Translations under genes and position numbers: made by a program
Part shown: in pieces, positions 1 to 64,000 of the stretch
Layout of the letters: every line of letters begins with the position of its first letter
How positions within the stretch are numbered: position 1 is the stretch's first letter
Origin: Mucilaginibacter aurantiaciroseus
Lineage (GTDB): Bacteria; Bacteroidota; Bacteroidia; Sphingobacteriales; Sphingobacteriaceae
Reading direction: 5' to 3'
Length of the DNA: 64,000 nt
NCBI RefSeq assembly: GCF_024055595.1
Contig: NZ_JAMXOF010000003.1
Location: 124,001 to 188,000 of the forward strand
Notes under the pieces: generated by a model
What the model saw: only the letters and a program-made list of their open reading frames with translations
Database searches by the model: none
Told to the model about the DNA's origin: nothing

Positions 1-313
1 CAAATATTTCCTTTAATCCAATGGGTTGAATATTAGCCCAATCATTAGTTTCATTTTTTGATAAAAGTTTGGCAATATCTGTTTTTTCGATAACGTCTCC
101 ACTATCCAATATCTTAAAAATCAGCTTATCACCCTCATCGCCATATTTGCCGGTAAGGGTGCTTAGGTTTTCCATCGAAGGGGTTTCTATCTGCTGATAA
201 CCGTATTTGCGGAATACACCTTTTATGGTATCGAAAATAAAGTTTCGCTTTGCCATTTCGGCGGGAGAGAAATCGCGGGTACCCTTAGGTACAGATGGTT
301 TGATGGATGCCAT
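1..313 (-). CDS. hisS: Histidine--tRNA ligase, N-terminal part (3' end outside window)
   Basis: Cytoplasmic class II aminoacyl-tRNA synthetase that charges tRNA-His. The first ~104 residues are visible. They carry the family's opening motif KGTRDFSP (residues ~10-17), followed by the usual helix and the Y-x-x-I-E-T-P motif 1 region that contributes to the dimer interface. The gene runs off the left edge, so the ATP- and histidine-binding motifs cannot be checked. The ATG at 313 is the natural start. A promoter-like TTTG-N19-TACCTTTG sequence ends only 4 nt before it, so the mRNA may be leaderless. Confidence 0.93.
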
Positions 314-317
314 GCGG

Positions 318-348
318 CAAAGGTACAAAAAAGCAGGCCTCACCCAAA
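318..348 (-). promoter_or_regulatory. Bacteroidota-type promoter of hisS abutting the start codon
   Basis: On the minus strand, TTTG (345-348), a 19-nt spacer and TACCTTTG (318-325) match the Bacteroidota -33/-7 consensus (TTTG / TAnnTTTG). The final G lies 4 nt upstream of the hisS ATG, which predicts a start site at or next to the initiation codon. Confidence 0.65.
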
Positions 349-377
349 CCCGCATTAACGGAGAAGGCTTTAATTAG

Positions 378-410
378 AAAAACGCCCCCCGATGCGTCGG
401 GGAGCGTTTT
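378..410 (-). terminator. Rho-independent terminator of the ompA-like gene
   Basis: A GC-rich hairpin with AACGCTCCCCGA / TCGGGGGGCGTT arms and a 4-nt loop is followed on the minus strand by a run of T. It lies just downstream of the stop codon at 439 and separates the ompA-like gene from hisS. Confidence 0.8.
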
Positions 411-438
411 CCTGATTAACTATTAAATTATCTTAGTA

Positions 439-1119
439 TTAATTAGTGGCGCTTTTAGCCTGGTTTTTCATGGCATCGTTTGCTACGATAACAATCTCAA
501 CCCTGCGGTTTTGAGAACGACCCTCAACGGTGTTGTTATCACCAATTGGCTCGCTTTCGCCTTTACCACTAGTGCTTAAACGCGAGTTACCTACTTTGTT
601 TGCAGCAATATATGCTTTTACAGATTCGGCACGGCGTACAGATAAATTTTGATTATACGCGTCGGTACCGGTATTATCTGTGTGGCCCACAACAAGGATG
701 TTGGTTTGCGGGTTGTTTTGTAATGATGTAGCCAGGTTAGCCAGGTTTGTACGTGCAGCCGGTTTTAAGTCTGATGAATTGGTATCAAACAGAATGCCTG
801 AATCAAATTTCACTAAAATACCTTCGCCTTCGCGGGTTACAGTTGCACCCGGTACCGTATTTTTAATCTCAGCAGCTTGCTTGTCCATATTACGGCCAAT
901 AAATGCACCTGCTGTACCACCAACGGCACCACCTATAATTGCACCTAATGCAGTATTACCTGCGGCTCTACCAATAAAAGCACCAATTGTACCACCGGCA
1001 CCGGCGCCAATTGCGGTACCTTTTTGGGTTTTGGTAAGGGAATCACAGCCCGAAGCTAATATGCCTAACGAAGCTAATACAATACTGTATGTAGCGATTT
1101 TTAATTTTAGTGTTTTCAT
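439..1119 (-). CDS. OmpA-family peptidoglycan-binding lipoprotein with glycine-zipper domain
   Basis: Probable outer-membrane lipoprotein that tethers the membrane to the cell wall. It is 226 aa with a lipoprotein signal peptide (lipobox LASGC, Cys25), a glycine-zipper segment (~35-78, GAGAGGTIGAFIG and repeats) and a C-terminal OmpA domain (~105-212). The OmpA domain has the peptidoglycan-binding signature GHTDNTG...NLSVRRA and the closing RSQNRRVEI motif. It is monocistronic, with its own terminator. A TACGTTATGTAATG sequence ~170 bp upstream resembles palindromes in front of the apbE-like gene, so shared control with the two-component system is possible but unproven. The family call is secure; the exact physiological role is not known. 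Confidence 0.92.
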   Translation of the reverse strand: MKTLKLKIATYSIVLASLGILASGCDSLTKTQKGTAIGAGAGGTIGAFIGRAAGNTALGAIIGGAVGGTAGAFIGRNMDKQAAEIKNTVPGATVTREGEGILVKFDSGILFDTNSSDLKPAARTNLANLATSLQNNPQTNILVVGHTDNTGTDAYNQNLSVRRAESVKAYIAANKVGNSRLSTSGKGESEPIGDNNTVEGRSQNRRVEIVIVANDAMKNQAKSATN

Positions 1120-1325
1120 GTTTAAGTTGCGTGTTTGTTTAATAGATTATTTGCAAAGCGAGTGCCAAAAACTAAAACTGCACATTATTATACCAAAGCC
1201 GATATTTTGAAAATCAATAAATACTATAACAACATATTTTTAAGATTTGAGAAAACAATCCTCCGTTTAACATAAAACCCTAAAATAATACGTTATGTAA
1301 TGCTGCCTTTTTTTTAGTACAGCAC

Positions 1326-2666
1326 TTAGTTAACAAACGAATTGCCGGTAACTTTTACGGGGAAGATTAAGGTAAATGTACTGCCAATCCCTTGCTCGGA
1401 ATTTACAGTGATCCCTATTCTATGGAAAGACGCGATAGACTTTACAATAGGAAGCCCCAGGCCAAAGCTATCTTGCGAGAGCGACTGCTTCATCTTTTTA
1501 AACCTGTTGAATATAAATGGCATTTCTTCATTAGGGATGCCTATGCCGGTATCTGCAATGCTAATGGTGTAGCTATCTTTAACCCATAGCGCGGTAACGG
1601 TAATATCACCTTCGGGTTTGTTGTATTTAATGGCATTATTGATAAGGTTAAAAAGCAGGTTAAATAGCAGGAACTTGTTTACGCCCGTTAACTCAACATC
1701 ATCGGTTATTACAATATTAAGGCTGATGTTCCTGTCCTGTAAACGAATGGAGATCTCCTCGTTAACGTCTTCTATCAGTTCTTTAACGGTTATCTTATCT
1801 TCTTTCAGGAACTGGTCGTTCTCTATCTGCGATATCAGGAGCAGGGTTTTGGTGATGTTTTTTAACCGGTTCAGGATCTTTTGCATCTCCATAAGGCGCA
1901 GCTTTAGCTCGTCGGCAATATCATCCTGCTCAAACATGTTCTCTATTTTAGATTGCAGGATAGAGATGGGCGTCATTAATTCATGCGACGCGTTCGATAT
2001 AAATTCACGCTCTTTCTGGAAAGCCGTTTCAATAGTTTCTACCATCCGGTGGATGCTAAGATCGAGTTGTTGAAAATCCAGCGTACTCGTTTTTACCTCC
2101 TTGTACACCGTAAACTTCGGAAACTTATTCCCTATCAGCTTGGTGCGGATAATGATGCTTAACGGGCGCAGGATATAGGTAGAGAAGATCTGATCGGCAA
2201 GGATGGTCAGCAAGATCATCCCCAGTAAGATCTGGAAGGCGATGTTTTGCAGCGGGCCTGTGGTTTCGCCAATGGTTTCGGTACTCTTGCCAATCTCCAG
2301 CAGGTAGTTTTTTTTTCCGGAGTTAAAGGTGTGGCTTAGTATGCGATAGCCGATGGTGTCGCGCTCTACCAGACGCTGCTCGTTCTTAATAGTATCCAAA
2401 TGGTAGTCGGGCTGGACTTCCTCAAGGCCAATAAATTCCTCTTTTAACGGGAGGTAGCTACCATAGCTTTGGCCATCTTCGATATAGTTTTTTATGCCTT
2501 CGTTTCGTACCTGCTGTAAAAATTTATCTTTCTGTTTTATCAGGCGGTTATCTGTATAACTTTTGTTGATGTTTTCGATAATATTGGGCAGGAGCAATAT
2601 AAACAAGGTTACAATAACCAGTTTCGATATCGCATTAAACAGCGTTAATTTGGTCCTGAGTTTCAA
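1326..2666 (-). CDS. Two-component sensor histidine kinase
   Basis: Membrane-bound sensor kinase of 446 aa. TM1 is at ~12-30, a periplasmic sensor region at ~31-140 and TM2 at ~142-166. The HisKA domain has the phospho-accepting His228 in SNASHELMTPI, and the HATPase_c domain has an N box (NLINNAIKYN), G1 box (DTGIGIP) and G2 box (FGLGLPIVKSI). No HAMP domain is obvious after TM2. It is the last gene of a tight operon and starts 4 bp after the response regulator stop, so the two form a cognate pair. The signal sensed is unknown; co-transcription with a barrel protein and a basic secreted protein suggests an envelope cue. Confidence 0.93.
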   Translation of the reverse strand: MKLRTKLTLFNAISKLVIVTLFILLLPNIIENINKSYTDNRLIKQKDKFLQQVRNEGIKNYIEDGQSYGSYLPLKEEFIGLEEVQPDYHLDTIKNEQRLVERDTIGYRILSHTFNSGKKNYLLEIGKSTETIGETTGPLQNIAFQILLGMILLTILADQIFSTYILRPLSIIIRTKLIGNKFPKFTVYKEVKTSTLDFQQLDLSIHRMVETIETAFQKEREFISNASHELMTPISILQSKIENMFEQDDIADELKLRLMEMQKILNRLKNITKTLLLISQIENDQFLKEDKITVKELIEDVNEEISIRLQDRNISLNIVITDDVELTGVNKFLLFNLLFNLINNAIKYNKPEGDITVTALWVKDSYTISIADTGIGIPNEEMPFIFNRFKKMKQSLSQDSFGLGLPIVKSIASFHRIGITVNSEQGIGSTFTLIFPVKVTGNSFVN

Positions 2667-2670
2667 ATAT

Positions 2671-3354
2671 CTAAACGGTTGATTTTATTCTGTAGCCAAG
2701 CCCGCGTACGGTTTCCAACCAATCGGCAGGGGCAAAAAAACTTAATTTTTTACGAATGTTTTTAATGTGGGCGTCAATAAAGTTAGAGTCATAATCATCG
2801 TTAATAAGGCTGCCCCAAATATGCTCGCTCAGTTGGGCGCGGGTAAGCGTGCGGTTCTTATGCAACAGCATGTAGGCGATCAGGTCGAACTCCTTTTTTG
2901 TAATGGTGTTAACGGGGTTAACATGGTACATAATGGTACGGTCAGTAATGTTCACCAAAAAACCATCCAGGTCAATAATATTTTGAAGCACGCCAAACTT
3001 CCTGCGGATAATAGCCTGCATCCGGCTCTGCAGCTCTAACAGCGAGAATGGTTTAGCAAGGTAATCATCGGCACCAAGGTCAAGGCCTTTAACGCGGTCG
3101 TTAACCTCCGCACGGGCGGTTAGGATAATGCAGGCAACTTCGGGATTAGCTTTCTTGGCTTCGCGCAACAGATCAAGGCCTTCATAATCGGGCAGGCCAA
3201 GGTCAAGCAAAATAAAGTCGTAAAGGTTTACGGCCAATTTCTCTGACGCGGATGCGCCGTTATAACAGATCTCGCAGATGTAGTTATTCTTTACCAGGAA
3301 AAGTTCCAGTTCGTGGGCAAGCGCCTTTTCGTCTTCTACGATCAGTATGTTCAT
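2671..3354 (-). CDS. OmpR/PhoB-family response regulator
   Basis: DNA-binding response regulator of 227 aa. The receiver domain (1-~118) has the acidic pair ED (7-8), phospho-acceptor Asp51 in LLDLGLPD and the KPF switch lysine. A winged-helix OmpR-type effector domain (~130-225) ends with the usual VRGLGYRI motif. The start is 1 bp after the stop of the barrel gene, and the cognate kinase follows after 4 bp. Likely targets include its own operon, where palindromes are seen upstream of the apbE-like gene (5702-5747). Confidence 0.95.
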   Translation of the reverse strand: MNILIVEDEKALAHELELFLVKNNYICEICYNGASASEKLAVNLYDFILLDLGLPDYEGLDLLREAKKANPEVACIILTARAEVNDRVKGLDLGADDYLAKPFSLLELQSRMQAIIRRKFGVLQNIIDLDGFLVNITDRTIMYHVNPVNTITKKEFDLIAYMLLHKNRTLTRAQLSEHIWGSLINDDYDSNFIDAHIKNIRKKLSFFAPADWLETVRGLGYRIKSTV

Positions 3355-3355
3355 C

Positions 3356-4234
3356 TTAATAAAAGACGTAATAAAAGGTGAAATTAAAAAATGATTCGCG
3401 GCGGTTTTTTAAAGCGCCTTCCACATTAACCGGGATAGAGTACTTGTATGAGGCCTCCAAAGTATAATGGGGCATGTTATAGGCCAGCGGGATCTTAAAG
3501 CTATAATTAAGCATGTTAAACTTAGCGTTTGCCCGGGCACGGCGGCCGTTCTCGTTTTCTAAGAAAATGTTATCAATTTCAACCCAGTATTGATGGTCTA
3601 AAGTATAACGCTGCACAAAATTTTGTGTGCCAAATATCAGGTTTACCGATGGATTGATAGATAGGAAATCCTGGTCGTTAAAAATATTAAAGCTGCTCTC
3701 AAAATATTTGGAGTTGCTTATTGTGGTAAAAATATCGTACGATTTACCAAAAAGATAATCTACTGTTGCGCTGGTTTTCAGGTATTTCCAATCCAGCGTG
3801 TTTTTCCAGTTGATGTCGTTAGATGCCGATGACTTAATGATGTTGGCTTCTTTATTAAATATAAAACGAGTGTAGCTTACCGTGCCGGTGAATTTTTTAG
3901 ATAAGCGGTAATAGTAACCACCACCCAAATCTATCTCATCAACCAACGGTTTATAACCCAATACCTTTAATGCCGAGCCGTAAATGAAAAAGCCCGATTT
4001 TGTATTAAAAATAATATCGGTAGTCATAAACGGATACTTGATAGGCCCGGTACGGCCAAAGAACAACGCATCGCTGCCGTAAGTTACCCCGGCCGATACC
4101 GAGTTTTTGCGTACAACCGAATCTGTATCCGAAATGGCATGGGTATCCCGGTATGCCCTTAAATCCGGCTTAGGTATGGCCGCATTTACTGCATTACAGG
4201 TAAGTATAAATATCAGGGCGCTAAGGTATCTCAT
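3356..4234 (-). CDS. Predicted outer-membrane beta-barrel protein of unknown function
   Basis: 292 aa with a Sec signal peptide (cleavage near CNAVNA-AIP, ~18-19). Long runs of alternating aromatic/polar residues (such as GGGYYYRLSKKFTGTVSYTRF) are typical of beta-strands, and the last residues (FTFYYVFY) end in aromatics as outer-membrane barrels do. No family could be named with certainty. The start codon overlaps the stop of the upstream small gene (TAATG) and the response regulator follows after 1 bp, so it belongs to the regulatory operon. It could be a porin or sensor partner whose state is reported to the kinase. Function unassigned. Confidence 0.75.
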   Translation of the reverse strand: MRYLSALIFILTCNAVNAAIPKPDLRAYRDTHAISDTDSVVRKNSVSAGVTYGSDALFFGRTGPIKYPFMTTDIIFNTKSGFFIYGSALKVLGYKPLVDEIDLGGGYYYRLSKKFTGTVSYTRFIFNKEANIIKSSASNDINWKNTLDWKYLKTSATVDYLFGKSYDIFTTISNSKYFESSFNIFNDQDFLSINPSVNLIFGTQNFVQRYTLDHQYWVEIDNIFLENENGRRARANAKFNMLNYSFKIPLAYNMPHYTLEASYKYSIPVNVEGALKNRRESFFNFTFYYVFY

Positions 4235-4575
4235 TAGTCGTTTCTCCTTGGTATTTCTGGCGGGCGTTCCAAGCCTTCGGGCCTGCGCTGGCGTTTTGGT
4301 TTAGCTTTTGCCGGGTCAACATTTTCTATTTTTTCGGGCTTGGGCATTTTTTTGGCCTTTGCAACCTCTTTAATTTTCTTCTTGTCTTCTTCAGATTGGC
4401 GTTGCTTACGTTTTGTTACAGTTGTATCACGCTGTTGTAACGTTAAATTGGCGTTAACTGATACAATATTAAAGGCGGGTGAAGATTTATCGCGATATGC
4501 GAAATTATTTTTAGCGTATGACAGGCGTGGCGCTGATATCATTAAGAGTACAATATACAAAAACCACTTCGTCAT
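4234..4575 (-). CDS. Small secreted, strongly basic protein of unknown function
   Basis: 113 aa with a signal peptide (hydrophobic ~4-16, cleavage near LSYA-K). The mature part is dominated by Lys, Arg, Glu and Pro, especially after residue ~55, with clusters such as KPKRQRRPEG, so it is likely extended or disordered. I do not recognise a family. It overlaps the barrel gene by one base and opens the four-gene segment leading to the two-component system. A role in the periplasm, perhaps binding anionic envelope components, is only a guess. Confidence 0.6.
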   Translation of the reverse strand: MTKWFLYIVLLMISAPRLSYAKNNFAYRDKSSPAFNIVSVNANLTLQQRDTTVTKRKQRQSEEDKKKIKEVAKAKKMPKPEKIENVDPAKAKPKRQRRPEGLERPPEIPRRND

Positions 4576-4741
4576 TTTAGAGGAAAGAAACGCTAATTAT
4601 CTGCAAAGATATGCCGCGGCATTTACTTGCAATTCAATTAAAAATAAATCTATATAAAGTGCGCAAAATATCAGGGGCTTTATCCCTTTTAGCTGGCGCG
4701 GAAAAAATTATAATAGGTTATGGCTAAATATAAGCAAAAGC

Positions 4742-5689
4742 TTACATCATCAAACTAATATCTTTCGAAGTATAAACGCGGGCCTGGTCGTCAACTATTA
4801 CACAAGCTATTTGGTTTAGTTTGTTTATTAAGTATAAGCTGCTGTTTATGCCCATGGCAATAACAGGGTTTGCCATAGCATCGGCCAGTTCTGCACCCGG
4901 GGTAATAATGCTTACGCTCTTAATTTTGCTAACCGGGAAACCATTCTCCGGATTTATATCGGCAGCTTTTATATTAAGGCTGGTGTATTTATCGCTGTTG
5001 TACGATGTAGCAACCGCCATGTTGCTGATGTTTAAATTAGCATAAGGCTGGTTTGTCAACGACGGATCTGCAGATGCGATGGTCCACGGGGTATTGTCTG
5101 GCTGCAAGCCCCAGGTAAGCAAATTGCCACCGGCATTAATAACGCCGCTGCTAATGCCTTCCAATTGTAATATATATTTAGCCCTGTCGGCAGCGTAACC
5201 GCGGCTTAAAGCGCCAAAACCAATACGCATGCCTTTGTTTTTAAGGAACACGGTTTGGGCAACCTGGTCTAACACAACGTTGGTATAGTTGGTTAACCTG
5301 ATTTTCTTTTTTAGTGTTTTAACAGCAACAACTTCAACGTCCGCCTTTTCATCCATGCTAATGGTGCTTGCTGCCGCGTAAGTAATATCAAAAGTGCCGA
5401 AAGTAAGTGCCGAGATCTGCAAAGCCCTATCAATTAAACGGAAAACCTCCGTATCAACACGTACCGGTTTAATGCCCGCGTTGCGGTTAATTTGGTTAAG
5501 GATGCTGTCTTCAGGGAACGCGCTAAGAAGTTTTTCAATACGGCTTATCTCGGCAAAGGCGCTGTCTATACGTGCAAGTGCCCATACGGCATCGGTAGCT
5601 ACTAAGCTTATTTCAAACCTGTTGCCCATTAAGCGCGTTTCGCGGCTGATAATGGTTGACGCCCCTGTTAAATTTTTTACTGCCAGCAT
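4742..5689 (-). CDS. ApbE-like FAD:protein FMN transferase, possibly altered active site
   Basis: ApbE enzymes covalently attach FMN from FAD to Thr/Ser of flavoproteins such as RnfG and NqrC. This 315-aa protein has the family core: MGNRFEISLV near the N-terminus, the FGALSRGYAADRA region and NAGGNLLTWG. In the C-terminal metal-binding motif, most relatives have A-D-A-x-x-T; here it reads ADAMAN, with Asn where Thr is usual. No signal peptide is visible although many ApbE proteins are exported. It lies 166 bp upstream of the four-gene barrel/two-component unit on the same strand and may be co-transcribed. The family is clear; activity is uncertain because of the substitution. Confidence 0.85.
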   Translation of the reverse strand: MLAVKNLTGASTIISRETRLMGNRFEISLVATDAVWALARIDSAFAEISRIEKLLSAFPEDSILNQINRNAGIKPVRVDTEVFRLIDRALQISALTFGTFDITYAAASTISMDEKADVEVVAVKTLKKKIRLTNYTNVVLDQVAQTVFLKNKGMRIGFGALSRGYAADRAKYILQLEGISSGVINAGGNLLTWGLQPDNTPWTIASADPSLTNQPYANLNISNMAVATSYNSDKYTSLNIKAADINPENGFPVSKIKSVSIITPGAELADAMANPVIAMGINSSLYLINKLNQIACVIVDDQARVYTSKDISLMM

Positions 5690-5701
5690 AAATAATTAGC
5701 G

Positions 5702-5747
5702 TTACGTAATTTAAACCTGTTGTATCAAAACATTACGCAATGTAATG
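5702..5747 (-). promoter_or_regulatory. Palindrome pair upstream of the apbE-like gene
   Basis: TTACGTAA (5702-5709, perfect palindrome) and CATTAC-N5-GTAATG (5731-5747, perfect 6-bp arms) lie 13 and 42 bp upstream of the start at 5689. Both contain TTAC/GTAA half-sites. They are candidate binding sites for the response regulator of the downstream genes; this is inference from position and symmetry. Confidence 0.4.
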
Positions 5748-5822
5748 CCCGGGTGCAACTCCACAAACGCTAAATTAGTTGGGCAACATGAAATTGGCAT
5801 GAAAAGCCATTTTCAATAAATG

Positions 5823-5847
5823 AAAAAAGCACCATAAAAGTGCTTTC
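5823..5847 (-). terminator. Terminator of prfA
   Basis: On the minus strand, arms AAAGCAC / GTGCTTT with a 7-nt loop are followed by T-rich sequence (GTGCTTTTTTCA). It lies 27 bp after the prfA stop. Confidence 0.7.
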
Positions 5848-5873
5848 TAATGTGTATTATTTTTAATAAAACC

Positions 5874-6947
5874 TTAAGCAGCAGTACCTTCCTTTAACCT
5901 TTCAGCGTTCTCGGCAAATTGCAGGGCTTCCATTATCTCTTGCAAATCGCCGTTCATAACGCCTGTAAGGTTGTAAATGGTTAAGCCAATACGGTGCTCG
6001 GTTAAACGGCCTTGCGGGTAGTTGTACGTACGTACTTTTGCACTTCTGTCACCGGTGGCAACCATGGTTTTACGTCTCTTAGATGTTTCTTCCAGGTGCT
6101 TTTGTAGCTCCATTTCGTATACTCTGGAGCGTAGAACGCCTAATGCCTTATCATAGTTTTTCAGCTGCGATTTTTGATCCTGGCACTGGGCAACAATTCC
6201 TGTAGGGATGTGTGTCAAACGCACGGCAGAATACGTGGTATTCACCGACTGGCCGCCCGGACCAGACGAGCAGAACAGATCCTTACGGATATCACTTACC
6301 TGCAGATCGATATCAAACTCATCAACCTCGGGCAATACCACTACCGATGCGGCAGATGTATGCACACGGCCCTGTGTTTCGGTATCGGGCACGCGTTGTA
6401 CACGATGTACACCACTTTCGTATTTAAAGTTACCGTAAGCATCCTCGGCGTTTACGCTGAAAACAATCTCTTTATAACCACCGGCAGTACCTTCGGTATA
6501 ATCAACCAGTTCGGTTTTCCAGCCGCGGCGTTCGCAATACCGCATGTACATGCGGTAAAGATCGCCTGCAAAAAGCGAAGCCTCATCACCGCCCGTACCA
6601 CCACGGATCTCTATCATGGCGTTTTTAGAATCCTCAGGGTCTTTAGGTATCAGCATCAAACGGATAACTTCTTCCATCTCATCCTGTTTAACCAAAAGCT
6701 CATCCAATTCGGCTTTAGCCATTTCGCGGAACTCATCGTCCTTCTCGGTAGCTAAAATTTCTTTGTTGCTATCAATATTGCTCATAATATTCTTGTAAAT
6801 ATTATACTGATCAACAATTTTGGCAAGGTCTTTATATTCCTTGTTCATCTGGGCAAAACGCTTCATGTCAGCCATGGCGTCAGGGCTGCTCAGGTCGCCT
6901 TCTACGGTTTTCCAGCGTTGGTATATTAACTCTAATTTCTCTAACAT
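5874..6947 (-). CDS. prfA: Peptide chain release factor 1
   Basis: RF1 recognises UAA and UAG in the ribosomal A site and triggers peptidyl-tRNA hydrolysis. The 357-aa length is standard. The catalytic GGQ is at 231-233 inside SSGPGGQSVNTTYSAVR, and the codon-recognition P-x-T motif is present as PDT at 187-189, which separates RF1 from RF2 (SPF). The C-terminal RSAKVRTYNYPQGRLTEHR motif is also typical. It appears monocistronic, with its own terminator and a promoter-like element at 7093-7100. Confidence 0.97.
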   Translation of the reverse strand: MLEKLELIYQRWKTVEGDLSSPDAMADMKRFAQMNKEYKDLAKIVDQYNIYKNIMSNIDSNKEILATEKDDEFREMAKAELDELLVKQDEMEEVIRLMLIPKDPEDSKNAMIEIRGGTGGDEASLFAGDLYRMYMRYCERRGWKTELVDYTEGTAGGYKEIVFSVNAEDAYGNFKYESGVHRVQRVPDTETQGRVHTSAASVVVLPEVDEFDIDLQVSDIRKDLFCSSGPGGQSVNTTYSAVRLTHIPTGIVAQCQDQKSQLKNYDKALGVLRSRVYEMELQKHLEETSKRRKTMVATGDRSAKVRTYNYPQGRLTEHRIGLTIYNLTGVMNGDLQEIMEALQFAENAERLKEGTAA

Positions 6948-7092
6948 CTTCTTATTTGAAAATCAATTGCAGCGTAAATGGGTGCTGCAGTCCCGCTTTT
7001 CATTCCAAGCATTTTGCCCGGCAATATCCAATCACACAAAAGCTTTTTATTACAATCGGGTTTAGGCTTGTTACTGCGCTACAAAAAACATG

Positions 7093-7100
7093 CAAAAATA
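7093..7100 (-). promoter_or_regulatory. Possible -7 element for prfA
   Basis: TATTTTTG on the minus strand fits the TAnnTTTG consensus ~146 bp upstream of prfA. A clear -33 partner was not found, so support is moderate. Confidence 0.35.
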
Positions 7101-7235
7101 CGCATTTATCGGCACATAATAAATTCAGCTGATTGTAAAGAGATGAGGCCTCTGATATATCGAATATTGAACGCCCAATTTTGAATGTCGAAATTCACTT
7201 CACTTCATTATCAGATATTTAACATTCGGTTTTTG

Positions 7236-7994
7236 TTATTTCCCGTCCTTTTCAAACCACTTCAACTCCAAATCAACTCCGTCAAACATCGCGTAGGTAT
7301 TGTAATTTACCCATTCGCCAAGGTTAACGTAGCGGCTGTTATCGGGCAGGGATATATCCAATGGCAGGTGCCTATGCCCAAATATGAAGTAATCGAAAGG
7401 CTGCGTTTTTAAAACTTCGAGCGAATAGGCTTCCAGCCATTCCTGCTGATGTTGGATCTTGTCGGTGTCCGTAGCGCCTGCAATACGGCTTTTTTGTGAC
7501 CATTTATTCGCGATACCCAAACCTAAATTAGGGTGTAGCCTTGCAAAAAGCCACTGGCAAACCCTGCTGCGAAAAAACTTTTTCAGAAACTTATAAAGCT
7601 TATCACCGGGGCCAAGGCCATCGCCGTGATGCAGGTAGAATTTTTTGCCCCCGCGCTCAATCTCCAACTCATTAGTAATGATGGTTGCGCCAAGTTCCTG
7701 TACAAAATAATCGAACATCCACATATCGTGGTTGCCTTTAAACAGGTAGAGCTTTACGCCGGCATCGGTCAATTGTGCCAGTTTTCCCAGGAAACGGATG
7801 TAACCCTTGGGCACCACCGTTTTGTACTCGAACCAAAAATCGAACACATCACCCATTAAAAACAGTTCGGCAGCATCCTCTTTGATCAAATCCAGCCAGC
7901 GGATGATCCGGTCTTCCCGCTCGCGAGATGAGGCGTAGCTGTTGGCACCTAAATGAAAATCGGAAGCAAAGTATAAATTTTTACCCGTTGGCAT
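7236..7994 (-). CDS. lpxH: UDP-2,3-diacylglucosamine diphosphatase (lipid A synthesis)
   Basis: Hydrolyses UDP-2,3-diacylglucosamine to lipid X in the lipid A pathway, at the inner face of the cytoplasmic membrane. It is 252 aa with a calcineurin-like phosphoesterase fold. The metal-binding residues are visible in order: D12 and H14 (SDFHLG), D49 (GDVFDFW), N88-H89-D90 (KGNHDMW), H122-H123 (LHHGDG) and the C-terminal GHRH. It stands alone on the minus strand. Its start is the only plausible Met and lies 7 nt from a well-formed promoter, which implies a very short or absent leader. Confidence 0.93.
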   Translation of the reverse strand: MPTGKNLYFASDFHLGANSYASSREREDRIIRWLDLIKEDAAELFLMGDVFDFWFEYKTVVPKGYIRFLGKLAQLTDAGVKLYLFKGNHDMWMFDYFVQELGATIITNELEIERGGKKFYLHHGDGLGPGDKLYKFLKKFFRSRVCQWLFARLHPNLGLGIANKWSQKSRIAGATDTDKIQHQQEWLEAYSLEVLKTQPFDYFIFGHRHLPLDISLPDNSRYVNLGEWVNYNTYAMFDGVDLELKWFEKDGK

Positions 7995-8001
7995 ATTGGT
8001 T

Positions 8002-8033
8002 CAAAAGTACGGGAATAATTGGCAGATGGCAAA
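8002..8033 (-). promoter_or_regulatory. Bacteroidota-type promoter of lpxH
   Basis: Minus strand TTTG (8030-8033), 20-nt spacer, TACTTTTG (8002-8009). The last base is 7 nt before the lpxH ATG, so transcription should begin at or within a few bases of the start codon. Confidence 0.65.
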
Positions 8034-8062
8034 TGGGTGTTTACCGCCATAAAATACAAATT

Positions 8063-8128
8063 GTCAGCCTGAGCCTGTCGAAGACTTCTGCGCCTTGCCT
8101 CTAATTGGCAAATGGTTCAACAAGCTCT
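8063..8128. repeat. Degenerate inverted repeat of the CTGAGCCTGTCGAAG type
   Basis: CCTGAGCCTGTCGAAG at ~8069-8084 and a degraded complementary arm (GTTCAACAAGCTC) at ~8114-8126 frame a short spacer between lpxH and the DUF922 gene. Similar CTTCGACAAGCTCAG palindromes are dispersed in many bacterial genomes. It may act as a weak terminator or be an extragenic repeat. Confidence 0.45.
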
Positions 8129-8140
8129 TTTATGAATTAA

Positions 8141-8695
8141 TTACAAACTTGCGTTCTCTGGCATAAATTGCAGGCGCTTGGCAAAATAAATATCCCAGCT
8201 GCGTTGTTGCTGTTTATCTACCATATGGTGTGTGTCCTGGTCGTAGTTACTATTAAGCTGTTTATACTTGGCATCAATTCGGTTGAAAATATTCATGGCC
8301 TCGTACTGATAGTTAGCCGTAAAACGGGTTCGCTCAATAGCCCTTAACACTTCTTGCTGCTCTAAATAAGCAATGGTATAATGGCCCTGTTCGTGTTTTA
8401 AAATCTCGGTAAGCTGTTCATAACTGGTTATCCGTGAGCGGTCTATCCACGATTTATCGTTGTTCATAGACAGCCTTACATTGGCGTGTAGGATGTAATT
8501 GCCATCGCCGCGACTAGCCTGGTATTTAAAATCGATAGTGCAATTGGTGTAGGCGATAACGCCCCTGCCATTTGGCTGGGGCGCCCCCTGGAAATCGTTG
8601 ACAGTTAGCAGCCTATGAGGTTGCGCCAAAGCCGGATTGAACGCGAAACACAGCAAAGCTATGGCGCAAATAGTGCGTAAATAGTTGAATATCAT
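8141..8695 (-). CDS. Secreted DUF922-type putative zinc metalloprotease
   Basis: 184 aa with a signal peptide (cleavage near ALA-Q at ~24). The hallmark is LKHEQGHYTIAY, in which His101-Glu102-x-x-His105 forms an HExxH zinc-protease motif, as in DUF922 proteins. Substrates for the family are not established. It follows the SPFH gene after 24 bp on the same strand, so the two are probably co-transcribed; SPFH proteins often associate with membrane proteases, but that link here is inference. Confidence 0.8.
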   Translation of the reverse strand: MIFNYLRTICAIALLCFAFNPALAQPHRLLTVNDFQGAPQPNGRGVIAYTNCTIDFKYQASRGDGNYILHANVRLSMNNDKSWIDRSRITSYEQLTEILKHEQGHYTIAYLEQQEVLRAIERTRFTANYQYEAMNIFNRIDAKYKQLNSNYDQDTHHMVDKQQQRSWDIYFAKRLQFMPENASL

Positions 8696-8719
8696 TTATG
8701 CCAATGGTAAAGTAAAACT

Positions 8720-9661
8720 TTACTTTTTGACTTTATCTGACTGCAAAAGGTTTAAAGCCATCATTTCTTTCATGGTATGCTGCATACCCTCGGTAGAACC
8801 ATCCAGGAAAATAACGTTACCATTGGAGTTTTCGGCGAAGTGTTTGATAGATTCCGTCCACATGGTGAAGAGGATTACCGAGGTATCCATATTGGCTTCC
8901 TTCATCTCTTTGGCTGCAACCGTCATACCCTTGGCCACTTCCTCGCGGAACAGGGCTATACCTTGCCCGCGTAATTGTGCCGCCTGGCGCTCGGCCTCGG
9001 CAGAAATTTTTATGGCATTACCCTCAGCCTCAGCGGCTTTGGTTTTGGTGATCAGTAAAGCCTGGCCTTCGTTCTCGGCGGCGGCTTTCAGGTTATTTGA
9101 TGCCACAACCTGGCTCATCGATTTCATGATGATGTCGTCGAACGTAATATCGTTCAGTTGAAGATCCTGCAGGTGGTAGCCCCAGCCTTCCAGTATGGTA
9201 TCTAACTGTTCTTTAACATGTTCCACAATATCTCGGCGCAATATCAACACCTCACTTTGGCGTTTTGTAGCCACAAATGCACGGATAGAGCCTTCTACCG
9301 TGCGGATCAATGCCTGCATCAGGTTACGCTCATCCACAAACTTAAAAGCTACATTTTTGATGCTTTCTTCCTGCTGATCTAGCACCGAGTATAGCAGCAT
9401 GGCCTTGAAATACACATTGGCCTGATCAAATGTAACCGCCTGAAATTCAAGCTCTACAGATCGGTTTTGGATTGATATTTTGGAGTAGATCTGCTCTACC
9501 AGTGGGATTTTAAAGTTAAGGCCCGGCGTAAGAATGCGGCGATATTTACCAAAAATGGTTACTACCGCTACGGTTCCCTGCTTTACGGTAACAAACGACG
9601 AGAGCGCTACAATGATGATAAAGAATACAAGCAGGTAGGCTACAATTGATGATGATGTCAT
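8720..9661 (-). CDS. SPFH/Band 7 (stomatin/slipin-like) membrane protein
   Basis: About 313 aa starting at the ATG at 9661. A longer reading frame back to a TTG at 9709 is possible but adds an odd second hydrophobic stretch. An N-terminal membrane anchor (~6-25, IVAYLLVFFIIIVALSSFV) is followed by the Band 7 domain (GTVAVVTIFGKYRRILTPGLNFKIP through ~190), then an Ala/Glu-rich coiled-coil segment (KTKAAEAEGNAIKISAEAER) typical of oligomerising SPFH scaffolds. Such proteins organise membrane microdomains and regulate proteases. It sits 24 bp upstream of the HExxH protein gene. The family is clear; the biological role is not. Confidence 0.88.
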   Translation of the reverse strand: MTSSSIVAYLLVFFIIIVALSSFVTVKQGTVAVVTIFGKYRRILTPGLNFKIPLVEQIYSKISIQNRSVELEFQAVTFDQANVYFKAMLLYSVLDQQEESIKNVAFKFVDERNLMQALIRTVEGSIRAFVATKRQSEVLILRRDIVEHVKEQLDTILEGWGYHLQDLQLNDITFDDIIMKSMSQVVASNNLKAAAENEGQALLITKTKAAEAEGNAIKISAEAERQAAQLRGQGIALFREEVAKGMTVAAKEMKEANMDTSVILFTMWTESIKHFAENSNGNVIFLDGSTEGMQHTMKEMMALNLLQSDKVKK

Positions 9662-9806
9662 TAGGCTAAATATTTTTAATAAATATAGGCTTAATAACAA
9701 TAGGTGCAACAGGCAATTTTAAACTCAAAATCCGCGCATTTTTTTCACCAAAAAACGGCCTTGAATCACCATTTTTCGACAGGTAAATAGCCCGTAAAAT
9801 CTATTT

Positions 9807-10796
9807 TTATTCCGCCGTCCAAACCGCATCCACAAACCATTTTTTGTTGTCGAAAAACCGATCCAATGGTTTAAAGCCCGACTTGCCGGCCATCTCATTT
9901 ACCTGCTCCACGGCATATTTTTGCGAGATCTCCATGTAAATGTATTCATCCTTTTGGAACGATATGATTTCCTGACCGATCTTCACTTCCTGGTCGGCGA
10001 GACTAATGAGGTAACTTTTGCATGAACCGGTTTCCGGGTCGTACATGGCGTAGTGGTCAAACTGGCGGGTGTTAAAATCGCCACCAAGCTCGCGGTTAAT
10101 GCGTTCCAGCAAATTGATATTAAAACGTTTGGTAATGCCTTCGCTATCGTTATAGGCAGCCAATACAGTCGCGGGGTTTTTCTTGAGGTCGACACCAATC
10201 AGCACCATATCACCAGTTGATAGGTTGTTGCGCAATTCCTTGCAAAAACCTTCTGCATCTGCTACCTGCATGTTACCGATGTTCGATCCAAGAAACATTA
10301 CCACTTTGCGTTTATTAGAAATAGCCGCAGCTTTTTTCAGCATGTCAAAATACTCGCCGTTAAGGCCTTCTATTTTAATGCCGGGCAGGGTTACGGGTAA
10401 CGTAATATTGAGGTACGAGATTACATTATCCGATATATCAATCGGCAGGTAGGTAAAATCGGCTTCGTTGTCTATCAGGTATTTTAGTAACTGGGTAGAT
10501 TTTGTAGCATCGCCGGCACCAAGTTCTATCAGGTCGAAGGCATCTCCATCGGCAATGATCGCTTTACAAATTTCTGCCGTTTGCGAGGTAAAGATCTCCA
10601 TTTCGCAATTGGTGGGATAGTATTCTTCGCAGTTCATAAGTTCCTGGAAAATCTTATCGCCCTGGGCATCATAAAAATATTTCGACTCCAGATGCTTTGG
10701 AGTGGAGGTTAAACCAGCCACAACGTCCTGTAAAAAACGATCGTCGATTGAGGTATTTGCTGTGGTTTGTTGTGTTACTGTACTGGTATATTCCAT
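9807..10796 (-). CDS. egtD: L-histidine N-alpha-methyltransferase
   Basis: SAM-dependent enzyme that trimethylates histidine to hercynine, the first step of ergothioneine synthesis in the cytoplasm. At 329 aa it has the usual length. It carries the EgtD opening (LTSTPKHLESKYFYDAQGD, an F/Y-D-x-x-G type motif), a SAM-binding loop LIELGAGDATKS (~93-104) and MFLGSNIGN, all typical of the family. It is the last gene of a six-gene operon and follows egtB after 17 bp. Confidence 0.95.
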   Translation of the reverse strand: MEYTSTVTQQTTANTSIDDRFLQDVVAGLTSTPKHLESKYFYDAQGDKIFQELMNCEEYYPTNCEMEIFTSQTAEICKAIIADGDAFDLIELGAGDATKSTQLLKYLIDNEADFTYLPIDISDNVISYLNITLPVTLPGIKIEGLNGEYFDMLKKAAAISNKRKVVMFLGSNIGNMQVADAEGFCKELRNNLSTGDMVLIGVDLKKNPATVLAAYNDSEGITKRFNINLLERINRELGGDFNTRQFDHYAMYDPETGSCKSYLISLADQEVKIGQEIISFQKDEYIYMEISQKYAVEQVNEMAGKSGFKPLDRFFDNKKWFVDAVWTAE

Positions 10797-10813
10797 AATG
10801 TTGTATTGTGAGC

Positions 10814-11968
10814 TTACTTAGCAAGACGGATGCCAGTAAATTGCCAGCGCAACTCCGGCTGGAAGAAATTACGATATGTAATGCGGCTATGGTTTGGCGA
10901 GGTTACTTCTGATGCACCCCTCAGCACTTTTTGCCCTACCATAAATTTACCATTGTATTCGCCAATGGCGCCCGGTGCTTTCGCAAAACCAGGGTAAGGC
11001 AGGTAGGCGCTTTCTGTCCATTCCCAGCACTTGCCCCATTTAAATTGGGAAGCCGCGGCTTCCCACTCAAATTCGGTGGGCAAACGCATGCCTTTCCATG
11101 AGGCGTAGGCGTACGCTTCATAATAGCTAATGTGGCGCGCGGGCTCGTGCAGGTTTAGCTTCTCTAAACCATTGTAGGTGTAGTTGTGCCATTCACCCTC
11201 GATGCTATGCCAGTACATTGGGGAATTTACCTTATTGGTATTTACCCAATCCCAGCCGGCGGCATGCCAGTGGCGGAAATCGTGATAGCCGGCATCATTT
11301 ATAAATTCTAAATATTCGGCATTGGTTACCAGGTCCGGACTTATCTCAAATGCATTCAGGTACACCTTGTGGCGGTTCAGTTCATTGTCAAATGAGAAAC
11401 CTTCGCCCTCAAAACCTATCTCGTAAACACCTTCTTTTAACTTGATAAATGGCGCGCCCATTTTCTCTGACTTTGGCGAAATGTAACTATGCGAGTAAGC
11501 CGGGAACAGCGGGTTATTACCCAATATAAATTTTATATCGGTCAGCAACAATTCCTGGTGTTGCTCCTCGTGGTTAAAACCAAGGATCAATAATTCTCTC
11601 ACATCATCACTTACATCGCCGCAGGCCAAAAAGTTGTACATGGCATCATCCACATACTTTCGGTAGCGCTTAATGTCTATTACCGTAGGGCGACTTAAAT
11701 TACCACGATCCGTGCGGATAACGCGGTTGCCCACGGTTTCGTAATAGCTGTTAAAAACGTAATTGTAGTTAGTGTCAAACTCCTGGTATTCGGCAAAGTA
11801 GGGTTTCAGGATAAAAGTTTCGAAAAACCAGGTGGTGTGCCCGATATGCCATTTAGGTGGGCTAACATCTACCACGGGTTGTACCACATAATCTTCGGTT
11901 TGCAGGGGTTCGCAAATGGCGTCGGTACGCTGGCGAACTTTTTTGTAACAGTCGGCTAAATCAATCAT
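10814..11968 (-). CDS. egtB: Ergothioneine biosynthesis sulfoxide synthase
   Basis: Non-haem iron enzyme that joins a sulfur donor (cysteine or gamma-glutamylcysteine) to hercynine with O2. In its 384 aa, an N-terminal DinB-like domain carries the predicted iron triad: His44 (in WHIGHTTWFFE) and His133/His137 (in FNHEEQHQE). A C-terminal FGE-sulfatase-type domain (~165-384) ends with the usual GIRLAK. Neither EgtC nor EgtE is encoded next to it. This fits a cysteine-using or shortened pathway in which another PLP lyase finishes the product. It lies between the transporter fusion (2-bp gap) and egtD (17-bp gap). Confidence 0.95.
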   Translation of the reverse strand: MIDLADCYKKVRQRTDAICEPLQTEDYVVQPVVDVSPPKWHIGHTTWFFETFILKPYFAEYQEFDTNYNYVFNSYYETVGNRVIRTDRGNLSRPTVIDIKRYRKYVDDAMYNFLACGDVSDDVRELLILGFNHEEQHQELLLTDIKFILGNNPLFPAYSHSYISPKSEKMGAPFIKLKEGVYEIGFEGEGFSFDNELNRHKVYLNAFEISPDLVTNAEYLEFINDAGYHDFRHWHAAGWDWVNTNKVNSPMYWHSIEGEWHNYTYNGLEKLNLHEPARHISYYEAYAYASWKGMRLPTEFEWEAAASQFKWGKCWEWTESAYLPYPGFAKAPGAIGEYNGKFMVGQKVLRGASEVTSPNHSRITYRNFFQPELRWQFTGIRLAK

Positions 11969-11970
11969 AA

Positions 11971-13542
11971 TTACTTCCTTTCCAAATACCTCTTAAGGTC
12001 TGATATTGTTTTAATGTGCAGCTCATTTGCCTGCTTTTGGCGCATCATTAATGCATACGCATTATTAAACCCAATTGGTTTTAGCCATTTTATCTGGTAG
12101 CGCTTCGCAAATTCATGCTGCACGTAGTTGTAGGTACTATCCTTACTCACCTGCAGCCGGGTAACCGTTTGGGGCGACGCCTTTAAAATAGCCAATAAAC
12201 CTGTGCCGGTATACTCCGGGTAAAAGTCTATCTGGTCGTTCGTCATGGCGTCAAAAACTATTTTGGTTCCGCCCAAGCCTGTTTTGGTAGCTACGCTATA
12301 ATTCGTATAACCTTTAATTAGCATGGTGTACATGCTGGCCAAGATGTATTGCTCACCAAAAATTTTTGAGCCGATGCGCACCGTACCTTCGTTGCCGCCA
12401 CGCTCGGGTCTGTACAGTTTTTTTGAAACCAGAAAATCTTTAGCCACTCGCTCCGGCGTTTGGTGAAGGTAGTCAGTCCGGTAATTTAATTCGGTCATTA
12501 CCGAGTCAGTAATTTTGCCGGCCAGCAGGTTCAGCGTTTTTTCTAGCTCAGGAAATTTTCTAAGGGCATCTTCCCTCACAATCGGCGCGGCATAATATGG
12601 CGGGAAGATCTTTTTATCATCATTTAACACCACCAGATCGTAAGCCTTTAAGCGTCCGTCCGTACTGTATCCGCTTATTACATCCAGTTCTTTTTCCTGC
12701 GCGGCCTTGTACATTACGGCATCATTTATCACAATGGTGTGGATCTTTAACCCATACTTGCTGATGAGGCCCAGGTTACCATCCTGTCTGCCCATAAACT
12801 CGGGCGTAAAGCCTGCGGTTAGTTTACTGCCATAGGCAGATGGGATAAAGTACAGGCACGATAAAAAGATCAGCAACACAGGGGCGAACTTCACCGCGCC
12901 TTTTATCTTTTTAAAATTCAGTTTTTGCAATCGCGACAGCAGGAAATCAAACAATATAGCCAGCATAGCAGCCGGGATAGCGCCTGCCAGGATCATGTTG
13001 GTATTGTTTAGCGAGATGCCGCCAAAAATAAATTCGCCCAGGCCACCTGCTGCGATGTAGGATGCAAGGGTAGCCACACCTACGTTGATAACCGTGGCTG
13101 TACGTATACCCGCTAATATTACGGGCATAGCCAAGGGCAATTCTACTTTAAACAATACCTGCCATTTGTTCATACCCATGGCAACAGCGGCTTCCTTAAC
13201 GGTTGCATCAACCCCGGTAATACCGGTATAGGTATTACGGATGATGGGCAGCAAAGCATAAAGTAATAGCGCCACAATTGCAGGTTTTGCACCGATGCCT
13301 AAAACCGGGATCATGAAACCAAGCAGGGCAATACTGGGGATGGTTTGCAGGATGCCGGCAATGCCCAGCACAATGCCCGACAGCTGTTTTTTACGGGTGA
13401 TGTAAATGCCCAAAGGCAACCCCACCAGCACAGCGATGAACAACGAGATAAACGTTAGCCCAATATGCTGCATGGTTTGCACCCCAAGCTTATCGGCCTG
13501 CTGCTGCATAAATTCCCATAAAGTTTGCTGATGCTCATTCAT
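11971..13542 (-). CDS. EgtU-like ABC permease / substrate-binding protein fusion (binding domain permuted)
   Basis: 523 aa. The N-terminal half (~1-215) is a betaine/choline-type permease (five or six TM segments; motif GMNKWQVLFKVELPLAMP for ATPase contact). After another TM (~222-242) comes a ProX/OpuAC-type binding domain. The domain's motifs appear in swapped order: the C-lobe (AGFTPEFMGRQDG, STDGRLKAYDLVVLNDD, FPPYYAAPIVRED, LAGKI) comes first, and the N-lobe (VRIGSKIFGEQY, FYPEYTGTG, GFNNAYALM) comes last, as in a circular permutation. The known ergothioneine importer EgtU is also a permease-binding protein fusion. With egtB and egtD directly downstream, ergothioneine or hercynine is the favoured ligand, and glycine betaine or choline the alternative. 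Confidence 0.85.
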   Translation of the reverse strand: MNEHQQTLWEFMQQQADKLGVQTMQHIGLTFISLFIAVLVGLPLGIYITRKKQLSGIVLGIAGILQTIPSIALLGFMIPVLGIGAKPAIVALLLYALLPIIRNTYTGITGVDATVKEAAVAMGMNKWQVLFKVELPLAMPVILAGIRTATVINVGVATLASYIAAGGLGEFIFGGISLNNTNMILAGAIPAAMLAILFDFLLSRLQKLNFKKIKGAVKFAPVLLIFLSCLYFIPSAYGSKLTAGFTPEFMGRQDGNLGLISKYGLKIHTIVINDAVMYKAAQEKELDVISGYSTDGRLKAYDLVVLNDDKKIFPPYYAAPIVREDALRKFPELEKTLNLLAGKITDSVMTELNYRTDYLHQTPERVAKDFLVSKKLYRPERGGNEGTVRIGSKIFGEQYILASMYTMLIKGYTNYSVATKTGLGGTKIVFDAMTNDQIDFYPEYTGTGLLAILKASPQTVTRLQVSKDSTYNYVQHEFAKRYQIKWLKPIGFNNAYALMMRQKQANELHIKTISDLKRYLERK

Positions 13543-14500
13543 GGGATTGGTGATTTTTATATTTTGAAAACGCGGCCATCAACTGGTCGAACGTGATGGG
13601 TCTTACTTCTTTATTTTGCTGGTTTAGCACGTTAATGTTTTCCCGCGGGTAAAATTTAAAGTTCTCTAAAGCCTCCCAAACGCCGGATGATGCCGGGATT
13701 AGCGAAGTGTTTATTTTTTTACCGCCCTCCGGCAGGTACTCCCAAATATCGCTTAGTTTAATGGTTTTAAACTCCAGCTGCAGGTGCTGCTCTTTTAGGA
13801 AATTGCGCACAAAATCGTTAACCGGGTTAAACAACAGATTGGCCGGTGAGCCTATCTGTATAATTTTACCTTTATCCATCAAGGCAATGCGGTCGGCCAG
13901 TTCAAAGGCTTCCTGCACATCGTGGGTTACCATAATAATGGTTTTGCGTTTCAGTTCGTCCAACGCTAAAAATTCGCCATGAATTTTTGAACGGGTAACG
14001 TTATCTAAGGCGCCGAAAGGCTCGTCCATTAGCAATACGGGCGGGTTGGCCACCAAAGCCCTTGCCAAGCCAATACGCTGCTGCTGGCCACCGCTTAGTT
14101 CGTTAGGGTAAACATTCAGATAATTTTTATCGAGGTGGAGCTTTTCCAGTAGCTCGGCGACACGTGCTTGCGTTTTGGCCTTATCCCATTTAAGCAGGTT
14201 GGGCACAATGGCAATGTTTTCTGCAACGGTGTAATGCGGGAATAGGCCGTTGTTTTGCAGCACATACCCAATGCTACGCCGTAAGATCTCGGCGGGTTGG
14301 CCGATGATGTTTTTGCCATCGATAGCAATTGACCCGCTGTCGGGTTCTATCAACCGGTTAAGCATTTTTAGCGTAGTGGTTTTGCCGGAGCCGCTTGTAC
14401 CCAAAAGTACCATATTCTCACCCTCGTTCACCTCAAAGGAAATATCATCAACCGCGTGTGTTGTGCCAAAGGTTTTTACAAGATGCTCAACTTTTATCAT
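13535..14500 (-). CDS. ABC transporter ATP-binding protein, EgtV/OpuCA-like
   Basis: ATPase partner of the downstream fusion (8-bp overlap), 321 aa. Walker A is GTSGSGKTT (~34-42), the Q-loop is in VLQNNGLFPH, the signature is LSGGQQQRIGLARAL and Walker B is LLMDEPFGALD, followed by the switch His in VTHD. A C-terminal extension of ~70 aa (~250-321) stands where OpuCA-type proteins have CBS domains, but no CBS motif is clear. It probably powers uptake of ergothioneine, hercynine or a betaine. Confidence 0.9.
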   Translation of the reverse strand: MIKVEHLVKTFGTTHAVDDISFEVNEGENMVLLGTSGSGKTTTLKMLNRLIEPDSGSIAIDGKNIIGQPAEILRRSIGYVLQNNGLFPHYTVAENIAIVPNLLKWDKAKTQARVAELLEKLHLDKNYLNVYPNELSGGQQQRIGLARALVANPPVLLMDEPFGALDNVTRSKIHGEFLALDELKRKTIIMVTHDVQEAFELADRIALMDKGKIIQIGSPANLLFNPVNDFVRNFLKEQHLQLEFKTIKLSDIWEYLPEGGKKINTSLIPASSGVWEALENFKFYPRENINVLNQQNKEVRPITFDQLMAAFSKYKNHQSHE

Positions 14501-14506
14501 CGGGCG

Positions 14507-15898
14507 TTATTCATCTAAAGTCATGAATAAATTATTCAGCGACTCCGAATAGGTGGGGTGCGCAAACACACAATACCTGATTCTGTCGTAAGTGATGCCA
14601 CCCTCCATCGCCATTTGCAATACGCTCATCACCTCGCCCCCTTCGCTACCAATGATGGCCGCGCCCAGGATCTTTTTGGTTTTGGCATCTACTACAGCTT
14701 TCATCATGCCACGGGTGTCTCCGGTCTCGATAGCGCGGGCAACGTGCGCCATAGGCAGGGTTGCTATTTTATAATCCAGCCCTTGCTCTTTAGCCTGCGC
14801 TTCGGTAATGCCTACGCGGCCCAGTTCGGGGTCGGTAAACATACAATAGGGTACTGGCCTATCGTTAATATTCAGGTTCTGTTTTTCGATGAGGTTGCGG
14901 TAAACAATGGTGTAATCGTTATAAGAGATATGCGTAAACACCGGGCCGCCTTTAACATCGCCAAGGGCATAAATGCCTTTAACATTTGTTTCCAGCTTGC
15001 TGTTTACCTTGATGTTGCCTTTATCGTCCATCTTAACGCCGGTTTTATCCAGGCCAAGCGTATCCGTTTGCGGCGCGCGACCGATAGCGATCAACACATG
15101 GCTGCATTTGATCTTTTGCTCTTTGCTACCCACGCTTACCGTAGCAGTAATTTTGCCTTTGCCCTTTGTTTTAAATTTGATGGCTTTGGCATTAGCGTGG
15201 ATAGTAATATCTTCCTGCTCCAAAATTTGGGTGATCTCGGTAGAGATATCCTCGTCCTCGCGGGATAATAACCTGCTTGCTTTTTCCAAAATGGTAACCT
15301 TGCTGCCAAACCTGCGGAACATCTGCCCAAATTCCAGCCCTATGTAGTTACCCCCAATGATGAGCAGATGCGCGGGCACTTTCTCCAGGTCGAGGATAGT
15401 GGTTGATGTCAGGTAATCTATTTCATCCAGTCCCTCAATATCATTAGGGATTATGGTTTTAGCACCTGTATTGATAAAAACTAAAGGGGCCTTAAACTCC
15501 TGCGCCTTGCCCTTTATATTAGGCGTTACACTGATGGTTTTTTTATCGATAAAGGTAGCGTTGCCAAAAAGCAGATCGAGGTTTGGGGTTTCCTCTACCG
15601 CCGCTTGCCCGCCGTTGCGCGATTTCAGGACGATATCATCCTTATGTTTTTTAACCTGGCGCATGTCAACCCTGTACCCTTTTATAGTTACGCCCATCTC
15701 GGTGCATTTACCTGCCAGATACGCTACGCGCGCGCTGGCAACCATGGTTTTGGTAGGCGTACAGCCATCGTTAACACATGTGCCGCCAATGAAGCGCTTT
15801 TCTACAAGCAGGGTTTTTTTACCAGAAATAGCCAGTTTTTTGGCAAGCGGCATCCCCGCCTGGCCAGATCCTATTACTATACAATCGTATTCCTTCAT
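14507..15898 (-). CDS. FAD/NAD(P)H-dependent disulfide oxidoreductase (MerA/Lpd-like)
   Basis: 463 aa, class I pyridine nucleotide-disulfide oxidoreductase. It has an FAD-binding GSGQAG (10-15), a redox-active disulfide C41-V-N-D-G-C46 in IGGTCVNDGCTPTK, an NAD(P)-binding IIGGNYIGLEFG (~178-189), a second FAD motif YALGDVKGG, and a dimerisation domain ending in AHPTYSESL with the conserved His/Glu pair. No heavy-metal-associated domain and no C-terminal Cys pair of true MerA are seen, so mercury reduction is unlikely. It sits inside the ergothioneine operon (6 bp from the ABC ATPase; one-base overlap with the DUF427 gene), which makes a low-molecular-weight disulfide such as ergothioneine disulfide an attractive substrate. 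That is inference. Confidence 0.88.
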   Translation of the reverse strand: MKEYDCIVIGSGQAGMPLAKKLAISGKKTLLVEKRFIGGTCVNDGCTPTKTMVASARVAYLAGKCTEMGVTIKGYRVDMRQVKKHKDDIVLKSRNGGQAAVEETPNLDLLFGNATFIDKKTISVTPNIKGKAQEFKAPLVFINTGAKTIIPNDIEGLDEIDYLTSTTILDLEKVPAHLLIIGGNYIGLEFGQMFRRFGSKVTILEKASRLLSREDEDISTEITQILEQEDITIHANAKAIKFKTKGKGKITATVSVGSKEQKIKCSHVLIAIGRAPQTDTLGLDKTGVKMDDKGNIKVNSKLETNVKGIYALGDVKGGPVFTHISYNDYTIVYRNLIEKQNLNINDRPVPYCMFTDPELGRVGITEAQAKEQGLDYKIATLPMAHVARAIETGDTRGMMKAVVDAKTKKILGAAIIGSEGGEVMSVLQMAMEGGITYDRIRYCVFAHPTYSESLNNLFMTLDE

Positions 15899-16179
15899 TA
15901 TTGGGTTATTTTAACACCTTTCCAAAAGGCTATATAATTGGTGATATTGGCGGCTGCCAATTTTGGCTTGGGGTAATACCAGGCCGCATCTTTGTTTTGT
16001 TGCCCATCCACCTCAATGGTGTAATAAGAGGCAATGCCTTTCCAGGGGCAGGTGGTGTGGGTACTGCATTCCCTCAAAAATTCGGGCTTTACGCTGTCAT
16101 TAGGGAAATAATGATTGTTTTCAACTACAATGGTGTCATTGCTTTCGGCGATAATCTGGTTGTTCCAAACGGCTTTCAT
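15898..16179 (-). CDS. DUF427 protein
   Basis: Small cytoplasmic protein of 93 aa. The DUF427 hallmarks are present: MKAVWNNQIIAES at the start, VVENNHYFP, the C-x-x-x-x-x-C-PWKG motif (CSTHTTCPWKG) and AAWYYPKPK. The function of the family is not established. It is the first gene of the ergothioneine operon, its stop sharing a base with the next start (TAATG). A TACCTTTA element at 16197-16204 is a weak promoter candidate. Confidence 0.88.
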   Translation of the reverse strand: MKAVWNNQIIAESNDTIVVENNHYFPNDSVKPEFLRECSTHTTCPWKGIASYYTIEVDGQQNKDAAWYYPKPKLAAANITNYIAFWKGVKITQ

Positions 16180-16196
16180 AAGGCTAATTGTTTATA

Positions 16197-16204
16197 TAAA
16201 GGTA
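16197..16204 (-). promoter_or_regulatory. Weak -7-like element before the ergothioneine operon
   Basis: TACCTTTA on the minus strand, 17 nt before the DUF427 start, differs from TAnnTTTG by one base. No well-spaced -33 element was found. Confidence 0.3.
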
Positions 16205-16354
16205 CTTTATAAGTATTGGATTTATAAATAGCCAAACAGGTTTTTTGTTTGCCATATTCTAAATTGATGTGCTAATAATTAATAGACGCGCGGGGTCAAA
16301 AAACCTTTCTAAAAATTTTTGTGAAAAAATATTTTTAATTTATCCGGAAACGTA

Positions 16355-16362
16355 TATCTTTG
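16355..16362 (+). promoter_or_regulatory. -7 element of the tRNA-Glu promoter
   Basis: TATCTTTG in the context GTATATCTTTGCA is the form often seen before stable RNA genes in Bacteroidota. It is ~55 bp upstream of the tRNA, leaving a short 5' leader. Confidence 0.6.
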
Positions 16363-16417
16363 CAATCCCAAAATAAGGGAAAATAAATTTAAAATATCGG
16401 ATTTATAACTCTAAAAT

Positions 16418-16492
16418 GGCCCGTTCGTCTAGGGGTTAGGACGTTAGATTTTCATTCTAGAAACAGGGGTTCGATTCCCCTACGGGCTACCA
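16418..16492 (+). tRNA. tRNA-Glu (anticodon TTC)
   Basis: 72-nt cloverleaf plus encoded CCA. The acceptor arms GGCCCGT / ACGGGCT pair with a G-U at position 1-72, the anticodon loop is TTTTCAT within GATTTTCATTC, the T loop is GTTCGATTC, and the discriminator is A. It is followed at once by a strong terminator. Its 3' end is the presumed integration site of the region to its right. Confidence 0.96.
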
Positions 16493-16499
16493 AAGGAAA
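16474..16499 (+). repeat. Left copy of 26-bp direct repeat (tRNA-Glu 3' end; attL-like)
   Basis: The 26 bases covering the end of the T arm, acceptor 3' strand, CCA and 7 flanking bases recur exactly at 42498-42523 in the same orientation. This is the arrangement left by integrases that target tRNA 3' ends. Confidence 0.75.
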
Positions 16500-16527
16500 C
16501 GTACATAATTGTATGTTTCCTTTTTTT
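16493..16527 (+). terminator. Terminator after tRNA-Glu
   Basis: Hairpin with AAAGGAAACGTAC / GTATGTTTCCTTT arms followed by seven T. It directly follows the CCA end. Confidence 0.85.
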
Positions 16528-16584
16528 ATGCAGTTACCTTTTTGACTATGATGAAATTAGAACATTAATGTAAGCCCGAAAAAG

Positions 16585-16935
16585 ATGTTCGATGTTTTAA
16601 TGAAAATTTTTGATAAACTTTACTCTTTAAAAAAAGCTACTGCATATAATACCCATACGCTGAATAATTCAGTTTATGAACCGGTTAATCAAATTCATCA
16701 AAATCATGTTTGGGCAGGCAAGGAAATCGACAAAACGAAAGCCAATATAAAGTTCTTCCAAGCCGCCGCCGATGTGACTGGTTTGTCTTCCGTTGGAGCT
16801 GCGTACGGCAATCCTTTTGTTAACGATAGGGTTCAGGAATCCTTAGCTGGTGTAAATAAAAAATATATTGTTACACCTTTTTTTAATCTCAACTATTCTA
16901 ATTTTCATAGAAAAAAAAGCATCAAAAACTCGTAA
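16585..16935 (+). CDS. Hypothetical protein
   Basis: 116 aa, no signal peptide, no recognised domain. The middle part (about residues 50-95) has a helical then Gly/Ala-rich composition (TGLSSVGAAYGNPFVNDR); the C-terminus is basic (HRKKSIKNS). It lies directly after the tRNA-Glu attachment site, where island-specific genes are expected. A gene is plausible but not proven. Confidence 0.35.
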   Translation: MFDVLMKIFDKLYSLKKATAYNTHTLNNSVYEPVNQIHQNHVWAGKEIDKTKANIKFFQAAADVTGLSSVGAAYGNPFVNDRVQESLAGVNKKYIVTPFFNLNYSNFHRKKSIKNS

Positions 16936-16949
16936 GCGGGTGTAAGCCA

Positions 16950-17096
16950 ATGTTACATATATGTAACAAAAAATTTATCTCTGAGGCTGAATTAAACAGG
17001 GTTAAAAAAAGGTTTGAAACAGAAGTATTAAAAAAAGCGGAAGATTACGGTAAAAATCACCACTTGGCAGATTCTGTATTATATAATTTGAAATAG
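16950..17096 (+). CDS. Hypothetical small protein
   Basis: 48 aa, 14 bp after the preceding small gene. The sequence is charged and helix-forming (ISEAELNRVKKRFETEV, KAEDYGKNHH). No known family. The spacing suggests co-expression with its neighbour, or both may be remnants of a larger decayed gene. Confidence 0.3.
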   Translation: MLHICNKKFISEAELNRVKKRFETEVLKKAEDYGKNHHLADSVLYNLK

Positions 17097-17143
17097 TATA
17101 ATCATGTTGCGCACTTGTAGCCTAACCAAAATACCTGAATTTG

Positions 17144-18442
17144 TCATGTAAGCCAAAGGTGTTGAAAAGTATTGTCGGGGTCGTAGGTTGCTGCTTGTTT
17201 GTTTATATTGAAAACACGATTCGTCCTGGGATCGTTTCCTACGCCGGCAAGATAGGCCCAGTTTCCCCAGTTATTGCAAACATCATAGTCAATCAGCTGC
17301 TGCTCAAAATAGGCAGCGCCATAGCGCCAGTCTAAACGTAGGTTATTGCATAAATAGCTGGCTACATTTTGCCTACCCCGGTTGCTCATAAAGCCGGTAA
17401 GTTTAAGCTCTTTCATATTAGCATCTATGAATGAAACCCCGGTTGTACCGTTTATCCAATTTGTTAGCGCGGTTTCAAAATGTTCTTGACTCATTGACCC
17501 GGAAGATAAGCTGTCTGAATTCAAAAAATAACGTTTCCCATTTTTTTCCATGCAAAAACCAAAATAGTCACGCCATAGTAATTCAAACACCAACCAGTAA
17601 GTGGATTCATTGGACCCATATATTATTTCATATCTTTTTATTTCTCGATAAATTTCTTTTGCAGAGATACAGCCCAAAGCCAGCCACGCAGAAAACTTGG
17701 AAGAAAACCTTTCACCAACCATCCCATTACGTGTTTCTTTATAAGAGGATAAAGCTTGTGTTTGGAAAAAATAATACTGCAAACGCTGGCGAGCCGCTTG
17801 CTCTCCCCCTTTAAATTGTATCGAAGCCCGCTGATCTATTGATATGCTTATCGAATTTAGTTCATCAGGCAGTGTTAAATTTAACGCCGCAATTGGTGGT
17901 GATTTAATAACTGATGGCGCTGGAAATACCGGCCTTACAGCGACTGTCTTTTCTGTTATTTTTCGGAAATCAGTAAATATATCAGGTAATCGTTCGATAG
18001 AAAACGGCAAATCGGACGAGTGAAAAAGGTTACGACATTCAAACGTAGAAATAGCGCAATTTAGAATTAACAGCTCATCTGTTACTTTTTTTTGTGTGGT
18101 TAACTCTTCGGGGGCAACCTCTTTTTCTGCATATATTTTTTGGGCACCATGTTTATTTGCAAGCCAAAATATTTCCTTTTCTATCACTCCTTTTAATAAT
18201 AACAGCCCCGAACCTACCCCGCGTAAATCTGAATCGAGTTGCTGCAAACTCTCCCTTAAGAATTTCAACCTAAAATCGCCCGCTTTTTTAAACCCAAACT
18301 TGGTAGTTCGCAACAATTGATCGTCCAGGCAATAAAACGGTATCACTTCATCATTTTCTGCTACTGCCCTCAACAAACATTCGTTATCGCGTAAACGGAG
18401 ATTTGTTTTAAACCATACCAATGCAATTTTCTTTGTCGCCAT
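17144..18442 (-). CDS. DASH-type cryptochrome / photolyase
   Basis: Flavoprotein of the cryptochrome/photolyase family; DASH members repair cyclobutane pyrimidine dimers mainly in single-stranded DNA and may sense blue light. About 432 aa from the ATG at 18442 (MATKKIALVWF); an upstream Met at 18478 adds 12 residues without family similarity. Family features are the N-terminal FKTNLRLRDNECL, the DASH-typical LPFSIERLPDIFTDFRK (mid-protein) and the C-terminal FAD domain with NRGRQNVASYL and WRYGAAYFEQQLIDYD. No operon partner is visible. Confidence 0.92.
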   Translation of the reverse strand: MATKKIALVWFKTNLRLRDNECLLRAVAENDEVIPFYCLDDQLLRTTKFGFKKAGDFRLKFLRESLQQLDSDLRGVGSGLLLLKGVIEKEIFWLANKHGAQKIYAEKEVAPEELTTQKKVTDELLILNCAISTFECRNLFHSSDLPFSIERLPDIFTDFRKITEKTVAVRPVFPAPSVIKSPPIAALNLTLPDELNSISISIDQRASIQFKGGEQAARQRLQYYFFQTQALSSYKETRNGMVGERFSSKFSAWLALGCISAKEIYREIKRYEIIYGSNESTYWLVFELLWRDYFGFCMEKNGKRYFLNSDSLSSGSMSQEHFETALTNWINGTTGVSFIDANMKELKLTGFMSNRGRQNVASYLCNNLRLDWRYGAAYFEQQLIDYDVCNNWGNWAYLAGVGNDPRTNRVFNINKQAATYDPDNTFQHLWLT

Positions 18443-18709
18443 ATTTATACTACTGATATTTTGATACTTACCTAACAACTCCTCCGGAATTATAAAAACC
18501 TTTGCAGACCCCAGCGTCAGCGATTGGAAGACTTTTTAAAAACGCTGTAAATTAATATTTAATAATCATCAAAATGCGGCTAACAACTTTAAATCTTCTA
18601 AAAAGAAGCTCGAAAAGCTTCACCTACGGGGTACTAAAATCATTATAAAAACGCTGACACCCTGCAAATTAAAATTTGCAGGTGTTACTATTGGCTTAAA
18701 AACACCATA
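18443..18709. other. Intergenic segment with a strong hairpin
   Basis: No gene was seen. The segment holds the upstream region of the cryptochrome gene and a hairpin at 18656-18686 (ACACCCTGCAAATT / AATTTGCAGGTGT arms, one mismatch). Its role is unclear. Confidence 0.5.
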
Positions 18710-18967
18710 TTAAGCACCGAAACGCAACAAAACCGATCGTAATTCGATGCGATTGCTGACCATCATTGTGGGAAAAGACCCACTAAAATCAAACTTGGCA
18801 ACTGAGGCATTAGCATAGCCGTACTCACTATTGGTAATGGTTGTGGTAGTACCATAAGCAATATTAGGTACAGCCCCTTAGGTGTAAGCAGGCTTAGTTG
18901 GCGTTATGCCACCGCCTTGCTTGTAAGAAACGATATTATTTGTACAACTAATGGCCGGGGGGCAAGC
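18710..18967 (-). pseudogene. Decayed C-terminal remnant of an unknown protein
   Basis: On the minus strand a frame reads with protein-like composition for ~85 codons (for example NIVSYKQGGGITP and NSEYGYANASVAKFDFSG) and ends in TAA at 18710-18712. It is interrupted by an in-frame TAA at 18878-18880, and a further stop at 18968-18970 closes it upstream. It looks like the tail of a lost secreted protein. I do not recognise the family. Confidence 0.35.
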
Positions 18968-19083
18968 TTAACAACTGCTTTAATGTAGTTTAATGTAGCT
19001 ATGCGGTATAAATCGCAGCACGAAGCTGCGATAAGAGGGGTCGCCTAAGCTTTGAAAAGTGCCTTATTTAAACAATGTTTTAA

Positions 19084-19120
19084 CAGAAAAATAAAGGCCG
19101 TTACGATTTCTCATAACGGC
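19084..19120 (-). terminator. Terminator of the alpha-glucan utilisation operon
   Basis: Minus strand arms GCCGTTA / TAACGGC with a 10-nt loop, then CTTTATTTTTC. It lies ~170 bp downstream of the last GH13 gene. The intervening bases include a nine-G tract (19128-19136). Confidence 0.6.
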
Positions 19121-19288
19121 ATCATTTGGGGGGGGGCAGGAGCAGGACTACTATTGAACCGTCTAATGAGGGACTTGAAAATGTTCGCATGCATTTAAAC
19201 TATGATTCGATTTTAATGGAGACCACGCCTAAGAACGATAACGCCGTGATTTTTGTGCTTGTGCTGATGCCCCACCAAAGCTGGGTTA

Positions 19289-21196
19289 TTATTTCAATAC
19301 AACATTACTATAAATATGGTATTCTCCGGGTCCGTAAGTTACCGTATAAGGCAATGTTACGTTAACGGAACCACCTGTCATGTAATCGTACCAAGTACCT
19401 GCGCTTGGGAAGGCTATCGTTGCCGATTGACTGTTGACATCGAAGTTCCCGGCTACTACAACATTTTCAGCAGTACCATTTAGGTAAACCGTTTTTATAG
19501 AGCCGGATGAACTCGAGCTGATAGATGACGTTGCAAATACCGGGTTTCTGATCTTCATCCTAATTAGCCTGGCGTAGGTGGCATAAAGCCTATGCCGCAA
19601 AGGGTCTTTATTATACTCCCAATGAATCGGCTTTTCGCCTGTGCGGCCATTCTGGTCAATACTAATATCATATCCTAACTCTCCAAACTGCCAGATCATT
19701 TTAGGCCCAGGCGCCGTTAGCAGGAATGCGGCAGCGGCTTCCTCACGCGCCAATGCAGTTGGGAGTGTTTTAACGCTGTAGCTGCCCGATACATTACCAT
19801 ATTGCAGGTTTTTATACATCAACCTTTCCTCGTCGTGGCTCTCCATGTAGGTAACCAGGTTATCGGGCTGGGTAAAGCCGGTGTGGCTGGTAAAGTACAA
19901 GCGAGAAAAATTAGAAGTAGGCACATAGCCCATTGTTGCCTCATTAAAGTTGTAATTGATGTTACACCACAACATCATGCCCGCATCTGATAGCTCTTTT
20001 TCTTCGCGGTCGCCGCCAAAAAATTCAAGAATGTTGTAAAAGTTATTGTTATCAATACTTTTAATAAAGCTATTATATTCATTCCAAATGGCAACTCTGC
20101 TTGCATCGTAAGCAGCAAAGGATGCATCGTCGTTACTTGTTTTTTGGGTGAAGCCTTTAGCAAGGTCGAACCGGTAACCATCAATCTTATATTGCTGCAT
20201 ATAAAATTTCATCACGTTTTTAGCAAAGTATTTGGTAGCCGGGCTTTCGTGATTAAAATCGTAACCCACGTTGTAGGGGTGGGTAGGATTAACATTGAAC
20301 CATGGGCTGGCGCTCCGCGGCTTTTGCGTTGCTTTGTCAAAATAAAGCTGCACCATCGGCGACTGGCCGAAGGAATGGTTCAGCACCATATCTAAAATTA
20401 CCGCAATACCACGGGAATGGCACTCGTCAACTAAAGCTTTTAAATCGTTTTTTGTGCCATAGTATTTATCAACCGCGAAATAAAATGAAGGGTTATATCC
20501 CCAAGACGAGTTGCCTTCAAACTCGTTTATCGGCATTAATTCAATAGCGTTAATGCCTAGGTTGGTTAAATAACTAAGTGTATCTTTCAAGGTTTTGTAA
20601 CTGTGGGTGCCTACAAAATCGCGCATATGAAGTTCGTAGATAACCAGCTTGTTTTTATCAGGACGCGTAAAACTAGCGTTTTTCCAGGCGTACGCCGCTT
20701 GGTTGCCCTGCATCACGCTAACGATACCCGTTTGACCGGCAGGATAGGGTTTCAGATCCGGGTAAACCGACGCAGGTATATATTTGTCGTTATCAGGATC
20801 TAACACCTTTTCGCAATAGGGATCAGCGACTTTTAAGGTACCGTCAGACAGGAATTGATACGCATATTCTTTATTAGCGTCAAGGTTGTCAATTTGCACC
20901 CACCAGTTATTGCCGTCGGGCGTAACCGTCATGGCCGTTGGCAACCAGTTATTAAATTCGCCGATTACCGCCATGGATGTTTTTCCCGGTGCGTAGATAT
21001 TAAATATAGCCGAGGCACCCGAGTTGATATAAGTTACCCCATCGCCGGCACCGGCAGGCAAAGCCTTACCATTTGTAATGGGCGGAGGTGTTACTGTGCC
21101 ACCACCGCCCGCCGGAGGATCTACACTTTTTTTGCTGCAACTTACGGTACCCAATAGCAGCCCAATAATTCCCGTTAATAAAATGATATTTCTCAT
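19289..21196 (-). CDS. GH13 alpha-amylase-family lipoprotein with N-terminal CBM48-like domain
   Basis: Probable surface or periplasmic lipoprotein that cleaves alpha-1,4-glucan. The ATG at 21196 is chosen because it opens a lipoprotein signal (LLGTVSC, Cys20); a longer frame to 21340 would overlap the pullulanase gene. It is 635 aa. A Gly/Pro linker (~25-45) precedes a CBM48/early-set-like domain (~55-150, VIGEFNNWLP). In the GH13 barrel, the nucleophile is Asp344 (GYRFDLAKGF), the acid/base Glu391 (YNILEFFG) and the third carboxylate Asp455 (MESHDEE). A C-terminal beta domain follows. It is the last gene of the operon. Confidence 0.92.
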   Translation of the reverse strand: MRNIILLTGIIGLLLGTVSCSKKSVDPPAGGGGTVTPPPITNGKALPAGAGDGVTYINSGASAIFNIYAPGKTSMAVIGEFNNWLPTAMTVTPDGNNWWVQIDNLDANKEYAYQFLSDGTLKVADPYCEKVLDPDNDKYIPASVYPDLKPYPAGQTGIVSVMQGNQAAYAWKNASFTRPDKNKLVIYELHMRDFVGTHSYKTLKDTLSYLTNLGINAIELMPINEFEGNSSWGYNPSFYFAVDKYYGTKNDLKALVDECHSRGIAVILDMVLNHSFGQSPMVQLYFDKATQKPRSASPWFNVNPTHPYNVGYDFNHESPATKYFAKNVMKFYMQQYKIDGYRFDLAKGFTQKTSNDDASFAAYDASRVAIWNEYNSFIKSIDNNNFYNILEFFGGDREEKELSDAGMMLWCNINYNFNEATMGYVPTSNFSRLYFTSHTGFTQPDNLVTYMESHDEERLMYKNLQYGNVSGSYSVKTLPTALAREEAAAAFLLTAPGPKMIWQFGELGYDISIDQNGRTGEKPIHWEYNKDPLRHRLYATYARLIRMKIRNPVFATSSISSSSSGSIKTVYLNGTAENVVVAGNFDVNSQSATIAFPSAGTWYDYMTGGSVNVTLPYTVTYGPGEYHIYSNVVLK

Positions 21197-21242
21197 AAAT
21201 ACTGGTTGTTTTTTGCAGCGCGAAGCTGGATAGTAATGCTGT

Positions 21243-23225
21243 TTATTGTTGATATAAAATATATGCAGTTGTAGCCGGTAAAGTAACACTGTTATTTGCC
21301 TTAGCAATGCCTTGCCGGCTAACTCTGTAGCCATTGGCAACCATTGTCCAGATACCTGCGGGCAACGTTAGTGATTGCGGAGCTGTACTGCCATTGAGGA
21401 TAACCATAATTGTTTTCCACGAATCCCCGTTGGCGTTACCATTTAGGGTGTAGGCAATAAGGCCTTCGATACCTGTATTTTTAAAAACAAGATGCTGTTG
21501 GATCATCTCCGCTGTCGGCATCCGGAAAGCCGGATGGCTTTTGCGCAGGGAAATTAATCCTTTATAATAATCATAAACGCCTTTATATTGCGCTTTGCGA
21601 TGCCAATCGATCCGATTAATACTATCAGGTGATTTAAAGGAATTGGCAATGCCTTTCTTTGTCCGCAAAAATTCTGCGCCGGAATGTAAAAACGCAACGC
21701 CCTGTGCGGTAAGCACTGCCGTATTGGTCAGCTTATCCATTTTAATAATCTCCGCTTCGCTGGCATCCGGGTTAGCGATTTTTAAGCGGTCGAATAAGGT
21801 ATTGTCGTCATGACAAGAAGCGTAACTTATAGCCTGGCCCGGTTGTGCAGCCCATGGAGCCTTCGAGTAATTCACCTCCCGGTAATTGATTTGCGGATGC
21901 TGTACAGCCCCTGCTATACCAAACTTCACACTTTCGGCAGTGCCCGGCTGGGCGCTTACGAAACCTTTAGATTTCACATCGCTAAAACCACCTTTTAAAC
22001 CGTCGCGCATGTCATCGCCAAAGGCGGCAATTTGATGCAATTGGGAAACGTGGGCCTTAGTAGCGCGCAGGCTGTCCGGTAAAACGCTGTCACCAGCAGT
22101 CCAGCCTTCGCCGTAAATAAATATCGTTGGATCATATTTGTGTAAGGCATCGCTAAGGGCATTCATGGTAGCGATATCATGCACCCCCATCAAATCAAAC
22201 CGGAAGCCATCTAAATGATATTCTTTCGCCCAGTACAGCACCGACTCGATCATGAATTTACGCATCATTGGCATTTCAGATGCCGTTTCGTTCCCGCACC
22301 CCGTACCGTTTGAGTACTGCCCGTTCGCTGTTTTCCTATAAAAATATCCCGGGGCAAACTGGTTAAATACCGAGTGCTCTGTATCGTTGGTATGGTTATA
22401 AACCACATCCAACACAACGCGCAATCCGTTTGCATGCATGGCTTTTACCATCTGCTTAAATTCGCGGATACGCACGTTGCCATTGTAAGCATCGGTCGCG
22501 TAGCTTCCCTCCGGTACATTATAGTTCTGTGGGTCGTAGCCCCAGTTGTACTGCCCGTTTAACGGTTTAGTTTCGTCGACCGTTGCGAAATCAAAAGAAG
22601 GTAGCAGGTGCACATGGGTTATACCCAGTTCTTTTATATGACTTAACCCTGTAAATAATCCATCGGGGCTTTTTGTCCCGAACTCGGCAAGGCCCAAAAA
22701 TTTTCCCTTGTGTTTAATGCCGGAGTTGGGATCAACAGAAATATCGTGTACATGCGTTTCGTACAAAACAATGTCGGTAAAATTCTTCAGTGCAGGCTTT
22801 TTATCAATAGCCCAGCCAGTAGGGTTGGTTTCTGACAGGTTTACTACCATACCGCGCTTGCCGTTAGCACCCACCGCTTTTGCATACATATCGGGCTTTT
22901 CCAGCAGCCATTTCCCATCTTGCATAACCTGGAAAGTGTAATAGCGGTTTTTGATGTTTTTAATTACGCTGGTTGCCCACGTTCCGTGATCTTTTTTTTC
23001 CAGATCAATGGCTTGCAGTGGTTGCCCGCCTAGGCCTGCTGCATACAAGCGCAATTTTACAGATGATGCCGCAGGTGCCCAGACCTTGAAAGTTGTTATT
23101 TTTGGCGAATATGTTACGCCGAGATCAGTACCGGTATAAACCGGGTAAACTACATCGGCCGGTTTAAAGGACGTAAGGGTGGTAGTTAGCAAGAGTATTG
23201 CTCCATAAAACTTGGGTAACTTCAT
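21243..23225 (-). CDS. pulA: Type I pullulanase (GH13)
   Basis: Debranching enzyme cleaving alpha-1,6 bonds of pullulan and branched maltodextrins. 660 aa with an N-terminal signal sequence (~1-20). An early-set/CBM48 domain (~30-130) precedes the type I pullulanase signature YNWGYDP at 226-232. The catalytic triad is Asp344 (GFRFDLMG), Glu373 (YGEGW) and Asp473 (ASCHDD). It starts one base after the MFS gene stop. It works with the neighbouring alpha-amylases so that branched starch fragments can be fully linearised. Confidence 0.95.
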   Translation of the reverse strand: MKLPKFYGAILLLTTTLTSFKPADVVYPVYTGTDLGVTYSPKITTFKVWAPAASSVKLRLYAAGLGGQPLQAIDLEKKDHGTWATSVIKNIKNRYYTFQVMQDGKWLLEKPDMYAKAVGANGKRGMVVNLSETNPTGWAIDKKPALKNFTDIVLYETHVHDISVDPNSGIKHKGKFLGLAEFGTKSPDGLFTGLSHIKELGITHVHLLPSFDFATVDETKPLNGQYNWGYDPQNYNVPEGSYATDAYNGNVRIREFKQMVKAMHANGLRVVLDVVYNHTNDTEHSVFNQFAPGYFYRKTANGQYSNGTGCGNETASEMPMMRKFMIESVLYWAKEYHLDGFRFDLMGVHDIATMNALSDALHKYDPTIFIYGEGWTAGDSVLPDSLRATKAHVSQLHQIAAFGDDMRDGLKGGFSDVKSKGFVSAQPGTAESVKFGIAGAVQHPQINYREVNYSKAPWAAQPGQAISYASCHDDNTLFDRLKIANPDASEAEIIKMDKLTNTAVLTAQGVAFLHSGAEFLRTKKGIANSFKSPDSINRIDWHRKAQYKGVYDYYKGLISLRKSHPAFRMPTAEMIQQHLVFKNTGIEGLIAYTLNGNANGDSWKTIMVILNGSTAPQSLTLPAGIWTMVANGYRVSRQGIAKANNSVTLPATTAYILYQQ

Positions 23226-24632
23226 CTAATCCTCTATATTGAATTTAGCATACTTCAAATCTTTGTTATCCTGCACGTAAATGACAGATACTGCCGCGCA
23301 AAGCATAAAGATGCCCGCTATTACCAATGCGTAAATGGCTTGCCCTCCAAAAATATTTTTCACTATCCATCCGCCGAAAAACCCGTTAATGATCTGCGGG
23401 AAGGTGATAAAAAAATTGAAAATGCCCATATAAACGCCCATTTTTTTAGCCGGGATTGATCCGGAAACTATAGCATAAGGCATTGAAAGTATGCTTGCCC
23501 ACGCCAGGCCGATGCCAACCATGCTTATAATGAGCATATTGGGATTCGTTACAAAAAAAATAGAAATAAGCCCTAAACCCCCTGCAATCAGCGAAAACGA
23601 GTGCGCCAGCTTGCGGCTGGTTGCCCTGGCAATAGCGGGCAGGCAAAGTGCATAAAGCGCAGACACGCCGTTATAAACACCAAACATAAGCGCGACCCAA
23701 TCGCCGGCTTTTGCGGCTTTTATCGATGTGGAGTCCTTAAGATCGACATGAAAAACATGCGATGCTATTGCAGGTGATGCAAATACCCACATAGAGAATA
23801 GCGCAAACCACGAAAAAAACTGCACCAGTCCCAACTGGCGCATAGCCATTGGCATGTTTTTAAAATCTTTAAATATCTCTCTTAAACCATTCCTCTGCTC
23901 TTGTTCGTCTTCTTCGAGATGAAATTTGGCATACTCAGCAGGAGAATATTCTTTAGTGCGGATAACCGACCAAAGCAAACAGACCAACATTACAACAGCG
24001 CCAACGTAAAAGGAATAAATTACGTTTTGCTGCACGTGACCTGCTTCGGCCGTTTTGATCCCCGTAAAATGGCTAATAGCCCAAGGCAGTACAGAGCCTG
24101 TAACAGCGCCAATGCCAATTAAAAATGTTTGTACCGAAAAGCCCAGGCTGCGTTGGCTATCCGGCAAATTATCTCCTATTAACGCACGGAAGGGTTCCAT
24201 CGCTACGTTAAAAGAAGCATCCATGATCATCAGGACACCCGCGCCTACCATCACCGGAGGCAAAAACATAATCAGCCCGGCGTTTGGCATAAACAACAAT
24301 GCCAAAGCAGATAAGACCCCGCCTACCAAAAAATAAGGCTTGCGCCTACCTAAACGGTTCCAGGTACGATCGCTGTAATGGCCAATGATGGGCTGAACGA
24401 TAATACCTGTGATGGGCGCTGCAAGCCAAAAGAGAGAGAGGTGTTCTACATCGGCACCAAAACTTTGCAGTATGCGCGATGCATTACCGTTTTGCAGCGC
24501 AAACCCAAACTGGATTCCTAAAAAGCCAAAGCTCATGTTGAAGATCTGCCAAAAAGTTAGTTTTGGGCGCTCAGCAACCTTACGCGTTTTTGATGCAGAT
24601 TGTTCTTTAATAGGTTCTTTTAAAGCTGTCAT
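23226..24632 (-). CDS. MFS sugar transporter (maltose/maltodextrin type)
   Basis: 468-aa inner-membrane permease with 12 predicted TM segments and the RTWNRLGRRKPY loop between TM2 and TM3 that marks SLC45/GPH-like disaccharide carriers. Its start overlaps the stop of the upstream neopullulanase-like gene by 4 bp, and pulA follows immediately. It most likely imports maltose or short maltodextrins released in the periplasm. Confidence 0.9.
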   Translation of the reverse strand: MTALKEPIKEQSASKTRKVAERPKLTFWQIFNMSFGFLGIQFGFALQNGNASRILQSFGADVEHLSLFWLAAPITGIIVQPIIGHYSDRTWNRLGRRKPYFLVGGVLSALALLFMPNAGLIMFLPPVMVGAGVLMIMDASFNVAMEPFRALIGDNLPDSQRSLGFSVQTFLIGIGAVTGSVLPWAISHFTGIKTAEAGHVQQNVIYSFYVGAVVMLVCLLWSVIRTKEYSPAEYAKFHLEEDEQEQRNGLREIFKDFKNMPMAMRQLGLVQFFSWFALFSMWVFASPAIASHVFHVDLKDSTSIKAAKAGDWVALMFGVYNGVSALYALCLPAIARATSRKLAHSFSLIAGGLGLISIFFVTNPNMLIISMVGIGLAWASILSMPYAIVSGSIPAKKMGVYMGIFNFFITFPQIINGFFGGWIVKNIFGGQAIYALVIAGIFMLCAAVSVIYVQDNKDLKYAKFNIED

Positions 24633-26482
24633 TTGCTTAATTCAATAATTAATGTTGTTTTTGCAGGTATAGTTAATTGATTTAAGCTACCTATTTTTAG
24701 TTTTGTTATAACATTAGTGCCGCTATTAAACCCGGCCATACGTTCGTTAAAAAAACCGGTGTTCAATACAGCTTCTTTATCGTTACCGTTATAAGCAACC
24801 ATTACCGTGTTTTTAGTATCATAACGGAAGTAAGTATAGATACCGCTTCGCGGAATGTACTGCATTAATTTACCGGTTTGCAGTGCCGTGGTATTTTTGC
24901 GGTAATTGGCCAGGGTGCGCACATAATTAAACGCATCATTTTCGCTACTATCACGGCCTTCTGCGGTAAACTTATCCTTTTTATCCCCTTCAAAACCACC
25001 GGAGAAGTCCTCACGAACCAAGCCATCAGGATTAGAGTAACCCTTCATCAATATCTCATCACCATAATAAATTTGCGGTACGCCACGCATTGTAAGCAGT
25101 AAGGCCATACCCGATTTAAACTTGGTAATATCTTCATTTACTACCGAAAAGAAACGGCTCATATCGTGGTTATCCAAAAAGATGGTATTGCGGGTTACAT
25201 CCTGGTACATAAAATCTTGCGCTACAATATTATACAGCCTGTATACGCCGTCAGTCCAGCCTTCTTTACCATTCAGGGCTTCGGTAATGGCCTCTTTAAT
25301 TTGTGCGTCTGTAATGCCCGGCAGTTGGGTATCAAAGCCCCGGTTCACGGTATTGCCTTGCGTAAAGTAAGCCTGGTTAGCCACCGACCATACCAGCGTT
25401 TCGCCAAATATGGACAAGTGCGGAAACTCCGCTTTCAGTTTCTTTGCCCAGTCCGCCATATAAGCGGCATCATTATAAGGATAGGTATCCAAACGAAGTC
25501 CGTCAATCCCGGCGTACTCTATCCACCAAATATGGTTTTGGGTAAGGTAATTTTGTACGTAGGGGTTGTTTTGGTTTACATCCGCCATGCGCCTGTCGAA
25601 CCAGCCATCCAGCATTTGCTTTTTATCTGCAGCGGCTCCGTGCGGGTCCATTACCGCAGCGTCGCGAAAGTTAGAGTTGGTGTAATTTGGCCACTGATGT
25701 ACCCAGCTTTTCATCGGCATATCCTGTATCAGCCAGCTTTCGGTGCCAATATGATTGTGCACCAGGTCTTTGATTACCTTTAGGCCCATCTTGTGGCTTT
25801 TTGCCACATAAGTTTTAAACAGGTCGTTGGTACCGTAGCGGCGGTCAATCTTATAATAATCGGTTACCGCGTAACCATGATAGGAAGCACGCGGCTCGTC
25901 GTTCTCAATCTCCGGCGTCATCCAAATGGCCGTTACACCCAAATCTTTCAAATAGCCCAGATGATTGATCAACCCCTGAATATCTCCTCCATGGCGCGAA
26001 TACATAGAATCGCGGTGTAAGCCTGTTTCCAGCATGCCCGGCACCACATCGTTGGATGGGTCGCCGTTGGCAAAGCGATCGGGCATCAGTAAGTAAATAA
26101 GATCCTTACTGGTTACACCCTGTGCCCATTCGGCACTTTTATTGCGCTGTTTAAGCTCGTAGGTATAAATGAGGTCTTTTTTTCCTGCCTGTTTAAAAGT
26201 AATAGGAAATTTGCCGGGACGGGTTTCGGCAGCGATGGTAAGATCGAGAAACAAATAATTGCTGTTCTCTACCTTGTGTACAGCGGAAAGCTTTACCCCG
26301 GGATATTTCAAACTGACTATGCTACCTGCAATTTTATCGCCGTGTACAATCAACTGCACTTTTGGGTTGTGAAAACCCACCCACCAAAAGGAAGGTTCTA
26401 TGCGTTCCAGCGCAGGAACTTGCGCTAGCAGACAACCCGAAAGCAGTAAGAAGCCCAGTGTTAAATGTAACCTTAATCTCAT
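24629..26482 (-). CDS. Neopullulanase / cyclomaltodextrinase-like GH13 (SusA-like)
   Basis: 617 aa with a Sec signal peptide (cleavage near CLLA-Q, residue 20), so periplasmic. The N-terminal beta domain (~24-110) has the cyclomaltodextrinase start (ERIEPSFWWVGFHNP). Within the GH13 barrel, the nucleophile is Asp332 (GLRLDTYPY), the acid/base Glu361 (IFGETLVW) and the third residue Asp440 (FLDNHDMSRF). It corresponds in role to SusA of the Bacteroides starch system, degrading maltooligosaccharides after import by SusCD. Confidence 0.94.
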   Translation of the reverse strand: MRLRLHLTLGFLLLSGCLLAQVPALERIEPSFWWVGFHNPKVQLIVHGDKIAGSIVSLKYPGVKLSAVHKVENSNYLFLDLTIAAETRPGKFPITFKQAGKKDLIYTYELKQRNKSAEWAQGVTSKDLIYLLMPDRFANGDPSNDVVPGMLETGLHRDSMYSRHGGDIQGLINHLGYLKDLGVTAIWMTPEIENDEPRASYHGYAVTDYYKIDRRYGTNDLFKTYVAKSHKMGLKVIKDLVHNHIGTESWLIQDMPMKSWVHQWPNYTNSNFRDAAVMDPHGAAADKKQMLDGWFDRRMADVNQNNPYVQNYLTQNHIWWIEYAGIDGLRLDTYPYNDAAYMADWAKKLKAEFPHLSIFGETLVWSVANQAYFTQGNTVNRGFDTQLPGITDAQIKEAITEALNGKEGWTDGVYRLYNIVAQDFMYQDVTRNTIFLDNHDMSRFFSVVNEDITKFKSGMALLLTMRGVPQIYYGDEILMKGYSNPDGLVREDFSGGFEGDKKDKFTAEGRDSSENDAFNYVRTLANYRKNTTALQTGKLMQYIPRSGIYTYFRYDTKNTVMVAYNGNDKEAVLNTGFFNERMAGFNSGTNVITKLKIGSLNQLTIPAKTTLIIELSK

Positions 26483-26586
26483 AGGTGAAATAGTTGCTTG
26501 TCGCGGTTGATTGGATGCGCGGCAAAATAAACAGGATTGTAAAAATGGTCGGCGCGCTTAATAGCAGGCCGACCATTCATTTAAGG

Positions 26587-27648
26587 TTATTGTTTAACTA
26601 AAGTGTATGCCGCCTTAGCATCATCAGCACCTTTAAGTACAAACGTAAACTTGTAGGTGCCTGTACTTGCAACCGGAATGTTATCTGCATCACTTTTGGC
26701 TAAAGTAGCGCCATCTGCACCCGCTTTTGGCACACCGTAGCTAGTTCCCCAATCATGATTTTTCCTTACTTTGAATTGACCTGTAGAAGCCAATGAAGCC
26801 GTAATTTCCCAGATGTTGGTTCCGTTATTGTATTTCATATCCGTATCGCTGCCCCAGCCACCTGCCGTAGCATCGCCTATTATGCTGTAATATACAGCAA
26901 CAGGCTCTATAGTGTAGGTATTGGCGTTCAGGTCGACAGTAATCTGGTACTGGCCTGCGCCAGGCGACGCAAAGTTAGCTCCCGATGTACTTATTTTACC
27001 CCCTCCTGCGTCACCATAGGCTACATCCCATTTTTTTTGCGGGGTTATTTTAAATCCTGTATTACCAGGTGTGAAATTGATAATCCCGGTATATACGCCG
27101 TTACCGTTTGCAGACTGCAAGCTATCGGCAGTCGGTGGGTTCCAGCCTTGGTAAGCACCGGGTACATAAATGTAAGATACCAAAGCAAACGGTGTAGCGG
27201 TTACAGTGACCACGTTTGAGTAGACAGTACCTTCGGTAGCTGTTGCACTTAATGATGATTTCACGCGCATTTCTAATTGCGCAGGCTTACCGCTTGGCAA
27301 ATTTAAAGATAACAGCAGGTTATTGAAATCCTTAACGGTATAGCTTTTGCTGAGCGCTCCTGTTGCCAGGGCTACCTCCGTTGGCGAAGCAAAAGCCGTA
27401 CCTTTCACAGCTATTTGCAGGGAATTAGTGGCCGCCGAAGTATAGCCGTAATTTTGTGTAGTAGCGGTAACCGTAATAGCGGTTTCCATTAAGTTAGATT
27501 TTGACAATGCCGGCGTGGTAGTTGATGCCGTTAAAGCACCGCCAGTAGCAGGCTGGGCAACCGTACGCACTTCGTCCTTTTTGCATGACGCCAATACCAG
27601 CAAGGCGAGGCAGCTAAATGCTAAAAATTTGGTCATAAAATTTTTCAT
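26587..27648 (-). CDS. SusE/SusF-like starch-binding outer-membrane lipoprotein
   Basis: 353 aa; lipobox LASC with Cys22. The N-terminal SusE-type Ig-like domain (~30-150) is followed by two CBM-like modules (~155-245, YVPGAYQGWNPP; and ~250-350, YYSIIGDATAGGWGSD). These resemble the starch-binding domains of SusE/SusF. Aromatic residues of the GW type probably stack on glucan. It follows susD in the operon and helps hold starch at the cell surface; no catalytic domain is present. Confidence 0.88.
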   Translation of the reverse strand: MKNFMTKFLAFSCLALLVLASCKKDEVRTVAQPATGGALTASTTTPALSKSNLMETAITVTATTQNYGYTSAATNSLQIAVKGTAFASPTEVALATGALSKSYTVKDFNNLLLSLNLPSGKPAQLEMRVKSSLSATATEGTVYSNVVTVTATPFALVSYIYVPGAYQGWNPPTADSLQSANGNGVYTGIINFTPGNTGFKITPQKKWDVAYGDAGGGKISTSGANFASPGAGQYQITVDLNANTYTIEPVAVYYSIIGDATAGGWGSDTDMKYNNGTNIWEITASLASTGQFKVRKNHDWGTSYGVPKAGADGATLAKSDADNIPVASTGTYKFTFVLKGADDAKAAYTLVKQ

Positions 27649-27689
27649 TTTTTATATTTTTAAAAAATAGATACATATTTATAAATAAG

Positions 27690-27725
27690 ATACAGGCAGG
27701 TACGCCTAAACGGGCCTGCCTGTAT
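27690..27725 (-). terminator. Intercistronic hairpin between susD and susE-like genes
   Basis: Perfect 11-bp arms ATACAGGCAGG / CCTGCCTGTAT with a 14-nt loop lie 4 bp after the susD stop. No long T run follows on the minus strand, so it is more likely an mRNA-stability or attenuation hairpin than a full terminator. Confidence 0.5.
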
Positions 27726-27728
27726 GTT

Positions 27729-29309
27729 TTAATACCCTGGATTTTGCTTTAATGTAGGGTTAGCAGTGATATCGTCAGTCGGGATTGGGTAAATATTCCT
27801 AAAATCTTCCACGCCCTTGCCATTTGCAACGCCACCCTTGAATGGCCACAGGTACGCCGCTGTAGTGAACCTGCCATAACGCACCAAATCGGTACGGCGG
27901 AAACCTTCCCAGTATAACTCGCGCGCCCTTTCGTCTAAGATAAAATCAAGTGTGATACCAGCAACATTACCGCTGACATTACCATAAGCGCGGGTACGAA
28001 TATTGTTAATATACGTTGTAGCAGTAATTAAATCGCCACCGGCACCGCCGCGCAATACCGCTTCTGCGTAAATAAGGTACATTTCTGATAAGCGGAATAT
28101 AGGAAAATCAACATCAGCAAAATCAAGGCTCTTGCCGGGTAAACCGTTGCGGTCTACATTGCGGTATTTGGTAACTGCAAAACCATCTGTAAAGGCACTT
28201 TGATCCTTAATTTCCAGGTTTTGCCCATTTGTATAGAACTGAGCGCGTTTATCTGCCGAGCCGGTATAATCAGGGAAAAGATTAGGAAGGTTCTTGGTGG
28301 TACGCGCACCGCTCCAGCCACCGCTGATACCAAAATTGCTGGCAGATTCGGAGCCGCCAACCGGCGCATGGGTTAAAAACGTGGTACCGCCGTAGCTTTG
28401 TGTACGTAAACCATCATAGTTGATAGTGAAAATGTTTTCACTGGTATTTTGCTGGTTATCAGCAAGCATTATCCATTTATAATTGCTTACCAACGAGTAA
28501 CCTGCGCCGATAACTTTTTTAGAATAGGTGATAGCATCGTCATATCTTTTGGTGCCTGTATAAACCTCTGCGTTTAGATATAACCTGGCCAACAATGCCC
28601 ATTCAGCCGCCTGATCTGCACGGCCATACTCATTAGTCCTCGGAGCTGCTAAACCTGGCTCAATAGCTTTCAATTCTGATTCAACATAGTTAAACAATGT
28701 TTTACGGTCTGCCTGTTTTGGTACAGTTACACCAATAAGGTCGGTTTCTTTAACCAAAGGTGTGCTGCCATAAGCATCAAGAAGTACCCAATATTGGAAC
28801 GCCCTTAAAAACCTTGCTTCTGCGCGAAACTGGCGGATTTTATCGGCATCGGCCCCGGAAATACCACGACTGCTCAATTGGTCATCGGCAGACTGCCTGA
28901 TGAATTCATTAGCCAGCGTAATTTGGTATAAACTTCGGTAATATAAACCCTTTAAAAAAGAGTTAGCCGGAGACCAGTTCATATTATGGAAATCCTGGAT
29001 ACCTACGTCGCCCCATGCAATTACGGCTTCGTCTGTACTCAATTCTTGCGCCTTCCAAAACAGGCGCAAAAAATCAGAAGTACCCTCATCAATCCCTTGC
29101 ACATCACCATTGCCAGCCGGGCCCTGGTTGCCAGTTAAGGCAAAAGAGCCATAAACTTTAGCAAAAACTTGTTTGTAACCTTCGGCACTGGTATATACGG
29201 TAGCCGAGGTGATGTCATTTGTTGGCAGTAAATCAAGTTTCTTATTACAAGAAACCAAACTGCCGGTCAGCATTAATATTACAAATGCTTTAATAAAGTT
29301 CTTTTTCAT
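27729..29309 (-). CDS. SusD-like starch-binding outer-membrane lipoprotein
   Basis: 526 aa; lipoprotein signal with Cys21 (GSLVSCNKK). The RagB/SusD fold is recognisable from the N-terminal LDLLPTNDITSATVYTS, the TPR-like helices (RFLRAFQYWVLLDAYG) and the C-terminal RARELYWEGFRRTDLVR and NPGY ending. It forms the lid of the SusC transporter directly upstream (41-bp gap). The substrate is presumed starch or maltodextrin from the linked GH13 genes. Confidence 0.95.
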   Translation of the reverse strand: MKKNFIKAFVILMLTGSLVSCNKKLDLLPTNDITSATVYTSAEGYKQVFAKVYGSFALTGNQGPAGNGDVQGIDEGTSDFLRLFWKAQELSTDEAVIAWGDVGIQDFHNMNWSPANSFLKGLYYRSLYQITLANEFIRQSADDQLSSRGISGADADKIRQFRAEARFLRAFQYWVLLDAYGSTPLVKETDLIGVTVPKQADRKTLFNYVESELKAIEPGLAAPRTNEYGRADQAAEWALLARLYLNAEVYTGTKRYDDAITYSKKVIGAGYSLVSNYKWIMLADNQQNTSENIFTINYDGLRTQSYGGTTFLTHAPVGGSESASNFGISGGWSGARTTKNLPNLFPDYTGSADKRAQFYTNGQNLEIKDQSAFTDGFAVTKYRNVDRNGLPGKSLDFADVDFPIFRLSEMYLIYAEAVLRGGAGGDLITATTYINNIRTRAYGNVSGNVAGITLDFILDERARELYWEGFRRTDLVRYGRFTTAAYLWPFKGGVANGKGVEDFRNIYPIPTDDITANPTLKQNPGY

Positions 29310-29349
29310 ATCGCTTTTTTTTAGCTGTTTATGTTACTATACGAATGAT

Positions 29350-32300
29350 TTAAAATTTCAGATTTAAGCCAAGTACGTAAGTACGCGGGCGCGGATAAAT
29401 ATTATTGTCGATGCCGCCATTCACCTCCGGGTCTACGCCTTTATATTTAGTGATAGTAAATACGTTTTGTACGTTACCGCTAAGGCTAAGCTGGGTAGAG
29501 CCACCGAATAGTTTGCCAAAGTTATAACCAAGGCTTGCGTTATCCATTTTTAAGAATGAAGCATTTTGCACATAATAGTCAGATAAAACATTTTTATCAT
29601 TACCACCTATCAAACCGCTTTCGAGTACGTTGGTTGAACCATTATTTAGATAACCAAGCGGGTTGAGGATACTGCGCTGTACACCGGTGCTGGAAAACAC
29701 ATTGTTGTAGGCATAATTACCTAAATTAGCACGCATCACTACGCTTAGATTAAATTTTTTGTAGGTAACGTTGCTGGAAAAACCAAAAATATATTTTGGA
29801 TCGGGCTGTTTGTAAAGATAAAGATCTTTGTCATTAATAGAGCCATCGTTGTTCCTGTCTACATAAACGTTATCAAGAGGTTTGCCATCTGTGCCGTAAA
29901 CTTGTTGGTAAACATAGTAAGCACCACGAGGTTGACCAACGATAAAACGCTGTACGCTCGAGCCTGTTCCGCCCGATACACCACCTGTAGACAAGCCTGT
30001 ATTATTAGGGTCATTTACAAAGGTAAGTTTAGTAATCTTGTTTTGATTGTAGGTAGCGTTTAAAGCAACATCCCAGGTTACCTCTGCGCTTTTAATTAGC
30101 TGGGCGTTTAACGATATCTCAATACCCTTATTGGTCATGGTGCCTACGTTTGTGATAAAAGTATTAGAAAAGCCGCCACCTGCGGGCACGTTAACCGGAG
30201 CTAAAAGATCTTTGGTCTCCTTATAATAAGCATCGATGCTACCTGTTAAACGGCCGTTCAAGAACCCAAAATCTATACCGGCGTTTGTGGTTGCGCTTTG
30301 CTCCCACTTGCGTTTAGGATCGTAAGCAACCGGGCGGTATAACTGGTAAAAAGCATTACCAAACTGGTAAGAGGCCGTCTGAGAACTTAGCGAATAATAC
30401 GAGGTGTAAGCGTAATTAGACAAGCCATCCTGCTGGCCGGTCAAACCATAACCAACCCGTAATTTAAGATCAGATAACACGGTATTATCTTTTAAGAAAG
30501 ATTCTTCCTTAATCTTCCAGGCTAAAGCACCCGATGGGAATACGGCATAGCGGTTAAGCGGACTGAACCTCGAAGACCCGTCGCGGCGGACGGTACCGGT
30601 AAGTAAATACTTATTAGAAATGGTTAAGTTAAGGCGACCATAGTACGATAAAAGCCTATTTCTCGGGATATCAAAAGGATACGTAGGGTTTGATACCACC
30701 GTTCCATCCGTTGTGAGGTCGGGATAATTGGTTACGGTTGTTTTGTAATCGTAGTACGCATAACCGGCAACCGCATCAATACGTGTATTTATAGCTTTTA
30801 CTTCTTTTACATAATTTAAATAACCTTCAAATGTAGTGTTCAACGCTTTGTTGTCATACTGGTTATTTACACCGCTATGTAGTACATTGTTGGCGTCTTT
30901 ATACCGCCTGAAGCTTGAGGCAGCATAATCAGGCTGTACGATAGTGCCCTTACCTTCGGATGCATCGTAACCAAAATTAACATTGGCGTGCAGATCCGGC
31001 AGGAAGTGTAATTTATAATCGAGTTGCAAGTTACCGATACTTCTTTTTACATCGCTTTTATCTTCGCGCTCCTCTAATAAGCCTACGGGATTACGCGGTG
31101 CAAGTTGCTTTAGGCCAGTTGCCGATGACGGGTCACTATCCAGATATTCAAAGTAACCGCCGTAATTGCTGTTACCCGATGTTACCGGTTTTGTAGGGTC
31201 GAAGCTAACTGCAGCACCAATGGCGCCTTGGTTAGCAAAGCGTGCTTTACTTGCAGATCCCCGTACGTTCAGATCAATTTTTAAGTGATTGTCAAATAAT
31301 TTTGGTGACAGGTTTATCGATGCAGATGCCCTGTTGAGGTAACCGGTTCTCAATATGCCTTTCTGATCTAAGTAACCCACAGAAATACGGTAAGGAACAT
31401 TTTTAAACCCGCCCGAAATGCTAAGGTTATTGTCGTTACTGATAGCGGTTTTGTAAATCTCTTTTTGCCAATCGGTATTTTCGGCACCTAAAAGTCCCTG
31501 ATAAGTGGCATTTCCGTTAGCTTTTACATAGGCGCGTAACTGGTCTGCAGACAACACGCTTACTTTTTTTGTTAATACAGCTGCTGATACCTGCGTATTT
31601 AAGTTGATGACTGGTTTGCCTGCCAAGCCTCTTTTTGTAGTAATGATGATGACACCGTTAGATGCTCTCGACCCATAGATAGCTGTTGCAGAAGCGTCTT
31701 TAAGCACGGTAAAGGTTTCAATATCGTTAGGATTGATCAGCGAAAGTGCATTTGGCGCACCAGCAATACCATCATTGCTCAACTGAACGCCATCCACCAC
31801 TATCAAGGGATCATTACTGGCGCTGATTGATGCACCACCCCTAATGCGGATAGTGCTCCCTGCACCTGGTGCACCGCCGTTTGACGTAATTGATACCCCG
31901 GCAACTTTACCGGCAATTAATTGCTCGGGAGATGTGATATTACCGGTTTGAAAATCTTTTGAACTTACGGTGGTTACAGAACCGGTAAGATCTTTCTTTT
32001 TAACAGTACCATACCCAATCACCACAATTTCGTTTAGTGATTTTGATGATGATTGCATGCTGAAATTAACAGATAAAGGGCCGGTGCCCACAGTAACAGA
32101 TTTTGGATCGGTGGTGTAACCTATAAAGCTGGCGGTTAAGGTGTAAGTGCCGGCTTTTACACCGTTAATTCTGTAAACGCCGTTTACATCTGTTGCGCCG
32201 GCAATTGTGGTGCCTACTACCAACACCGTTGAGCCTGGTAATGGCTGATTATTTTCATCGACCACTTTGCCGGTGATGCTTCCCGTTTGTGCTAATATCG

Positions 32301-32361
32301 CTTGAGATATAAATAGCACTGCAAAAAGGAGCATGAACTTTTTTAAGTAATTGTTTCTCAT
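29350..32361 (-). CDS. SusC-like TonB-dependent outer-membrane transporter
   Basis: 1003 aa. A signal peptide (cleavage near ILAQ, ~25) is followed by a carboxypeptidase-regulatory-like domain (~27-105). The TonB-box/plug begins at EIVVIGYGTVKKKDLTGSV and includes DNGPLIVVDGV-type plug motifs, with a 22-strand barrel to the C-terminal Phe. It imports alpha-glucans together with SusD. It is the first gene of a seven-gene operon ending at 19289. Control is probably by the SusR-like regulator encoded 656 bp upstream on the same strand. Confidence 0.96.
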   Translation of the reverse strand: MRNNYLKKFMLLFAVLFISQAILAQTGSITGKVVDENNQPLPGSTVLVVGTTIAGATDVNGVYRINGVKAGTYTLTASFIGYTTDPKSVTVGTGPLSVNFSMQSSSKSLNEIVVIGYGTVKKKDLTGSVTTVSSKDFQTGNITSPEQLIAGKVAGVSITSNGGAPGAGSTIRIRGGASISASNDPLIVVDGVQLSNDGIAGAPNALSLINPNDIETFTVLKDASATAIYGSRASNGVIIITTKRGLAGKPVINLNTQVSAAVLTKKVSVLSADQLRAYVKANGNATYQGLLGAENTDWQKEIYKTAISNDNNLSISGGFKNVPYRISVGYLDQKGILRTGYLNRASASINLSPKLFDNHLKIDLNVRGSASKARFANQGAIGAAVSFDPTKPVTSGNSNYGGYFEYLDSDPSSATGLKQLAPRNPVGLLEEREDKSDVKRSIGNLQLDYKLHFLPDLHANVNFGYDASEGKGTIVQPDYAASSFRRYKDANNVLHSGVNNQYDNKALNTTFEGYLNYVKEVKAINTRIDAVAGYAYYDYKTTVTNYPDLTTDGTVVSNPTYPFDIPRNRLLSYYGRLNLTISNKYLLTGTVRRDGSSRFSPLNRYAVFPSGALAWKIKEESFLKDNTVLSDLKLRVGYGLTGQQDGLSNYAYTSYYSLSSQTASYQFGNAFYQLYRPVAYDPKRKWEQSATTNAGIDFGFLNGRLTGSIDAYYKETKDLLAPVNVPAGGGFSNTFITNVGTMTNKGIEISLNAQLIKSAEVTWDVALNATYNQNKITKLTFVNDPNNTGLSTGGVSGGTGSSVQRFIVGQPRGAYYVYQQVYGTDGKPLDNVYVDRNNDGSINDKDLYLYKQPDPKYIFGFSSNVTYKKFNLSVVMRANLGNYAYNNVFSSTGVQRSILNPLGYLNNGSTNVLESGLIGGNDKNVLSDYYVQNASFLKMDNASLGYNFGKLFGGSTQLSLSGNVQNVFTITKYKGVDPEVNGGIDNNIYPRPRTYVLGLNLKF

Positions 32362-33017
32362 TTAATTAATTGGGTTAATAGTGTAAATTGGTGTTGCTTG
32401 GATTTAAGTGCTTATTTTCTTACCCTGCCCAAACAATATTAGTACAGGTTAAAATGTATTCATTATTGATTATTCCGCATTGAAAATCTCAAAATCGACT
32501 CGCTAAAACGCTCTTATCGTGTAACGTCCCGGCTTCAACAGTGCTTAAGGTTGTTTCCAGCCCTTGGTGCAAACATTAAAAAAATTCAATACAAAAAATA
32601 TAATTGGTTAATTCACCGTAGCGGAGCTATGTATAAATAGATCAACGATGCTGCGAATACACAAAGTAAGGCAGCCGAACTTTTACGAACTATTTATTTA
32701 TAAAAAATTTAACGAAATAGCGCTTTATTTAAATTTATGCTGTTGATAATCAAATAATTAAAATTTAAAAAAGTCCAAAAATTTAACGGATGTAGCAGGT
32801 TTTTGATACACTAAGGGCATTTATTAAGCTTTTACGCTTCAAATAATACGGCAAAAATTGGGTTTTCTGTCTGTCCGGTACCAGCCTGCCAAACAGCCGC
32901 CTTAGAGAATGGACGCTACAGGCATAACGGACATACAACCGAATTGGAAAACAGGCTTAGTGTATCAGGTACAATAAGTGTGAACTTTTTAAAGGCGGGA
33001 TTAACTCATTAAAAAAA
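32362..33017. promoter_or_regulatory. Regulatory gap between susC and the SusR-like gene
   Basis: No gene was seen in 656 bp. It contains the susC promoter region (AT-rich next to 32361) and, farther off, an inverted-repeat structure at 32804-32967. A convincing TAnnTTTG promoter was not located. Confidence 0.5.
32804..32967. repeat. 164-bp element with perfect 12-bp terminal inverted repeats
   Basis: TGATACACTAAG at 32804-32815 and its exact complement CTTAGTGTATCA at 32956-32967. Inside, TGTCTGTCCG and GCCTG are mirrored imperfectly by CAGGC and CGGACATACA, so the arms continue with gaps. The structure fits either a small non-autonomous (MITE-like) insertion or a looped pair of operators between the regulator gene and susC. 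No target-site duplication is obvious. Confidence 0.5.
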
Positions 33018-34616
33018 TTAAGGTTTAGCCCCGATATCGACCGCTTTAATTGCCATGATGCGCTGGTCGAATTCGTCGCCATGAATGATTGCTTTGGCTT
33101 TAATACGCATTTTGTAAACGTAGATAGTTTTTTCGGAGTATTCTAATATCTTAGCAATGGCCTCTGTACCAGTTATACCCATTCGCATCAGCGCAAAAAT
33201 GCGAAGATCTGTAGTGAGCACTTCATGCTCTTTGGGCCAAATCTGGTTTTCTTTCTTAAACAGCGTATTGAATTCTTCAACAAAATTGGGGAAGATTTTG
33301 AGGAAAACCTGGTCGAAAGTGTTGAATAATGTCTCCCGTTCCTTTTTAATATTGATATTATTGCCCATCAATTGGATATCATCATACTTTTTGGCCGGCA
33401 ATTTTGTGTCTATAGATCGTTTAATTCGCTCCAATTGAAGGATATAGCCCGATATTACGTTAAAAAAGTAACCGATGTAATCTTCTTTTATCTTGGTGCC
33501 TTCCATCAATTTTTCGTTAACCTTTTCTATTATCTTTTCTTTTGCTTTTAATTTTTTGTTGCGTTTGTATAAAAGTATAGATACCAGGATTACTGCTGCG
33601 GTCAGTACCGTAATCAGGCTGAGGCTTCTGATGTAAAGCTTCTCCTCCCGTTCTATAAAAAGCAATTTTTCAGAAGCAACTATTGGCAGTAACGACCCGA
33701 TTTGTACTTTTCTTTGCCTGGCGCCATAAAATTCAGCGTCGGCAAGCGCATGCTCCAATGCTGTGTAAGCATTTTTAATGTCTCCTTTTTTGTAGAGAAT
33801 CTCGGCCAGCCAAAACAGCGCAACTGTTTCCTTTGTAGACGACCGGATATCGCTTATGGTTGCTTTTATCAGTAATTCGATACTTTTATCTGACTGTGAC
33901 GTGTTTTGAAAAACGTTGCTAAGCGTAGATTCCACAATAGCGTTCTGATGTTCGGTGAGCGTTTTAAGTTTTAGCAGTTTGTAAAAAAATACTGTGGCAG
34001 CGTCATTAAAGTTGTTTTTATATTTTTTATATCCCGACAGGTAAAGGTTATCATACGAACCCGGCTTACTTAGGAGTATGGCAGAATCGATATACTTATT
34101 TGCGAGTGAAGTATAAACCGGGGTATAGTGCTTATCGTTATTGTAGGTAGCCAAATCATAATAAGCCCTCATTATGATAGAGTAGTATTCAACTTTAACT
34201 GAGTCATTCAGGCTTTGCACATTTATACCGTGAATGCTCTCGAAAGTTTCTTTAAACATTCCGGACGAAAGCAATATAAATCCCATCTTTATTTTGCTGA
34301 AATCCTGTTTAGATTTATCATGAAGGACCTGGCTAACCGATAAAAGTTTGTTGGCATAAACATAAGCAGAATCGTATTGGTAAGATTTGTACTCGTCATA
34401 TAATTTGTTCCCTACCGCGAATTGGTTTTGAAGATCCGATAAGGGCAATTGTTTAAGTTCCTTTTTAAGGGCGGTGATACGCGCTTCTTTTTGATGATCG
34501 TAATCTCTTTTTTTGTCAAAAGCAACTTTCAACTCGTCGAAAAGGTCGTTTGTGTTAGGCACTGCTGCCAGCGCCAACGGTGATAAAATAAACAAAAACA
34601 AAAAAAATACTCTCAT
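33018..34616 (-). CDS. SusR-like membrane-spanning transcriptional regulator (DUF6377-type)
   Basis: 532 aa from the ATG at 34616 (MRVFFLFLFILSPL, signal peptide); an upstream Met at 34658 adds 14 residues. The N-terminal periplasmic part (~20-300) consists of TPR-like helices. One TM segment (~310-332) is followed by a coiled coil (KAKEKIIEKVNEKL) and a C-terminal helix-turn-helix (~450-515, MGITGTEAIAKILEYSEKTIYVYKMRI) of the LuxR-like kind. This is the layout of SusR, which senses maltose in the periplasm and activates sus genes. Position next to susC supports the same job here. Confidence 0.85.
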   Translation of the reverse strand: MRVFFLFLFILSPLALAAVPNTNDLFDELKVAFDKKRDYDHQKEARITALKKELKQLPLSDLQNQFAVGNKLYDEYKSYQYDSAYVYANKLLSVSQVLHDKSKQDFSKIKMGFILLSSGMFKETFESIHGINVQSLNDSVKVEYYSIIMRAYYDLATYNNDKHYTPVYTSLANKYIDSAILLSKPGSYDNLYLSGYKKYKNNFNDAATVFFYKLLKLKTLTEHQNAIVESTLSNVFQNTSQSDKSIELLIKATISDIRSSTKETVALFWLAEILYKKGDIKNAYTALEHALADAEFYGARQRKVQIGSLLPIVASEKLLFIEREEKLYIRSLSLITVLTAAVILVSILLYKRNKKLKAKEKIIEKVNEKLMEGTKIKEDYIGYFFNVISGYILQLERIKRSIDTKLPAKKYDDIQLMGNNINIKKERETLFNTFDQVFLKIFPNFVEEFNTLFKKENQIWPKEHEVLTTDLRIFALMRMGITGTEAIAKILEYSEKTIYVYKMRIKAKAIIHGDEFDQRIMAIKAVDIGAKP

Positions 34617-35497
34617 AATTAGGTAATACCAGCGTAATGGGTAACGATAAATCTGCACGAAGATATGCGGATTTTAAAAAACGAAATAAAGATAACGATA
34701 TGGTGCAGCAATTATGCTGAAAACTTTAAATCAAGATTATTTTTATTGATGTCTGATACGGCGGCCAATTACCAGATGCCTGAATATTTCTCTTTTGGCA
34801 ACTATATTGGCTCGTAAGCAAAGGCTTAATGGGCTGTTCCATGGTAAAGTAAATACGGCAAGGTGCACAGGTAAATTGTACTGCGTAAGCACAGCAGGTT
34901 GCTAACATAGCCCAGTTGTAGCAAACATGACCTATTGGTATCAGCTCTCAAGCTGTTTGTGCCTTGCTGACCTATAGCTGCTGGCTTAACAATAAAACCT
35001 GCGGATGGTTATTAAAAGCGGTGTTTGCGATAGCGGGATTCGGTTGCTTAAAGGCAATAGCTTCGGGCCTGTAGTTATGCTGGTATTTAGTAAACACTCA
35101 AAGGTTAACGGCGATCACCCGGTCTGCGTTCACCATTTCTTTTTGCCTGGCGATTTGTCCCCTTTACGTTTCAGCAGTAGTTTTCTCCAGGATATTGCTT
35201 TCTCTTTTCTCAAACTGCAGGTTACCATTTTTTAATAAAAAGCGCATAGGTGCTGTCCGCACTAAATAGCAACTCCAATTTAAGTTTCAGCTACAGAATG
35301 TTAGCCGGGTTTATCGGCAGCCATTTTCCCGGACAAGATTTATTATGCAGCGGAATTATTTCCTTGGTGCTTTTAGGCATGACCGTTTTATTAATAAAAA
35401 GGAACAATCGCCGCGTAAGCATGTGGATTTAGATTTCAAAATCAATTCTTATTTCAATTTCATAAAGCTGTAAGAAATTTTATTACGTAATTTATAT
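34617..35497. other. Intergenic region without a convincing gene
   Basis: About 880 bp. Short open frames occur, the best being ~60 codons at 35250-35432 with one possible TM segment (GIISLVLLGMTVLLIKR), but none has clear family features. The region may be decayed DNA. A perfect palindrome ATTACGTAAT (35482-35491) lies just before the DUF547 gene. Confidence 0.5.
35482..35491 (+). promoter_or_regulatory. Palindrome before the arsenosugar operon
   Basis: ATTACGTAAT, 6 bp upstream of the DUF547 start. Its position suggests an operator, perhaps for an arsenic-responsive regulator, but no such regulator gene is in the window. Confidence 0.3.
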
Positions 35498-36295
35498 ATG
35501 CGTTTGAAATATTTTTTTAAAACAGGGTTTATCGTGTTTTTCCTGTTAATGACAGCACTTGCAAGTGCTCAGCTTAAAAGGATCAAGGCCCCGGACTATA
35601 TCCAATTATCGCAAAACTTCTTATACGCAGCTAAAACAGGTGATTCCACAACTGCATTTATTAATACCTTAAAAAATGCAGATCAAAATATTTTAGCGAA
35701 ACAGTTAAATAATGACCATAAAAAACTTGCATTTTGGCTAAATCTTTATAATGGTTTTACGCAGGTGATCTTAAAGAAAGACCCTGATCAGTATAAAACG
35801 CGCGGTTCTTTCTTTTCCAGTAATCAGATCTACATTGCCGGGCAGAAATTAAGCCTTGACCTGATCGAGCATGGGATATTGCGGCATAGTAAGGTTAAAT
35901 GGAGCGAAGGTTATTTAGATAAGCTCTTCCCTTCCGGGTTTGAAAGAAAGTTCCGTGTGGAAACGCTGGATTATCGTATCCATTTTGCGTTAAACTGCGG
36001 AGCCAAAAGCTGCCCACCCATTGCATTTTATGAACCGGAGCAATTAGAAAAGCAATTAAATGTGGCCGTTAAAACCTATTTAAAGGGAGAAGTAACCTAC
36101 GATAAAGAGCAGAATACGGTAGATTGTCCTGCGTTAATGGGGTGGTTCCGTCATGATTTTGGAGGAAAAAAGGTTATGTTGGCGCTTTTAATAAAAAATA
36201 AGATCATCCCCGAAGGGACCAAACCAACGATTCATTTTAAAAAGTACGACTGGAGTTTATATTTGAATAATTATAAATCTGAAAACAATGGCTGA
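35498..36295 (+). CDS. Secreted DUF547 protein of the arsenosugar cluster
   Basis: 265 aa with a signal peptide (hydrophobic ~8-22, cleavage near ASA-Q). The DUF547 core is visible: KKLAFWLNLYNGFTQ, RGSFFSSNQIYIAG, HFALNCGAKSCPPI with its conserved Cys pair, and the CPALMGWFRHDF motif. DUF547 proteins are related to papain/transglutaminase-like folds; the biochemical function is not settled. Its stop overlaps the start of the peroxidase-like gene by 8 bp, and DUF547 genes recur in arsenosugar clusters. Confidence 0.88.
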   Translation: MRLKYFFKTGFIVFFLLMTALASAQLKRIKAPDYIQLSQNFLYAAKTGDSTTAFINTLKNADQNILAKQLNNDHKKLAFWLNLYNGFTQVILKKDPDQYKTRGSFFSSNQIYIAGQKLSLDLIEHGILRHSKVKWSEGYLDKLFPSGFERKFRVETLDYRIHFALNCGAKSCPPIAFYEPEQLEKQLNVAVKTYLKGEVTYDKEQNTVDCPALMGWFRHDFGGKKVMLALLIKNKIIPEGTKPTIHFKKYDWSLYLNNYKSENNG

Positions 36296-36623
36296 TCATT
36301 ATTACAATGCTGAAGACCTCGGTAAATTTGGGAACATCGGGGAATACCAGAAAGAAATGGCCGATAAGTTCTTTGCCTACTACGGTGAAGTTTTTAAAGA
36401 TGGCGCATTAACCGCGAAGGAAAAATCATTGATTGCTTTAGCGGTGGCCCATGCTGTGCAGTGCCCTTACTGCATAGACGCCTACAGCAGCGATGCCTAT
36501 GAAAAAGGCTTTAGCGAGGCCCAAATGATGGAGGCCGTACACGTTGCATCTGCCATAAAAGGCGGCGCGGTATTGGTACATGGTGTACAAATGATGAACA
36601 AAGTGAAAGAAATTAGCATGTAA
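36288..36623 (+). CDS. Arsenosugar biosynthesis-associated peroxidase-like (CMD family) protein
   Basis: 111 aa, carboxymuconolactone-decarboxylase/AhpD-like fold with the redox CxxC pair Cys59/Cys62 in HAVQCPYCIDAY, followed by the family's His region (VHVASAIKGG). It matches the short AhpD-like protein typically encoded with arsS. Adjacent to arsS (stop and start share a base), it may handle thiol or arsenic redox during arsenosugar formation; the exact reaction is unknown. Confidence 0.92.
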   Translation: MADHYYNAEDLGKFGNIGEYQKEMADKFFAYYGEVFKDGALTAKEKSLIALAVAHAVQCPYCIDAYSSDAYEKGFSEAQMMEAVHVASAIKGGAVLVHGVQMMNKVKEISM

Positions 36624-37672
36624 TGATCAAATCTCTCAAAGTTCTGCAAAACCCTTTAGCAAATAGTGCCTATCAGCTGGATATTTTAGAATATAATCCG
36701 AAACACAAGCATGCTTCATTCCATGAAAAAGTTTCAAGCTTGGGTATGTTTCCCTTATTGACTGTTGGTGTCGAGATCTTCCAGGTGAACATGGGTAAAA
36801 TGTGCAACCAGGTTTGCAAGCATTGCCATGTAGACGCCGGGCCGGATCGCAAAGAAATCATGACAAGGGACATCATGCAGCTATGCCTTAATGTGTTAGC
36901 CAATTCACCGATCAAAATAGTTGACCTGACGGGTGGTGCCCCTGAACTCAATCCTGATTTCCGCTGGTTTGTGGAGCAGATCAAAGCTTTAGGTAAGCAT
37001 ATTATTGTTCGGTGTAACCTGACCATTATATTGGCAAATAAACGTTTCCACGATTTGCCTGAATTTTTCAAAATGCACCGGATAGAGGTGGTATCCTCCT
37101 TACCCAGTTTTACACAAGGCAGGACGGATAAACAGCGTGGTGACGGTGTTTTTGAAGACTCCATCAAGGCACTTCAAATGCTGAATGCGGTTGGGTACGG
37201 ATTAGCGGATACCGGGCTAACGCTAAACCTGGTTTACAATCCGGCAGGTGCTTTTCTGCCACCATCGCAGGATGCGTTGGAAAAAGAGTATAAGTTTGAA
37301 TTGATGAAAAAATATAACATCCGTTTCAACAAACTTTTTGCTATTACAAATATGCCCATCAGCAGGTATCTGGATTATTTGTTGACAACTGATAATTACG
37401 ATAAGTATATGGAAAAGCTGATCGGTGCTTTTAACCCCGCCGCTGTCAATAATGTAATGTGCCGCAATACGATCTCCGTTGGATGGGATGGCTATCTGTA
37501 CGATTGTGATTTCAACCAAATGCTTGACCTCAAAGTTACTCCGCCAATTTCGCAGCATTTAGCAGATTTTGATTTGAGTTTATTACAAAACCGCGAGATT
37601 ATTTTAAAACAACATTGCTACGGGTGTACAGCGGGTGCCGGTTCAAGTTGCGGCGGTGCAGTTACAGAATAA
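36623..37672 (+). CDS. arsS: Arsenosugar biosynthesis radical SAM protein
   Basis: Radical SAM enzyme that transfers the 5'-deoxyadenosyl group to dimethylarsenite to give the arsenosugar precursor. In its 349 aa the [4Fe-4S] motif is C61-x3-C65-x2-C68 (KMCNQVCKHCHVD), followed by LTGGAPELNP (SAM-binding GGE-like region). The C-terminal DUF3641 domain is Cys-rich (CYGCTAGAGSSCGG). It is third of four co-directional genes. Confidence 0.95.
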   Translation: MIKSLKVLQNPLANSAYQLDILEYNPKHKHASFHEKVSSLGMFPLLTVGVEIFQVNMGKMCNQVCKHCHVDAGPDRKEIMTRDIMQLCLNVLANSPIKIVDLTGGAPELNPDFRWFVEQIKALGKHIIVRCNLTIILANKRFHDLPEFFKMHRIEVVSSLPSFTQGRTDKQRGDGVFEDSIKALQMLNAVGYGLADTGLTLNLVYNPAGAFLPPSQDALEKEYKFELMKKYNIRFNKLFAITNMPISRYLDYLLTTDNYDKYMEKLIGAFNPAAVNNVMCRNTISVGWDGYLYDCDFNQMLDLKVTPPISQHLADFDLSLLQNREIILKQHCYGCTAGAGSSCGGAVTE

Positions 37673-37674
37673 TT

Positions 37675-38286
37675 ATGAATGATATAACTCCTTTAAATAC
37701 CGCTCTTGTCATATTTGTCCGCCACCCGGAATTAGGTAAAGTTAAAACCCGGTTGGCGAAGGTTATCGGCGATGAGAAAGCATTGTCTGTTTACAATTTA
37801 TTATTAAGCCATACCCGCCAGATCACTATTCCATTAAACTGCCGAAAATTTATTTATTACACCGATCAGGTCATCGAACACGATCTCTGGACTTTCCCCG
37901 GCTATACCAAAAGGCAGCAATTTGGCGAGGATCTGGGCGCACGGATGTCTAATGCTTTTAAAGAACTATTTGACCAGGATTTTAAACGGGTGATGATCAT
38001 TGGCAGCGATTGTTATAAGTTACAAACGACCATAGTTGAACAAGCGATAGCCGCACTGAACGATAAAGACGTAGTGATTGGGCCGGCCTTTGACGGTGGG
38101 TATTACCTTTTAGGTTCAAACCGGTATGTGCCTGAATTGTTTACCGATAAAGCCTGGAGTACAGATGAAGTTACAAACCAAACTTTAGCTACAGTTAACC
38201 AATTGGAACTAACGTATAGTTTGACCGAAAGATTGCACGATGTTGATGAGGTAGCGGATCTGGAATTAAACGGAATTCGCGTTTAA
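37675..38286 (+). CDS. TIGR04282-type arsenosugar biosynthesis glycosyltransferase
   Basis: 203 aa from the ATG at 37675; a longer frame begins inside arsS at 37615 and is less likely. It has a GT-A-like fold. Key motifs are VRHPELGKVKTRLAK, typical of the family and similar to MobA-like nucleotidyltransferases, the MIIGSDCYKL segment and GPAFDGGYYLLG. It is expected to act on the deoxyadenosyl/ribosyl-arsenic intermediate. The TAA stop overlaps the convergent next gene: both stops share the four bases TTAA. Confidence 0.9.
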   Translation: MNDITPLNTALVIFVRHPELGKVKTRLAKVIGDEKALSVYNLLLSHTRQITIPLNCRKFIYYTDQVIEHDLWTFPGYTKRQQFGEDLGARMSNAFKELFDQDFKRVMIIGSDCYKLQTTIVEQAIAALNDKDVVIGPAFDGGYYLLGSNRYVPELFTDKAWSTDEVTNQTLATVNQLELTYSLTERLHDVDEVADLELNGIRV

Positions 38287-38975
38287 CGATAGTTCAGCAT
38301 CTCTTTATATTTCAAAACCATACTTTCCTGGCTTGCGCCTTTTTGATACATCCTTACAATGGCATAGTTAGCCTTTTGAACCGTAAACCAACCATTAGTA
38401 TCGTATTTCCTGGCAGAGATTAGTACAGGTTTAGTAATAATCTTATATTTCCCGCGCTTCCTTGCCCTTGTGCAAAACTCAAATTCTTCCATGATCTTCA
38501 TCGTTCCGTCAAAACCGCCGGTTTGTTGAAATAGATTTTTGGTAATTAAGAGTGTTTGATCGCCACCCATACCACCAAAGGTATCAAGCCTGCTTAACAA
38601 GGCATTCAGTTTCAGCAACCAGCTTTTGCTATCATAAATAGAAAGATATCTGCCCATATCATACCCGGCTTTAACTACATTTACAATATCGGTAATATAG
38701 GTTTGAGGAGGTAAAGTATCTGCATGGACAAAATAAAGCAAGTCGCCTTTTGCGAGTGATGCGCCAAAATTCATTTGTGCTGCCCGCCCTTTTTCAGGAG
38801 AGATTACTGCTACCGCACCAGCTTTTTTTGCATAAACCAGCGAATCATCGGTACTGCCACCATCAACAACGATAATCTCTTCTAAATTATCATTGCCAAA
38901 TGCTGTTAAATACCTGATCAACCTGCCGATATTATCAGCTTCATTAAAAACAGGAACAATAATGGTTACTTTCAT
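38283..38975 (-). CDS. TIGR04283-type arsenosugar biosynthesis glycosyltransferase (GT2)
   Basis: 230-aa family 2 glycosyltransferase. The nucleotide-sugar site is VDGGSTDDSLVYA (~35-47), the metal-binding segment is YFVHADTLPP (D-x-D-like), and the acceptor loop GGFDGTMKIMEEFEFC follows. It is monocistronic on the minus strand, convergent with the TIGR04282 gene. The pair is the standard glycosyltransferase set of bacterial arsenosugar clusters. Confidence 0.92.
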   Translation of the reverse strand: MKVTIIVPVFNEADNIGRLIRYLTAFGNDNLEEIIVVDGGSTDDSLVYAKKAGAVAVISPEKGRAAQMNFGASLAKGDLLYFVHADTLPPQTYITDIVNVVKAGYDMGRYLSIYDSKSWLLKLNALLSRLDTFGGMGGDQTLLITKNLFQQTGGFDGTMKIMEEFEFCTRARKRGKYKIITKPVLISARKYDTNGWFTVQKANYAIVRMYQKGASQESMVLKYKEMLNYR

Positions 38976-39048
38976 GAATAACTAATTCTCATCTGCACTG
39001 TTTAAACCTACGTATATAAATAAATAATGCATAAAATTAACAAAAGGC

Positions 39049-39525
39049 ATGACAAATAAAATTTTATATACCATCGCTGTATTCTTGCTGTTATCATTCA
39101 ACTTAAAAGCCCAGCTGGTTAAATTCATTACGGTTTCACAACTGGAAAGCCGTATCAAACAAGGGAAAGACACTACTTACGTGATCAACTTTTGGGCAAC
39201 ATGGTGCAAACCATGTGTAAACGAACTCCCTGAATTTGAAAGGTTTAAAATATCGGTAAAAGGAAAACCCGTTAAAGTGATCCTGATCAGCGCCGATCTG
39301 AAATCCAAACTGGAAAGCGGTGTACAGCCTTTTGTAAAAGCCCACCGGTTAACCGGCGAAGTTTACTTGCTGAATGAAGCGCCCAATTCTTATAATGAAA
39401 AGATCAGTGCTGATTGGTCGGGCGCGCTGCCCGGAACCCTCATCGTGAAAAACGGCAAAAAGAAATTTCACGAAGCGGCATTTTCTTATGATGAATTAGT
39501 GGCAGCTGTTAAACAGATTGATTAA
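39049..39525 (+). CDS. Secreted thioredoxin-like (TlpA/ResA) protein
   Basis: 158 aa with a signal peptide (1-~21, cleavage near LKA-Q). The thioredoxin fold has active site WATWCKPCVNELPEF, Cys53/Cys56. TlpA-type proteins reduce or isomerise periplasmic disulfides; here a role in keeping arsenic-binding or DUF547 cysteines reduced is possible. Its end overlaps the convergent epimerase gene by 17 bp. Confidence 0.88.
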   Translation: MTNKILYTIAVFLLLSFNLKAQLVKFITVSQLESRIKQGKDTTYVINFWATWCKPCVNELPEFERFKISVKGKPVKVILISADLKSKLESGVQPFVKAHRLTGEVYLLNEAPNSYNEKISADWSGALPGTLIVKNGKKKFHEAAFSYDELVAAVKQID

Positions 39526-40498
39526 GCCAATTAAGCGTTTTACTGACGCCTTCTCTTAAAGGAATAATAGTGTACCCTATTTCCTGCTCGGCCTTATTAG
39601 AACTGACGACCCAGTGCTTGTTGTACTTCCTGACAAATGGCGGGGTTATCATGGGTTGTTTCCCAAATAATCGAGCCATCAATAACTGTATCCGGGAAAG
39701 GAATAGCATCACCGGCAAGGGAACATTATACATTTTTCTTTTCACACCGGTAAGTTCATCCACCAGGCTAAAGAATTCATTGTAGGTTGCATTAACACCA
39801 CCCAACAGATAACGTTCACCAGGTTTGGCTTTTTCCATAGCGGCTATCAATCCTTTTATCGTGTCATCAATGTAAACGTAGTTGCCGATACTTTTCCCAT
39901 TACAAGGTTTGATTTTCCAATGTCCACTGATGTACATTTTCATTAAGCGCGTAAAGCCATTGCTTTCGGTTAATAATCCAGGGCCATATACCCGGCTGGG
40001 GTTGACAATAATACCCCGGATACCTTTAGGGATATAAGCTTTGAGCAGTTGCTCAGCGTCTACTTTACTTTGCTCATAAAGCGTTTCCAGTTTGGGATTA
40101 GGATTGGTCAATTCGCATACGGGTTTTCCGTCTTCGGAATCTCCGACTACTCCTGCAGTTGAGGTGAATAGCACGTCCTTGATATCCAATTTCAGGCAGG
40201 CATCTAAAACGTTCTGCAACCCTTTCACATTTATTACTTGAAAACTTTGTGGGATTTCATGCCATACCGATGCCAGCGCAGCCAGGTGGTAAACCTGATC
40301 GCAGCCTGCCATGGCATTTAATAAGGAAACAGGATCTAAAATATCCCCTTGAAATAATACAATTTTGTGATGATGTAACAGGGCCTTTCCTTTTTTTTCG
40401 TTACGAACCAAGGCATGTATAGTATGGCCGTCGGCAGCTAATTGCAGAGCCAGCTTTTGGCCGATATAACCGGTAACACCCGTGATAAATATTTTCAT
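39509..40498 (-). CDS. NAD-dependent epimerase/dehydratase (extended SDR)
   Basis: 329 aa from the ATG at 40498; a TTG two codons upstream is possible. The Rossmann motif is GVTGYIGQ (~7-14), the catalytic Tyr-x-x-x-Lys is YEQSK (~137-141), and VNPSRVYGPG is typical of HpnA-like and dihydroflavonol-reductase-like sugar epimerases. It lies 12 bp downstream of arsM on the same strand, so it is co-transcribed and may tailor the sugar of the arsenosugar. That role is inferred. Confidence 0.85.
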   Translation of the reverse strand: MKIFITGVTGYIGQKLALQLAADGHTIHALVRNEKKGKALLHHHKIVLFQGDILDPVSLLNAMAGCDQVYHLAALASVWHEIPQSFQVINVKGLQNVLDACLKLDIKDVLFTSTAGVVGDSEDGKPVCELTNPNPKLETLYEQSKVDAEQLLKAYIPKGIRGIIVNPSRVYGPGLLTESNGFTRLMKMYISGHWKIKPCNGKSIGNYVYIDDTIKGLIAAMEKAKPGERYLLGGVNATYNEFFSLVDELTGVKRKMYNVPLPVMLFLSRIQLLMARLFGKQPMITPPFVRKYNKHWVVSSNKAEQEIGYTIIPLREGVSKTLNWLNQSV

Positions 40499-40510
40499 CG
40501 GCAAAATTAA

Positions 40511-41482
40511 TTAGCAACAGCCACCGCCGTCATAAAACCAAGTTGAGTTTGATATAAAAATATCACCACGTTTCAATGCTGCTAAATTTCCGGCTGTTTT
40601 ATCGCAAACAGCTAAAGGCTGGTTAGGCATTAAAATATGTCCTTTCTCATCATCAAAATATTCCTTTTCGCCATAATAGATCGCGGCTTTGCCTGTAAAT
40701 ACACAAGGACCATCGGCGGGCATAAGGTCTTTAATGGCACAAACCTCCACGCTTTCAATATAAAGCAAATCATCTGTCGGATATTGGCCGGGAGCCAAAA
40801 TGCGGTATGGCCTTTTAGCTCTTATTTCTATGGTGCCAAAGCCGATATCAGTTATGCTTTTGACATAATCATTTAAGGTTAACGACCCGGTTAAGCATAA
40901 AGCCCGTAACCTGTCGTCGTTGCGTAAGGCTTCGTTCATTGGCTGGTCGCAAACCGGATCAGACATCACTAAGCGGCCGCCAGGCTTTAACACCCGGTAT
41001 ATCTCGGTTAACGCCTGTTTCAAGTCGTTTTCCTTAAAAATATTGAACAGGCAATTTTGCCCGGCTACATCTATGGAATTGTCCGCCACAGGAAGTGCCA
41101 AAGCAGAGCCTTTGCGCAGATCAATAAATTCCTTTTTGAACCAGGGGTTTAACTTTTCCGCCTCTACTAAATTTTCAGCGCAGCTTTGCAGCATTTCGTC
41201 CACAATGTCAACGCCTATAACGCCTTGCTCCTTTCGGTTAAAATAGGAAAATTGCAAAAGCTCCATACCCCCGCCAACACCAACATAAAGTATCGTTGGA
41301 TCATTAGCGAGATCATTGGCGCTTACGATGGAACCGCAGCCATAATTCATTTCCTGCATGATCTTCGGACTTTCCAGCCCTGGAAAGGCGTTCATTGGAG
41401 TTGTGGTACAGCAAAGGCCTACATCAGGTTTTAATGCGGCATCGCGATATAGGTTGATCGTTTCATCAAGATAACTATCCAT
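40511..41482 (-). CDS. arsM: Arsenite S-adenosylmethionine methyltransferase
   Basis: Methylates As(III) to mono- and dimethylated forms, feeding ArsS. 323 aa. The three As-binding cysteines expected from characterised ArsM proteins have counterparts at Cys49 (MNYGCGS), Cys144 (GQNCLFN) and Cys196 (RALCLTG); the SAM-binding loop is YVGVGGGME (~66-74). Extra Cys pairs at 24-25 (GLCCTTT) and at the very C-terminus (DGGGCC) may bind or relay arsenic. It is the first gene of a two-gene minus-strand unit and divergent from the hydroxylase gene. Confidence 0.93.
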   Translation of the reverse strand: MDSYLDETINLYRDAALKPDVGLCCTTTPMNAFPGLESPKIMQEMNYGCGSIVSANDLANDPTILYVGVGGGMELLQFSYFNRKEQGVIGVDIVDEMLQSCAENLVEAEKLNPWFKKEFIDLRKGSALALPVADNSIDVAGQNCLFNIFKENDLKQALTEIYRVLKPGGRLVMSDPVCDQPMNEALRNDDRLRALCLTGSLTLNDYVKSITDIGFGTIEIRAKRPYRILAPGQYPTDDLLYIESVEVCAIKDLMPADGPCVFTGKAAIYYGEKEYFDDEKGHILMPNQPLAVCDKTAGNLAALKRGDIFISNSTWFYDGGGCC

Positions 41483-41672
41483 ATTTCTTTATATTATAAG
41501 ATATATACGTGGCTTATCGGGCGACGGCTTTTTAAATGGCCGAATCCCCTGCTATTTTTAATTGGCTAAAACTCTTTATTAGAATTTTATCGTAAATTTA
41601 GTGATTGAAGATATAGGTTAAAAATAGATTTATGAAGCAGAAAGTGATGTTCATTTACCATATAATTTTGTC

Positions 41673-42395
41673 ATGCAAAATATAGGCTTCCAAATAAATA
41701 CTATTTTACAGCCACTGGCGGTCGGATTTGTCTTTTTACTAACTTACCTTGCGGAACATCTCTTCCCGCAACGAAAAGAGTTATTACAAAACAATCATGA
41801 CTTGAAAAACATCATGGTGGGCGTGGTTAATCTGCTATTTTCATTTGCAAGTGGCTATTATTTACAAAAGTTAATGGTATATGCGTCCGGGCAGAATTTT
41901 GGATTGATCCCTTTTGCCAAAATCCCTACCTTGTTATCCTTAGTGCTCCAAATAATTTGTATCGATCTTTTCGTTTACTGGTGGCACCGCGTCAATCATC
42001 ATATTCCCTTATTTTGGAAATTCCATAAATTCCACCATGAAGATGAAAATATGAATACCACCACAGCAGTTCGATTTCATACCGTAGAGCTCTTTTTTGC
42101 AGTTATCGCAAAAGCGGTATTTCTTACACTAATGGGTATTACTGTTACCGGGCTGATTGCTTACGGTATTTTGTTTTTTCCGGTAGTATTACTGGTTCAC
42201 TCCAATATCAGGATAAATCAAAAAACAGACTTTTTATTAAGGAAAATAATCATTAGCCCGTTGATGCACCGGATACATCATTCAAATGTTATTGTTGAAA
42301 CTAACTCCAACTATGGTTCCGTTTTCCCTTTTTGGGACCGCATTTTCAAAAGCTATCGAAAAAAGCCAATTGGCAGGATCAAATTTGGATTGTAA
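41673..42395 (+). CDS. Fatty acid hydroxylase / sterol desaturase family membrane protein
   Basis: 240-aa integral membrane di-iron enzyme with about four TM segments and the family's eight-His pattern: HRVNHH (105-110), HKFHH (118-122), RFHTVE and MHRIHH near the C-terminus. It hydroxylates or desaturates a lipid chain. It is divergent from arsM (190 bp between). A role in making an arsenic-containing lipid is a tempting but unproven idea; a general lipid role is equally possible. TAATTTTG ending 2 nt before the ATG fits a -7 element. Confidence 0.88.
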   Translation: MQNIGFQINTILQPLAVGFVFLLTYLAEHLFPQRKELLQNNHDLKNIMVGVVNLLFSFASGYYLQKLMVYASGQNFGLIPFAKIPTLLSLVLQIICIDLFVYWWHRVNHHIPLFWKFHKFHHEDENMNTTTAVRFHTVELFFAVIAKAVFLTLMGITVTGLIAYGILFFPVVLLVHSNIRINQKTDFLLRKIIISPLMHRIHHSNVIVETNSNYGSVFPFWDRIFKSYRKKPIGRIKFGL

Positions 42396-42497
42396 TGCCG
42401 CTTTACAATCTAAGGTGCCAGTTAATTTAAAATTTATTAGAAATACTTAATTTAACCCGCCAATCACTTCAAATATTTAAGAAAATGGTTCGAGATT
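42396..42497. other. Short intergenic tail with partial tRNA-Glu T-arm
   Basis: Contains GAAAATGGTTCGAGATTATT just before the right 26-bp repeat. It resembles a degraded T arm of tRNA-Glu, extending the homology beyond the perfect repeat. Confidence 0.5.
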
Positions 42498-42523
42498 ATT
42501 CCCCTACGGGCTACCAAAGGAAA
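42498..42523 (+). repeat. Right copy of the 26-bp tRNA-Glu repeat (attR-like)
   Basis: Exact copy of 16474-16499, same orientation, preceded by a degraded T arm and followed by a partial GGAA...TTCCTTTTT hairpin like that after the tRNA. No complete tRNA can be formed here. Confidence 0.75.
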
Positions 42524-42600
42524 TACCAGACAATGGTTGTTCCTTTTTGTATACCCATACATATTTGACGCACAATTGGTTAGGACCAAATCTTATTTAG

Positions 42601-42862
42601 TTAGATATTTACCGGTAAAATTTGTTGATTTTCTCCCCCTGGGTCCAAAAATGGTTTTAATATAGCATAGCCTGTTTTTTTCGAGTTCGATTTCCCCTTC
42701 AGGTTGTCGTATTTTCTGTCTCTTTCACGTTTGTTGGAAGTCTTTTTAATAAGGTAGAGAAAATTCAATATAATAACCGCCTCATTATCATCAACCTCGA
42801 TGCTATTTTATCTAATATAGCAATAGCGCGTTTAATCGAAATTGTTTTATCTACAAAATTAG
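42601..42862 (-). pseudogene. Decayed small helical protein gene
   Basis: On the minus strand, coding-like sequence TISIKRAIAILDK is followed, after a frameshift, by IEVDDNEAVIILNFLYLIKK and KGKSNSKK, ending in TAA at 42601-42603. It resembles short (~65 aa) orphan proteins common in Bacteroidota accessory DNA. No intact ATG-initiated frame exists. Confidence 0.45.
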
Positions 42863-43383
42863 GTGTTATGTAATTCTAGTTATTCTTGATACAAGTTTAA
42901 ATAACCTTTTGACGTTAGTGGATTGTACAAGGTAGCAACAGATAGCTCCATCCTTGTTTTTTAATAATTGCGAATAAAAAATCATATAAGAGTTTGGCCA
43001 TTATTTATAGACGAACGCTTGTAAGTTTGCTACGTGGAAAAATACGAGGGTATAAAAAAAAGTCTATTTTTAATCATTTAACCGGTAAATAACTGGCCGA
43101 ACTATCGACGAAATTTTTTTAAATTTCCAATAAAAAATCGCTGATTAAGGCAATCCGAGCTAAAAACTTCTAATAAAATAACTTATAGACTCACTGAATT
43201 ATTCGTATATAAGTATATACTAAAAATAACCCTTACTGTCCAGATCTCTTCAAGTGCGCAAAGAACATCAAATATCGCCCATTGCAATATAGAAACGCCC
43301 AATTATCTTTAGTAGTGAGCAGTTTAACAATAGTGTTATAAATTATGACGTATAAGAGTGTGTATTTGTAAAACAAATTACAG
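42863..43383. other. AT-rich non-coding stretch
   Basis: No gene, repeat or RNA could be recognised. It is probably decayed mobile DNA between two remnants. Confidence 0.5.
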
Positions 43384-43492
43384 ATGATACGCTATACGAT
43401 AAAACTTACAAAAGAGGAAGTTGAAGGGTTATACTCAATAATCAACAAAAGGTTCTTATAGTTCTCAAACATTACGGAAAGCCTATTTAAGC
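43384..43492 (+). pseudogene. IS630-family transposase remnant (5' end, frameshifted)
   Basis: The frame starts IRYTIKLTKEEVEGLYSIINK, the usual N-terminus of Bacteroidota IS630 transposases. It is thrown out of frame by an extra A in the AAAA run at 43447-43450; the shifted frame continues GSYSSQTLRKAYL, again matching the family. The rest of the gene is missing, replaced by the end of the ROK gene. Confidence 0.65.
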
Positions 43493-43511
43493 GTCTTTGT
43501 ATTAAATTCTT

Positions 43512-44738
43512 TTAATGCAAAGACAATAACCTCTTTCTCACAAGCAAACAAGCCCCTATGATACCAGCATGTTTGCCTAATTGTGATAGTCTGAGTTGAG
43601 TATCATTATTAACCAAGCTTAAAGAGTATTTATTAATGGCACTTTTAATGGGAAGGCGTATATACTCGCCGGTTTGGGCCAAACTTCCACCCAATATAAC
43701 TAACTCAGGATTAAATATATTAATGAGTAATGCGATACCGCGACCAATATTTCCGCCAATTTCAGCTATTAGTTCTATGGCCAAAACATCATCATTATTG
43801 GCAGCCTTTATCACATCTTCCATTTGTATCTCTTCTCCCTCGCCTTTTTCTTCAAAAAGGATTGATGAAGAGCCTTCTTGCATCTTTTGTTTAACCATTC
43901 GAGCGAGCGCCCAACCAGATGCTTCAGTTTCGAGGCAGCCTTTTTTGCCGCAGTGGCATAGTATTTCGTTATCAAATAGTGGAATATGGCCAAATTCGCC
44001 CGAATATCCCGATTTGCCATAATACAATTGCCCGTTTATTAGTATTCCCAACCCTATTCCGTAATCTATATTAAGAAATAGTACATCTTTTTCTCCTTTT
44101 ACTATGCCTGAACTAAATTCGCCAAATGCCATAGCGCGCGAATCGTTTTCTAAAAACACCTTTATACCAACCTTCGATTCAATGATCTTGCTTAATGGCT
44201 CTTCGCTAAAATTAAAAAAGCTGTAGCTGTAACCAGTAGCGTAATTAACCCGCCCCGAAATATTGATACCTATACCCAGAATTTTATCCTTGGGAATAGG
44301 GAGTTCCTTTATAAAGGTATTTATCAATTGGCACAATGTTTCCAACGATTCTTTATTGTTCTCCAGCTTATAAGATATCTTTTCGGCAACTTTAACCAGA
44401 TTTTTTTGCAGATCAGACAGTGCTACATTGATATATCTTTGGTTTATATCAACCCCGATAAAAAACGCGGACTCTGGCAGCAACCCAAATAAGTTTGGTT
44501 TACGCCCGCTTTTTGACTCTACCTTACCGTAATCCTGTACTATACCATCCTGTATAAGATCGTTCAAAACTGCAGTCATCTTCGGCACGCTTATGTTTAA
44601 CTCTTTAGCCAGATCAGCTATCGTAGCATCGCTCACATTAGCAAAGTAACCTAATATGCTTTTTTTAAGGTTCAGATTTTTATATGCTACACCAGTAGCG
44701 CTTTCGTTATTTAACTCTTCAAAAAATGTTTTACCCAT
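43512..44738 (-). CDS. ROK-family transcriptional repressor
   Basis: 408 aa. An N-terminal winged helix (~25-80, ATIADLAKELNISVPKMTAVLNDL) is joined to a ROK sugar-binding domain (~88-405). The domain has the phosphate-binding DINQRYINVALSDL, the zinc-binding C-H-C-x4-C in EILCHCGKKGCLE, and GGNIGRGIALLINIFNPELVILGG. NagC/Mlc-type repressors of this kind respond to a sugar or sugar phosphate. It is divergent from the second PUL (341-bp gap), which it probably represses; a palindrome lies 31 bp before its start. Confidence 0.92.
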   Translation of the reverse strand: MGKTFFEELNNESATGVAYKNLNLKKSILGYFANVSDATIADLAKELNISVPKMTAVLNDLIQDGIVQDYGKVESKSGRKPNLFGLLPESAFFIGVDINQRYINVALSDLQKNLVKVAEKISYKLENNKESLETLCQLINTFIKELPIPKDKILGIGINISGRVNYATGYSYSFFNFSEEPLSKIIESKVGIKVFLENDSRAMAFGEFSSGIVKGEKDVLFLNIDYGIGLGILINGQLYYGKSGYSGEFGHIPLFDNEILCHCGKKGCLETEASGWALARMVKQKMQEGSSSILFEEKGEGEEIQMEDVIKAANNDDVLAIELIAEIGGNIGRGIALLINIFNPELVILGGSLAQTGEYIRLPIKSAINKYSLSLVNNDTQLRLSQLGKHAGIIGACLLVRKRLLSLH

Positions 44739-45079
44739 TGGTTATACTTTATTACACTGTGATAAGGTTTTTTACGCCGTAAAATTAATATAAATCTACA
44801 AAAAAGAGCTTCTATTTTTAATAGTAACCAATACCTTACAATTACTTATTAAAATATTTTAATTATTATTTGCTTATTATTAATTTTTTTTATTACTTAG
44901 TGCTTTCTAAGATACAGTACAATATCCTGTAAAATAAATCATTAGTAGAATAATGCACACGTAAAGCATTCTATTAACAAATATTAGCCTGACTTTAATC
45001 ACAAAACAGGCGAATCTGTTAAATTATTTTTTTAATAAATAGTTCTTAATTAGTTAAAATATTAAATAGCCTAATAATC
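44739..45079. promoter_or_regulatory. Divergent regulatory region between ROK gene and second PUL
   Basis: Very AT-rich. It contains a perfect palindrome TTTTACG-C-CGTAAAA (44770-44784), a candidate ROK operator, and an inverted repeat TACAG-N8-CTGTA (44914-44931). No gene present. Confidence 0.45.
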
Positions 45080-46219
45080 ATGAGGAAAATTTTACTATCA
45101 ACCATTATGTTATGTTTTATCATAGCAAGTTCATGCAAAAAAAACGAGGGTGCCAACCCTTATGACCCTAACACAAAAATTACAGTATCGGTTGTGCCGA
45201 AAGTTATATCGTTTGCGCCGTTAACTGGCAAAACCGGCGATATTGTAGAAATCAGCGGATCGAATTTTACAGGCGCCACTGCTGTTACTTTTGGCAACAA
45301 GCCCGCAGCCTCTTTTAAAGTGAATTCAGACACTAGCATAACTGCCGTTATTGGCGAGGGCTCAACAGGCACTGTAAGCGTAACAAATACAAAAGGCACT
45401 AAGGCACTAATTGGCTTTACATACATTCCACCTGTAGTTGTGGTTGAGAATCCGAATCTGGCACTGAATAAACCCGCAACAGCTTCGACAAGCTTTAATG
45501 ATCCCGGATTGTCAGTAGACGGCAATCTTGGAACACGCTGGTCTATTGCCGCAGCAACAGAACACGAGTGGTACAAGGTTGATTTGCTAACAGTAAAAAA
45601 AATTAACAGAATTGATATAAAATGGGAAGGTGCCTACGCCACTGATTATGCCCTACAGGTATCAATTGATAACGTAAATTTCACTACGGTGTATGCAACC
45701 TCAACGTTTACAGGTGGTGACGGAAGCAACAGTTTTCCTGCGGTAAATGCCCGCTATGTTAAAATATTACTAAACAAAAGCGCATTGCCTTACCCAATGT
45801 CGTTCTGGGAGTTTGAAGTATATGCAGATGCGCCGCCGATTAATTTGGCTTTAAACAAAACAGCGACGGCATCAACAAGCTTTAATGCCGAAAGCCTTTC
45901 TATTGACGGAAATTTAGGAACCCGATGGTCGTTAGCGGCAGCTACTGAAAATGAGTGGTATAAAGTTGATCTTGGTAAAGTTGAAAACATTGGCCGTGTA
46001 GATATTAAATGGGAGGGTGCCTACGCCACCAATTATGCATTACAGGTTTCAACTGATAATGTAAAATTCACCACTGTTTTTGCAACGTCAACCTTTACTG
46101 GTGGTGACGGAAGTAACAGTTTTCCTGCGGTAGATGCGCGGTATGTAAAAATATTGCTGATTAAAGGTGCGTTGCCTTATCCAATGTCATTCTGGGAGTT
46201 TGAAGTGTATAAAAAATAG
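45080..46219 (+). CDS. Lipoprotein with IPT/TIG domain and two F5/8-type-C domains
   Basis: 379 aa; lipobox IASSC with Cys19. An IPT/TIG Ig-like domain (~35-115, APLTGKTGDIVEISGSNF) is followed by two discoidin-like carbohydrate-binding modules (~122-250 and ~252-379) that are near copies of each other (both with DGNLGTRWS, IKWEGAYAT, YPMSFWEFEVY). No catalytic domain. It probably binds glycans at the cell surface, as SusE/F-type proteins do in starch loci. It is the first gene of the second PUL and is followed by a terminator-like hairpin, so it may be transcribed partly on its own. Confidence 0.88.
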   Translation: MRKILLSTIMLCFIIASSCKKNEGANPYDPNTKITVSVVPKVISFAPLTGKTGDIVEISGSNFTGATAVTFGNKPAASFKVNSDTSITAVIGEGSTGTVSVTNTKGTKALIGFTYIPPVVVVENPNLALNKPATASTSFNDPGLSVDGNLGTRWSIAAATEHEWYKVDLLTVKKINRIDIKWEGAYATDYALQVSIDNVNFTTVYATSTFTGGDGSNSFPAVNARYVKILLNKSALPYPMSFWEFEVYADAPPINLALNKTATASTSFNAESLSIDGNLGTRWSLAAATENEWYKVDLGKVENIGRVDIKWEGAYATNYALQVSTDNVKFTTVFATSTFTGGDGSNSFPAVDARYVKILLIKGALPYPMSFWEFEVYKK

Positions 46220-46237
46220 ATTTAGTTAGATTAGTTT

Positions 46238-46271
46238 GGCATACCGCACATGAGAGCGGTATGCCTTTATT
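46238..46271 (+). terminator. Terminator-like hairpin after the first PUL-2 gene
   Basis: Perfect 10-bp arms GGCATACCGC / GCGGTATGCC, 8-nt loop, then TTTATT. It may attenuate read-through into the following lipoprotein gene. Confidence 0.65.
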
Positions 46272-46286
46272 AAACACACAATCGTG

Positions 46287-47903
46287 ATGAAAAAAAGCAT
46301 CTTTACAATAATAATAGTTAGCTTGATAGGCATCGTTAATGCCTGTAAAAAAGAGCAGCATCCGGGTAAAGTCCCTATAACAGACAGCACAGTTATAAAG
46401 CCGGAAGAGTCTGTTGCCTCAAATATATATGATTCGGTAATAAATAATCAGGTGCGATATATACTTGCCGCCCAAATGCCAAGCGGTGCTTTAAAGGATA
46501 ATCAAGAATCTAACAGCAGGATATGCGGATATTTTGCCAACATATCCTGCCGTGCTTTGCTCAAAAAACCTACCGCTGATAATGTTGCTGCGGTAAAAAA
46601 GTATATGGCATGGTACATGAGCAAACTTAACGGTAGCGTAAACCCCATAACTGGTAAGCCCGAAGTACCGGGCTCGGTATATGATTACTTCGCCCCCGCA
46701 GAAAGTACAAAAGGGACGTATGATTCGGTAGATTCATACGCTGCTACATTTTTATCATTAGCTAAAGAACTGGCCGCTTTATCGCCAGCTGATAAAGCCT
46801 GGGTAGCAGGGTATTCTGTGCAACTTACCTTAATTGGCTCGGCGATGGAAAAATGCATTGATAATTCGGATAATAGTATACCCATTGGATTTACCCCCGA
46901 TGATAATGACGGTCTGTCGATTGATTCGTATGTTCATGGTGCTAAGTATGCTATGGATAATTCTGAAGTTAACGAAGGGCTAAAATCCATGATTTGGCTA
47001 CAAGTTCAAGTATTAGGTGGTTCAAAAACCGCACATTTTCAAAACTTGTTAGATGTTAATACCAGTGCTATTGAAAGCCAGTTATGGCGTGGAAACAGGT
47101 ATAACTGGAATGATGATGGCAGCACCGGTGCAAGTATTTCCAAATGGTCTAATTTTTATGCTGACGCTACCTGCCAGCTATATCCGGGGCTATTTGGTGT
47201 TATTGATCCCTTGTCCCCACGCGCAAACCTGCTGTACAGCACATTTAATGTGAATTACCCGGCTTGGTCTAACGGCACAATATACTCTGGTGCATACCCG
47301 TGGGCTGTAATATGTTATGCCGCTGCTGTGCTTAACGATAAAGCAAGGGTTGACGAATATATAAAACATATCCTGGCACTAAATAAAGCTGGTAAGCAGA
47401 AAGATAACTGGTATAATGCTGAGGCCGCGTTTGTAATACTGGCCGCAGATAAGATAAAGAACCAGGGCAATAATGCAATTTTTATCCCTACACCAGTTGC
47501 CACAGATCCACCTATTGACGATAAAGGCAATCTTGCTTTAAATAAAACAGCCACTGCATCAAGTAGCTTTAATGCCGAGAGCTTGTCTGTTGATGGTAAT
47601 CTAGGAACACGTTGGTCTACTAAATTAGCTACTGATAACGAGTGGTTTAAAGTTGACCTTGGTGCGATAAAAAATATAAGCCGGGTAGATATAAAATGGG
47701 AGGGTGCATACGCAAGCGATTATGCGTTACAAGTGTCAACCGATGACGTCAAATTTATTACTGTGTTTGCAACCAGTACAAGTAAAGGCGGAGATGTAAG
47801 CAACTCTTTTGCTTCGGTAAATGCGCGGTATGTAAAAATACTACTTAACAAAGGCGCATTGCCATACCCAATGTCATTTTGGGAGTTTGAGGTGTATAAA
47901 TAA
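46287..47903 (+). CDS. Lipoprotein: uncharacterised helical (toroid-like) domain plus F5/8-type-C domain
   Basis: 538 aa from the ATG at 46287 (GTG one codon earlier). Lipobox IVNAC (Cys20). The large central domain (~50-395) is rich in helices with conserved acidic/aromatic blocks: TYDSVDSYAATFL, TPDDNDGLSIDSYVHGAK and NWYNAEAAFVILA. This is suggestive of an (alpha/alpha)6 toroid such as glycoside hydrolases or lyases use, but no known family could be named. The C-terminal discoidin module (~405-538) is nearly the same as those of the upstream gene. It shares its domain plan with the next gene, its paralogue. Possibly a novel surface glycosidase or lyase. Confidence 0.82.
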   Translation: MKKSIFTIIIVSLIGIVNACKKEQHPGKVPITDSTVIKPEESVASNIYDSVINNQVRYILAAQMPSGALKDNQESNSRICGYFANISCRALLKKPTADNVAAVKKYMAWYMSKLNGSVNPITGKPEVPGSVYDYFAPAESTKGTYDSVDSYAATFLSLAKELAALSPADKAWVAGYSVQLTLIGSAMEKCIDNSDNSIPIGFTPDDNDGLSIDSYVHGAKYAMDNSEVNEGLKSMIWLQVQVLGGSKTAHFQNLLDVNTSAIESQLWRGNRYNWNDDGSTGASISKWSNFYADATCQLYPGLFGVIDPLSPRANLLYSTFNVNYPAWSNGTIYSGAYPWAVICYAAAVLNDKARVDEYIKHILALNKAGKQKDNWYNAEAAFVILAADKIKNQGNNAIFIPTPVATDPPIDDKGNLALNKTATASSSFNAESLSVDGNLGTRWSTKLATDNEWFKVDLGAIKNISRVDIKWEGAYASDYALQVSTDDVKFITVFATSTSKGGDVSNSFASVNARYVKILLNKGALPYPMSFWEFEVYK

Positions 47904-47998
47904 ATGTAATGCCGTATCGCATAGTTATCATAAAAAGTAATTCAACTATATTATAATTAATTCACGCAATATATAAAACCTTATAATACACACAAATT

Positions 47999-49570
47999 AT
48001 GAACCCATTATTAAAAAAAACACTCACACTTGGCTTCGCCTCAAGTATGCTTCTATCCTGTCAAAAAGGGCAATTGCCGTCGGGCAAAGCGGACGTAGCA
48101 AACCAACCTGGCATCAATACTAAAACTGTTCGTTTAAATGCAACTGCGGTTAATTATTCAACTATTATTACCAAACAAATCAACTTCATCCTTGCAGGCC
48201 AGTTGCCATCAGGGGCTATGATGAATACATCGGTACCCGGCAGCAGAATATGCGGTTATTTTGGAAATATTGCCTGCCTCGGCGTACTCGAAGCTCCCAC
48301 TGCCACTAATCAAACAGCCGTAAAAAATTGGATGATTTGGTATATGGGCAAGCTAAATGGCACTACAAATCCTGTAACAGGAAAATCCGAAGTAGCCGGT
48401 TCGATATACGACTATGCTGGCTCGGCCGAAACAACTAATGGCACTTATGATTCGGTAGATTCTTACGCGTCAACATTTTTAATGTTAGCAAAGCGTTATG
48501 GTGAATTGTCTGCAGCTAACAGAACATGGCTTGCGGGCTATTCGTATCAATTAACGCTTATTGGTAATGCGTTAATGGGGTGTATGGATAATTCTAGCAA
48601 TAGCATTCCTACACTTTATACTCCTGACGATAACGATTGGCTTACTATTGACTCGTATGTGCATGGAGCCAAGAACTTGATGGACAATGCCGAAACGAAC
48701 CAAGGGTTAAAAGCAATGGTTTGGTTACAAAGCAACGTAATTACTAATGGTAACCCTGCTTATTATTCAAGCGTTTTAACATCCAATACTAGTGGTATCG
48801 AAAGTCAGTTATGGCGCACAACCATGTACAATTGGAACGATAACGGTACCACAGGTGCAACTATGTCAAATTGGGCTACCTGGTATCCCGACGCTGTATC
48901 CCAGCTGTATCCCGCTATGTTTGATGTGATAGCACCAACATCTGCCAGGGCAGCTAGTTTATACGGTACGTTTAATACCAAATACGCCACTTGGTCAACC
49001 GGGTTTGTGAATGATCCATCCGGCTTTCCTTGGGCTGCAGTAAGCTATGCCTCGGCTAAAATGAGTGATTTTAGCCGCACAAATTCGTATTTAACATATC
49101 TGGATAGTTTTGCGGGCACTACACAGCCAAATAACTGGTACAATCTCGAAGCAGGGTTTGCCATACTCGCGGCAAAAATTGCAAGCACAGCACCGGTTAA
49201 TTTAGCCCTAAGCAAAACAGCAACGGCTTCATCAAATACAACTAGTGCAGGCAACTCAAACGATGGGGATTTAGGGACAAGGTGGTCAAGCGCAGTTGCC
49301 GATAACGAATGGTGGAAAGTTGATCTGGGTTCGAACAAAACGGTTAGTAAGGTAATTATTAGGTGGGAAGGGGCTTATGATACTAACTACTCCATACAAA
49401 CTTCTGTAGATGATGTAACTTATACTAATGCTTACAACACAACAATTGGCGATGGAGGTGATGATGTGATAACATTTAACGCAACTACTGCACGCTATGT
49501 AAAAATATTATGTACCACGCGCGTACAACCTTTGTGGGGATCGTCCTTTTGGGAAGTCGAGGCTTATTAA
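47999..49570 (+). CDS. Paralogous toroid-like/F5/8-type-C lipoprotein
   Basis: 523 aa; lipobox MLLSC (Cys21). Same layout as the upstream gene. The helical domain (~45-390) has the blocks TYDSVDSYASTFL, TPDDNDWLTIDSYVHGAK and NWYNLEAGFAILA conserved. The C-terminal discoidin domain (~395-523) is more diverged (RWSSAVADNEWWKV, SSFWEVEAY). Conservation of Asp/Tyr/His blocks between paralogues points to a shared active or binding site. Catalytic status is unknown. It lies 145 bp upstream of susC. Confidence 0.82.
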   Translation: MNPLLKKTLTLGFASSMLLSCQKGQLPSGKADVANQPGINTKTVRLNATAVNYSTIITKQINFILAGQLPSGAMMNTSVPGSRICGYFGNIACLGVLEAPTATNQTAVKNWMIWYMGKLNGTTNPVTGKSEVAGSIYDYAGSAETTNGTYDSVDSYASTFLMLAKRYGELSAANRTWLAGYSYQLTLIGNALMGCMDNSSNSIPTLYTPDDNDWLTIDSYVHGAKNLMDNAETNQGLKAMVWLQSNVITNGNPAYYSSVLTSNTSGIESQLWRTTMYNWNDNGTTGATMSNWATWYPDAVSQLYPAMFDVIAPTSARAASLYGTFNTKYATWSTGFVNDPSGFPWAAVSYASAKMSDFSRTNSYLTYLDSFAGTTQPNNWYNLEAGFAILAAKIASTAPVNLALSKTATASSNTTSAGNSNDGDLGTRWSSAVADNEWWKVDLGSNKTVSKVIIRWEGAYDTNYSIQTSVDDVTYTNAYNTTIGDGGDDVITFNATTARYVKILCTTRVQPLWGSSFWEVEAY

Positions 49571-49714
49571 GCCTGTCTAATTCGCTACAAGCTCTGGTGT
49601 ATTGAGAGAAAATAAATAATCTAATAGGTTATATAATAATTATCCATCATAAACAATATGCCAGGGCTTTAATTCTACGCCCTTTTTAATGCAAACTATT
49701 TAACATGATATGAA

Positions 49715-52700
49715 ATGAAAGAAATTTTTACTAATAAAAAAAAACTATTGAGCTTTATAGCAGTACTACTTATGATGGTGTGCGGCCAGCAAGCAATGGC
49801 TCAAGCTCAGAATGTAACAGGCCAGGTAATTGATATGAGCGGATTGCCGCTACCGGGTGTAACCGTATCTATAAAAGGGACAACGAAAGCTATTGCCACC
49901 GATGCAAACGGCAAGTTTCAGATACAAGTAGCGCCCGGCGAAAACACCCTCTCGGTAATGATGATGGGCTTTACAAGTAAAACTTTAATCGTTAAAGGCG
50001 GGCAGGATGTAAAAATAGCTTTGGAGGTTACTATGTCTGACCTGAAAGAGGTTGTTGTTGTAGGTTACGGTTCTATAACAAAAAAGGAAATTACCGGTGC
50101 TGTATCAGTAATAAAAGGCAGCCAGGTAAATAATATGCCGGTGAGTAGTGTAGCAGACATATTGCAGGGTAAGGCAGCGGGCGTAACTGTTTCGCAAAGC
50201 AGCGGTAGCCCAGGTTCCGCATCGGTAGTGCGTATAAGGGGCATTGGCTCAATAAACGGCAGTACCGACCCATTGTACATAGTTGATGGTTTACCGCAAA
50301 CAGACATCAACTATTTAAATCCTAATGATATTGAAAGTATTGCTATACATAAAGATGCATCAGTAGCTGCCATTTATGGTTCAAGGGCTTCTAATGGCGT
50401 AATTATTGTAACCACCCGGTCGGGCGCAAAAAACGAGAAAGTGGTTATTTCTTATGATGGTTATTATGGCTTCCAGTCGCCCTGGAAGCGGCCACAAATG
50501 CTAAACGCACAGCAATTTATCTCTTACAAAAATTTGGCGGCAACTAACGCAGGGGCGGTTAAGCAATTCGACTTTTCTACACAGACCAATATAGATTCGG
50601 TATTGCGTTTTGTTGGCGCAAATACCGGGCCTAACGGCACCGACTGGTGGAACGAGATAACCCGTTACAATGCTCCGGTGCAAAGCCATAATATCAGTGT
50701 AAGCGGGGGCGGAAAAGACGTTAGTTTCTTATCAAGCCTTGCATACCTCAATCAAAAAGGCATTATAGCTGGCTCGGACTATGAGCGGGTATCTTGGCGG
50801 AACAATGTAAATGCACAAGTTAGTAAACGCGTTAAGTTAAGTACCAATTTAGGTTTGATATACGAAGGCCGCCGTACTGTTGATGAAAACAACCCATTTA
50901 CCGGTACCATTTTCAGCGCTATGACGGCCGACCCAATAACACCTGTATATCGCAATAATCTACAGGGATTGCCTTCGTTCTTAAACATAATTAACTCAGG
51001 TTACGAGCCTACTAATCCATTCTCGCAGTATTCGGGCCTGTTGTACTCAAATAAGCGCAACCCTGTTGCGCAGATAGAAAGGCTGCGCCAAAGTAATTTC
51101 GAGAATTTAAGTATAAAGGGTGGTATCACTGCCGATATACAAATATTAAAAACGCTTAGTTTTCAAAGCCGTGGCGGGATGGATTTGCAGCGCGCCTTAT
51201 CAAAAGGCTTTTCGCCGCAGTATTACTTAAACGCGTTTGATAATGCTAACACCAATACAGTTAGTAATTACTCATACACTACTAATTATTTTGTGACAGA
51301 AAACACCCTGAACTACGATCAAACCTGGGGTAAATACCATTTAACAACCTTAGGAGGTGTATCTGCCGAAGCAACAAATGTATCGCAGTTTGGCGCATCC
51401 ATACAAGGGTTTGTAAATAATGATGTTGATATGCGGGTTATAAGTGCGGGTACCATTAACCCACAGGTTTCGGGTTACCCATACGGAAATTCAATTGCAT
51501 CATATTTTGGCAGAATTGGGTTTGATTACAATGGTAAATACATTGTTGCAGGTAATATACGCCGCGATGGGTCATCGCGCTTTGCCGATGGCTATCGCTG
51601 GGGTACTTTCCCTTCTGCATCGGCAGCATGGCGTTTTACCGAAGAAAATTATTTTAAAGATAAACAAAGCAACTGGTTAAGTGATGGTAAATTAAGGGTA
51701 AGCTATGGTTTAATAGGCAACCAAAACATTGGTGGTGGTGCTTATTTATCTACTTATGGTAGCAGCATTTATGATCGGTATGAGTTTGGAAACGAAAACA
51801 CACCTTTCATAGGGGCCGGCCGCCAATCCACGGGTAACACGGTTTTGAAATGGGAAACTTCCAAACAATTAGATATCGGTTTGGACCTATCGTTTTTTAA
51901 TGGTAGACTAAACTTGGCAGCCGATTATTTTGATAAGAAAATTGACAATATGCTACTAATAGTGCCCTTGCCAACTACATTGGGCTATCCAACTTCGCCG
52001 TACTCAAACGCTGGAAATATGCAAAATAAAGGCTGGGAATTTGAGTTGGCCTATAACAACAATATTGGTGCATTTAAGTATAGCGTAAACGGTAATATAT
52101 CCGCATATCGAAATAAGGTTACAAAATTGGGTAATGGCGAACCGATATTTGCTACCGCGCACTTAGGCGAGGTATTTACCAAAACAGAAGTAGGCATGCC
52201 GGTGGGTTATTACTACGGTTATAAAACTAATGGCATATTCCAAAATGCAAAGCAAGTAGAGGACGGCCCCCAACGGGAAACCGCGTCGCCCGGAGATATC
52301 CGCTTTAAAGACATGAACGGCGATGACGTAATTGATGCTAAAGACCGTACGATGATAGGTAACCCATGGCCTGATTTTGTATACGGTTTAACCATGAACG
52401 CGTCGTACAAAGGTTTCGACCTGAGCGTATTTTTCCAGGGTTCGCAGGGAAATGACGTAATGAACATACAGCGTTACGATACCGAATCGGGCACAGGCTA
52501 TTACAATGCTACCAAAGGCTTTCTCGAAAAATCATGGAGCGGCGAAGGCAGTACAGATAAGTATCATAAAATATCGCAAAAACAAGGGCTTAACAACAGC
52601 GTTTCTGACTATTTTGTTGAAGACGGCTCTTACCTGCGTGTAAAAAATGTGCAATTGGGCTACAATTTTGCCAATACTTTTTTACAGAAGCTAAAGATGA

Positions 52701-52864
52701 AACAGTTTAGAGTTTATGTAGGTGCGCAAAACCTGTTTACAGTTACTGGTTATTCGGGGCTCGATCCTGAGATAGGCTCGGCAGATCCTAAACTTACCGG
52801 GATAGATCAGGGATATTATCCACAAGCAAGAACATTCATGATAGGCATCAACGCAAAATTCTAA
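49715..52864 (+). CDS. SusC-like TonB-dependent outer-membrane transporter (second PUL)
   Basis: 1049 aa. Signal peptide (cleavage near AMAQ, ~30), carboxypeptidase-regulatory-like domain (~33-110, VTGQVIDMSGLPLPGV), TonB-dependent plug (VVVVGYGSITKKEITGAV, DPLYIVDGLPQ) and beta-barrel ending in INAKF. It imports the oligosaccharide released by the linked lipoproteins. susD follows after 10 bp. Confidence 0.96.
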   Translation: MKEIFTNKKKLLSFIAVLLMMVCGQQAMAQAQNVTGQVIDMSGLPLPGVTVSIKGTTKAIATDANGKFQIQVAPGENTLSVMMMGFTSKTLIVKGGQDVKIALEVTMSDLKEVVVVGYGSITKKEITGAVSVIKGSQVNNMPVSSVADILQGKAAGVTVSQSSGSPGSASVVRIRGIGSINGSTDPLYIVDGLPQTDINYLNPNDIESIAIHKDASVAAIYGSRASNGVIIVTTRSGAKNEKVVISYDGYYGFQSPWKRPQMLNAQQFISYKNLAATNAGAVKQFDFSTQTNIDSVLRFVGANTGPNGTDWWNEITRYNAPVQSHNISVSGGGKDVSFLSSLAYLNQKGIIAGSDYERVSWRNNVNAQVSKRVKLSTNLGLIYEGRRTVDENNPFTGTIFSAMTADPITPVYRNNLQGLPSFLNIINSGYEPTNPFSQYSGLLYSNKRNPVAQIERLRQSNFENLSIKGGITADIQILKTLSFQSRGGMDLQRALSKGFSPQYYLNAFDNANTNTVSNYSYTTNYFVTENTLNYDQTWGKYHLTTLGGVSAEATNVSQFGASIQGFVNNDVDMRVISAGTINPQVSGYPYGNSIASYFGRIGFDYNGKYIVAGNIRRDGSSRFADGYRWGTFPSASAAWRFTEENYFKDKQSNWLSDGKLRVSYGLIGNQNIGGGAYLSTYGSSIYDRYEFGNENTPFIGAGRQSTGNTVLKWETSKQLDIGLDLSFFNGRLNLAADYFDKKIDNMLLIVPLPTTLGYPTSPYSNAGNMQNKGWEFELAYNNNIGAFKYSVNGNISAYRNKVTKLGNGEPIFATAHLGEVFTKTEVGMPVGYYYGYKTNGIFQNAKQVEDGPQRETASPGDIRFKDMNGDDVIDAKDRTMIGNPWPDFVYGLTMNASYKGFDLSVFFQGSQGNDVMNIQRYDTESGTGYYNATKGFLEKSWSGEGSTDKYHKISQKQGLNNSVSDYFVEDGSYLRVKNVQLGYNFANTFLQKLKMKQFRVYVGAQNLFTVTGYSGLDPEIGSADPKLTGIDQGYYPQARTFMIGINAKF

Positions 52865-52874
52865 TTTAAAAAAA

Positions 52875-54473
52875 ATGAAAAAAATATTATATATCACCCT
52901 TTGCATTACCCTGCTGGCAGCCGGCTCATGTAAAAAAGATTTCTTAAACCGCCCTCCGCTAGGCGTTCAAACAGAAGAGAACTTTTATAAATCGCGAGAT
53001 GCTGGTTTAAGAACTTTAGTAAAATGCTATCAGGTATTTAATGATGCATATGGGTATGAAGCGCCCCGTGCAGAACTTGGCAACATGGCTACAGACGATA
53101 GTGAAAAAGGTGGAGGAGACGCCGGTGACCGACCCTTTGTAACCGATTTGGGTTATGGCAGGGCATTGTCAAGCAATCCGTCGCTACAGTCCGATTGGGC
53201 AACACATTACCAGGGCATAGGTAACTGTAACGTAGCTTTAGAAAATTTACCTGTGAATGAATTGATAGATGCTGCCGGAGCAAAAGTAACCGCCAATACA
53301 AAGGCCCGCTACCTGGCCGAAATTAGATTTATACGGGCATACTTGTATTTTGAACTTGTAAAAACATTTGGTGGTGTCCCTCTTTTGGACAAAACACTAA
53401 CCGTTAACAATGCCAATAAATTAAAACGTGCAACAGCAAAAGAGATATTTGAATTTATTGCAAAGGAGCTTGACGCTGTTGCGGCAGAAACCAGCTTGCC
53501 CGGAAAGAACGGGATGGATTATGACAAAGAAGCCGGGCGTGTTAATAAAGAAGCCGTGTGGGCTATGCAGGCGCGAGTTTACCTATATTTTGCAAAGAAT
53601 GATAACGGCCTGTTTGCCAAAGCAAGGGATGCAGCCAAAAAAGTTATTGATGCCAATGTCTATTCGTTAGACAAGCAATTTCAGGATCTGTATTTAGTAA
53701 ATAGTTATAAAACACAAGAGCCTATATTCTCGATCATAAAGGGCGATAATGCGGCTTCGAACATTTATGGCGCGTTTACCCCTCTTTATACTTCTCCGCG
53801 TGGGCCAACAGGTGCTTACGGATTCGACACCCCAACACAAGATCTGGTAAGTGAGTTTGAACCCGGTGACCCGCGTTTGTTATTCACTATTATTGAACCT
53901 GGGGATGCTTTTCCAAAAGCATCGGGGCAGGAAGTATTAAATTTCTCGTCGTATCCAAATACTGGTTTTCATAACCGTAAATCTTATCTGACTCCGTTAA
54001 GGCGCGGCCCTGGCTTTGGCGATGATGCCTGGACTTTTCACCTGATACGCTACGCTGATGTATTGCTAATGTATGCTGAGGCCGTATTAGAAAGTGGCGG
54101 TGATAAGCAAACTGTTGCTAATTACATTAACATGATAAGGCAAAGGGCCAGTAACTCAACCCGTACCGATGCTGAAGCTGTTAGTCGGGTTCGCACCATT
54201 GCTAACACGCCTTTACCTGATGTTACAGTAGGTGCTGACCTAAGAGTGGCAGTAAGGCACGAGCGCCGTATTGAGTTTGCAATGGAATACCAACGCTTGT
54301 TTGACCTTCAAAGATGGAACAACTATATCGAAACAATGAATAATTATGCAGGCAAACCCGGTTCAAATGGCAAAGGTGCTGCATTCAAAAAAGGCATTAA
54401 CGAGTTGTTCCCTATCCCGCAAGCAGAAATCGACCGTTCGGGCGGATCAATAGTACAAAACCCAGGATATTAA
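52875..54473 (+). CDS. SusD-like glycan-binding lipoprotein (second PUL)
   Basis: 532 aa; lipobox AAGSC near residue 20. RagB/SusD features: DFLNRPPLGVQTEENFYKS at the N-terminus, RFIRAYLYFELVKTFGGVP in the TPR region and the C-terminal RHERRIEFAMEYQRLFDLQRW with a final NPGY. It is the lid partner of the preceding SusC. Ligand unknown. Confidence 0.95.
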   Translation: MKKILYITLCITLLAAGSCKKDFLNRPPLGVQTEENFYKSRDAGLRTLVKCYQVFNDAYGYEAPRAELGNMATDDSEKGGGDAGDRPFVTDLGYGRALSSNPSLQSDWATHYQGIGNCNVALENLPVNELIDAAGAKVTANTKARYLAEIRFIRAYLYFELVKTFGGVPLLDKTLTVNNANKLKRATAKEIFEFIAKELDAVAAETSLPGKNGMDYDKEAGRVNKEAVWAMQARVYLYFAKNDNGLFAKARDAAKKVIDANVYSLDKQFQDLYLVNSYKTQEPIFSIIKGDNAASNIYGAFTPLYTSPRGPTGAYGFDTPTQDLVSEFEPGDPRLLFTIIEPGDAFPKASGQEVLNFSSYPNTGFHNRKSYLTPLRRGPGFGDDAWTFHLIRYADVLLMYAEAVLESGGDKQTVANYINMIRQRASNSTRTDAEAVSRVRTIANTPLPDVTVGADLRVAVRHERRIEFAMEYQRLFDLQRWNNYIETMNNYAGKPGSNGKGAAFKKGINELFPIPQAEIDRSGGSIVQNPGY

Positions 54474-54476
54474 CAT

Positions 54477-54510
54477 TATTGGCAGGGCGTTGCACTACTC
54501 CCTGCCAATA
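54477..54510 (+). terminator. Hairpin after susD of the second PUL
   Basis: Perfect 11-bp arms TATTGGCAGGG / CCCTGCCAATA, 12-nt loop, then TATATAG. It may reduce expression of the following genes relative to susCD. Confidence 0.55.
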
Positions 54511-54536
54511 TATATAGAGACATAATTTTTATAGAT

Positions 54537-55958
54537 ATGAATGCATACAAATTGGCAATACGGGTTATTATATTTCTCGTAGTTATTAGCACATTTGCCT
54601 TTGCAACACCGCCGGGTACTGCCAAACCCGAGATTAGCCTTACACTCATTCCTCCATCGCCGGTAACCGACCAGGTAACCCTTGATGTACGGGCTGGGAT
54701 ATGGAATAATACCACTGCCAAAAAAACCATATATGTTTTATTTTACCTGGATAAAGTGGCAAAGGGAAACCTGTTGCACCAACAAACCTTAATCCTTGCA
54801 GCAAAATCAAACGGCTGCGTAAAGTTTCCGTGGTCGACTCGAAATATGGCTGGTAAGCATAAAATAATATTGGTTACCAAATCGGGCAAAAAAGTTTTAT
54901 GTAAGGAACGCCCTATGCAGGTACTGGCATCAAACATCCGCTCAACCCGACGGGTTGACGGGGCATGGCTGGGCTTTTATCATTGGAGCGAAGCGGAAGG
55001 TAAATTTTGGAATCCTGAGCTAAAAAAAGCAACCGATGAACAATGGGGCGAAATGATGACCGCACAACACGCGCTCGAAATGAATATAATTGTTATTCAG
55101 GATGTTGTCCGTAATCCAACTGAATATGCAGGAAAGCATAACATTGAGAAGGATGGCTACAAAGGCGTTCCTTATTACCCCTCAAACCTATTTCCAGGGC
55201 ATGTACCGATAGCGGCCGTTGATCCGTTGGAAGCAGTGCTGGCAGCCGCGGATAAGAATGGCATGAATGTTTTTATAGGTGTGGGTTCGTATGCCTGGTT
55301 CGATTTTACTAATGGTTCGTTAGAATGGCATAAAAAAGTTGCCGATGAGCTGTGGGAAAAATATGGTCACCATGATTCATTTTACGGCTGGTATGTTAGC
55401 GAAGAACAGGATGGAGGACTTGGCGACGCGCAGGCAAGAAAAGATATTGTGCATTTTTTTAAAGAATTTAAGGCGTATGTTAATAAAATAGCCCCTGATA
55501 AACCGGTTATGCTCGCTACAAATTCGCATAATGTAGGCAGCGCTATCGATACTTATCGTAAACTGCTCCCTAATTTGGATATTTTGTGCCCGTTTGGATT
55601 TCACCGCATGCCCAGTACCGATTTTACTGGTGAACAATCTGCCAATAAGTTACAGGAATTGTGCAACGAAGCGGGCTCCCACCTTTGGATGGATATGGAA
55701 GTATTTGATTTTGCCGATGGCAATGCATTAGTACCGCGCCCGATCAATGGATTACTGAGTGATCTGCACCGATTCCCAAATTTTGAAAAAATAATTTGCT
55801 ACCAATTTACCGGCTTGTTAAATAGCCCAACGAGTTCGATCAAACCGGGAGGCCCTAATACGGTAAAACTATACCTTGATTATAAACAATATCTCGACTC
55901 CATTACTACCCCTTTACAGAACTTAAAAGGCGGTACCAACATACCTATCCATAAATAG
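54537..55958 (+). CDS. Secreted DUF4434-type TIM-barrel protein, putative glycosidase
   Basis: 473 aa with a signal peptide (~1-23, TFAFA). An N-terminal Ig-like domain (~28-135) precedes a DUF4434-like barrel (~140-460). The barrel begins VDGAWLGFYHW, has IVIQDVVRNPTEYAG, and carries acidic candidates in FYGWYVSEEQDGG and LWMDMEVFDF at strand ends where glycosidases place catalytic Glu/Asp. DUF4434 proteins are suspected glycoside hydrolases with no assigned substrate. It is 63 bp after susD and 25 bp before the epimerase, so it is part of the operon. Confidence 0.78.
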   Translation: MNAYKLAIRVIIFLVVISTFAFATPPGTAKPEISLTLIPPSPVTDQVTLDVRAGIWNNTTAKKTIYVLFYLDKVAKGNLLHQQTLILAAKSNGCVKFPWSTRNMAGKHKIILVTKSGKKVLCKERPMQVLASNIRSTRRVDGAWLGFYHWSEAEGKFWNPELKKATDEQWGEMMTAQHALEMNIIVIQDVVRNPTEYAGKHNIEKDGYKGVPYYPSNLFPGHVPIAAVDPLEAVLAAADKNGMNVFIGVGSYAWFDFTNGSLEWHKKVADELWEKYGHHDSFYGWYVSEEQDGGLGDAQARKDIVHFFKEFKAYVNKIAPDKPVMLATNSHNVGSAIDTYRKLLPNLDILCPFGFHRMPSTDFTGEQSANKLQELCNEAGSHLWMDMEVFDFADGNALVPRPINGLLSDLHRFPNFEKIICYQFTGLLNSPTSSIKPGGPNTVKLYLDYKQYLDSITTPLQNLKGGTNIPIHK

Positions 55959-55983
55959 AAATAATACAATTTATACTGCTATA

Positions 55984-57171
55984 ATGAACATATTTGAATA
56001 CCAAGAGATATATCGCGCCAACTTATTAGACAGCGTGGTGCCTTTTTGGGTTAATAACTCAGAGGATAAAGAATACGGCGGCTTTTTTACCTGCCTTGAC
56101 GAAAAAGGGGAAGTTTACGACACCGATAAATTTATGTGGCTGCAATGCCGCCAGATATGGACACTTTCCATGCTTTATAACCAAGTAGAAAAGAAACAGG
56201 AATGGCTGGATATGGCTATACGTGGGGCCGAGTTTGTTAAAAATAACGGACGCGATGCCGAAGGCAACTGGTATTTTTCACTAACCCGCGAAGGGAAACC
56301 GATTACGCAGCCCTACAATATCTTTTCGGATTGTTTTGCGGCCATGGGTTTTGCCCAGCTTTATACAGCTACCAAAAACGAAGAATATAAAGCGATTGCC
56401 CTAAACACATTTTACAATATCCTTAAAAAGCGCAACGATAGTAAGGGCATCTATAACAAGCAAGTCCCTGGTACACGTCCGCTTCAAAGTTTTTCATTAC
56501 CTATGATACTGTGCAATTTGGTATTGGAGCTGGAACATATACTTAAACCAGAACTTGTTGAGGAAACCATACAACTGGGTATTCACTCGGTAATGGATGT
56601 TTTTTACAAGCCCGAATTTGGTTTGATATTGGAGAATGTTGCTCCGGATGGTAGTTTTGTAGATTCGTTTGAAGGCCGTTTGGTAAATCCGGGCCATGCA
56701 ATTGAATCCATGTGGTTTATTATGGATTTGGCTTCGCGCGCGGGCGATAAGCAATTGATAAAGAAGGCTGTTGATATAACCATTGACACGATTGAGTACG
56801 GCTGGGACAGACAGCATGGCGGTATATTTTACTTCCTCGATGTAAAAGGGAATCCGCCACAGCAGCTTGAATGGGACCAGAAATTATGGTGGGTACATAT
56901 TGAAGCCGTCATCAGCCTTTTAAAAGGGTATTATTTTACCGGCGACGAAAGATGCTGGCAATGGTTTGAAAAAATACATGCCTATATCTGGAAACATTTT
57001 GTTGATGACAGGAATGGCGAATGGTTTGGCTACCTTAACAGGCGTGGCGAAGTGCTGCTGCCTGCAAAAGGTGGGAAATGGAAAGGTTGCTTCCACATCC
57101 CCAGAGGGTTATATCAAGGCTGGAAGGTACTGCAGGCAATAGAAGAAAAACGTAGTGTTTTGCACCGATAG
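55984..57171 (+). CDS. AGE-family sugar 2-epimerase (N-acylglucosamine 2-epimerase-like)
   Basis: 395 aa, cytoplasmic (no signal), (alpha/alpha)6 barrel. AGE-family motifs are present: WLQCRQIWTLSMLYN near residue 50, LVNPGHAIESMWF and KLWWVHIEAV, with the catalytic His pair in these last two, and FHIPRGLYQ near the end. Members interconvert GlcNAc/ManNAc, or glucose/mannose units in disaccharides. The length favours a monosaccharide or N-acyl sugar epimerase, but the substrate cannot be fixed from sequence alone. It starts 25 bp after the DUF4434 gene and is 9 bp from the MFS gene. Confidence 0.88.
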   Translation: MNIFEYQEIYRANLLDSVVPFWVNNSEDKEYGGFFTCLDEKGEVYDTDKFMWLQCRQIWTLSMLYNQVEKKQEWLDMAIRGAEFVKNNGRDAEGNWYFSLTREGKPITQPYNIFSDCFAAMGFAQLYTATKNEEYKAIALNTFYNILKKRNDSKGIYNKQVPGTRPLQSFSLPMILCNLVLELEHILKPELVEETIQLGIHSVMDVFYKPEFGLILENVAPDGSFVDSFEGRLVNPGHAIESMWFIMDLASRAGDKQLIKKAVDITIDTIEYGWDRQHGGIFYFLDVKGNPPQQLEWDQKLWWVHIEAVISLLKGYYFTGDERCWQWFEKIHAYIWKHFVDDRNGEWFGYLNRRGEVLLPAKGGKWKGCFHIPRGLYQGWKVLQAIEEKRSVLHR

Positions 57172-57180
57172 AAAAATAAC

Positions 57181-58437
57181 ATGGCTATATTACAAGTACA
57201 AACAACAGTTATCGAGGAAAGTGTTAACCAGCAAAAACAGAATTATATACCGGCGCTTGTTGCATTAGGTGTACTCTATTTTATGATGGGGCTAATCACC
57301 TGCTTAAATGATACCCTAGTGCCTTTTTTTAAGAGTGGTTTTACCCTTAGTTACGCCCAATCATCATTGGTGCAATTCTACTTTTTCTTAACTTATGGTA
57401 TTATGTCTATCCCGGCAGGTAAGGTGGTTGAAAAAGTAGGATATAAAAAAGGCATGGTGCTGGGTTTCTCCATTGCAGCTGTCGGCGCTATTTTATTTTT
57501 CCCTGCCTCAATTTTGCATATATATGCCTTGTTTTTGGCTGCTTTGTTTATAGTGGCAATAGGTATTGTTATATTACAGGTGGCGGCCAACCCCTATGTT
57601 ACCGTCTTAGGGCCCGCCAAAACCGCGTCTTCGAGGTTAACTATGGTACAGGGGGTCGGCTCAATAGGCACCACCGTAGCTCCAATATTAGGTTCGTATT
57701 TTATCCTCTCGCAATTAAGTAATTCACATGGTTCAAGCGAGGCTGTACGTTACCCATACCTGGGTATTGCCGTTATGCTAATACTTATTGCGTTCACGGT
57801 TTCGCGATTAAAATTGCCGATTATAAAAACACTCGGCAGCCAGCAGATAGCCCAACATGATGATCAAACTAAAAGTGTATTCTCATTTCGTAACCTAAAT
57901 TTCGGAGCAATAGCAATATTTTTATATGTTGGTGCGGAGGTATCAATCGGTACTTTCCTAACCAACTACGTATCAGATATATTGAAGATAGGTATAAAAG
58001 ATTCCAATACTTATGTGGCTTTTTACTGGGGCAGCATGGTAGTGGGCCGTTTGCTGGGTGCATTGCTTTTAAAAATAATTAAACCCTCTTACGTATTATC
58101 AATATGTGCAGCAATCTCAATTTTTTTAATTGTCTTTTCTGTAACAAATACAGGGCAACTTGCTATTTGGAGTATGATTTCAATAGGCTTTTTTAACTCG
58201 GTAATGTTTGCAATCATATTCTCACTATCAGTAAATGGTTTGGGTAAATATACCACGAAGGCATCAGGTATCCTATCTACAGCAATTGTAGGTGGGGCTA
58301 TTATTTCCTTTACACAAGGCCTATTAATTGATCATTTTACTTGGCCAATAGCTTTTATGCTCCCTTTGTTATGTTATCTGTATATCCTGTTTTATGGGTT
58401 AAACGGTTATCGCTCTAAATACAACTCTGCAACCTGA
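57181..58437 (+). CDS. Sugar MFS permease (FucP/GluP type)
   Basis: 418-aa inner-membrane carrier with 12 TM segments. Typical FHS/FucP-family features are FMMGLITCLNDTLVPFFK in TM1, the GKVVEKVGYKKGMVLG loop and VAANPYVTVLGP in TM4. It probably imports the monosaccharide that the epimerase then converts. Last gene of the second PUL. Confidence 0.92.
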   Translation: MAILQVQTTVIEESVNQQKQNYIPALVALGVLYFMMGLITCLNDTLVPFFKSGFTLSYAQSSLVQFYFFLTYGIMSIPAGKVVEKVGYKKGMVLGFSIAAVGAILFFPASILHIYALFLAALFIVAIGIVILQVAANPYVTVLGPAKTASSRLTMVQGVGSIGTTVAPILGSYFILSQLSNSHGSSEAVRYPYLGIAVMLILIAFTVSRLKLPIIKTLGSQQIAQHDDQTKSVFSFRNLNFGAIAIFLYVGAEVSIGTFLTNYVSDILKIGIKDSNTYVAFYWGSMVVGRLLGALLLKIIKPSYVLSICAAISIFLIVFSVTNTGQLAIWSMISIGFFNSVMFAIIFSLSVNGLGKYTTKASGILSTAIVGGAIISFTQGLLIDHFTWPIAFMLPLLCYLYILFYGLNGYRSKYNSAT

Positions 58438-58857
58438 AATTAACGATCCCTTTTAGACATGCCGTCATTTAACTAAAAATCAGGAAGGATATAGTTATTC
58501 AGAATTAACTAAGTCACGTGAAATTCATGTCGCGGCTTGAGACCGTTGCAAGTGCCATTATCGAAGCAGTTGAAAAATTATTGGGGCTTAATTTCGCTCT
58601 GTGCCGTTTCTAATTATCCGCATGCCGGTATCGGCATGCGGTATTTTCTAAAAATTCATTTTTTGGCTACGAAAGCAGAGCGGCTTTTTGCTTGTTATAC
58701 TTATTCGCAACAATATAACAAACCGGCGAAACCAATGCCCCTACCCACCCCAAAACCGAACCTCCTATGTTCGCTTCCGTTACAGCAAAACATATTTATC
58801 ATCGCATAATTTTGTAAATGTCAATATGTTGTAAATTTAAAATAGCCTTAGGGGAAT
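58438..58857. other. Intergenic region with a strong terminator
   Basis: Short frames occur but none is convincing. It contains the hairpin at 58618-58648. Confidence 0.5.
58618..58648 (+). terminator. Terminator downstream of the second PUL
   Basis: Perfect 10-bp arms CCGCATGCCG / CGGCATGCGG with GTAT loop, followed by TATTTTC; 180 bp after the MFS stop. Confidence 0.7.
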
Positions 58858-59357
58858 TTGAATTACTTGAATCCTAATATATTCCATATTAACCTTTACC
58901 ATGTGGCCGACATGGTAACCCTGTTTTCGGGGTTTACACTTGCGCTGCTTTTAGCATTCTCAAAAAGGGAAGGCCGAGTAGCCAACCTGTTTTTAAGTGC
59001 CGCTTTAGCTGTAATTGTACAGAAGACTGTCAGGCTTTCGCCGATTTTTTTACCGTTGCTTTTGTGCTTATTGGCGTTGCCGCCGAAGTGATGCTAAAAC
59101 GGAATAGCAGTACACAACTGGCCACCCCGATAACAGATAGATATGATGCAAAGGAAAAATGCCGCAGGCTAAAAGAAGCCGTAGCCGCAAACTGCCTTTA
59201 CAAGGATGTCGAACTGGTATTGACCGCCCTGGCAGTAACGCTAAATATCCATCCGCACGATTTATCGCAGATCATTAATGTGGGAATGGAAAAGAACTTC
59301 CGTTACTTTATTAATGAGTTCAGGATTCGTGAAACTGCCCGGAAGATGAGACTATAA
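58858..59357 (+). pseudogene. AraC-family regulator remnant with internal deletion and frameshift
   Basis: The first frame (58858-59091) encodes the membrane N-terminus common in Sphingobacteriaceae AraC proteins (FHINLYHVADMVTLFSGF, FLSAALAVIVQKTVRLS). After a frameshift and the loss of the middle, a second frame (~59064-59357) encodes the start of the DNA-binding domain (CLYKDVELVLTALAVTLNIH, IINVGMEKNFRYFINEFRI). The second HTH helix pair is missing. Non-functional. Confidence 0.7.
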
Positions 59358-59359
59358 GC

Positions 59360-60190
59360 GAGAATAATTGTTTTTATGCAGACATTGCATTCTTTGATGT
59401 GTTTACATTACCTATGATTGCGGGCGATGCTAAAAGTGCTTTATCACATATCCATTCGTTGGTAATTTTAGAGAAAATCGCAAGAAAATATTTTAACAGT
59501 ACTGATGTGATAGGTAAAACGATGCATCTGGATAATACATCTGACTACCAAATCACAGGAGTAATCGAAAATATACCGGTACAGTCCTATTTGCATTTTG
59601 CTTTTATCAAATAAATGAATTACCGGATAGAAATTTTCCTGATTGAAGTAATGTATGCTATATCACCTATGTATTAGCAATACCTGGTGTTAATCAAAGC
59701 GCATTACACAATTCCCTCCGAGAGGCGACAAAAAAATATGCGGAACCTGTTTTGTTAAGAGACCTTCATCGTTCATTTCCGGAACTCGGAAAGAACGGCG
59801 GCCATTTTAGGAACATTACGACGCCCCTTAAAAAAATTCATCTATACTCTCTACATTAACAGATGAACAAGAGCCATCGGGTAACGCACTGTATGTCTAT
59901 ATATTTACGGTAATCGCCATTTTTATATTATTAATCGCCTTTATTAATTTCATGAACCTTTCAACAGCCCAGGCTGCCGGCCACGTAAAAGAAGTGGGGA
60001 TTAGAAAGGTTCTGGAATCTGATAAAGCCCCGTTACTTAGCCAGTTTCTAATTGGATCATTCACAACAAGCTGCTTAGCGGTAATTCTTGCTAGCGCTTT
60101 TAGTTACTTAACGATTGGAATAAGGTATGGCTGTTCAATGGATTATAAAGTAAAATCTAAATATTTATTAACAGCTTTCTGTAAATGATT
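59360..60190 (+). pseudogene. FtsX/MacB-type ABC permease remnant
   Basis: Broken frames in order match the periplasmic and C-terminal parts of Bacteroidota FtsX-like permeases: FFDVFTLPMIAGDAKSALSH and KTMHLDNTSDYQITGVIENI (59390-59614), a middle part with PLKKIHLYSLY (~59690-59860), then IAIFILLIAFINFMNLSTAQ and GHVKEVGIRKVLESDKAPLL (~59900-60187). The N-terminal TM and final TMs are absent. Placement right after the AraC remnant suggests one former AraC-permease fusion or a deleted two-gene unit. Confidence 0.75.
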
Positions 60191-60722
60191 GAACTCGTTA
60201 ATTTATTAATGAAGGCGCACTGAATCATTTTGATATTGATAAAGCTATTTATTATTAAGCAATCAGGCAAAAAAATGTAGTATCCTATATGAGTCGTTAG
60301 CTTTGGGGTTAATATTCCCTTTACATAAATTTTATGTTATGCGTTTTATGCCATACAAAACTTAGTCGTCAGACTACAGTTTTTAAAGTAAAAAGAAAAG
60401 CTATCGACCAGTTTGCTACCTCTTCATTTTTTTATTTTACTTTCAGCAAATAAGGGGTGAACTTTAACTTACATCTACCCAATTATTTCTTTTAAAGAAT
60501 TAATATTATTTCCGCCAAAATATAATTGCTCATTACTGTTGTTTTACGGCGTATCGTGTCAAATTAAAAGCAATTTTTTTTTATTATTAAACAGTATCTA
60601 TTCGCGTAAATAAGCCATTTAACAGGTTCAGGGTATTATTATCAATAAGTTATTAAAACGCTGACAGACTATTTAGCGGTAAATCAATACGGGGCACTTG
60701 CTTTGCAAGTATCATTGAGAAT
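60191..60722. other. Non-coding region upstream of the AraC gene
   Basis: AT-rich, no gene recognised. It may include the promoter of the following gene; CTTGCTTTGCAAG at ~60699-60711 is an imperfect palindrome close to the start. Confidence 0.4.
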
Positions 60723-61289
60723 ATGGTATTATTTATAAAAAATATGATTGGGCTTCAGTGCCGCATGTTAGCGAAAAACGAGTTAGAAAAACTTGGCATG
60801 TATTGTATTGCTGTGGAGACCGGGCAGGTAGAAGTATTGGGCAATCTTTCTGACAACCAGTTGCGCCATTTTAAAGCCGCTTTATTAAATGCCGGATTGG
60901 AATTGATTGAAGATCGAAAAAAGATATTAATTGAAAGGATCAAAAGTATTGTCCTTGATATGATAGACAACTCAGATTATCCCTTAAAAAACAACTTTTC
61001 GTTTCATTTAAGTCAGAAGCTGAACCTGGATTATACATATCTGGCCAACGTTTTTTCAGCAATGCAAGGTACTACCATTGAACATTTTATTATAGCAAAT
61101 AAAATACGCCGTGTAAAAGAATTGATTTGTGTTAAGGACCTGAACCTTACCGAAATTTCCAGGAAACTTAATTATAGTAGTGTTGCCCATTTGTCAACCC
61201 AATTTAAAAAAGTTACCGGCGTAACTCCTTCCCACTTTAAGTACATTAAACTTGCCGGTACATTTCTTCCTGCAATGTGTGAATTATAG
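60723..61289 (+). CDS. Small AraC-family regulator with degenerate HMA-like N-terminus
   Basis: 188 aa. The N-terminal ~75 residues look like the ferredoxin-type (HMA-like) domain seen in some Bacteroidota AraC proteins (IKNMIGLQCRMLAKNELEKL); where a CxxC metal site might be, only one Cys remains. The C-terminal AraC HTH (~95-178) has LSQKLNLDYTYLANVFSAMQ and LTEISRKLNYSSVAHLSTQF with KVTGVTPSHFK. The target is unknown; the next gene downstream, 114 bp away, is a candidate. Confidence 0.85.
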   Translation: MVLFIKNMIGLQCRMLAKNELEKLGMYCIAVETGQVEVLGNLSDNQLRHFKAALLNAGLELIEDRKKILIERIKSIVLDMIDNSDYPLKNNFSFHLSQKLNLDYTYLANVFSAMQGTTIEHFIIANKIRRVKELICVKDLNLTEISRKLNYSSVAHLSTQFKKVTGVTPSHFKYIKLAGTFLPAMCEL

Positions 61290-61403
61290 AACTTATTTAA
61301 ATAATTGTATAACATATCCGGCCAATACTCCGGTAAATTTGTACTATACCAAACTCTGCCTATTAAGTTGGCGGCGCTAACAACTAATATTAAAAAAACT
61401 TTT

Positions 61404-63440
61404 ATGAAAAAAAGAATTACTCCGACTATTTATAGCACTCAAATGCCTAAAAGCAGAGGCTATACAAAAACATTTACCGCCATGTGGGCGATGGTTTTAC
61501 TGCTAACGGTATTTATTGCTGGCTGTAAAAAAGATAAATTTATAGCTGAGCAAGGCGTATGCCCCGTAGTAGTAACCGACCCCATGGATAAGGCGGTTGA
61601 TGTAGTACTACCTAAAGTTATTACTGCAACATTTAATACCGATATGGATGCGGCTACTATTACTAAATCAACATTTATAATTAAGCAAGGCGCTAATGCG
61701 GTAAGCGGAACAGTTGCTGCCACTACAAACGCCCGTGTTTATACTTTTACACCAGACGTACCGCTACTTCCATTTGTAGTATATACAGGTACGATCACCA
61801 AAGGTGCTACCGATAAATTCCATACAGCCCTGGCTAATGATTACGTTTGGACATTTACTACTATTCCACAAATCACAATATCTGTGTTGCCGGCTGCCAG
61901 CGGTACAACTACAGGCGCTGGTACGTTTGCAGAAGGGTCTACTGCATCGGTAACAGCGACAGCGGCGACCGGATTCGTATTTGTTAACTGGACAGACGGT
62001 TCGACCGTAGCCTCAACCAGCCCAAGTTACCAGTTTACAGTGGCAGGTAACAGGGCGCTAATAGCTAATTTTGCCGCCATATCAGCTGGCAAAGTGGCTT
62101 TAAACTTAGCTGCAAACCCTGTAGCTGGTGGCACAGTTGCCGGGCAAGGACAATTTAATATTGGCTCAACGGTTACCGCATCGGCAACACCAAGAGCAGG
62201 ATATGCATTTGTAAACTGGACTGATAATGGCACCGTGGTTTCCACGAGCTCAAATTATCAATTTGTTATAATTGTCAACAAAACATTAACGGCTAATTTT
62301 AGTGCTACACCAGTATCTCAATTTGCAGTTGTATTATCATCAAACCCGGTAGCTGGTGGTTCAACAAACGGCTCAGGTTCATTTGCAGCAGGAACTTCGG
62401 TAACAGTAACCGCAATGCCTAATGCAGGCTATACCTTCGTTAACTGGACGGATGGCGCGACAACAGCATCAACAAGCCCGGCCTATACATTCCCGTTAAG
62501 CGCGAACCGGACATTAGTTGCTAATTTCTTATTGAACACTTACACGTTAACTGTAAATGCAAATGCGTTGATGGGCTCGGTTACAAAAAATCCAGATCTG
62601 GCCGTTTACAATAGCGGAACTAACGTGCAACTTACAGCTACAGCAAAACCCGGATTTATATTCTCGTCATGGAGCGGCGATGCTACAGGATCTGTAAACC
62701 CTTTAACGGTTAACATGAACAGCAACAAAAACATTACCGCAAACTTTACAGCTGTGGTAGCGCTTGGCCCAATATTACCAAGCCTTGGTTCTGCTGCTAC
62801 CTTTAGCATATTAACCGAATCCGGAATATCAACTACCGGTACTACTTCAATAACCGGTAATATCGGCGTAAGCCCGATAACATCAACAGCCATAACAGGC
62901 TTTGGATTGATAATGGATACCAATGGTCAAACATCTCATACACCCATAGTAACCGGAAAAGTTTACGCGGCTGATTATGCCGTGCCAACGCCGGGTAATT
63001 TAACAACAGCTATAGGCGATATGGAAACGGCTTATACCAATTCGAATAACCTGGTAACACCTGCACCAGTAGTTGGATTAGGCGCAGGCGATATCAGTGG
63101 TTTAACATTGCCTCCCGGCTTATATAAATGGAGTACGCAGTTATTAATAACAAACGCAGGGGTAACACTTGCAGGCGGGCCTAATGATACCTGGGTTTTA
63201 CAAATAGCCGCAGATTTGATTGTAAATAATACCGCCATCATCCATTTAAAGGGAGGTGCGCAAGCCAAAAATATCTACTGGGTTGTTGCAGGCCAGGCCA
63301 CGCTTGGTACAGCGGTTGACTTTAGTGGTAATATCCTAAGTAAAAACCTGATCTCTTTAAATACCGGTGCCAAGGTTACCGGCAGGTTATTGGCTCAAAA
63401 AGCGGTTACTTTAAATGCTGCTACAGTAATAATCCCTTAA
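61404..63440 (+). CDS. Lipoprotein with InlB-type repeats and DUF3494 ice-binding-like domain
   Basis: 678 aa from the ATG at 61404, chosen over 61305. The signal is unusual: about 26 polar/basic residues precede the hydrophobic stretch and lipobox FIAGC (Cys41). A Big_5/Ig-like domain (~48-155) precedes about four InlB B-repeat-like modules (~160-450, each with FVNWTDG...SPxYxF and ANF). A C-terminal DUF3494 domain (~455-678, GSAATFSILTESGIS, GDISGLTLPPGLYKWS) follows. DUF3494 is the fold of many microbial ice-binding proteins; in mesophiles it may mediate adhesion. Surface exposure is likely. Confidence 0.88.
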   Translation: MKKRITPTIYSTQMPKSRGYTKTFTAMWAMVLLLTVFIAGCKKDKFIAEQGVCPVVVTDPMDKAVDVVLPKVITATFNTDMDAATITKSTFIIKQGANAVSGTVAATTNARVYTFTPDVPLLPFVVYTGTITKGATDKFHTALANDYVWTFTTIPQITISVLPAASGTTTGAGTFAEGSTASVTATAATGFVFVNWTDGSTVASTSPSYQFTVAGNRALIANFAAISAGKVALNLAANPVAGGTVAGQGQFNIGSTVTASATPRAGYAFVNWTDNGTVVSTSSNYQFVIIVNKTLTANFSATPVSQFAVVLSSNPVAGGSTNGSGSFAAGTSVTVTAMPNAGYTFVNWTDGATTASTSPAYTFPLSANRTLVANFLLNTYTLTVNANALMGSVTKNPDLAVYNSGTNVQLTATAKPGFIFSSWSGDATGSVNPLTVNMNSNKNITANFTAVVALGPILPSLGSAATFSILTESGISTTGTTSITGNIGVSPITSTAITGFGLIMDTNGQTSHTPIVTGKVYAADYAVPTPGNLTTAIGDMETAYTNSNNLVTPAPVVGLGAGDISGLTLPPGLYKWSTQLLITNAGVTLAGGPNDTWVLQIAADLIVNNTAIIHLKGGAQAKNIYWVVAGQATLGTAVDFSGNILSKNLISLNTGAKVTGRLLAQKAVTLNAATVIIP

Positions 63441-63455
63441 TATTAATCTTCCTTA

Positions 63456-63482
63456 AAGTACACTCCCTGTGGGAGTGTACTT
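63456..63482 (+). terminator. Hairpin between the DUF3494 gene and the barrel gene
   Basis: Perfect 12-bp arms AAGTACACTCCC / GGGAGTGTACTT with TGT loop; only a weak T run follows. Confidence 0.6.
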
Positions 63483-63512
63483 ACTTAATTCACTTACATT
63501 AAAAAGAAACAT

Positions 63513-64000
63513 ATGTTACTACAATATAAAATGATAAAAAGGGCCATCCTGCTTTCGGCGATGGTTATCCTTTCACAAGTTGCCGCACAGGCACAAGTTA
63601 CCCCACCTACCTGGTGGTGGGGTTTATCGGGGGCTGCAAATTTTAACTTTTACGATGGTACAACCCAAACGCTTAATAGCAGCCTAATGGTTCCTACCGC
63701 TTTTCATAAAGGGTTTGGTATAAGACCATATGGCTCTGTATTGGTGGAGTACCGCCCGGCGGGTGTCTGGGGCATCATGCTTAACGTAGGTTATGATGGC
63801 CGTGGTGGCAAATTTAATGACGTTGTAGCGCCTTGTAACTGCGATGCAACCTTGCGTACCAATGCTGCCTACATCGCTGTCGAACCAAGTTTACGTTTAG
63901 CGGTACCGGCATCAAACCTATACTTTTTTGCAGGTCCGCGCTTAGCGTTCAATATCCAAAAAAGTTTTTCGTACACACAAGTTAAGCAGCCGAATACTAA
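63513..64000 (+). CDS. Outer-membrane beta-barrel protein, N-terminal part (3' end outside window)
   Basis: At least 162 aa visible. The signal peptide ends near AAQAQ; the start may equally be the Met at 63531 (IKRAILLSAMVIL). The mature part shows alternating aromatic strands (WWWGLSGAANFNFYDG, GIRPYGSVLVEYRP, LYFFAGPRLAF), as in PorT- or OmpA-type barrels. A CNC pair (DVVAPCNCD) lies in a loop. It follows the DUF3494 gene by 72 bp, so the pair may be functionally linked. Whether an OmpA domain follows cannot be seen. Confidence 0.8.
   Translation, partial: MLLQYKMIKRAILLSAMVILSQVAAQAQVTPPTWWWGLSGAANFNFYDGTTQTLNSSLMVPTAFHKGFGIRPYGSVLVEYRPAGVWGIMLNVGYDGRGGKFNDVVAPCNCDATLRTNAAYIAVEPSLRLAVPASNLYFFAGPRLAFNIQKSFSYTQVKQPNT

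Follow-up and report, generated by a model that had tools for sequence, protein, structure and literature searches.

How a locus equipped to capture, import and convert a sugar can operate when none of its genes encodes a recognizable classical glycoside hydrolase (GH) is the question raised by the second PUL (positions 43512-58437) in a 64,000-nucleotide stretch of Mucilaginibacter aurantiaciroseus DNA, termed here the window. The initial annotation had described this PUL as containing a ROK repressor, SusC, SusD, an AGE epimerase and a FucP-like permease, and family matches confirm every gene that it named, in position and identity, among the nine proteins encoded. The gene for the NagC/Mlc-like ROK-family transcriptional regulator, which has an N-terminal winged helix (43512..44738, minus strand; Pfam ROK E=8.7e-60, HTH_24 3.5e-5), is transcribed divergently from the rest of the PUL, which lies on the plus strand and comprises adjacent genes for a SusC-like TonB-dependent transporter (49715..52864; TIGR04056 E=1.7e-269) and a SusD-like lipoprotein (52875..54473; Pfam SusD_RagB E=3.9e-42) together with co-directional accessory and enzyme genes. 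Bacteroidota SusC/SusD PULs share this arrangement of a SusC/SusD pair, a surface binding lipoprotein, exported candidate enzymes, an inner-membrane permease and a divergent regulator. Unlike them, however, this genome's copy lacks any known GH or polysaccharide lyase (PL). Searches of Pfam (2025) and NCBIfam (2026) revealed no established GH or PL family in the nine proteins, in line with the lack of a classical GH stated in the initial annotation, and cutting would fall to an unclassified helical family and a DUF4434 protein. At least one CAZyme of an established family is usual in PULs but is not strictly required. Since the same libraries found at once the GH13 alpha-amylase/pullulanase domains in the window's other PUL (19289-32361), the absence here is not a failure of sensitivity for ordinary families.

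The helical family is represented by two paralogous proteins, HelA (46287..47903, plus strand) and HelB (47999..49570, plus strand), which are 50% identical. HelA is a lipoprotein (lipobox VNAC, read from the sequence) with a helical domain of ∼355 residues (∼46407-47471), and HelB, also a lipoprotein, carries the same type of domain. The start of HelA is the ATG at 46287, as initially annotated, the GTG at 46284 being a mechanical ORF call. The helical domain has no match in Pfam, NCBIfam, PHROGs, PADLOC or PDB sequences, no PDB chain matches its profile at E<0.1, and viral structures and viral and phage sequences likewise gave no match. The HelA/HelB helical domain, which is very rare, thus corresponds to no known family in the libraries searched, in agreement with the earlier description of two paralogous helical lipoproteins of unknown family. 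To that description we add that each protein ends in an F5/8-type-C (CBM32-like) domain (E=2.5e-20 in HelA). Weak helical-profile matches in two Bacteroidota genomes were rejected, one (L003) for lack of a matching gene and the other (L006) as a different protein in another context. Despite the rarity of the domain, three unrelated Bacteroidota MAGs (L008, L009/L015 and L010/L016) share the conserved PUL, and a gene order kept in three independent genomes cannot be due to chance. Helical proteins are present in every version of the PUL; HelB is absent beside HelA in L008, L009 and L010, and SusC is 77% identical to its L009 orthologue. The PUL has probably spread horizontally as an intact unit.

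An AlphaFold2 model of the helical domain, built from five sequences, contains 12 alternating helices (pTM 0.76, with pLDDT below 50 in the loops), and the predicted fold is an (alpha/alpha)6 toroid. This fold is that of many glycosidases and lyases, and such toroids are usually enzymes. Foldseek retrieves mostly (alpha/alpha)6 enzymes as its best matches, with GH15 isomaltose glucohydrolase structures (5z3a-e and 7c24-25) at the top. These matches are weak (E 0.014-0.067, TM about 0.55, 7.8 Å rmsd, 11% identity) and assign the helical domain to no family. The Kribbella enzyme (PDB 5z3a), an inverting GH15 glucoside hydrolase, resembles it in having an (alpha/alpha)6 barrel but has no sequence relation to it; no Pfam match and no PDB profile match below E=0.1 connects the domain with GH15. 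GH15 enzymes have two catalytic Glu, in regions S3 and S5, and the structural alignment is too weak to map these onto the domain. The motif DSxDSYAxxFLSLA is loosely reminiscent of the GH8 signature, but a GH8 relationship based on its DxxDxxA core was rejected when hhalign returned a probability of 0 against 14 Bacteroidota GH8 proteins. Descent of HelA and HelB, with strong divergence, from within an existing (alpha/alpha)6 glycosidase family, GH15-like or GH8-like for example, would accommodate both the motif and the top structural matches but finds no sequence-profile signal in the GH8 alignments, in Pfam GH15 or GH8, or among PDB chains, and we regard it as improbable. Thus the profile and structure searches (Pfam, NCBIfam, PDB profiles and Foldseek) that could have placed the domain in a characterized GH or PL family did not do so.

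Six acidic residues of the helical domain (Asp106, Asp109, Asp184, Glu187, Asp236 and Glu339) are invariant, even in a Cupriavidus homologue of 25% identity that occurs without SusCD and without a CBM. These carboxylate-rich invariant positions include no histidine conserved in all six members of the family. PL38 and other (alpha/alpha) lyases do appear among the weak Foldseek matches, and HelA and HelB might represent a new (alpha/alpha)-toroid family of polysaccharide lyases that cleaves a polymer of amino sugars and uronic acids. However, the nature of the invariant residues argues against this, as does the absence from every version of the PUL of an unsaturated-uronyl hydrolase (GH88/GH105) and of uronate-pathway genes, and there is little likelihood that they are lyases.

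The first plus-strand gene (45080..46219) encodes a syntenic (L008-L010) surface glycan-binding lipoprotein (lipobox ..ASSC, read from the sequence) with an IPT/TIG-like domain (TIG match weak) and two CBM32-like F5/8C domains (Pfam F5_F8_type_C E=2.2e-43, two stretches). In this lineage its CBM32 modules are 76-82% identical to that of HelA, so that the two proteins probably bind the same ligand. This similarity bears on the option, left open by the initial annotation, that the substrate arrives pre-cut, in which case the two Hel proteins would be SusE/F-like surface glycan-binding scaffolds, each a helical platform with a CBM32, and the DUF4434 protein alone would be catalytic. Duplication of a separate surface glycan-binding protein is conceivable, and we infer catalysis by HelA and HelB rather than observe it. 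Against such a role, a binding protein with IPT and CBM32 domains is already encoded in the PUL, the helical domain with its invariant Asp and Glu residues is conserved at least as well as the CBM, the predicted toroid is of a kind that is usually enzymatic, and the Cupriavidus homologue keeps the acids with neither SusCD nor a CBM. A purely binding function is therefore unlikely. Of the two options initially offered, new degradative enzymes are favoured over a pre-cut substrate, given that the helical proteins are CBM-bearing lipoproteins of the surface, are predicted to fold as (alpha/alpha)6 toroids, retain invariant acidic residues down to 25% identity and are present in every version of the PUL. 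The most likely role of HelA and HelB is that of surface hydrolases from a family not described before.

The nature of the sugar is indicated by the epimerase (55984..57171, plus strand), which scores 694 bits against NF052547 (cut-off 600; E=4.4e-209), at the equivalog level, and matches PDB 6f04 with E=1.8e-160. Its Arg56, Phe114, Ile175, His238, Glu241, Trp366 and His371 are residues kept relative to 6f04, in which Arg58, Phe116, Ile177, Glu243, Trp368 and His373 find counterparts; the sole exception is the replacement of Ala173 by Ser. The N-acetyl pocket of 6f04, Phe116/Ala173/Ile177 (PMC6333288), thus reads Phe/Ser/Ile here. Judged by its sequence, with the catalytic residues and most of this pocket kept, the protein is a true N-acyl-D-glucosamine (GlcNAc/ManNAc) 2-epimerase (AGE), which points to an N-acylhexosamine as the sugar. 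The earlier suggestion of an N-acylhexosamine or mannose-type unit therefore stands in its first part, and mannose is disfavoured. The reaction of AGE is reversible. Next to it lies a gene for an MFS sugar permease of the GluP/NagP/FucP type (57181..58437, plus strand; TIGR01272 E=2.4e-83, fucP 1.5e-59, NagP 1.4e-57), and a strong NagB homologue is encoded in the genome 20 kb outside the window. In the sialic acid catabolism of Bacteroidetes, an epimerase converts ManNAc to GlcNAc ahead of RokA (PMC3969230). The nan loci concerned (NanO/NanU, NanA, epimerase, RokA) resemble the present locus in combining SusC/D import, a ManNAc/GlcNAc epimerase and an MFS permease. In contrast to them, this locus has no sialidase and its SusD scores far under the NanU cut-off (52 versus 425 bits). 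No nanA-type lyase in the genome exceeds the cut-off (best 116 versus 382 bits, a level at which DapA and other related lyases score), which makes sialic acid an unlikely source of ManNAc, and it was rejected as the substrate.

One version of the PUL, in a Bacteroidales MAG (L016), has in addition a GH2 enzyme, a SIS protein, a ROK kinase and a SASA esterase. The SIS protein is of the amino-sugar type, matching the GlmS isomerase domain and GlmD, and together with the kinase and the GH2 enzyme it indicates C2-modified amino sugars. The GH2 enzyme is closest to exo-beta-D-glucosaminidase (PDB 2vzo, E=2e-61) and shares with the GH2_16 enzyme CsxA an Ig_GlcNase domain (2.5e-24) and the Glu at the C2/C3 position. 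Unlike CsxA, it has NE in place of the strictly conserved SD motif, and exo-beta-glucosaminidase was rejected as a sure name for it. The Ig domain alone is not a sign of amino sugars, because M. aurantiaciroseus has its own GH2 with Ig_GlcNase in another PUL, adjoining a GH26-like gene, and it was not counted as evidence. The absence of a classical GH is thus true of the locus in this genome but not of the PUL type. Chitosan or another GlcN-rich polymer, instead of a ManNAc/GlcNAc polymer, would fit the GH2_16-like Glu and the GlmD relationship (GlmD being a GlcN-6-P deaminase), as well as the CBM32 modules, which are closest to those of a Paenibacillus chitosanase/glucanase (E=6.5e-25), a similarity that also fits an N-acetylhexosamine glycan; only two of four chitosan-contacting residues of the Paenibacillus CBM32 are kept here. 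The PUL contains no chitosanase family, however, the NE motif sets the GH2 enzyme apart, and AGE would be useless since one AGE of its type is reported to be inactive on glucosamine (PMC6333288). A chitosan-type substrate is very improbable.

The DUF4434 protein (54537..55958, plus strand; PF14488 E=1.9e-37) is a candidate periplasmic glycosidase with a non-lipoprotein signal peptide and an N-terminal beta-rich domain. Its score of 129.8 bits, against a gathering score of 30 bits, places it in the family, and with 131 bits in a comparison where ordinary Bacteroidota members score 235-304 bits it represents a distant subgroup. It matches PDB 4h41, a 'putative alpha-L-fucosidase' of the same family (E=4.8e-6), from which it differs in the added N-terminal domain and export signal. 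The Glu of GWYxxxE and the Glu of WxxxE are invariant over 11 family members, 4h41 having both, and are presumed from the sequences to be placed as in clan GH-A, where the two catalytic Glu lie close to where strands beta-4 and beta-7 of a TIM barrel end. A structure model from two sequences reached a pLDDT of 41.5. Literature searches for PF14488, 4H41 and DUF4434 found no mention of the family, all matches being to the string 4H41 in what are apparently strain or sample names. The protein may be a periplasmic clan GH-A-like hydrolase.

Thus, we propose with a probability of about one half that the PUL serves an N-acetylhexosamine glycan, most likely with ManNAc alongside or instead of GlcNAc, that HelA and HelB are its surface cutters and that the DUF4434 protein is a periplasmic hydrolase. 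The IPT/CBM32 lipoprotein and SusD would capture the glycan, which HelA and HelB would cut at the surface through their predicted (alpha/alpha)6 catalytic domains and CBM32 modules. The oligosaccharides would be imported through SusC and the DUF4434 protein would release monosaccharides in the periplasm. N-acetylhexosamine would then enter the cytoplasm via the NagP-like permease, AGE would convert ManNAc to GlcNAc (the presumed direction), and GlcNAc would follow the ordinary pathway of kinase, NagA and NagB. More tentatively, HelA and HelB may found a new (alpha/alpha)6 GH family that depolymerizes a bacterial exopolysaccharide or envelope polysaccharide with ManNAc among its sugars, with DUF4434 proteins of this subgroup as the matching periplasmic exo-hydrolases. 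Apart from sialic acid loci, no PUL dedicated to ManNAc polymers is known to us, and literature searches found none. If HelA and HelB prove to be enzymes, a new CAZy family would be founded on them, and they would open a way into the degradation of bacterial glycans rich in N-acetylhexosamine, a class with few known enzymes. The Glu pair of the DUF4434 protein and AGE make the hypothesis directly testable. The locus also typifies a blind spot, in that automated CAZyme annotation would score an intact PUL as lacking a degradative enzyme.

Orthologues of the ROK regulator occupy the same position in L008, L009 and L017. The intergenic region contains an element of ∼60 bp (44841..44908, no strand assigned) with TTATTAA repeats and ATTACTTAG, which aligns locally with L008 (score 71), L009 (55) and L017 (52); none of 500 dinucleotide shuffles reached these scores. 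An inverted repeat at 44839-44872 is 82% complementary. This conserved element is a candidate ROK operator/promoter, on which the ROK protein may act as a sugar-responsive repressor.

The PUL at window positions 43512-58437 is a genuine, conserved locus. All nine genes covered by the interval of the initial annotation were found, and searches of family libraries bore out the identities of the ROK regulator, SusC, SusD, the DUF4434 protein (54537-55958), the GlcNAc 2-epimerase (AGE, 55984-57171) and the MFS permease. They also revealed F5/8-type-C (CBM32-like) domains in three lipoproteins, the IPT protein (45080-46219) and the paralogous helical proteins HelA (46287-47903) and HelB (47999-49570), the latter two each carrying the domain at the C terminus. 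Lipoboxes read from the sequence end in ASSC (45080 protein), VNAC (HelA), LLSC (HelB) and AGSC (SusD). The DUF4434 protein has a signal peptide without a cysteine, which fits a periplasmic location, and AGE and the ROK protein have no signal peptide. The degradative step would fall to a rare, unclassified helical family and the DUF4434 protein, both candidate catalysts.

The helical domain (∼355 residues) had no match in Pfam, NCBIfam, PHROGs or PADLOC, and its profile matched no sequence among all PDB chains (best E=0.28), in agreement with the earlier description of these proteins as of unknown family. As a positive control for the library negatives, the GH13 enzymes of the window's other PUL, a standard starch locus (19289-32361), were recognized at once by the same library. 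The starch PUL, taken as 19289-34658, encodes three GH13-type enzymes, MFS, SusE/F-like, SusD and SusC proteins and a DUF6377 protein.

An AlphaFold2 model of the helical domain built from five sequences (pTM 0.76, mean pLDDT 66.9) has 12 alternating helices, which we interpret as an (alpha/alpha)6 toroid. Foldseek comparison of the model with the PDB gave nothing at E<0.001. The top seven matches (E 0.014-0.067, TM about 0.55) were GH15 isomaltose glucohydrolase structures, 5z3a to 5z3e, 7c24 and 7c25, and those below were mostly mixed (alpha/alpha)6 enzymes. The 5z3a structure is assigned to GH15 (PMC12446779), and the titles and mutant names of the other six suggest the same enzyme. These matches support the predicted fold rather than a family assignment. 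A relationship to GH8 was rejected (hhalign probability 0).

Seven acidic residues are invariant in all six known members (numbered from residue 1 of the modelled domain at window position 46407): Asp106 and Asp109 in the motif DSxDSYA, Asp184 and Glu187 in DNxExxxGL, and Asp236, Asp311 and Glu339. Several of them appear to lie on the long loops, modelled at low confidence, ahead of every second helix, the side on which (alpha/alpha)6 toroids usually have their active site. No histidine is invariant across the six members and no version of the PUL contains a uronate-processing gene, which makes HelA and HelB better candidates for hydrolases than for lyases. The DUF4434 domain is a distant relative of PDB 4h41, an entry named merely 'putative alpha-L-fucosidase'. 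Two glutamates, in GWYxxxE and WxxxE, are invariant in 11 of 11 DUF4434 members compared, and their positions, judged from the sequence, would match strands 4 and 7 of a clan GH-A barrel, at the strand ends. The window protein scores 131 bits where ordinary members reach 235-304 bits, which puts it in a divergent subgroup.

The CBM32 modules have their closest counterparts in a Paenibacillus chitosanase/glucanase (E about 1e-24). Of Glu14, Arg31, Glu36 and Glu61, which we take to be the four ligand residues of the latter, the PUL modules keep Arg31 and Glu61 and lack Glu14 and Glu36, so the Paenibacillus ligand is not transferable to them. In the Sphingobacteriaceae lineage, identity between the CBMs of the IPT protein and HelA (47529-47900) is 75-84%, whereas orthologous IPT-protein CBMs are merely 50-57% identical across lineages, which suggests concerted evolution and a common ligand.

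The initial annotation took the epimerase to suggest an N-acylhexosamine or mannose-type unit, and the evidence now leans to the former: AGE scores above the equivalog cut-off and retains most of the N-acetyl pocket. Of the residues of the 6f04 epimerase structure, Arg58, Glu243, Trp368 and His373 are kept together with Phe116 and Ile177 of the pocket, Ala173 being replaced by Ser. A pocket as in 6f04 would account for the failure of a related AGE to act on glucosamine (PMC6333288), and in Bacteroidetes an epimerase channels ManNAc into GlcNAc catabolism (PMC3969230). The genome has no sialate lyase above cut-off and does have a strong NagB homologue. The PUL substrate is thus probably an N-acetylhexosamine glycan, and most economically one that contains ManNAc and is not sialic acid. 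In the Bacteroidales MAG locus (L016), the genes after AGE encode a SIS-domain protein (GlmS isomerase domain/GlmD type), a ROK kinase, a GH2 enzyme and the permease, and the opposite strand carries a SASA-type esterase gene. The GH2 enzyme is closest to the exo-beta-D-glucosaminidase CsxA (2e-61). By published subfamily criteria (PMC12243196) it has the GH2_16-type Glu at the C2/C3 position and NE instead of the expected SD, which rules out GH2_16 membership; it is placed close to the group in which all C2-modified activities (mannosidases, hexosaminidases and glucosaminidases) fall together. This makes a substrate of amino-sugar type or manno configuration more likely, but does not define it.

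The helical family is very rare. It occurs in one other species among 201 genomes of the taxonomic family, and no member beyond the query genomes was found in 395 genomes of the phylum or 393 of the Prolixibacteraceae MAG's order; a non-exhaustive scan of ∼85,000 species genomes, requiring exact peptide patterns, gave three loci. The order (ROK)-IPT/CBM32-HelA-SusC-SusD is common to these three loci, one from a Pedobacter MAG (L008), one from a Prolixibacteraceae MAG (L009, with the remainder of the PUL on another contig, L015) and one from the Bacteroidales MAG (L010, whole contig L016), as far as contigs reach, and the latter two run on into DUF4434-AGE. Among known loci HelB is found only in the window. 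A lone homologue, 25% identical, on a Cupriavidus sp. P-10 megaplasmid (L005, 11710-12891) is a predicted lipoprotein of 393 residues with no CBM and no SusCD nearby. In L015 an XylE-like sugar porter (3217-4632) directly follows AGE in place of the NagP-like permease.

Most proteins of the window's PUL share 62-78% identity with their counterparts in the distant-order MAGs; the ROK regulator and IPT protein have lower values (52-55%). Between the window genome and that carrying L009, GlmS is 61% identical and SusC and AGE are 77% identical. We infer that horizontal transfer of the PUL is likely, and L009 has, upstream of its ROK regulator, a gene for a DDE transposase (5617-6630), consistent with transfer of the Prolixibacteraceae PUL. 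A second, reduced cluster in the Pedobacter MAG (L017, 7494-11569) comprises a ROK regulator, AGE and a permease. DUF4434 is represented there by no more than a 34-residue remnant match, which suggests that the PUL has decayed into a cassette for free-sugar uptake.

The intergenic region between the ROK and IPT genes contains a 60-bp element (44841-44908) whose sequence is conserved in L008 and L009 and partly in L017, with alignment scores that no dinucleotide shuffle reached. TTATTAA repeats occur in this element, a candidate for the ROK operator/promoter. Between the PUL and an AraC-type regulator gene (60723-61289), the region 58440-60700 has no ORF of 100 residues and seems to consist of fragments of broken genes, such as one for a MacB-like permease. 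The regulator gene precedes that of a large protein (61305-63440) in which Big_5 and four InlB-type repeats are combined with an ice-binding domain at the C terminus (PF11999, E=4e-67), which suggests a cold-adapted organism.

Follow-up and report, generated by a model that had tools for sequence, protein, structure and literature searches.

What do two adjacent lipoproteins, p1 and p2, contribute to a SusC/SusD utilisation locus of Mucilaginibacter aurantiaciroseus, and which glycan would they act on? Our preferred answer, to which we give a probability of about 0.5, is that they belong to an unnamed (alpha/alpha)6-type, GH-like family that would cut an amino-sugar, probably ManNAc-containing, bacterial exopolysaccharide (EPS). 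The locus lies in the window, the whole 64,000-nucleotide stretch of DNA analysed here, with the following genes and domains.

43512..44738, minus strand: ROK/NagC-like regulator, divergent from the locus (PF00480, E 8.7e-60)
45080..46219, plus strand: lipoprotein with a TIG-like region and two discoidin modules (PF00754, two stretches)
46287..47903, plus strand: p1, lipoprotein with the new domain and a discoidin module (ATG at 46287)
46416..47447, plus strand: new (alpha/alpha)6-type domain of p1 (invariant D146, D149, D224, E227, Y291, E379)
47523..47900, plus strand: discoidin (CBM32-type) module of p1 (PDB 2rv9, E 2.3e-25)
47999..49570, plus strand: p2, lipoprotein with the new domain and a discoidin module
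48131..49174, plus strand: new domain of p2, the modelled copy (invariant residues in p2 numbering)
49199..49567, plus strand: discoidin module of p2 (PDB 2rv9, E 2.7e-25)
49715..52864, plus strand: SusC-type TonB-dependent importer (TIGR04056, 897 bits; cut-off 368)
52875..54473, plus strand: SusD-type lipoprotein (PF07980, E 3.9e-42)
54537..55958, plus strand: DUF4434 protein (PF14488, E 1.9e-37)
55984..57171, plus strand: N-acyl-D-glucosamine 2-epimerase, AGE (NF052547 equivalog, 694.2 bits; cut-off 600)
57181..58437, plus strand: MFS sugar transporter, GluP/FucP/NagP group (TIGR01272, 280 bits; cut-off 203)

The gene pair and its locus

A preliminary description of this DNA had presented p1 and p2 as adjacent paralogous lipoprotein genes with a common, uncharacterised domain of ~340 residues, and both points hold. 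The genes lie on the same (plus) strand, each protein carries, by eye, a lipobox-like cysteine (...VNAC in p1, ...LLSC in p2), and the full-length proteins are 50% identical across 526 columns (E 1e-180). The ~340-residue domains alone share 54.5% identity across 343 columns, and no Pfam or NCBIfam model matches them; the marked divergence said to separate a few strictly kept blocks was overstated, the whole domain being ~55% identical. Fourteen invariant residues are identical between the two proteins, and the earlier suggestion that the paralogues may act on different linkages of one glycan found no support. Those of p1 are counted from the ATG at 46287, just before which stands an in-frame GTG (46284), and those of p2 include D151, D154, D229, N230, E232, Y296, W332, P344, W345 and E384. 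Both proteins also have a C-terminal discoidin module that had been overlooked, with PF00754 (F5/8 type C, CBM32) scores of 73.3 and 68.2 bits against a cut-off of 28.2.

With adjoining SusC and SusD genes accompanied by glycan-active genes, the locus is a PUL. It resembles other Bacteroidota PULs in its SusC/SusD pair, surface lipoproteins, transporter and regulator, and differs from them in its unnamed main enzyme family and in its amino-sugar epimerase, AGE, an enzyme that interconverts ManNAc and GlcNAc. The lipoprotein encoded at 45080..46219 is likely a surface glycan-binding protein. The regulator scores 191 bits with the NagC equivalog (under the cut-off of 650) and the transporter 195 bits with the NagP model (under the cut-off of 625). 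The DUF4434 protein, which we presume could have a TIM-barrel hydrolase fold, gives a weak PDB match to 4h41, a "putative alpha-L-fucosidase" (E 4.8e-6); no account of DUF4434 was found in the open-access literature. The window locus contains no GH2, kinase or deaminase, and NagA is encoded in the genome. The GH2 that the genome does possess (37% to the one in the related locus L012) is not claimed for the locus, since its neighbours look mannan-type by eye.

Orthologues of p1 occur in three related loci, L010, L011 and L012, at 79.7, 68.9 and 68.6% identity over the domain. A counterpart of the 45080..46219 lipoprotein lies upstream of p1 in all three, SusC follows p1 directly and p2 is not beside it; by eye, L010 and L011 also have a similar regulator close to the locus. 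Origin of p2 as a recent tandem duplicate was rejected, for in a tree where the long phage and Cupriavidus branches meet, p2 falls outside the group of p1 orthologues (84/92, a moderate support). AGE lies within the locus in both cases in which the contig reaches that far (the window and L012). The L012/L024 locus additionally encodes a SIS isomerase, a ROK kinase and a GH2 whose best PDB match is the exo-beta-D-glucosaminidase CsxA entry 2vzo (E 2e-61).

Predicted fold and conserved residues

The proposal of an (alpha/alpha)6 toroid was supported by an AlphaFold2 model of the p2 domain of middling confidence (pLDDT 67.5, pTM 0.76; 85 of 348 residues below pLDDT 50, including 153-178 just ahead of the DN.E motif). 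The model is similar to GH15-type glucosidases and to MmpH at Z 20-22 over 280-302 residues, with Z of 22.5 to a GH15-type dextran dextrinase, 21.7 to MmpH and 20.4 to KfIG (5z3a; 282 residues, rmsd 3.7), and Foldseek gave 7c25 at E 5.1e-4. Toroids of this kind are found in hydrolases, lyases, epimerases and transglycosidases. The structural neighbours include AGE-type epimerases and the retaining dextran dextrinase, and most of the strongest are hydrolases.

Like GH15-type glycosidases (KfIG 5z3a, dextran dextrinase 9ju0), the model has the overall fold and, in the vicinity of a5-a6 and a11-a12, blocks with carboxylates; unlike them, p1 and p2 have different motifs and no sequence or profile match. 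PF00723 (Glyco_hydro_15) matched neither p1 nor p2 at E up to 1, nor nine members at E up to 10, and hhalign against six GH15 proteins gave probabilities of 0.3-0.4, that is, no profile relation. GH15 enzymes take alpha-glucosides as substrates and have their acid in the a5-a6 loop and their base in the a11-a12 loop (PMC12446779, in part). Of the conserved blocks, DN.E and E340 (domain numbering), both invariant, come closest to these places, with DN.E modelled within a helix, not a loop. The methylmannose polysaccharide hydrolase MmpH (7qsj) has the fold in common with the model, and also a D..D pair and a Glu late in the chain. The position of D47 sets it apart: this residue belongs to the first inter-helix loop (PMC9883506, in part), whereas D107/D110 of the p2 model (domain numbering) lie before the fourth helix. 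A further parallel is GH126 PssZ of Listeria, in which an (alpha/alpha)6 fold goes with specificity for a ManNAc/Gal EPS; it differs in its proposed acid, Glu51, early in the chain (PMC13363691, in part). No GH126 entry was found among PDB sequences with the six-row family profile at E up to 10, or among the best 50 structural neighbours listed.

Four blocks had been named as strictly kept, and all are present in p1 and p2; as a signature of the wider family they do not serve. TYDSVDSYA is exact in 3 of 11 compared rows, and TPDDND, IDSYVHGAK and NWYN each in two (p1 and p2 themselves), so that only the DSxDSYA core extends past close copies (DSYA in 7/11, DN in 11/11). The signature common to all 11 relatives consists of D..D, DN.E, an FYP-like block, PW and a last-helix Glu, and five carboxylates are invariant in all 11, which include PUL, phage, Cupriavidus and EPS-locus copies. 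Conserved Asp, Tyr, Trp and His had been read as the trace of an active site; the first three are indeed invariant, but the His of YVHGAK occurs only in the five PUL copies.

Whether such residues scatter over the surface, which would speak against an enzyme, was checked in part, by loop and helix position. Ten of the 14 invariant residues lie in odd-to-even loops or first turns facing one side of the barrel, four lie within helices and none is on the opposite face (one at the widest cut-offs), a clustering of modest to weak significance (P 0.024; 0.015-0.74 across nine cut-offs). Homology to a non-enzymatic family was not found, apart from one weak match of a single EPS-locus member to a complement TED domain, and the TED domain is a common helical toroid.

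Distant relatives

Relatives extend to a Cupriavidus plasmid and a phage contig, and more distant ones, which share just 14-21% identity with p1 and p2, occur in EPS-type loci of E. coli, E. fergusonii and Cupriavidus. The profile link to these EPS-locus relatives (hhalign, A6 against A5) has a probability of 98.1 (E 1.2e-13, 283 columns, motifs in register), and the AGE control was negative (0.2, E 0.33). Pairwise BLASTP connects p2 to L018 at E 1e-8, and L018 to E. fergusonii at E 1e-42. All six EPS-type loci inspected encode WecB and a GT2. The product of WecB is UDP-ManNAc, which could go toward another sugar of the polymer and, to that extent, counts against ManNAc in the substrate. The surroundings of the Cupriavidus copy L009 are, by eye, not a carbohydrate locus. 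Judging by title, no account of a YaiO/wecB/bactofilin EPS locus was found in the open-access literature, nor was any mention there of the p1/p2 domain family.

In viruses, no credible relative of the new domain came from PHROGs, the phage record collection or BFVD, and the A1 search of viral contigs gave no match. A degenerate-motif search gave six stretches. Only L036 is real, and it coincides with L023 as one phage gene; the remaining five were rejected as frames of just 10-18 residues between stops. Pfam, PHROGs and PDB sequence searches did not match the phage protein. The N-terminal half of that protein, for which the viral collection offers no further relative, has a pLDDT of about 30 in the whole-length model and a TIM-barrel look by eye only. 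Two weak matches were dropped as chance before counting. L004 (E 4.1e-4) overlaps a reading frame on the opposite strand that resembles a DNA polymerase, and L005 (E 7.5e-4) lies at the end of a frame with Ig-like repeats and contains one stop. G520 (L015), a mere 38-residue match in a short frame, was left out of the intact copies.

A possible route for an amino-sugar exopolysaccharide

The fold neighbours, the five invariant carboxylates, the homology to EPS-locus proteins, WecB in six of six such loci and the PUL genes together argue for a GH-like family acting on EPS. There are precedents in PssZ (PMC13363691, in part) and in hexosamine-EPS producers, which carry hydrolases against their own polymer (PMC6307706, in part); nothing on a poly-N-acetylmannosamine exopolysaccharide hydrolase was found in the open-access literature. 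Anchored at the surface and kept on the polymer by their discoidin modules, p1 and p2 would cleave, probably in endo rather than exo fashion, an amino-sugar EPS that is most likely rich in ManNAc and perhaps partly deacetylated. Fragments would be imported by SusC/SusD, sugars freed further inside would cross the inner membrane via the MFS transporter, and AGE would turn ManNAc into GlcNAc for the GlcNAc pathway. The mechanism could be an inverting acid/base hydrolysis that takes place in the central cleft. E232 of p2 (in DN.E) would be the putative acid, with D229 as an alternative, and E384, at the start of the last helix, the base; D151/D154 might bind the -1 sugar or share in the acid role.

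Of course, the same fold and hydrolase role could serve a polymer of glucosamine (chitosan, or chitin or PNAG that is partly deacetylated), with AGE in a side role. This is unlikely, even if several findings would suit it. The discoidin modules are closest to those of glucanase/chitosanase (2rv9, 4zxe; E 2e-25), which are attached to a different main domain, and such a module of Paenibacillus binds chitosan, chitin and cellulose (PMC12154041, in part); the GH2 of L012 is closest to CsxA, and the transporter is of GluP/NagP type. However, AGE would be unnecessary for the release of GlcN or GlcNAc, yet it is present in both the window and L012, and WecB adjoins the EPS-locus relatives in every case. 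As signs of the substrate, the chitosan-type relatives of the CBM32 modules and the GH2 similar to CsxA speak as much for glucosamine as for mannosamine, a point against the preferred reading.

It is improbable that the domains are instead non-catalytic PUL surface glycan-binding proteins, with a degenerate toroid as the binding cleft. The position of p1 and p2 between a discoidin lipoprotein and SusC, their nature as surface-type lipoproteins with discoidin modules, and the DUF4434 protein as another candidate hydrolase would fit this role, but the five carboxylates invariant from PUL to phage, Cupriavidus and EPS copies exceed what binding alone would lead one to expect, and the 45080..46219 lipoprotein already suits it. 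Similarly improbable is that p1 and p2 are lyases, epimerases or transglycosidases, an idea that draws on the AGE-type epimerases and dextran dextrinase among the structural neighbours, and against which stand the predominance of hydrolases among the strongest of these, the negative AGE profile comparison and the gene content of the loci examined, where no enzyme for making uronic acids was noticed.

Implications

The preferred reading, EPS cleavage by a GH-like family, can tentatively be widened to a new GH family for an undescribed ManNAc-based, partly deacetylated EPS of the WecB-GT2-YaiO-bactofilin loci (E. coli, E. fergusonii, Cupriavidus), which its makers would trim, Bacteroidota would eat via a PUL and phage would attack with a depolymerase. 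As one domain is common to makers, eaters and phage, the identity of the polymer would be directly testable. If true, an unlabelled family would gain a substrate class, a candidate enzyme would be at hand for an unstudied slime polymer that E. coli isolates, among others, apparently make, and "hypothetical proteins" in exopolysaccharide loci would become testable hydrolases. For Mucilaginibacter itself, p1 and p2 may serve in feeding on the amino-sugar slime of other bacteria.

Tandem paralogues with an unnamed domain

The two lipoproteins p1 and p2 adjoin each other, with a divergent regulator gene and a further lipoprotein gene upstream:

43512-44738, divergent: ROK regulator
45080-46219: lipoprotein with two discoidin modules
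46287-47903, forward strand: p1 (ATG start; the ORF listing begins at a GTG three bases upstream)
47999-49570, forward strand: p2

The preliminary description of adjacent paralogous genes is borne out by 50% identity over 526 columns (E 1e-180). By eye, both proteins have a lipobox-like signal, and Pfam places an F5/8 type C (discoidin) module at the C-terminus of each. The closest solved structure for these modules is the glucanase/chitosanase entry 2rv9 (E 2.3e-25 and 2.7e-25), which we take to be one of the two parts (DD1/DD2) of the Paenibacillus sp. IK-5 chitosanase module. That two-part module is described as binding chitin, chitosan and cellulose (PMC12154041). The N-terminal domain of about 340 residues, already thought to be shared and uncharacterised, gives nothing against Pfam and NCBIfam at E up to 1.

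In the tree, p1 groups with its three orthologues and p2 branches outside them (support 84/92); p2 is therefore no recent copy of p1 and would, on this branching, be an old duplicate or an import. The FYP block reads WYPDA in p2 and the phage copy of the domain, and FYADA in p1 and its orthologues.

A polysaccharide utilisation locus and its counterparts

By Pfam and NCBIfam, p2 is followed by SusC, SusD, a DUF4434 protein, an N-acyl-D-glucosamine 2-epimerase (AGE) and an MFS transporter, and the locus is a polysaccharide utilisation locus. The AGE passes its equivalog cut-off (694 vs 600 bits), the transporter falls in the GluP/NagP group, and NagA is encoded elsewhere in the genome. Within contig limits, this gene order recurs in MAG loci from Pedobacter (L010), Prolixibacteraceae (L011) and Bacteroidales (L012), which came from a single pattern-based scan of a genome collection where 3 of 172 candidate stretches coded for a relative. 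All three have the discoidin lipoprotein 5' of p1 and a SusC-like gene directly 3' of it, so p2 is missing at that place. The Bacteroidales locus further encodes SusD, DUF4434, an AGE 78% identical to that of the window, a GlmS-like SIS protein, a ROK kinase, an MFS transporter and a GH2 protein whose top PDB match is the exo-beta-D-glucosaminidase 2vzo (E 2e-61).

Contig 4 of the window's genome holds a GH2 gene (L045) with 37% identity to the Bacteroidales one; its neighbours, by eye, are a GH26-like protein and SusC/D, and this may be a mannan locus. Elsewhere in the window are a starch-type utilisation locus (19289-34658; amylase/pullulanase proteins, cyclomaltodextrinase, SusC/D/E, MFS and a DUF6377 protein) and a protein with Big_5, InlB-type repeats and an ice-binding domain (61305-63440).

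The domain is rare. Among 395 sampled Bacteroidota genomes, three gave matches at E up to 0.001, the window's own being the only credible one, and a broader profile at E up to 1e-5 matched one. In the family sample, 3/301 genomes matched (the window's, that bearing the Pedobacter contig, and a short remnant), as did 1/344 in the order of L011. The remnant (L015:1325-1606) covers a short N-terminal stretch of the domain, comes from the window's genus and is apparently a decayed copy.

Distant relatives in phage and exopolysaccharide-type loci

A 393-residue relative on a Cupriavidus sp. P-10 plasmid shows 26% identity across 66% of the query, and the domain forms the second half (28%) of a 632-residue protein on a 92.5-kb viral contig, where a gene matching terminase large subunit lies 3.3 kb 3'. 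Annotated phage records held nothing resembling the 632-residue protein. Its first ~300 residues (gene at L023:5083-6981) are of unknown fold, with a TIM-barrel look by eye; within the terminase-like gene, an intein-like LAGLIDADG homing-endonuclease match occurs (L023:10315-12810).

Two further proteins of the Cupriavidus plasmid, L018 and L019, match weakly (E 1.2e-8 and 1.8e-7). A search with L018 led to a protein encoded on an E. fergusonii plasmid (33%, E 7e-27), and relatives of that plasmid gene occur in 3 of 5,426 complete E. coli genomes. A profile of seven closer members aligned with one of three far, exopolysaccharide-locus members at probability 98.1 (E 1.2e-13, 283 columns), motifs in register; against AGE, another helical toroid, the same profile gave 0.2 (E 0.33).

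One run of genes is shared by E. fergusonii (L039) and three E. coli genomes, AH19B041 (L042), A41 (L047) and NCTC8623 (L048): a polymer-forming cytoskeletal protein (annotated 'hypothetical protein' in A41), wecB, a YaiO outer-membrane protein, a hypothetical protein, an acyltransferase, the domain relative and a glycosyltransferase, with GT2-type domains in L039 and L042. The E. fergusonii GT2 has, by eye, a Q..RW-like motif of the kind found in processive synthases. Both Cupriavidus loci (L040, L041) encode a UDP-GlcNAc 2-epimerase (PF02350, E 3e-121 and 7e-119) and a GT2; L018 neighbours YaiO and a bactofilin-like protein under the cut-off (20 vs 27.9 bits). In L040 the protein adjoining GT2 falls just below the polysaccharide-deacetylase cut-off (22.6 vs 23.1 bits), and its L041 counterpart has no domain match. 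WecB, whose product is UDP-ManNAc, is thus encoded in 6/6 loci. These fall into no more than about three lineages: the E. coli loci, three in number and similar to one another; the single E. fergusonii locus; and the Cupriavidus pair, which are paralogous.

The combination of bactofilin-like protein, wecB, YaiO, acyltransferase and GT2 is a little-known exopolysaccharide-type locus, with a related form twice on the Cupriavidus plasmid. The E. coli A41 locus is followed 3' by a polysaccharide deacetylase gene annotated as frameshifted.

Fold and candidate active site

The AlphaFold2 model of the domain (six sequences; pLDDT 67.5, pTM 0.76) is all-helical, and its best solved neighbours agree with the (alpha/alpha)6 toroid suggested earlier: a GH15-type dextran dextrinase (Z 22.5, rmsd 3.6, 302 residues), MmpH (Z 21.7, rmsd 3.5, 280 residues) and 5z3a (Z 20.4, rmsd 3.7, 282 residues), described as the GH15 isomaltose glucohydrolase KfIG (PMC12446779). 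Sequence comparison places the domain outside GH15: hhalign against six GH15 proteins from the 31 genomes searched gave probabilities of 0.4 and 0.3.

Fourteen residues are invariant in 11/11 rows (domain numbering, to which 44 is added for positions in p2: G28, Y43, F44, D107, D110, W133, D185, N186, E188, Y252, W288, P300, W301 and E340). Ten of the fourteen lie in loops into even helices or in first turns, and none on the opposite face; the other four sit in helix cores. Clustering against 265 ungapped columns gave P 0.024, and since P ran from 0.015 to 0.74 across nine cut-offs, the model lends modest support to invariant residues lying mostly near the cleft-forming side of this type of barrel. 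GH15 enzymes are described as having the acid in the a5-a6 loop and the base in the a11-a12 loop; in the model, DN.E and E340 would be the invariant candidates closest to these places. D107 and D110 are possible acids by analogy with MmpH, where mutants of a D..D pair are reported to have lost most activity and a late Glu mutant all of it (PMC9883506).

Function and substrate

The family occurs in apparent makers of WecB-dependent exopolysaccharide, in AGE-carrying eaters and in a phage, a distribution best accounted for by its members being hydrolases of this polymer. Makers of deacetylated hexosamine exopolysaccharides are described as encoding hydrolases against these polymers, and Listeria as making a beta-1,4-ManNAc polymer cut by PssZ (PMC6307706), itself described as an (alpha/alpha)6 enzyme of GH126 (PMC13363691). 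The likeness to PssZ would be one of role and not of membership, since a profile search of PDB sequences found no relation between it and the domain. Glucosamine polymers are a serious rival as substrate, supported by the discoidin modules of p1 and p2 and by the GH2. Both p1 and p2 are probably active, since each keeps all fourteen invariant residues.
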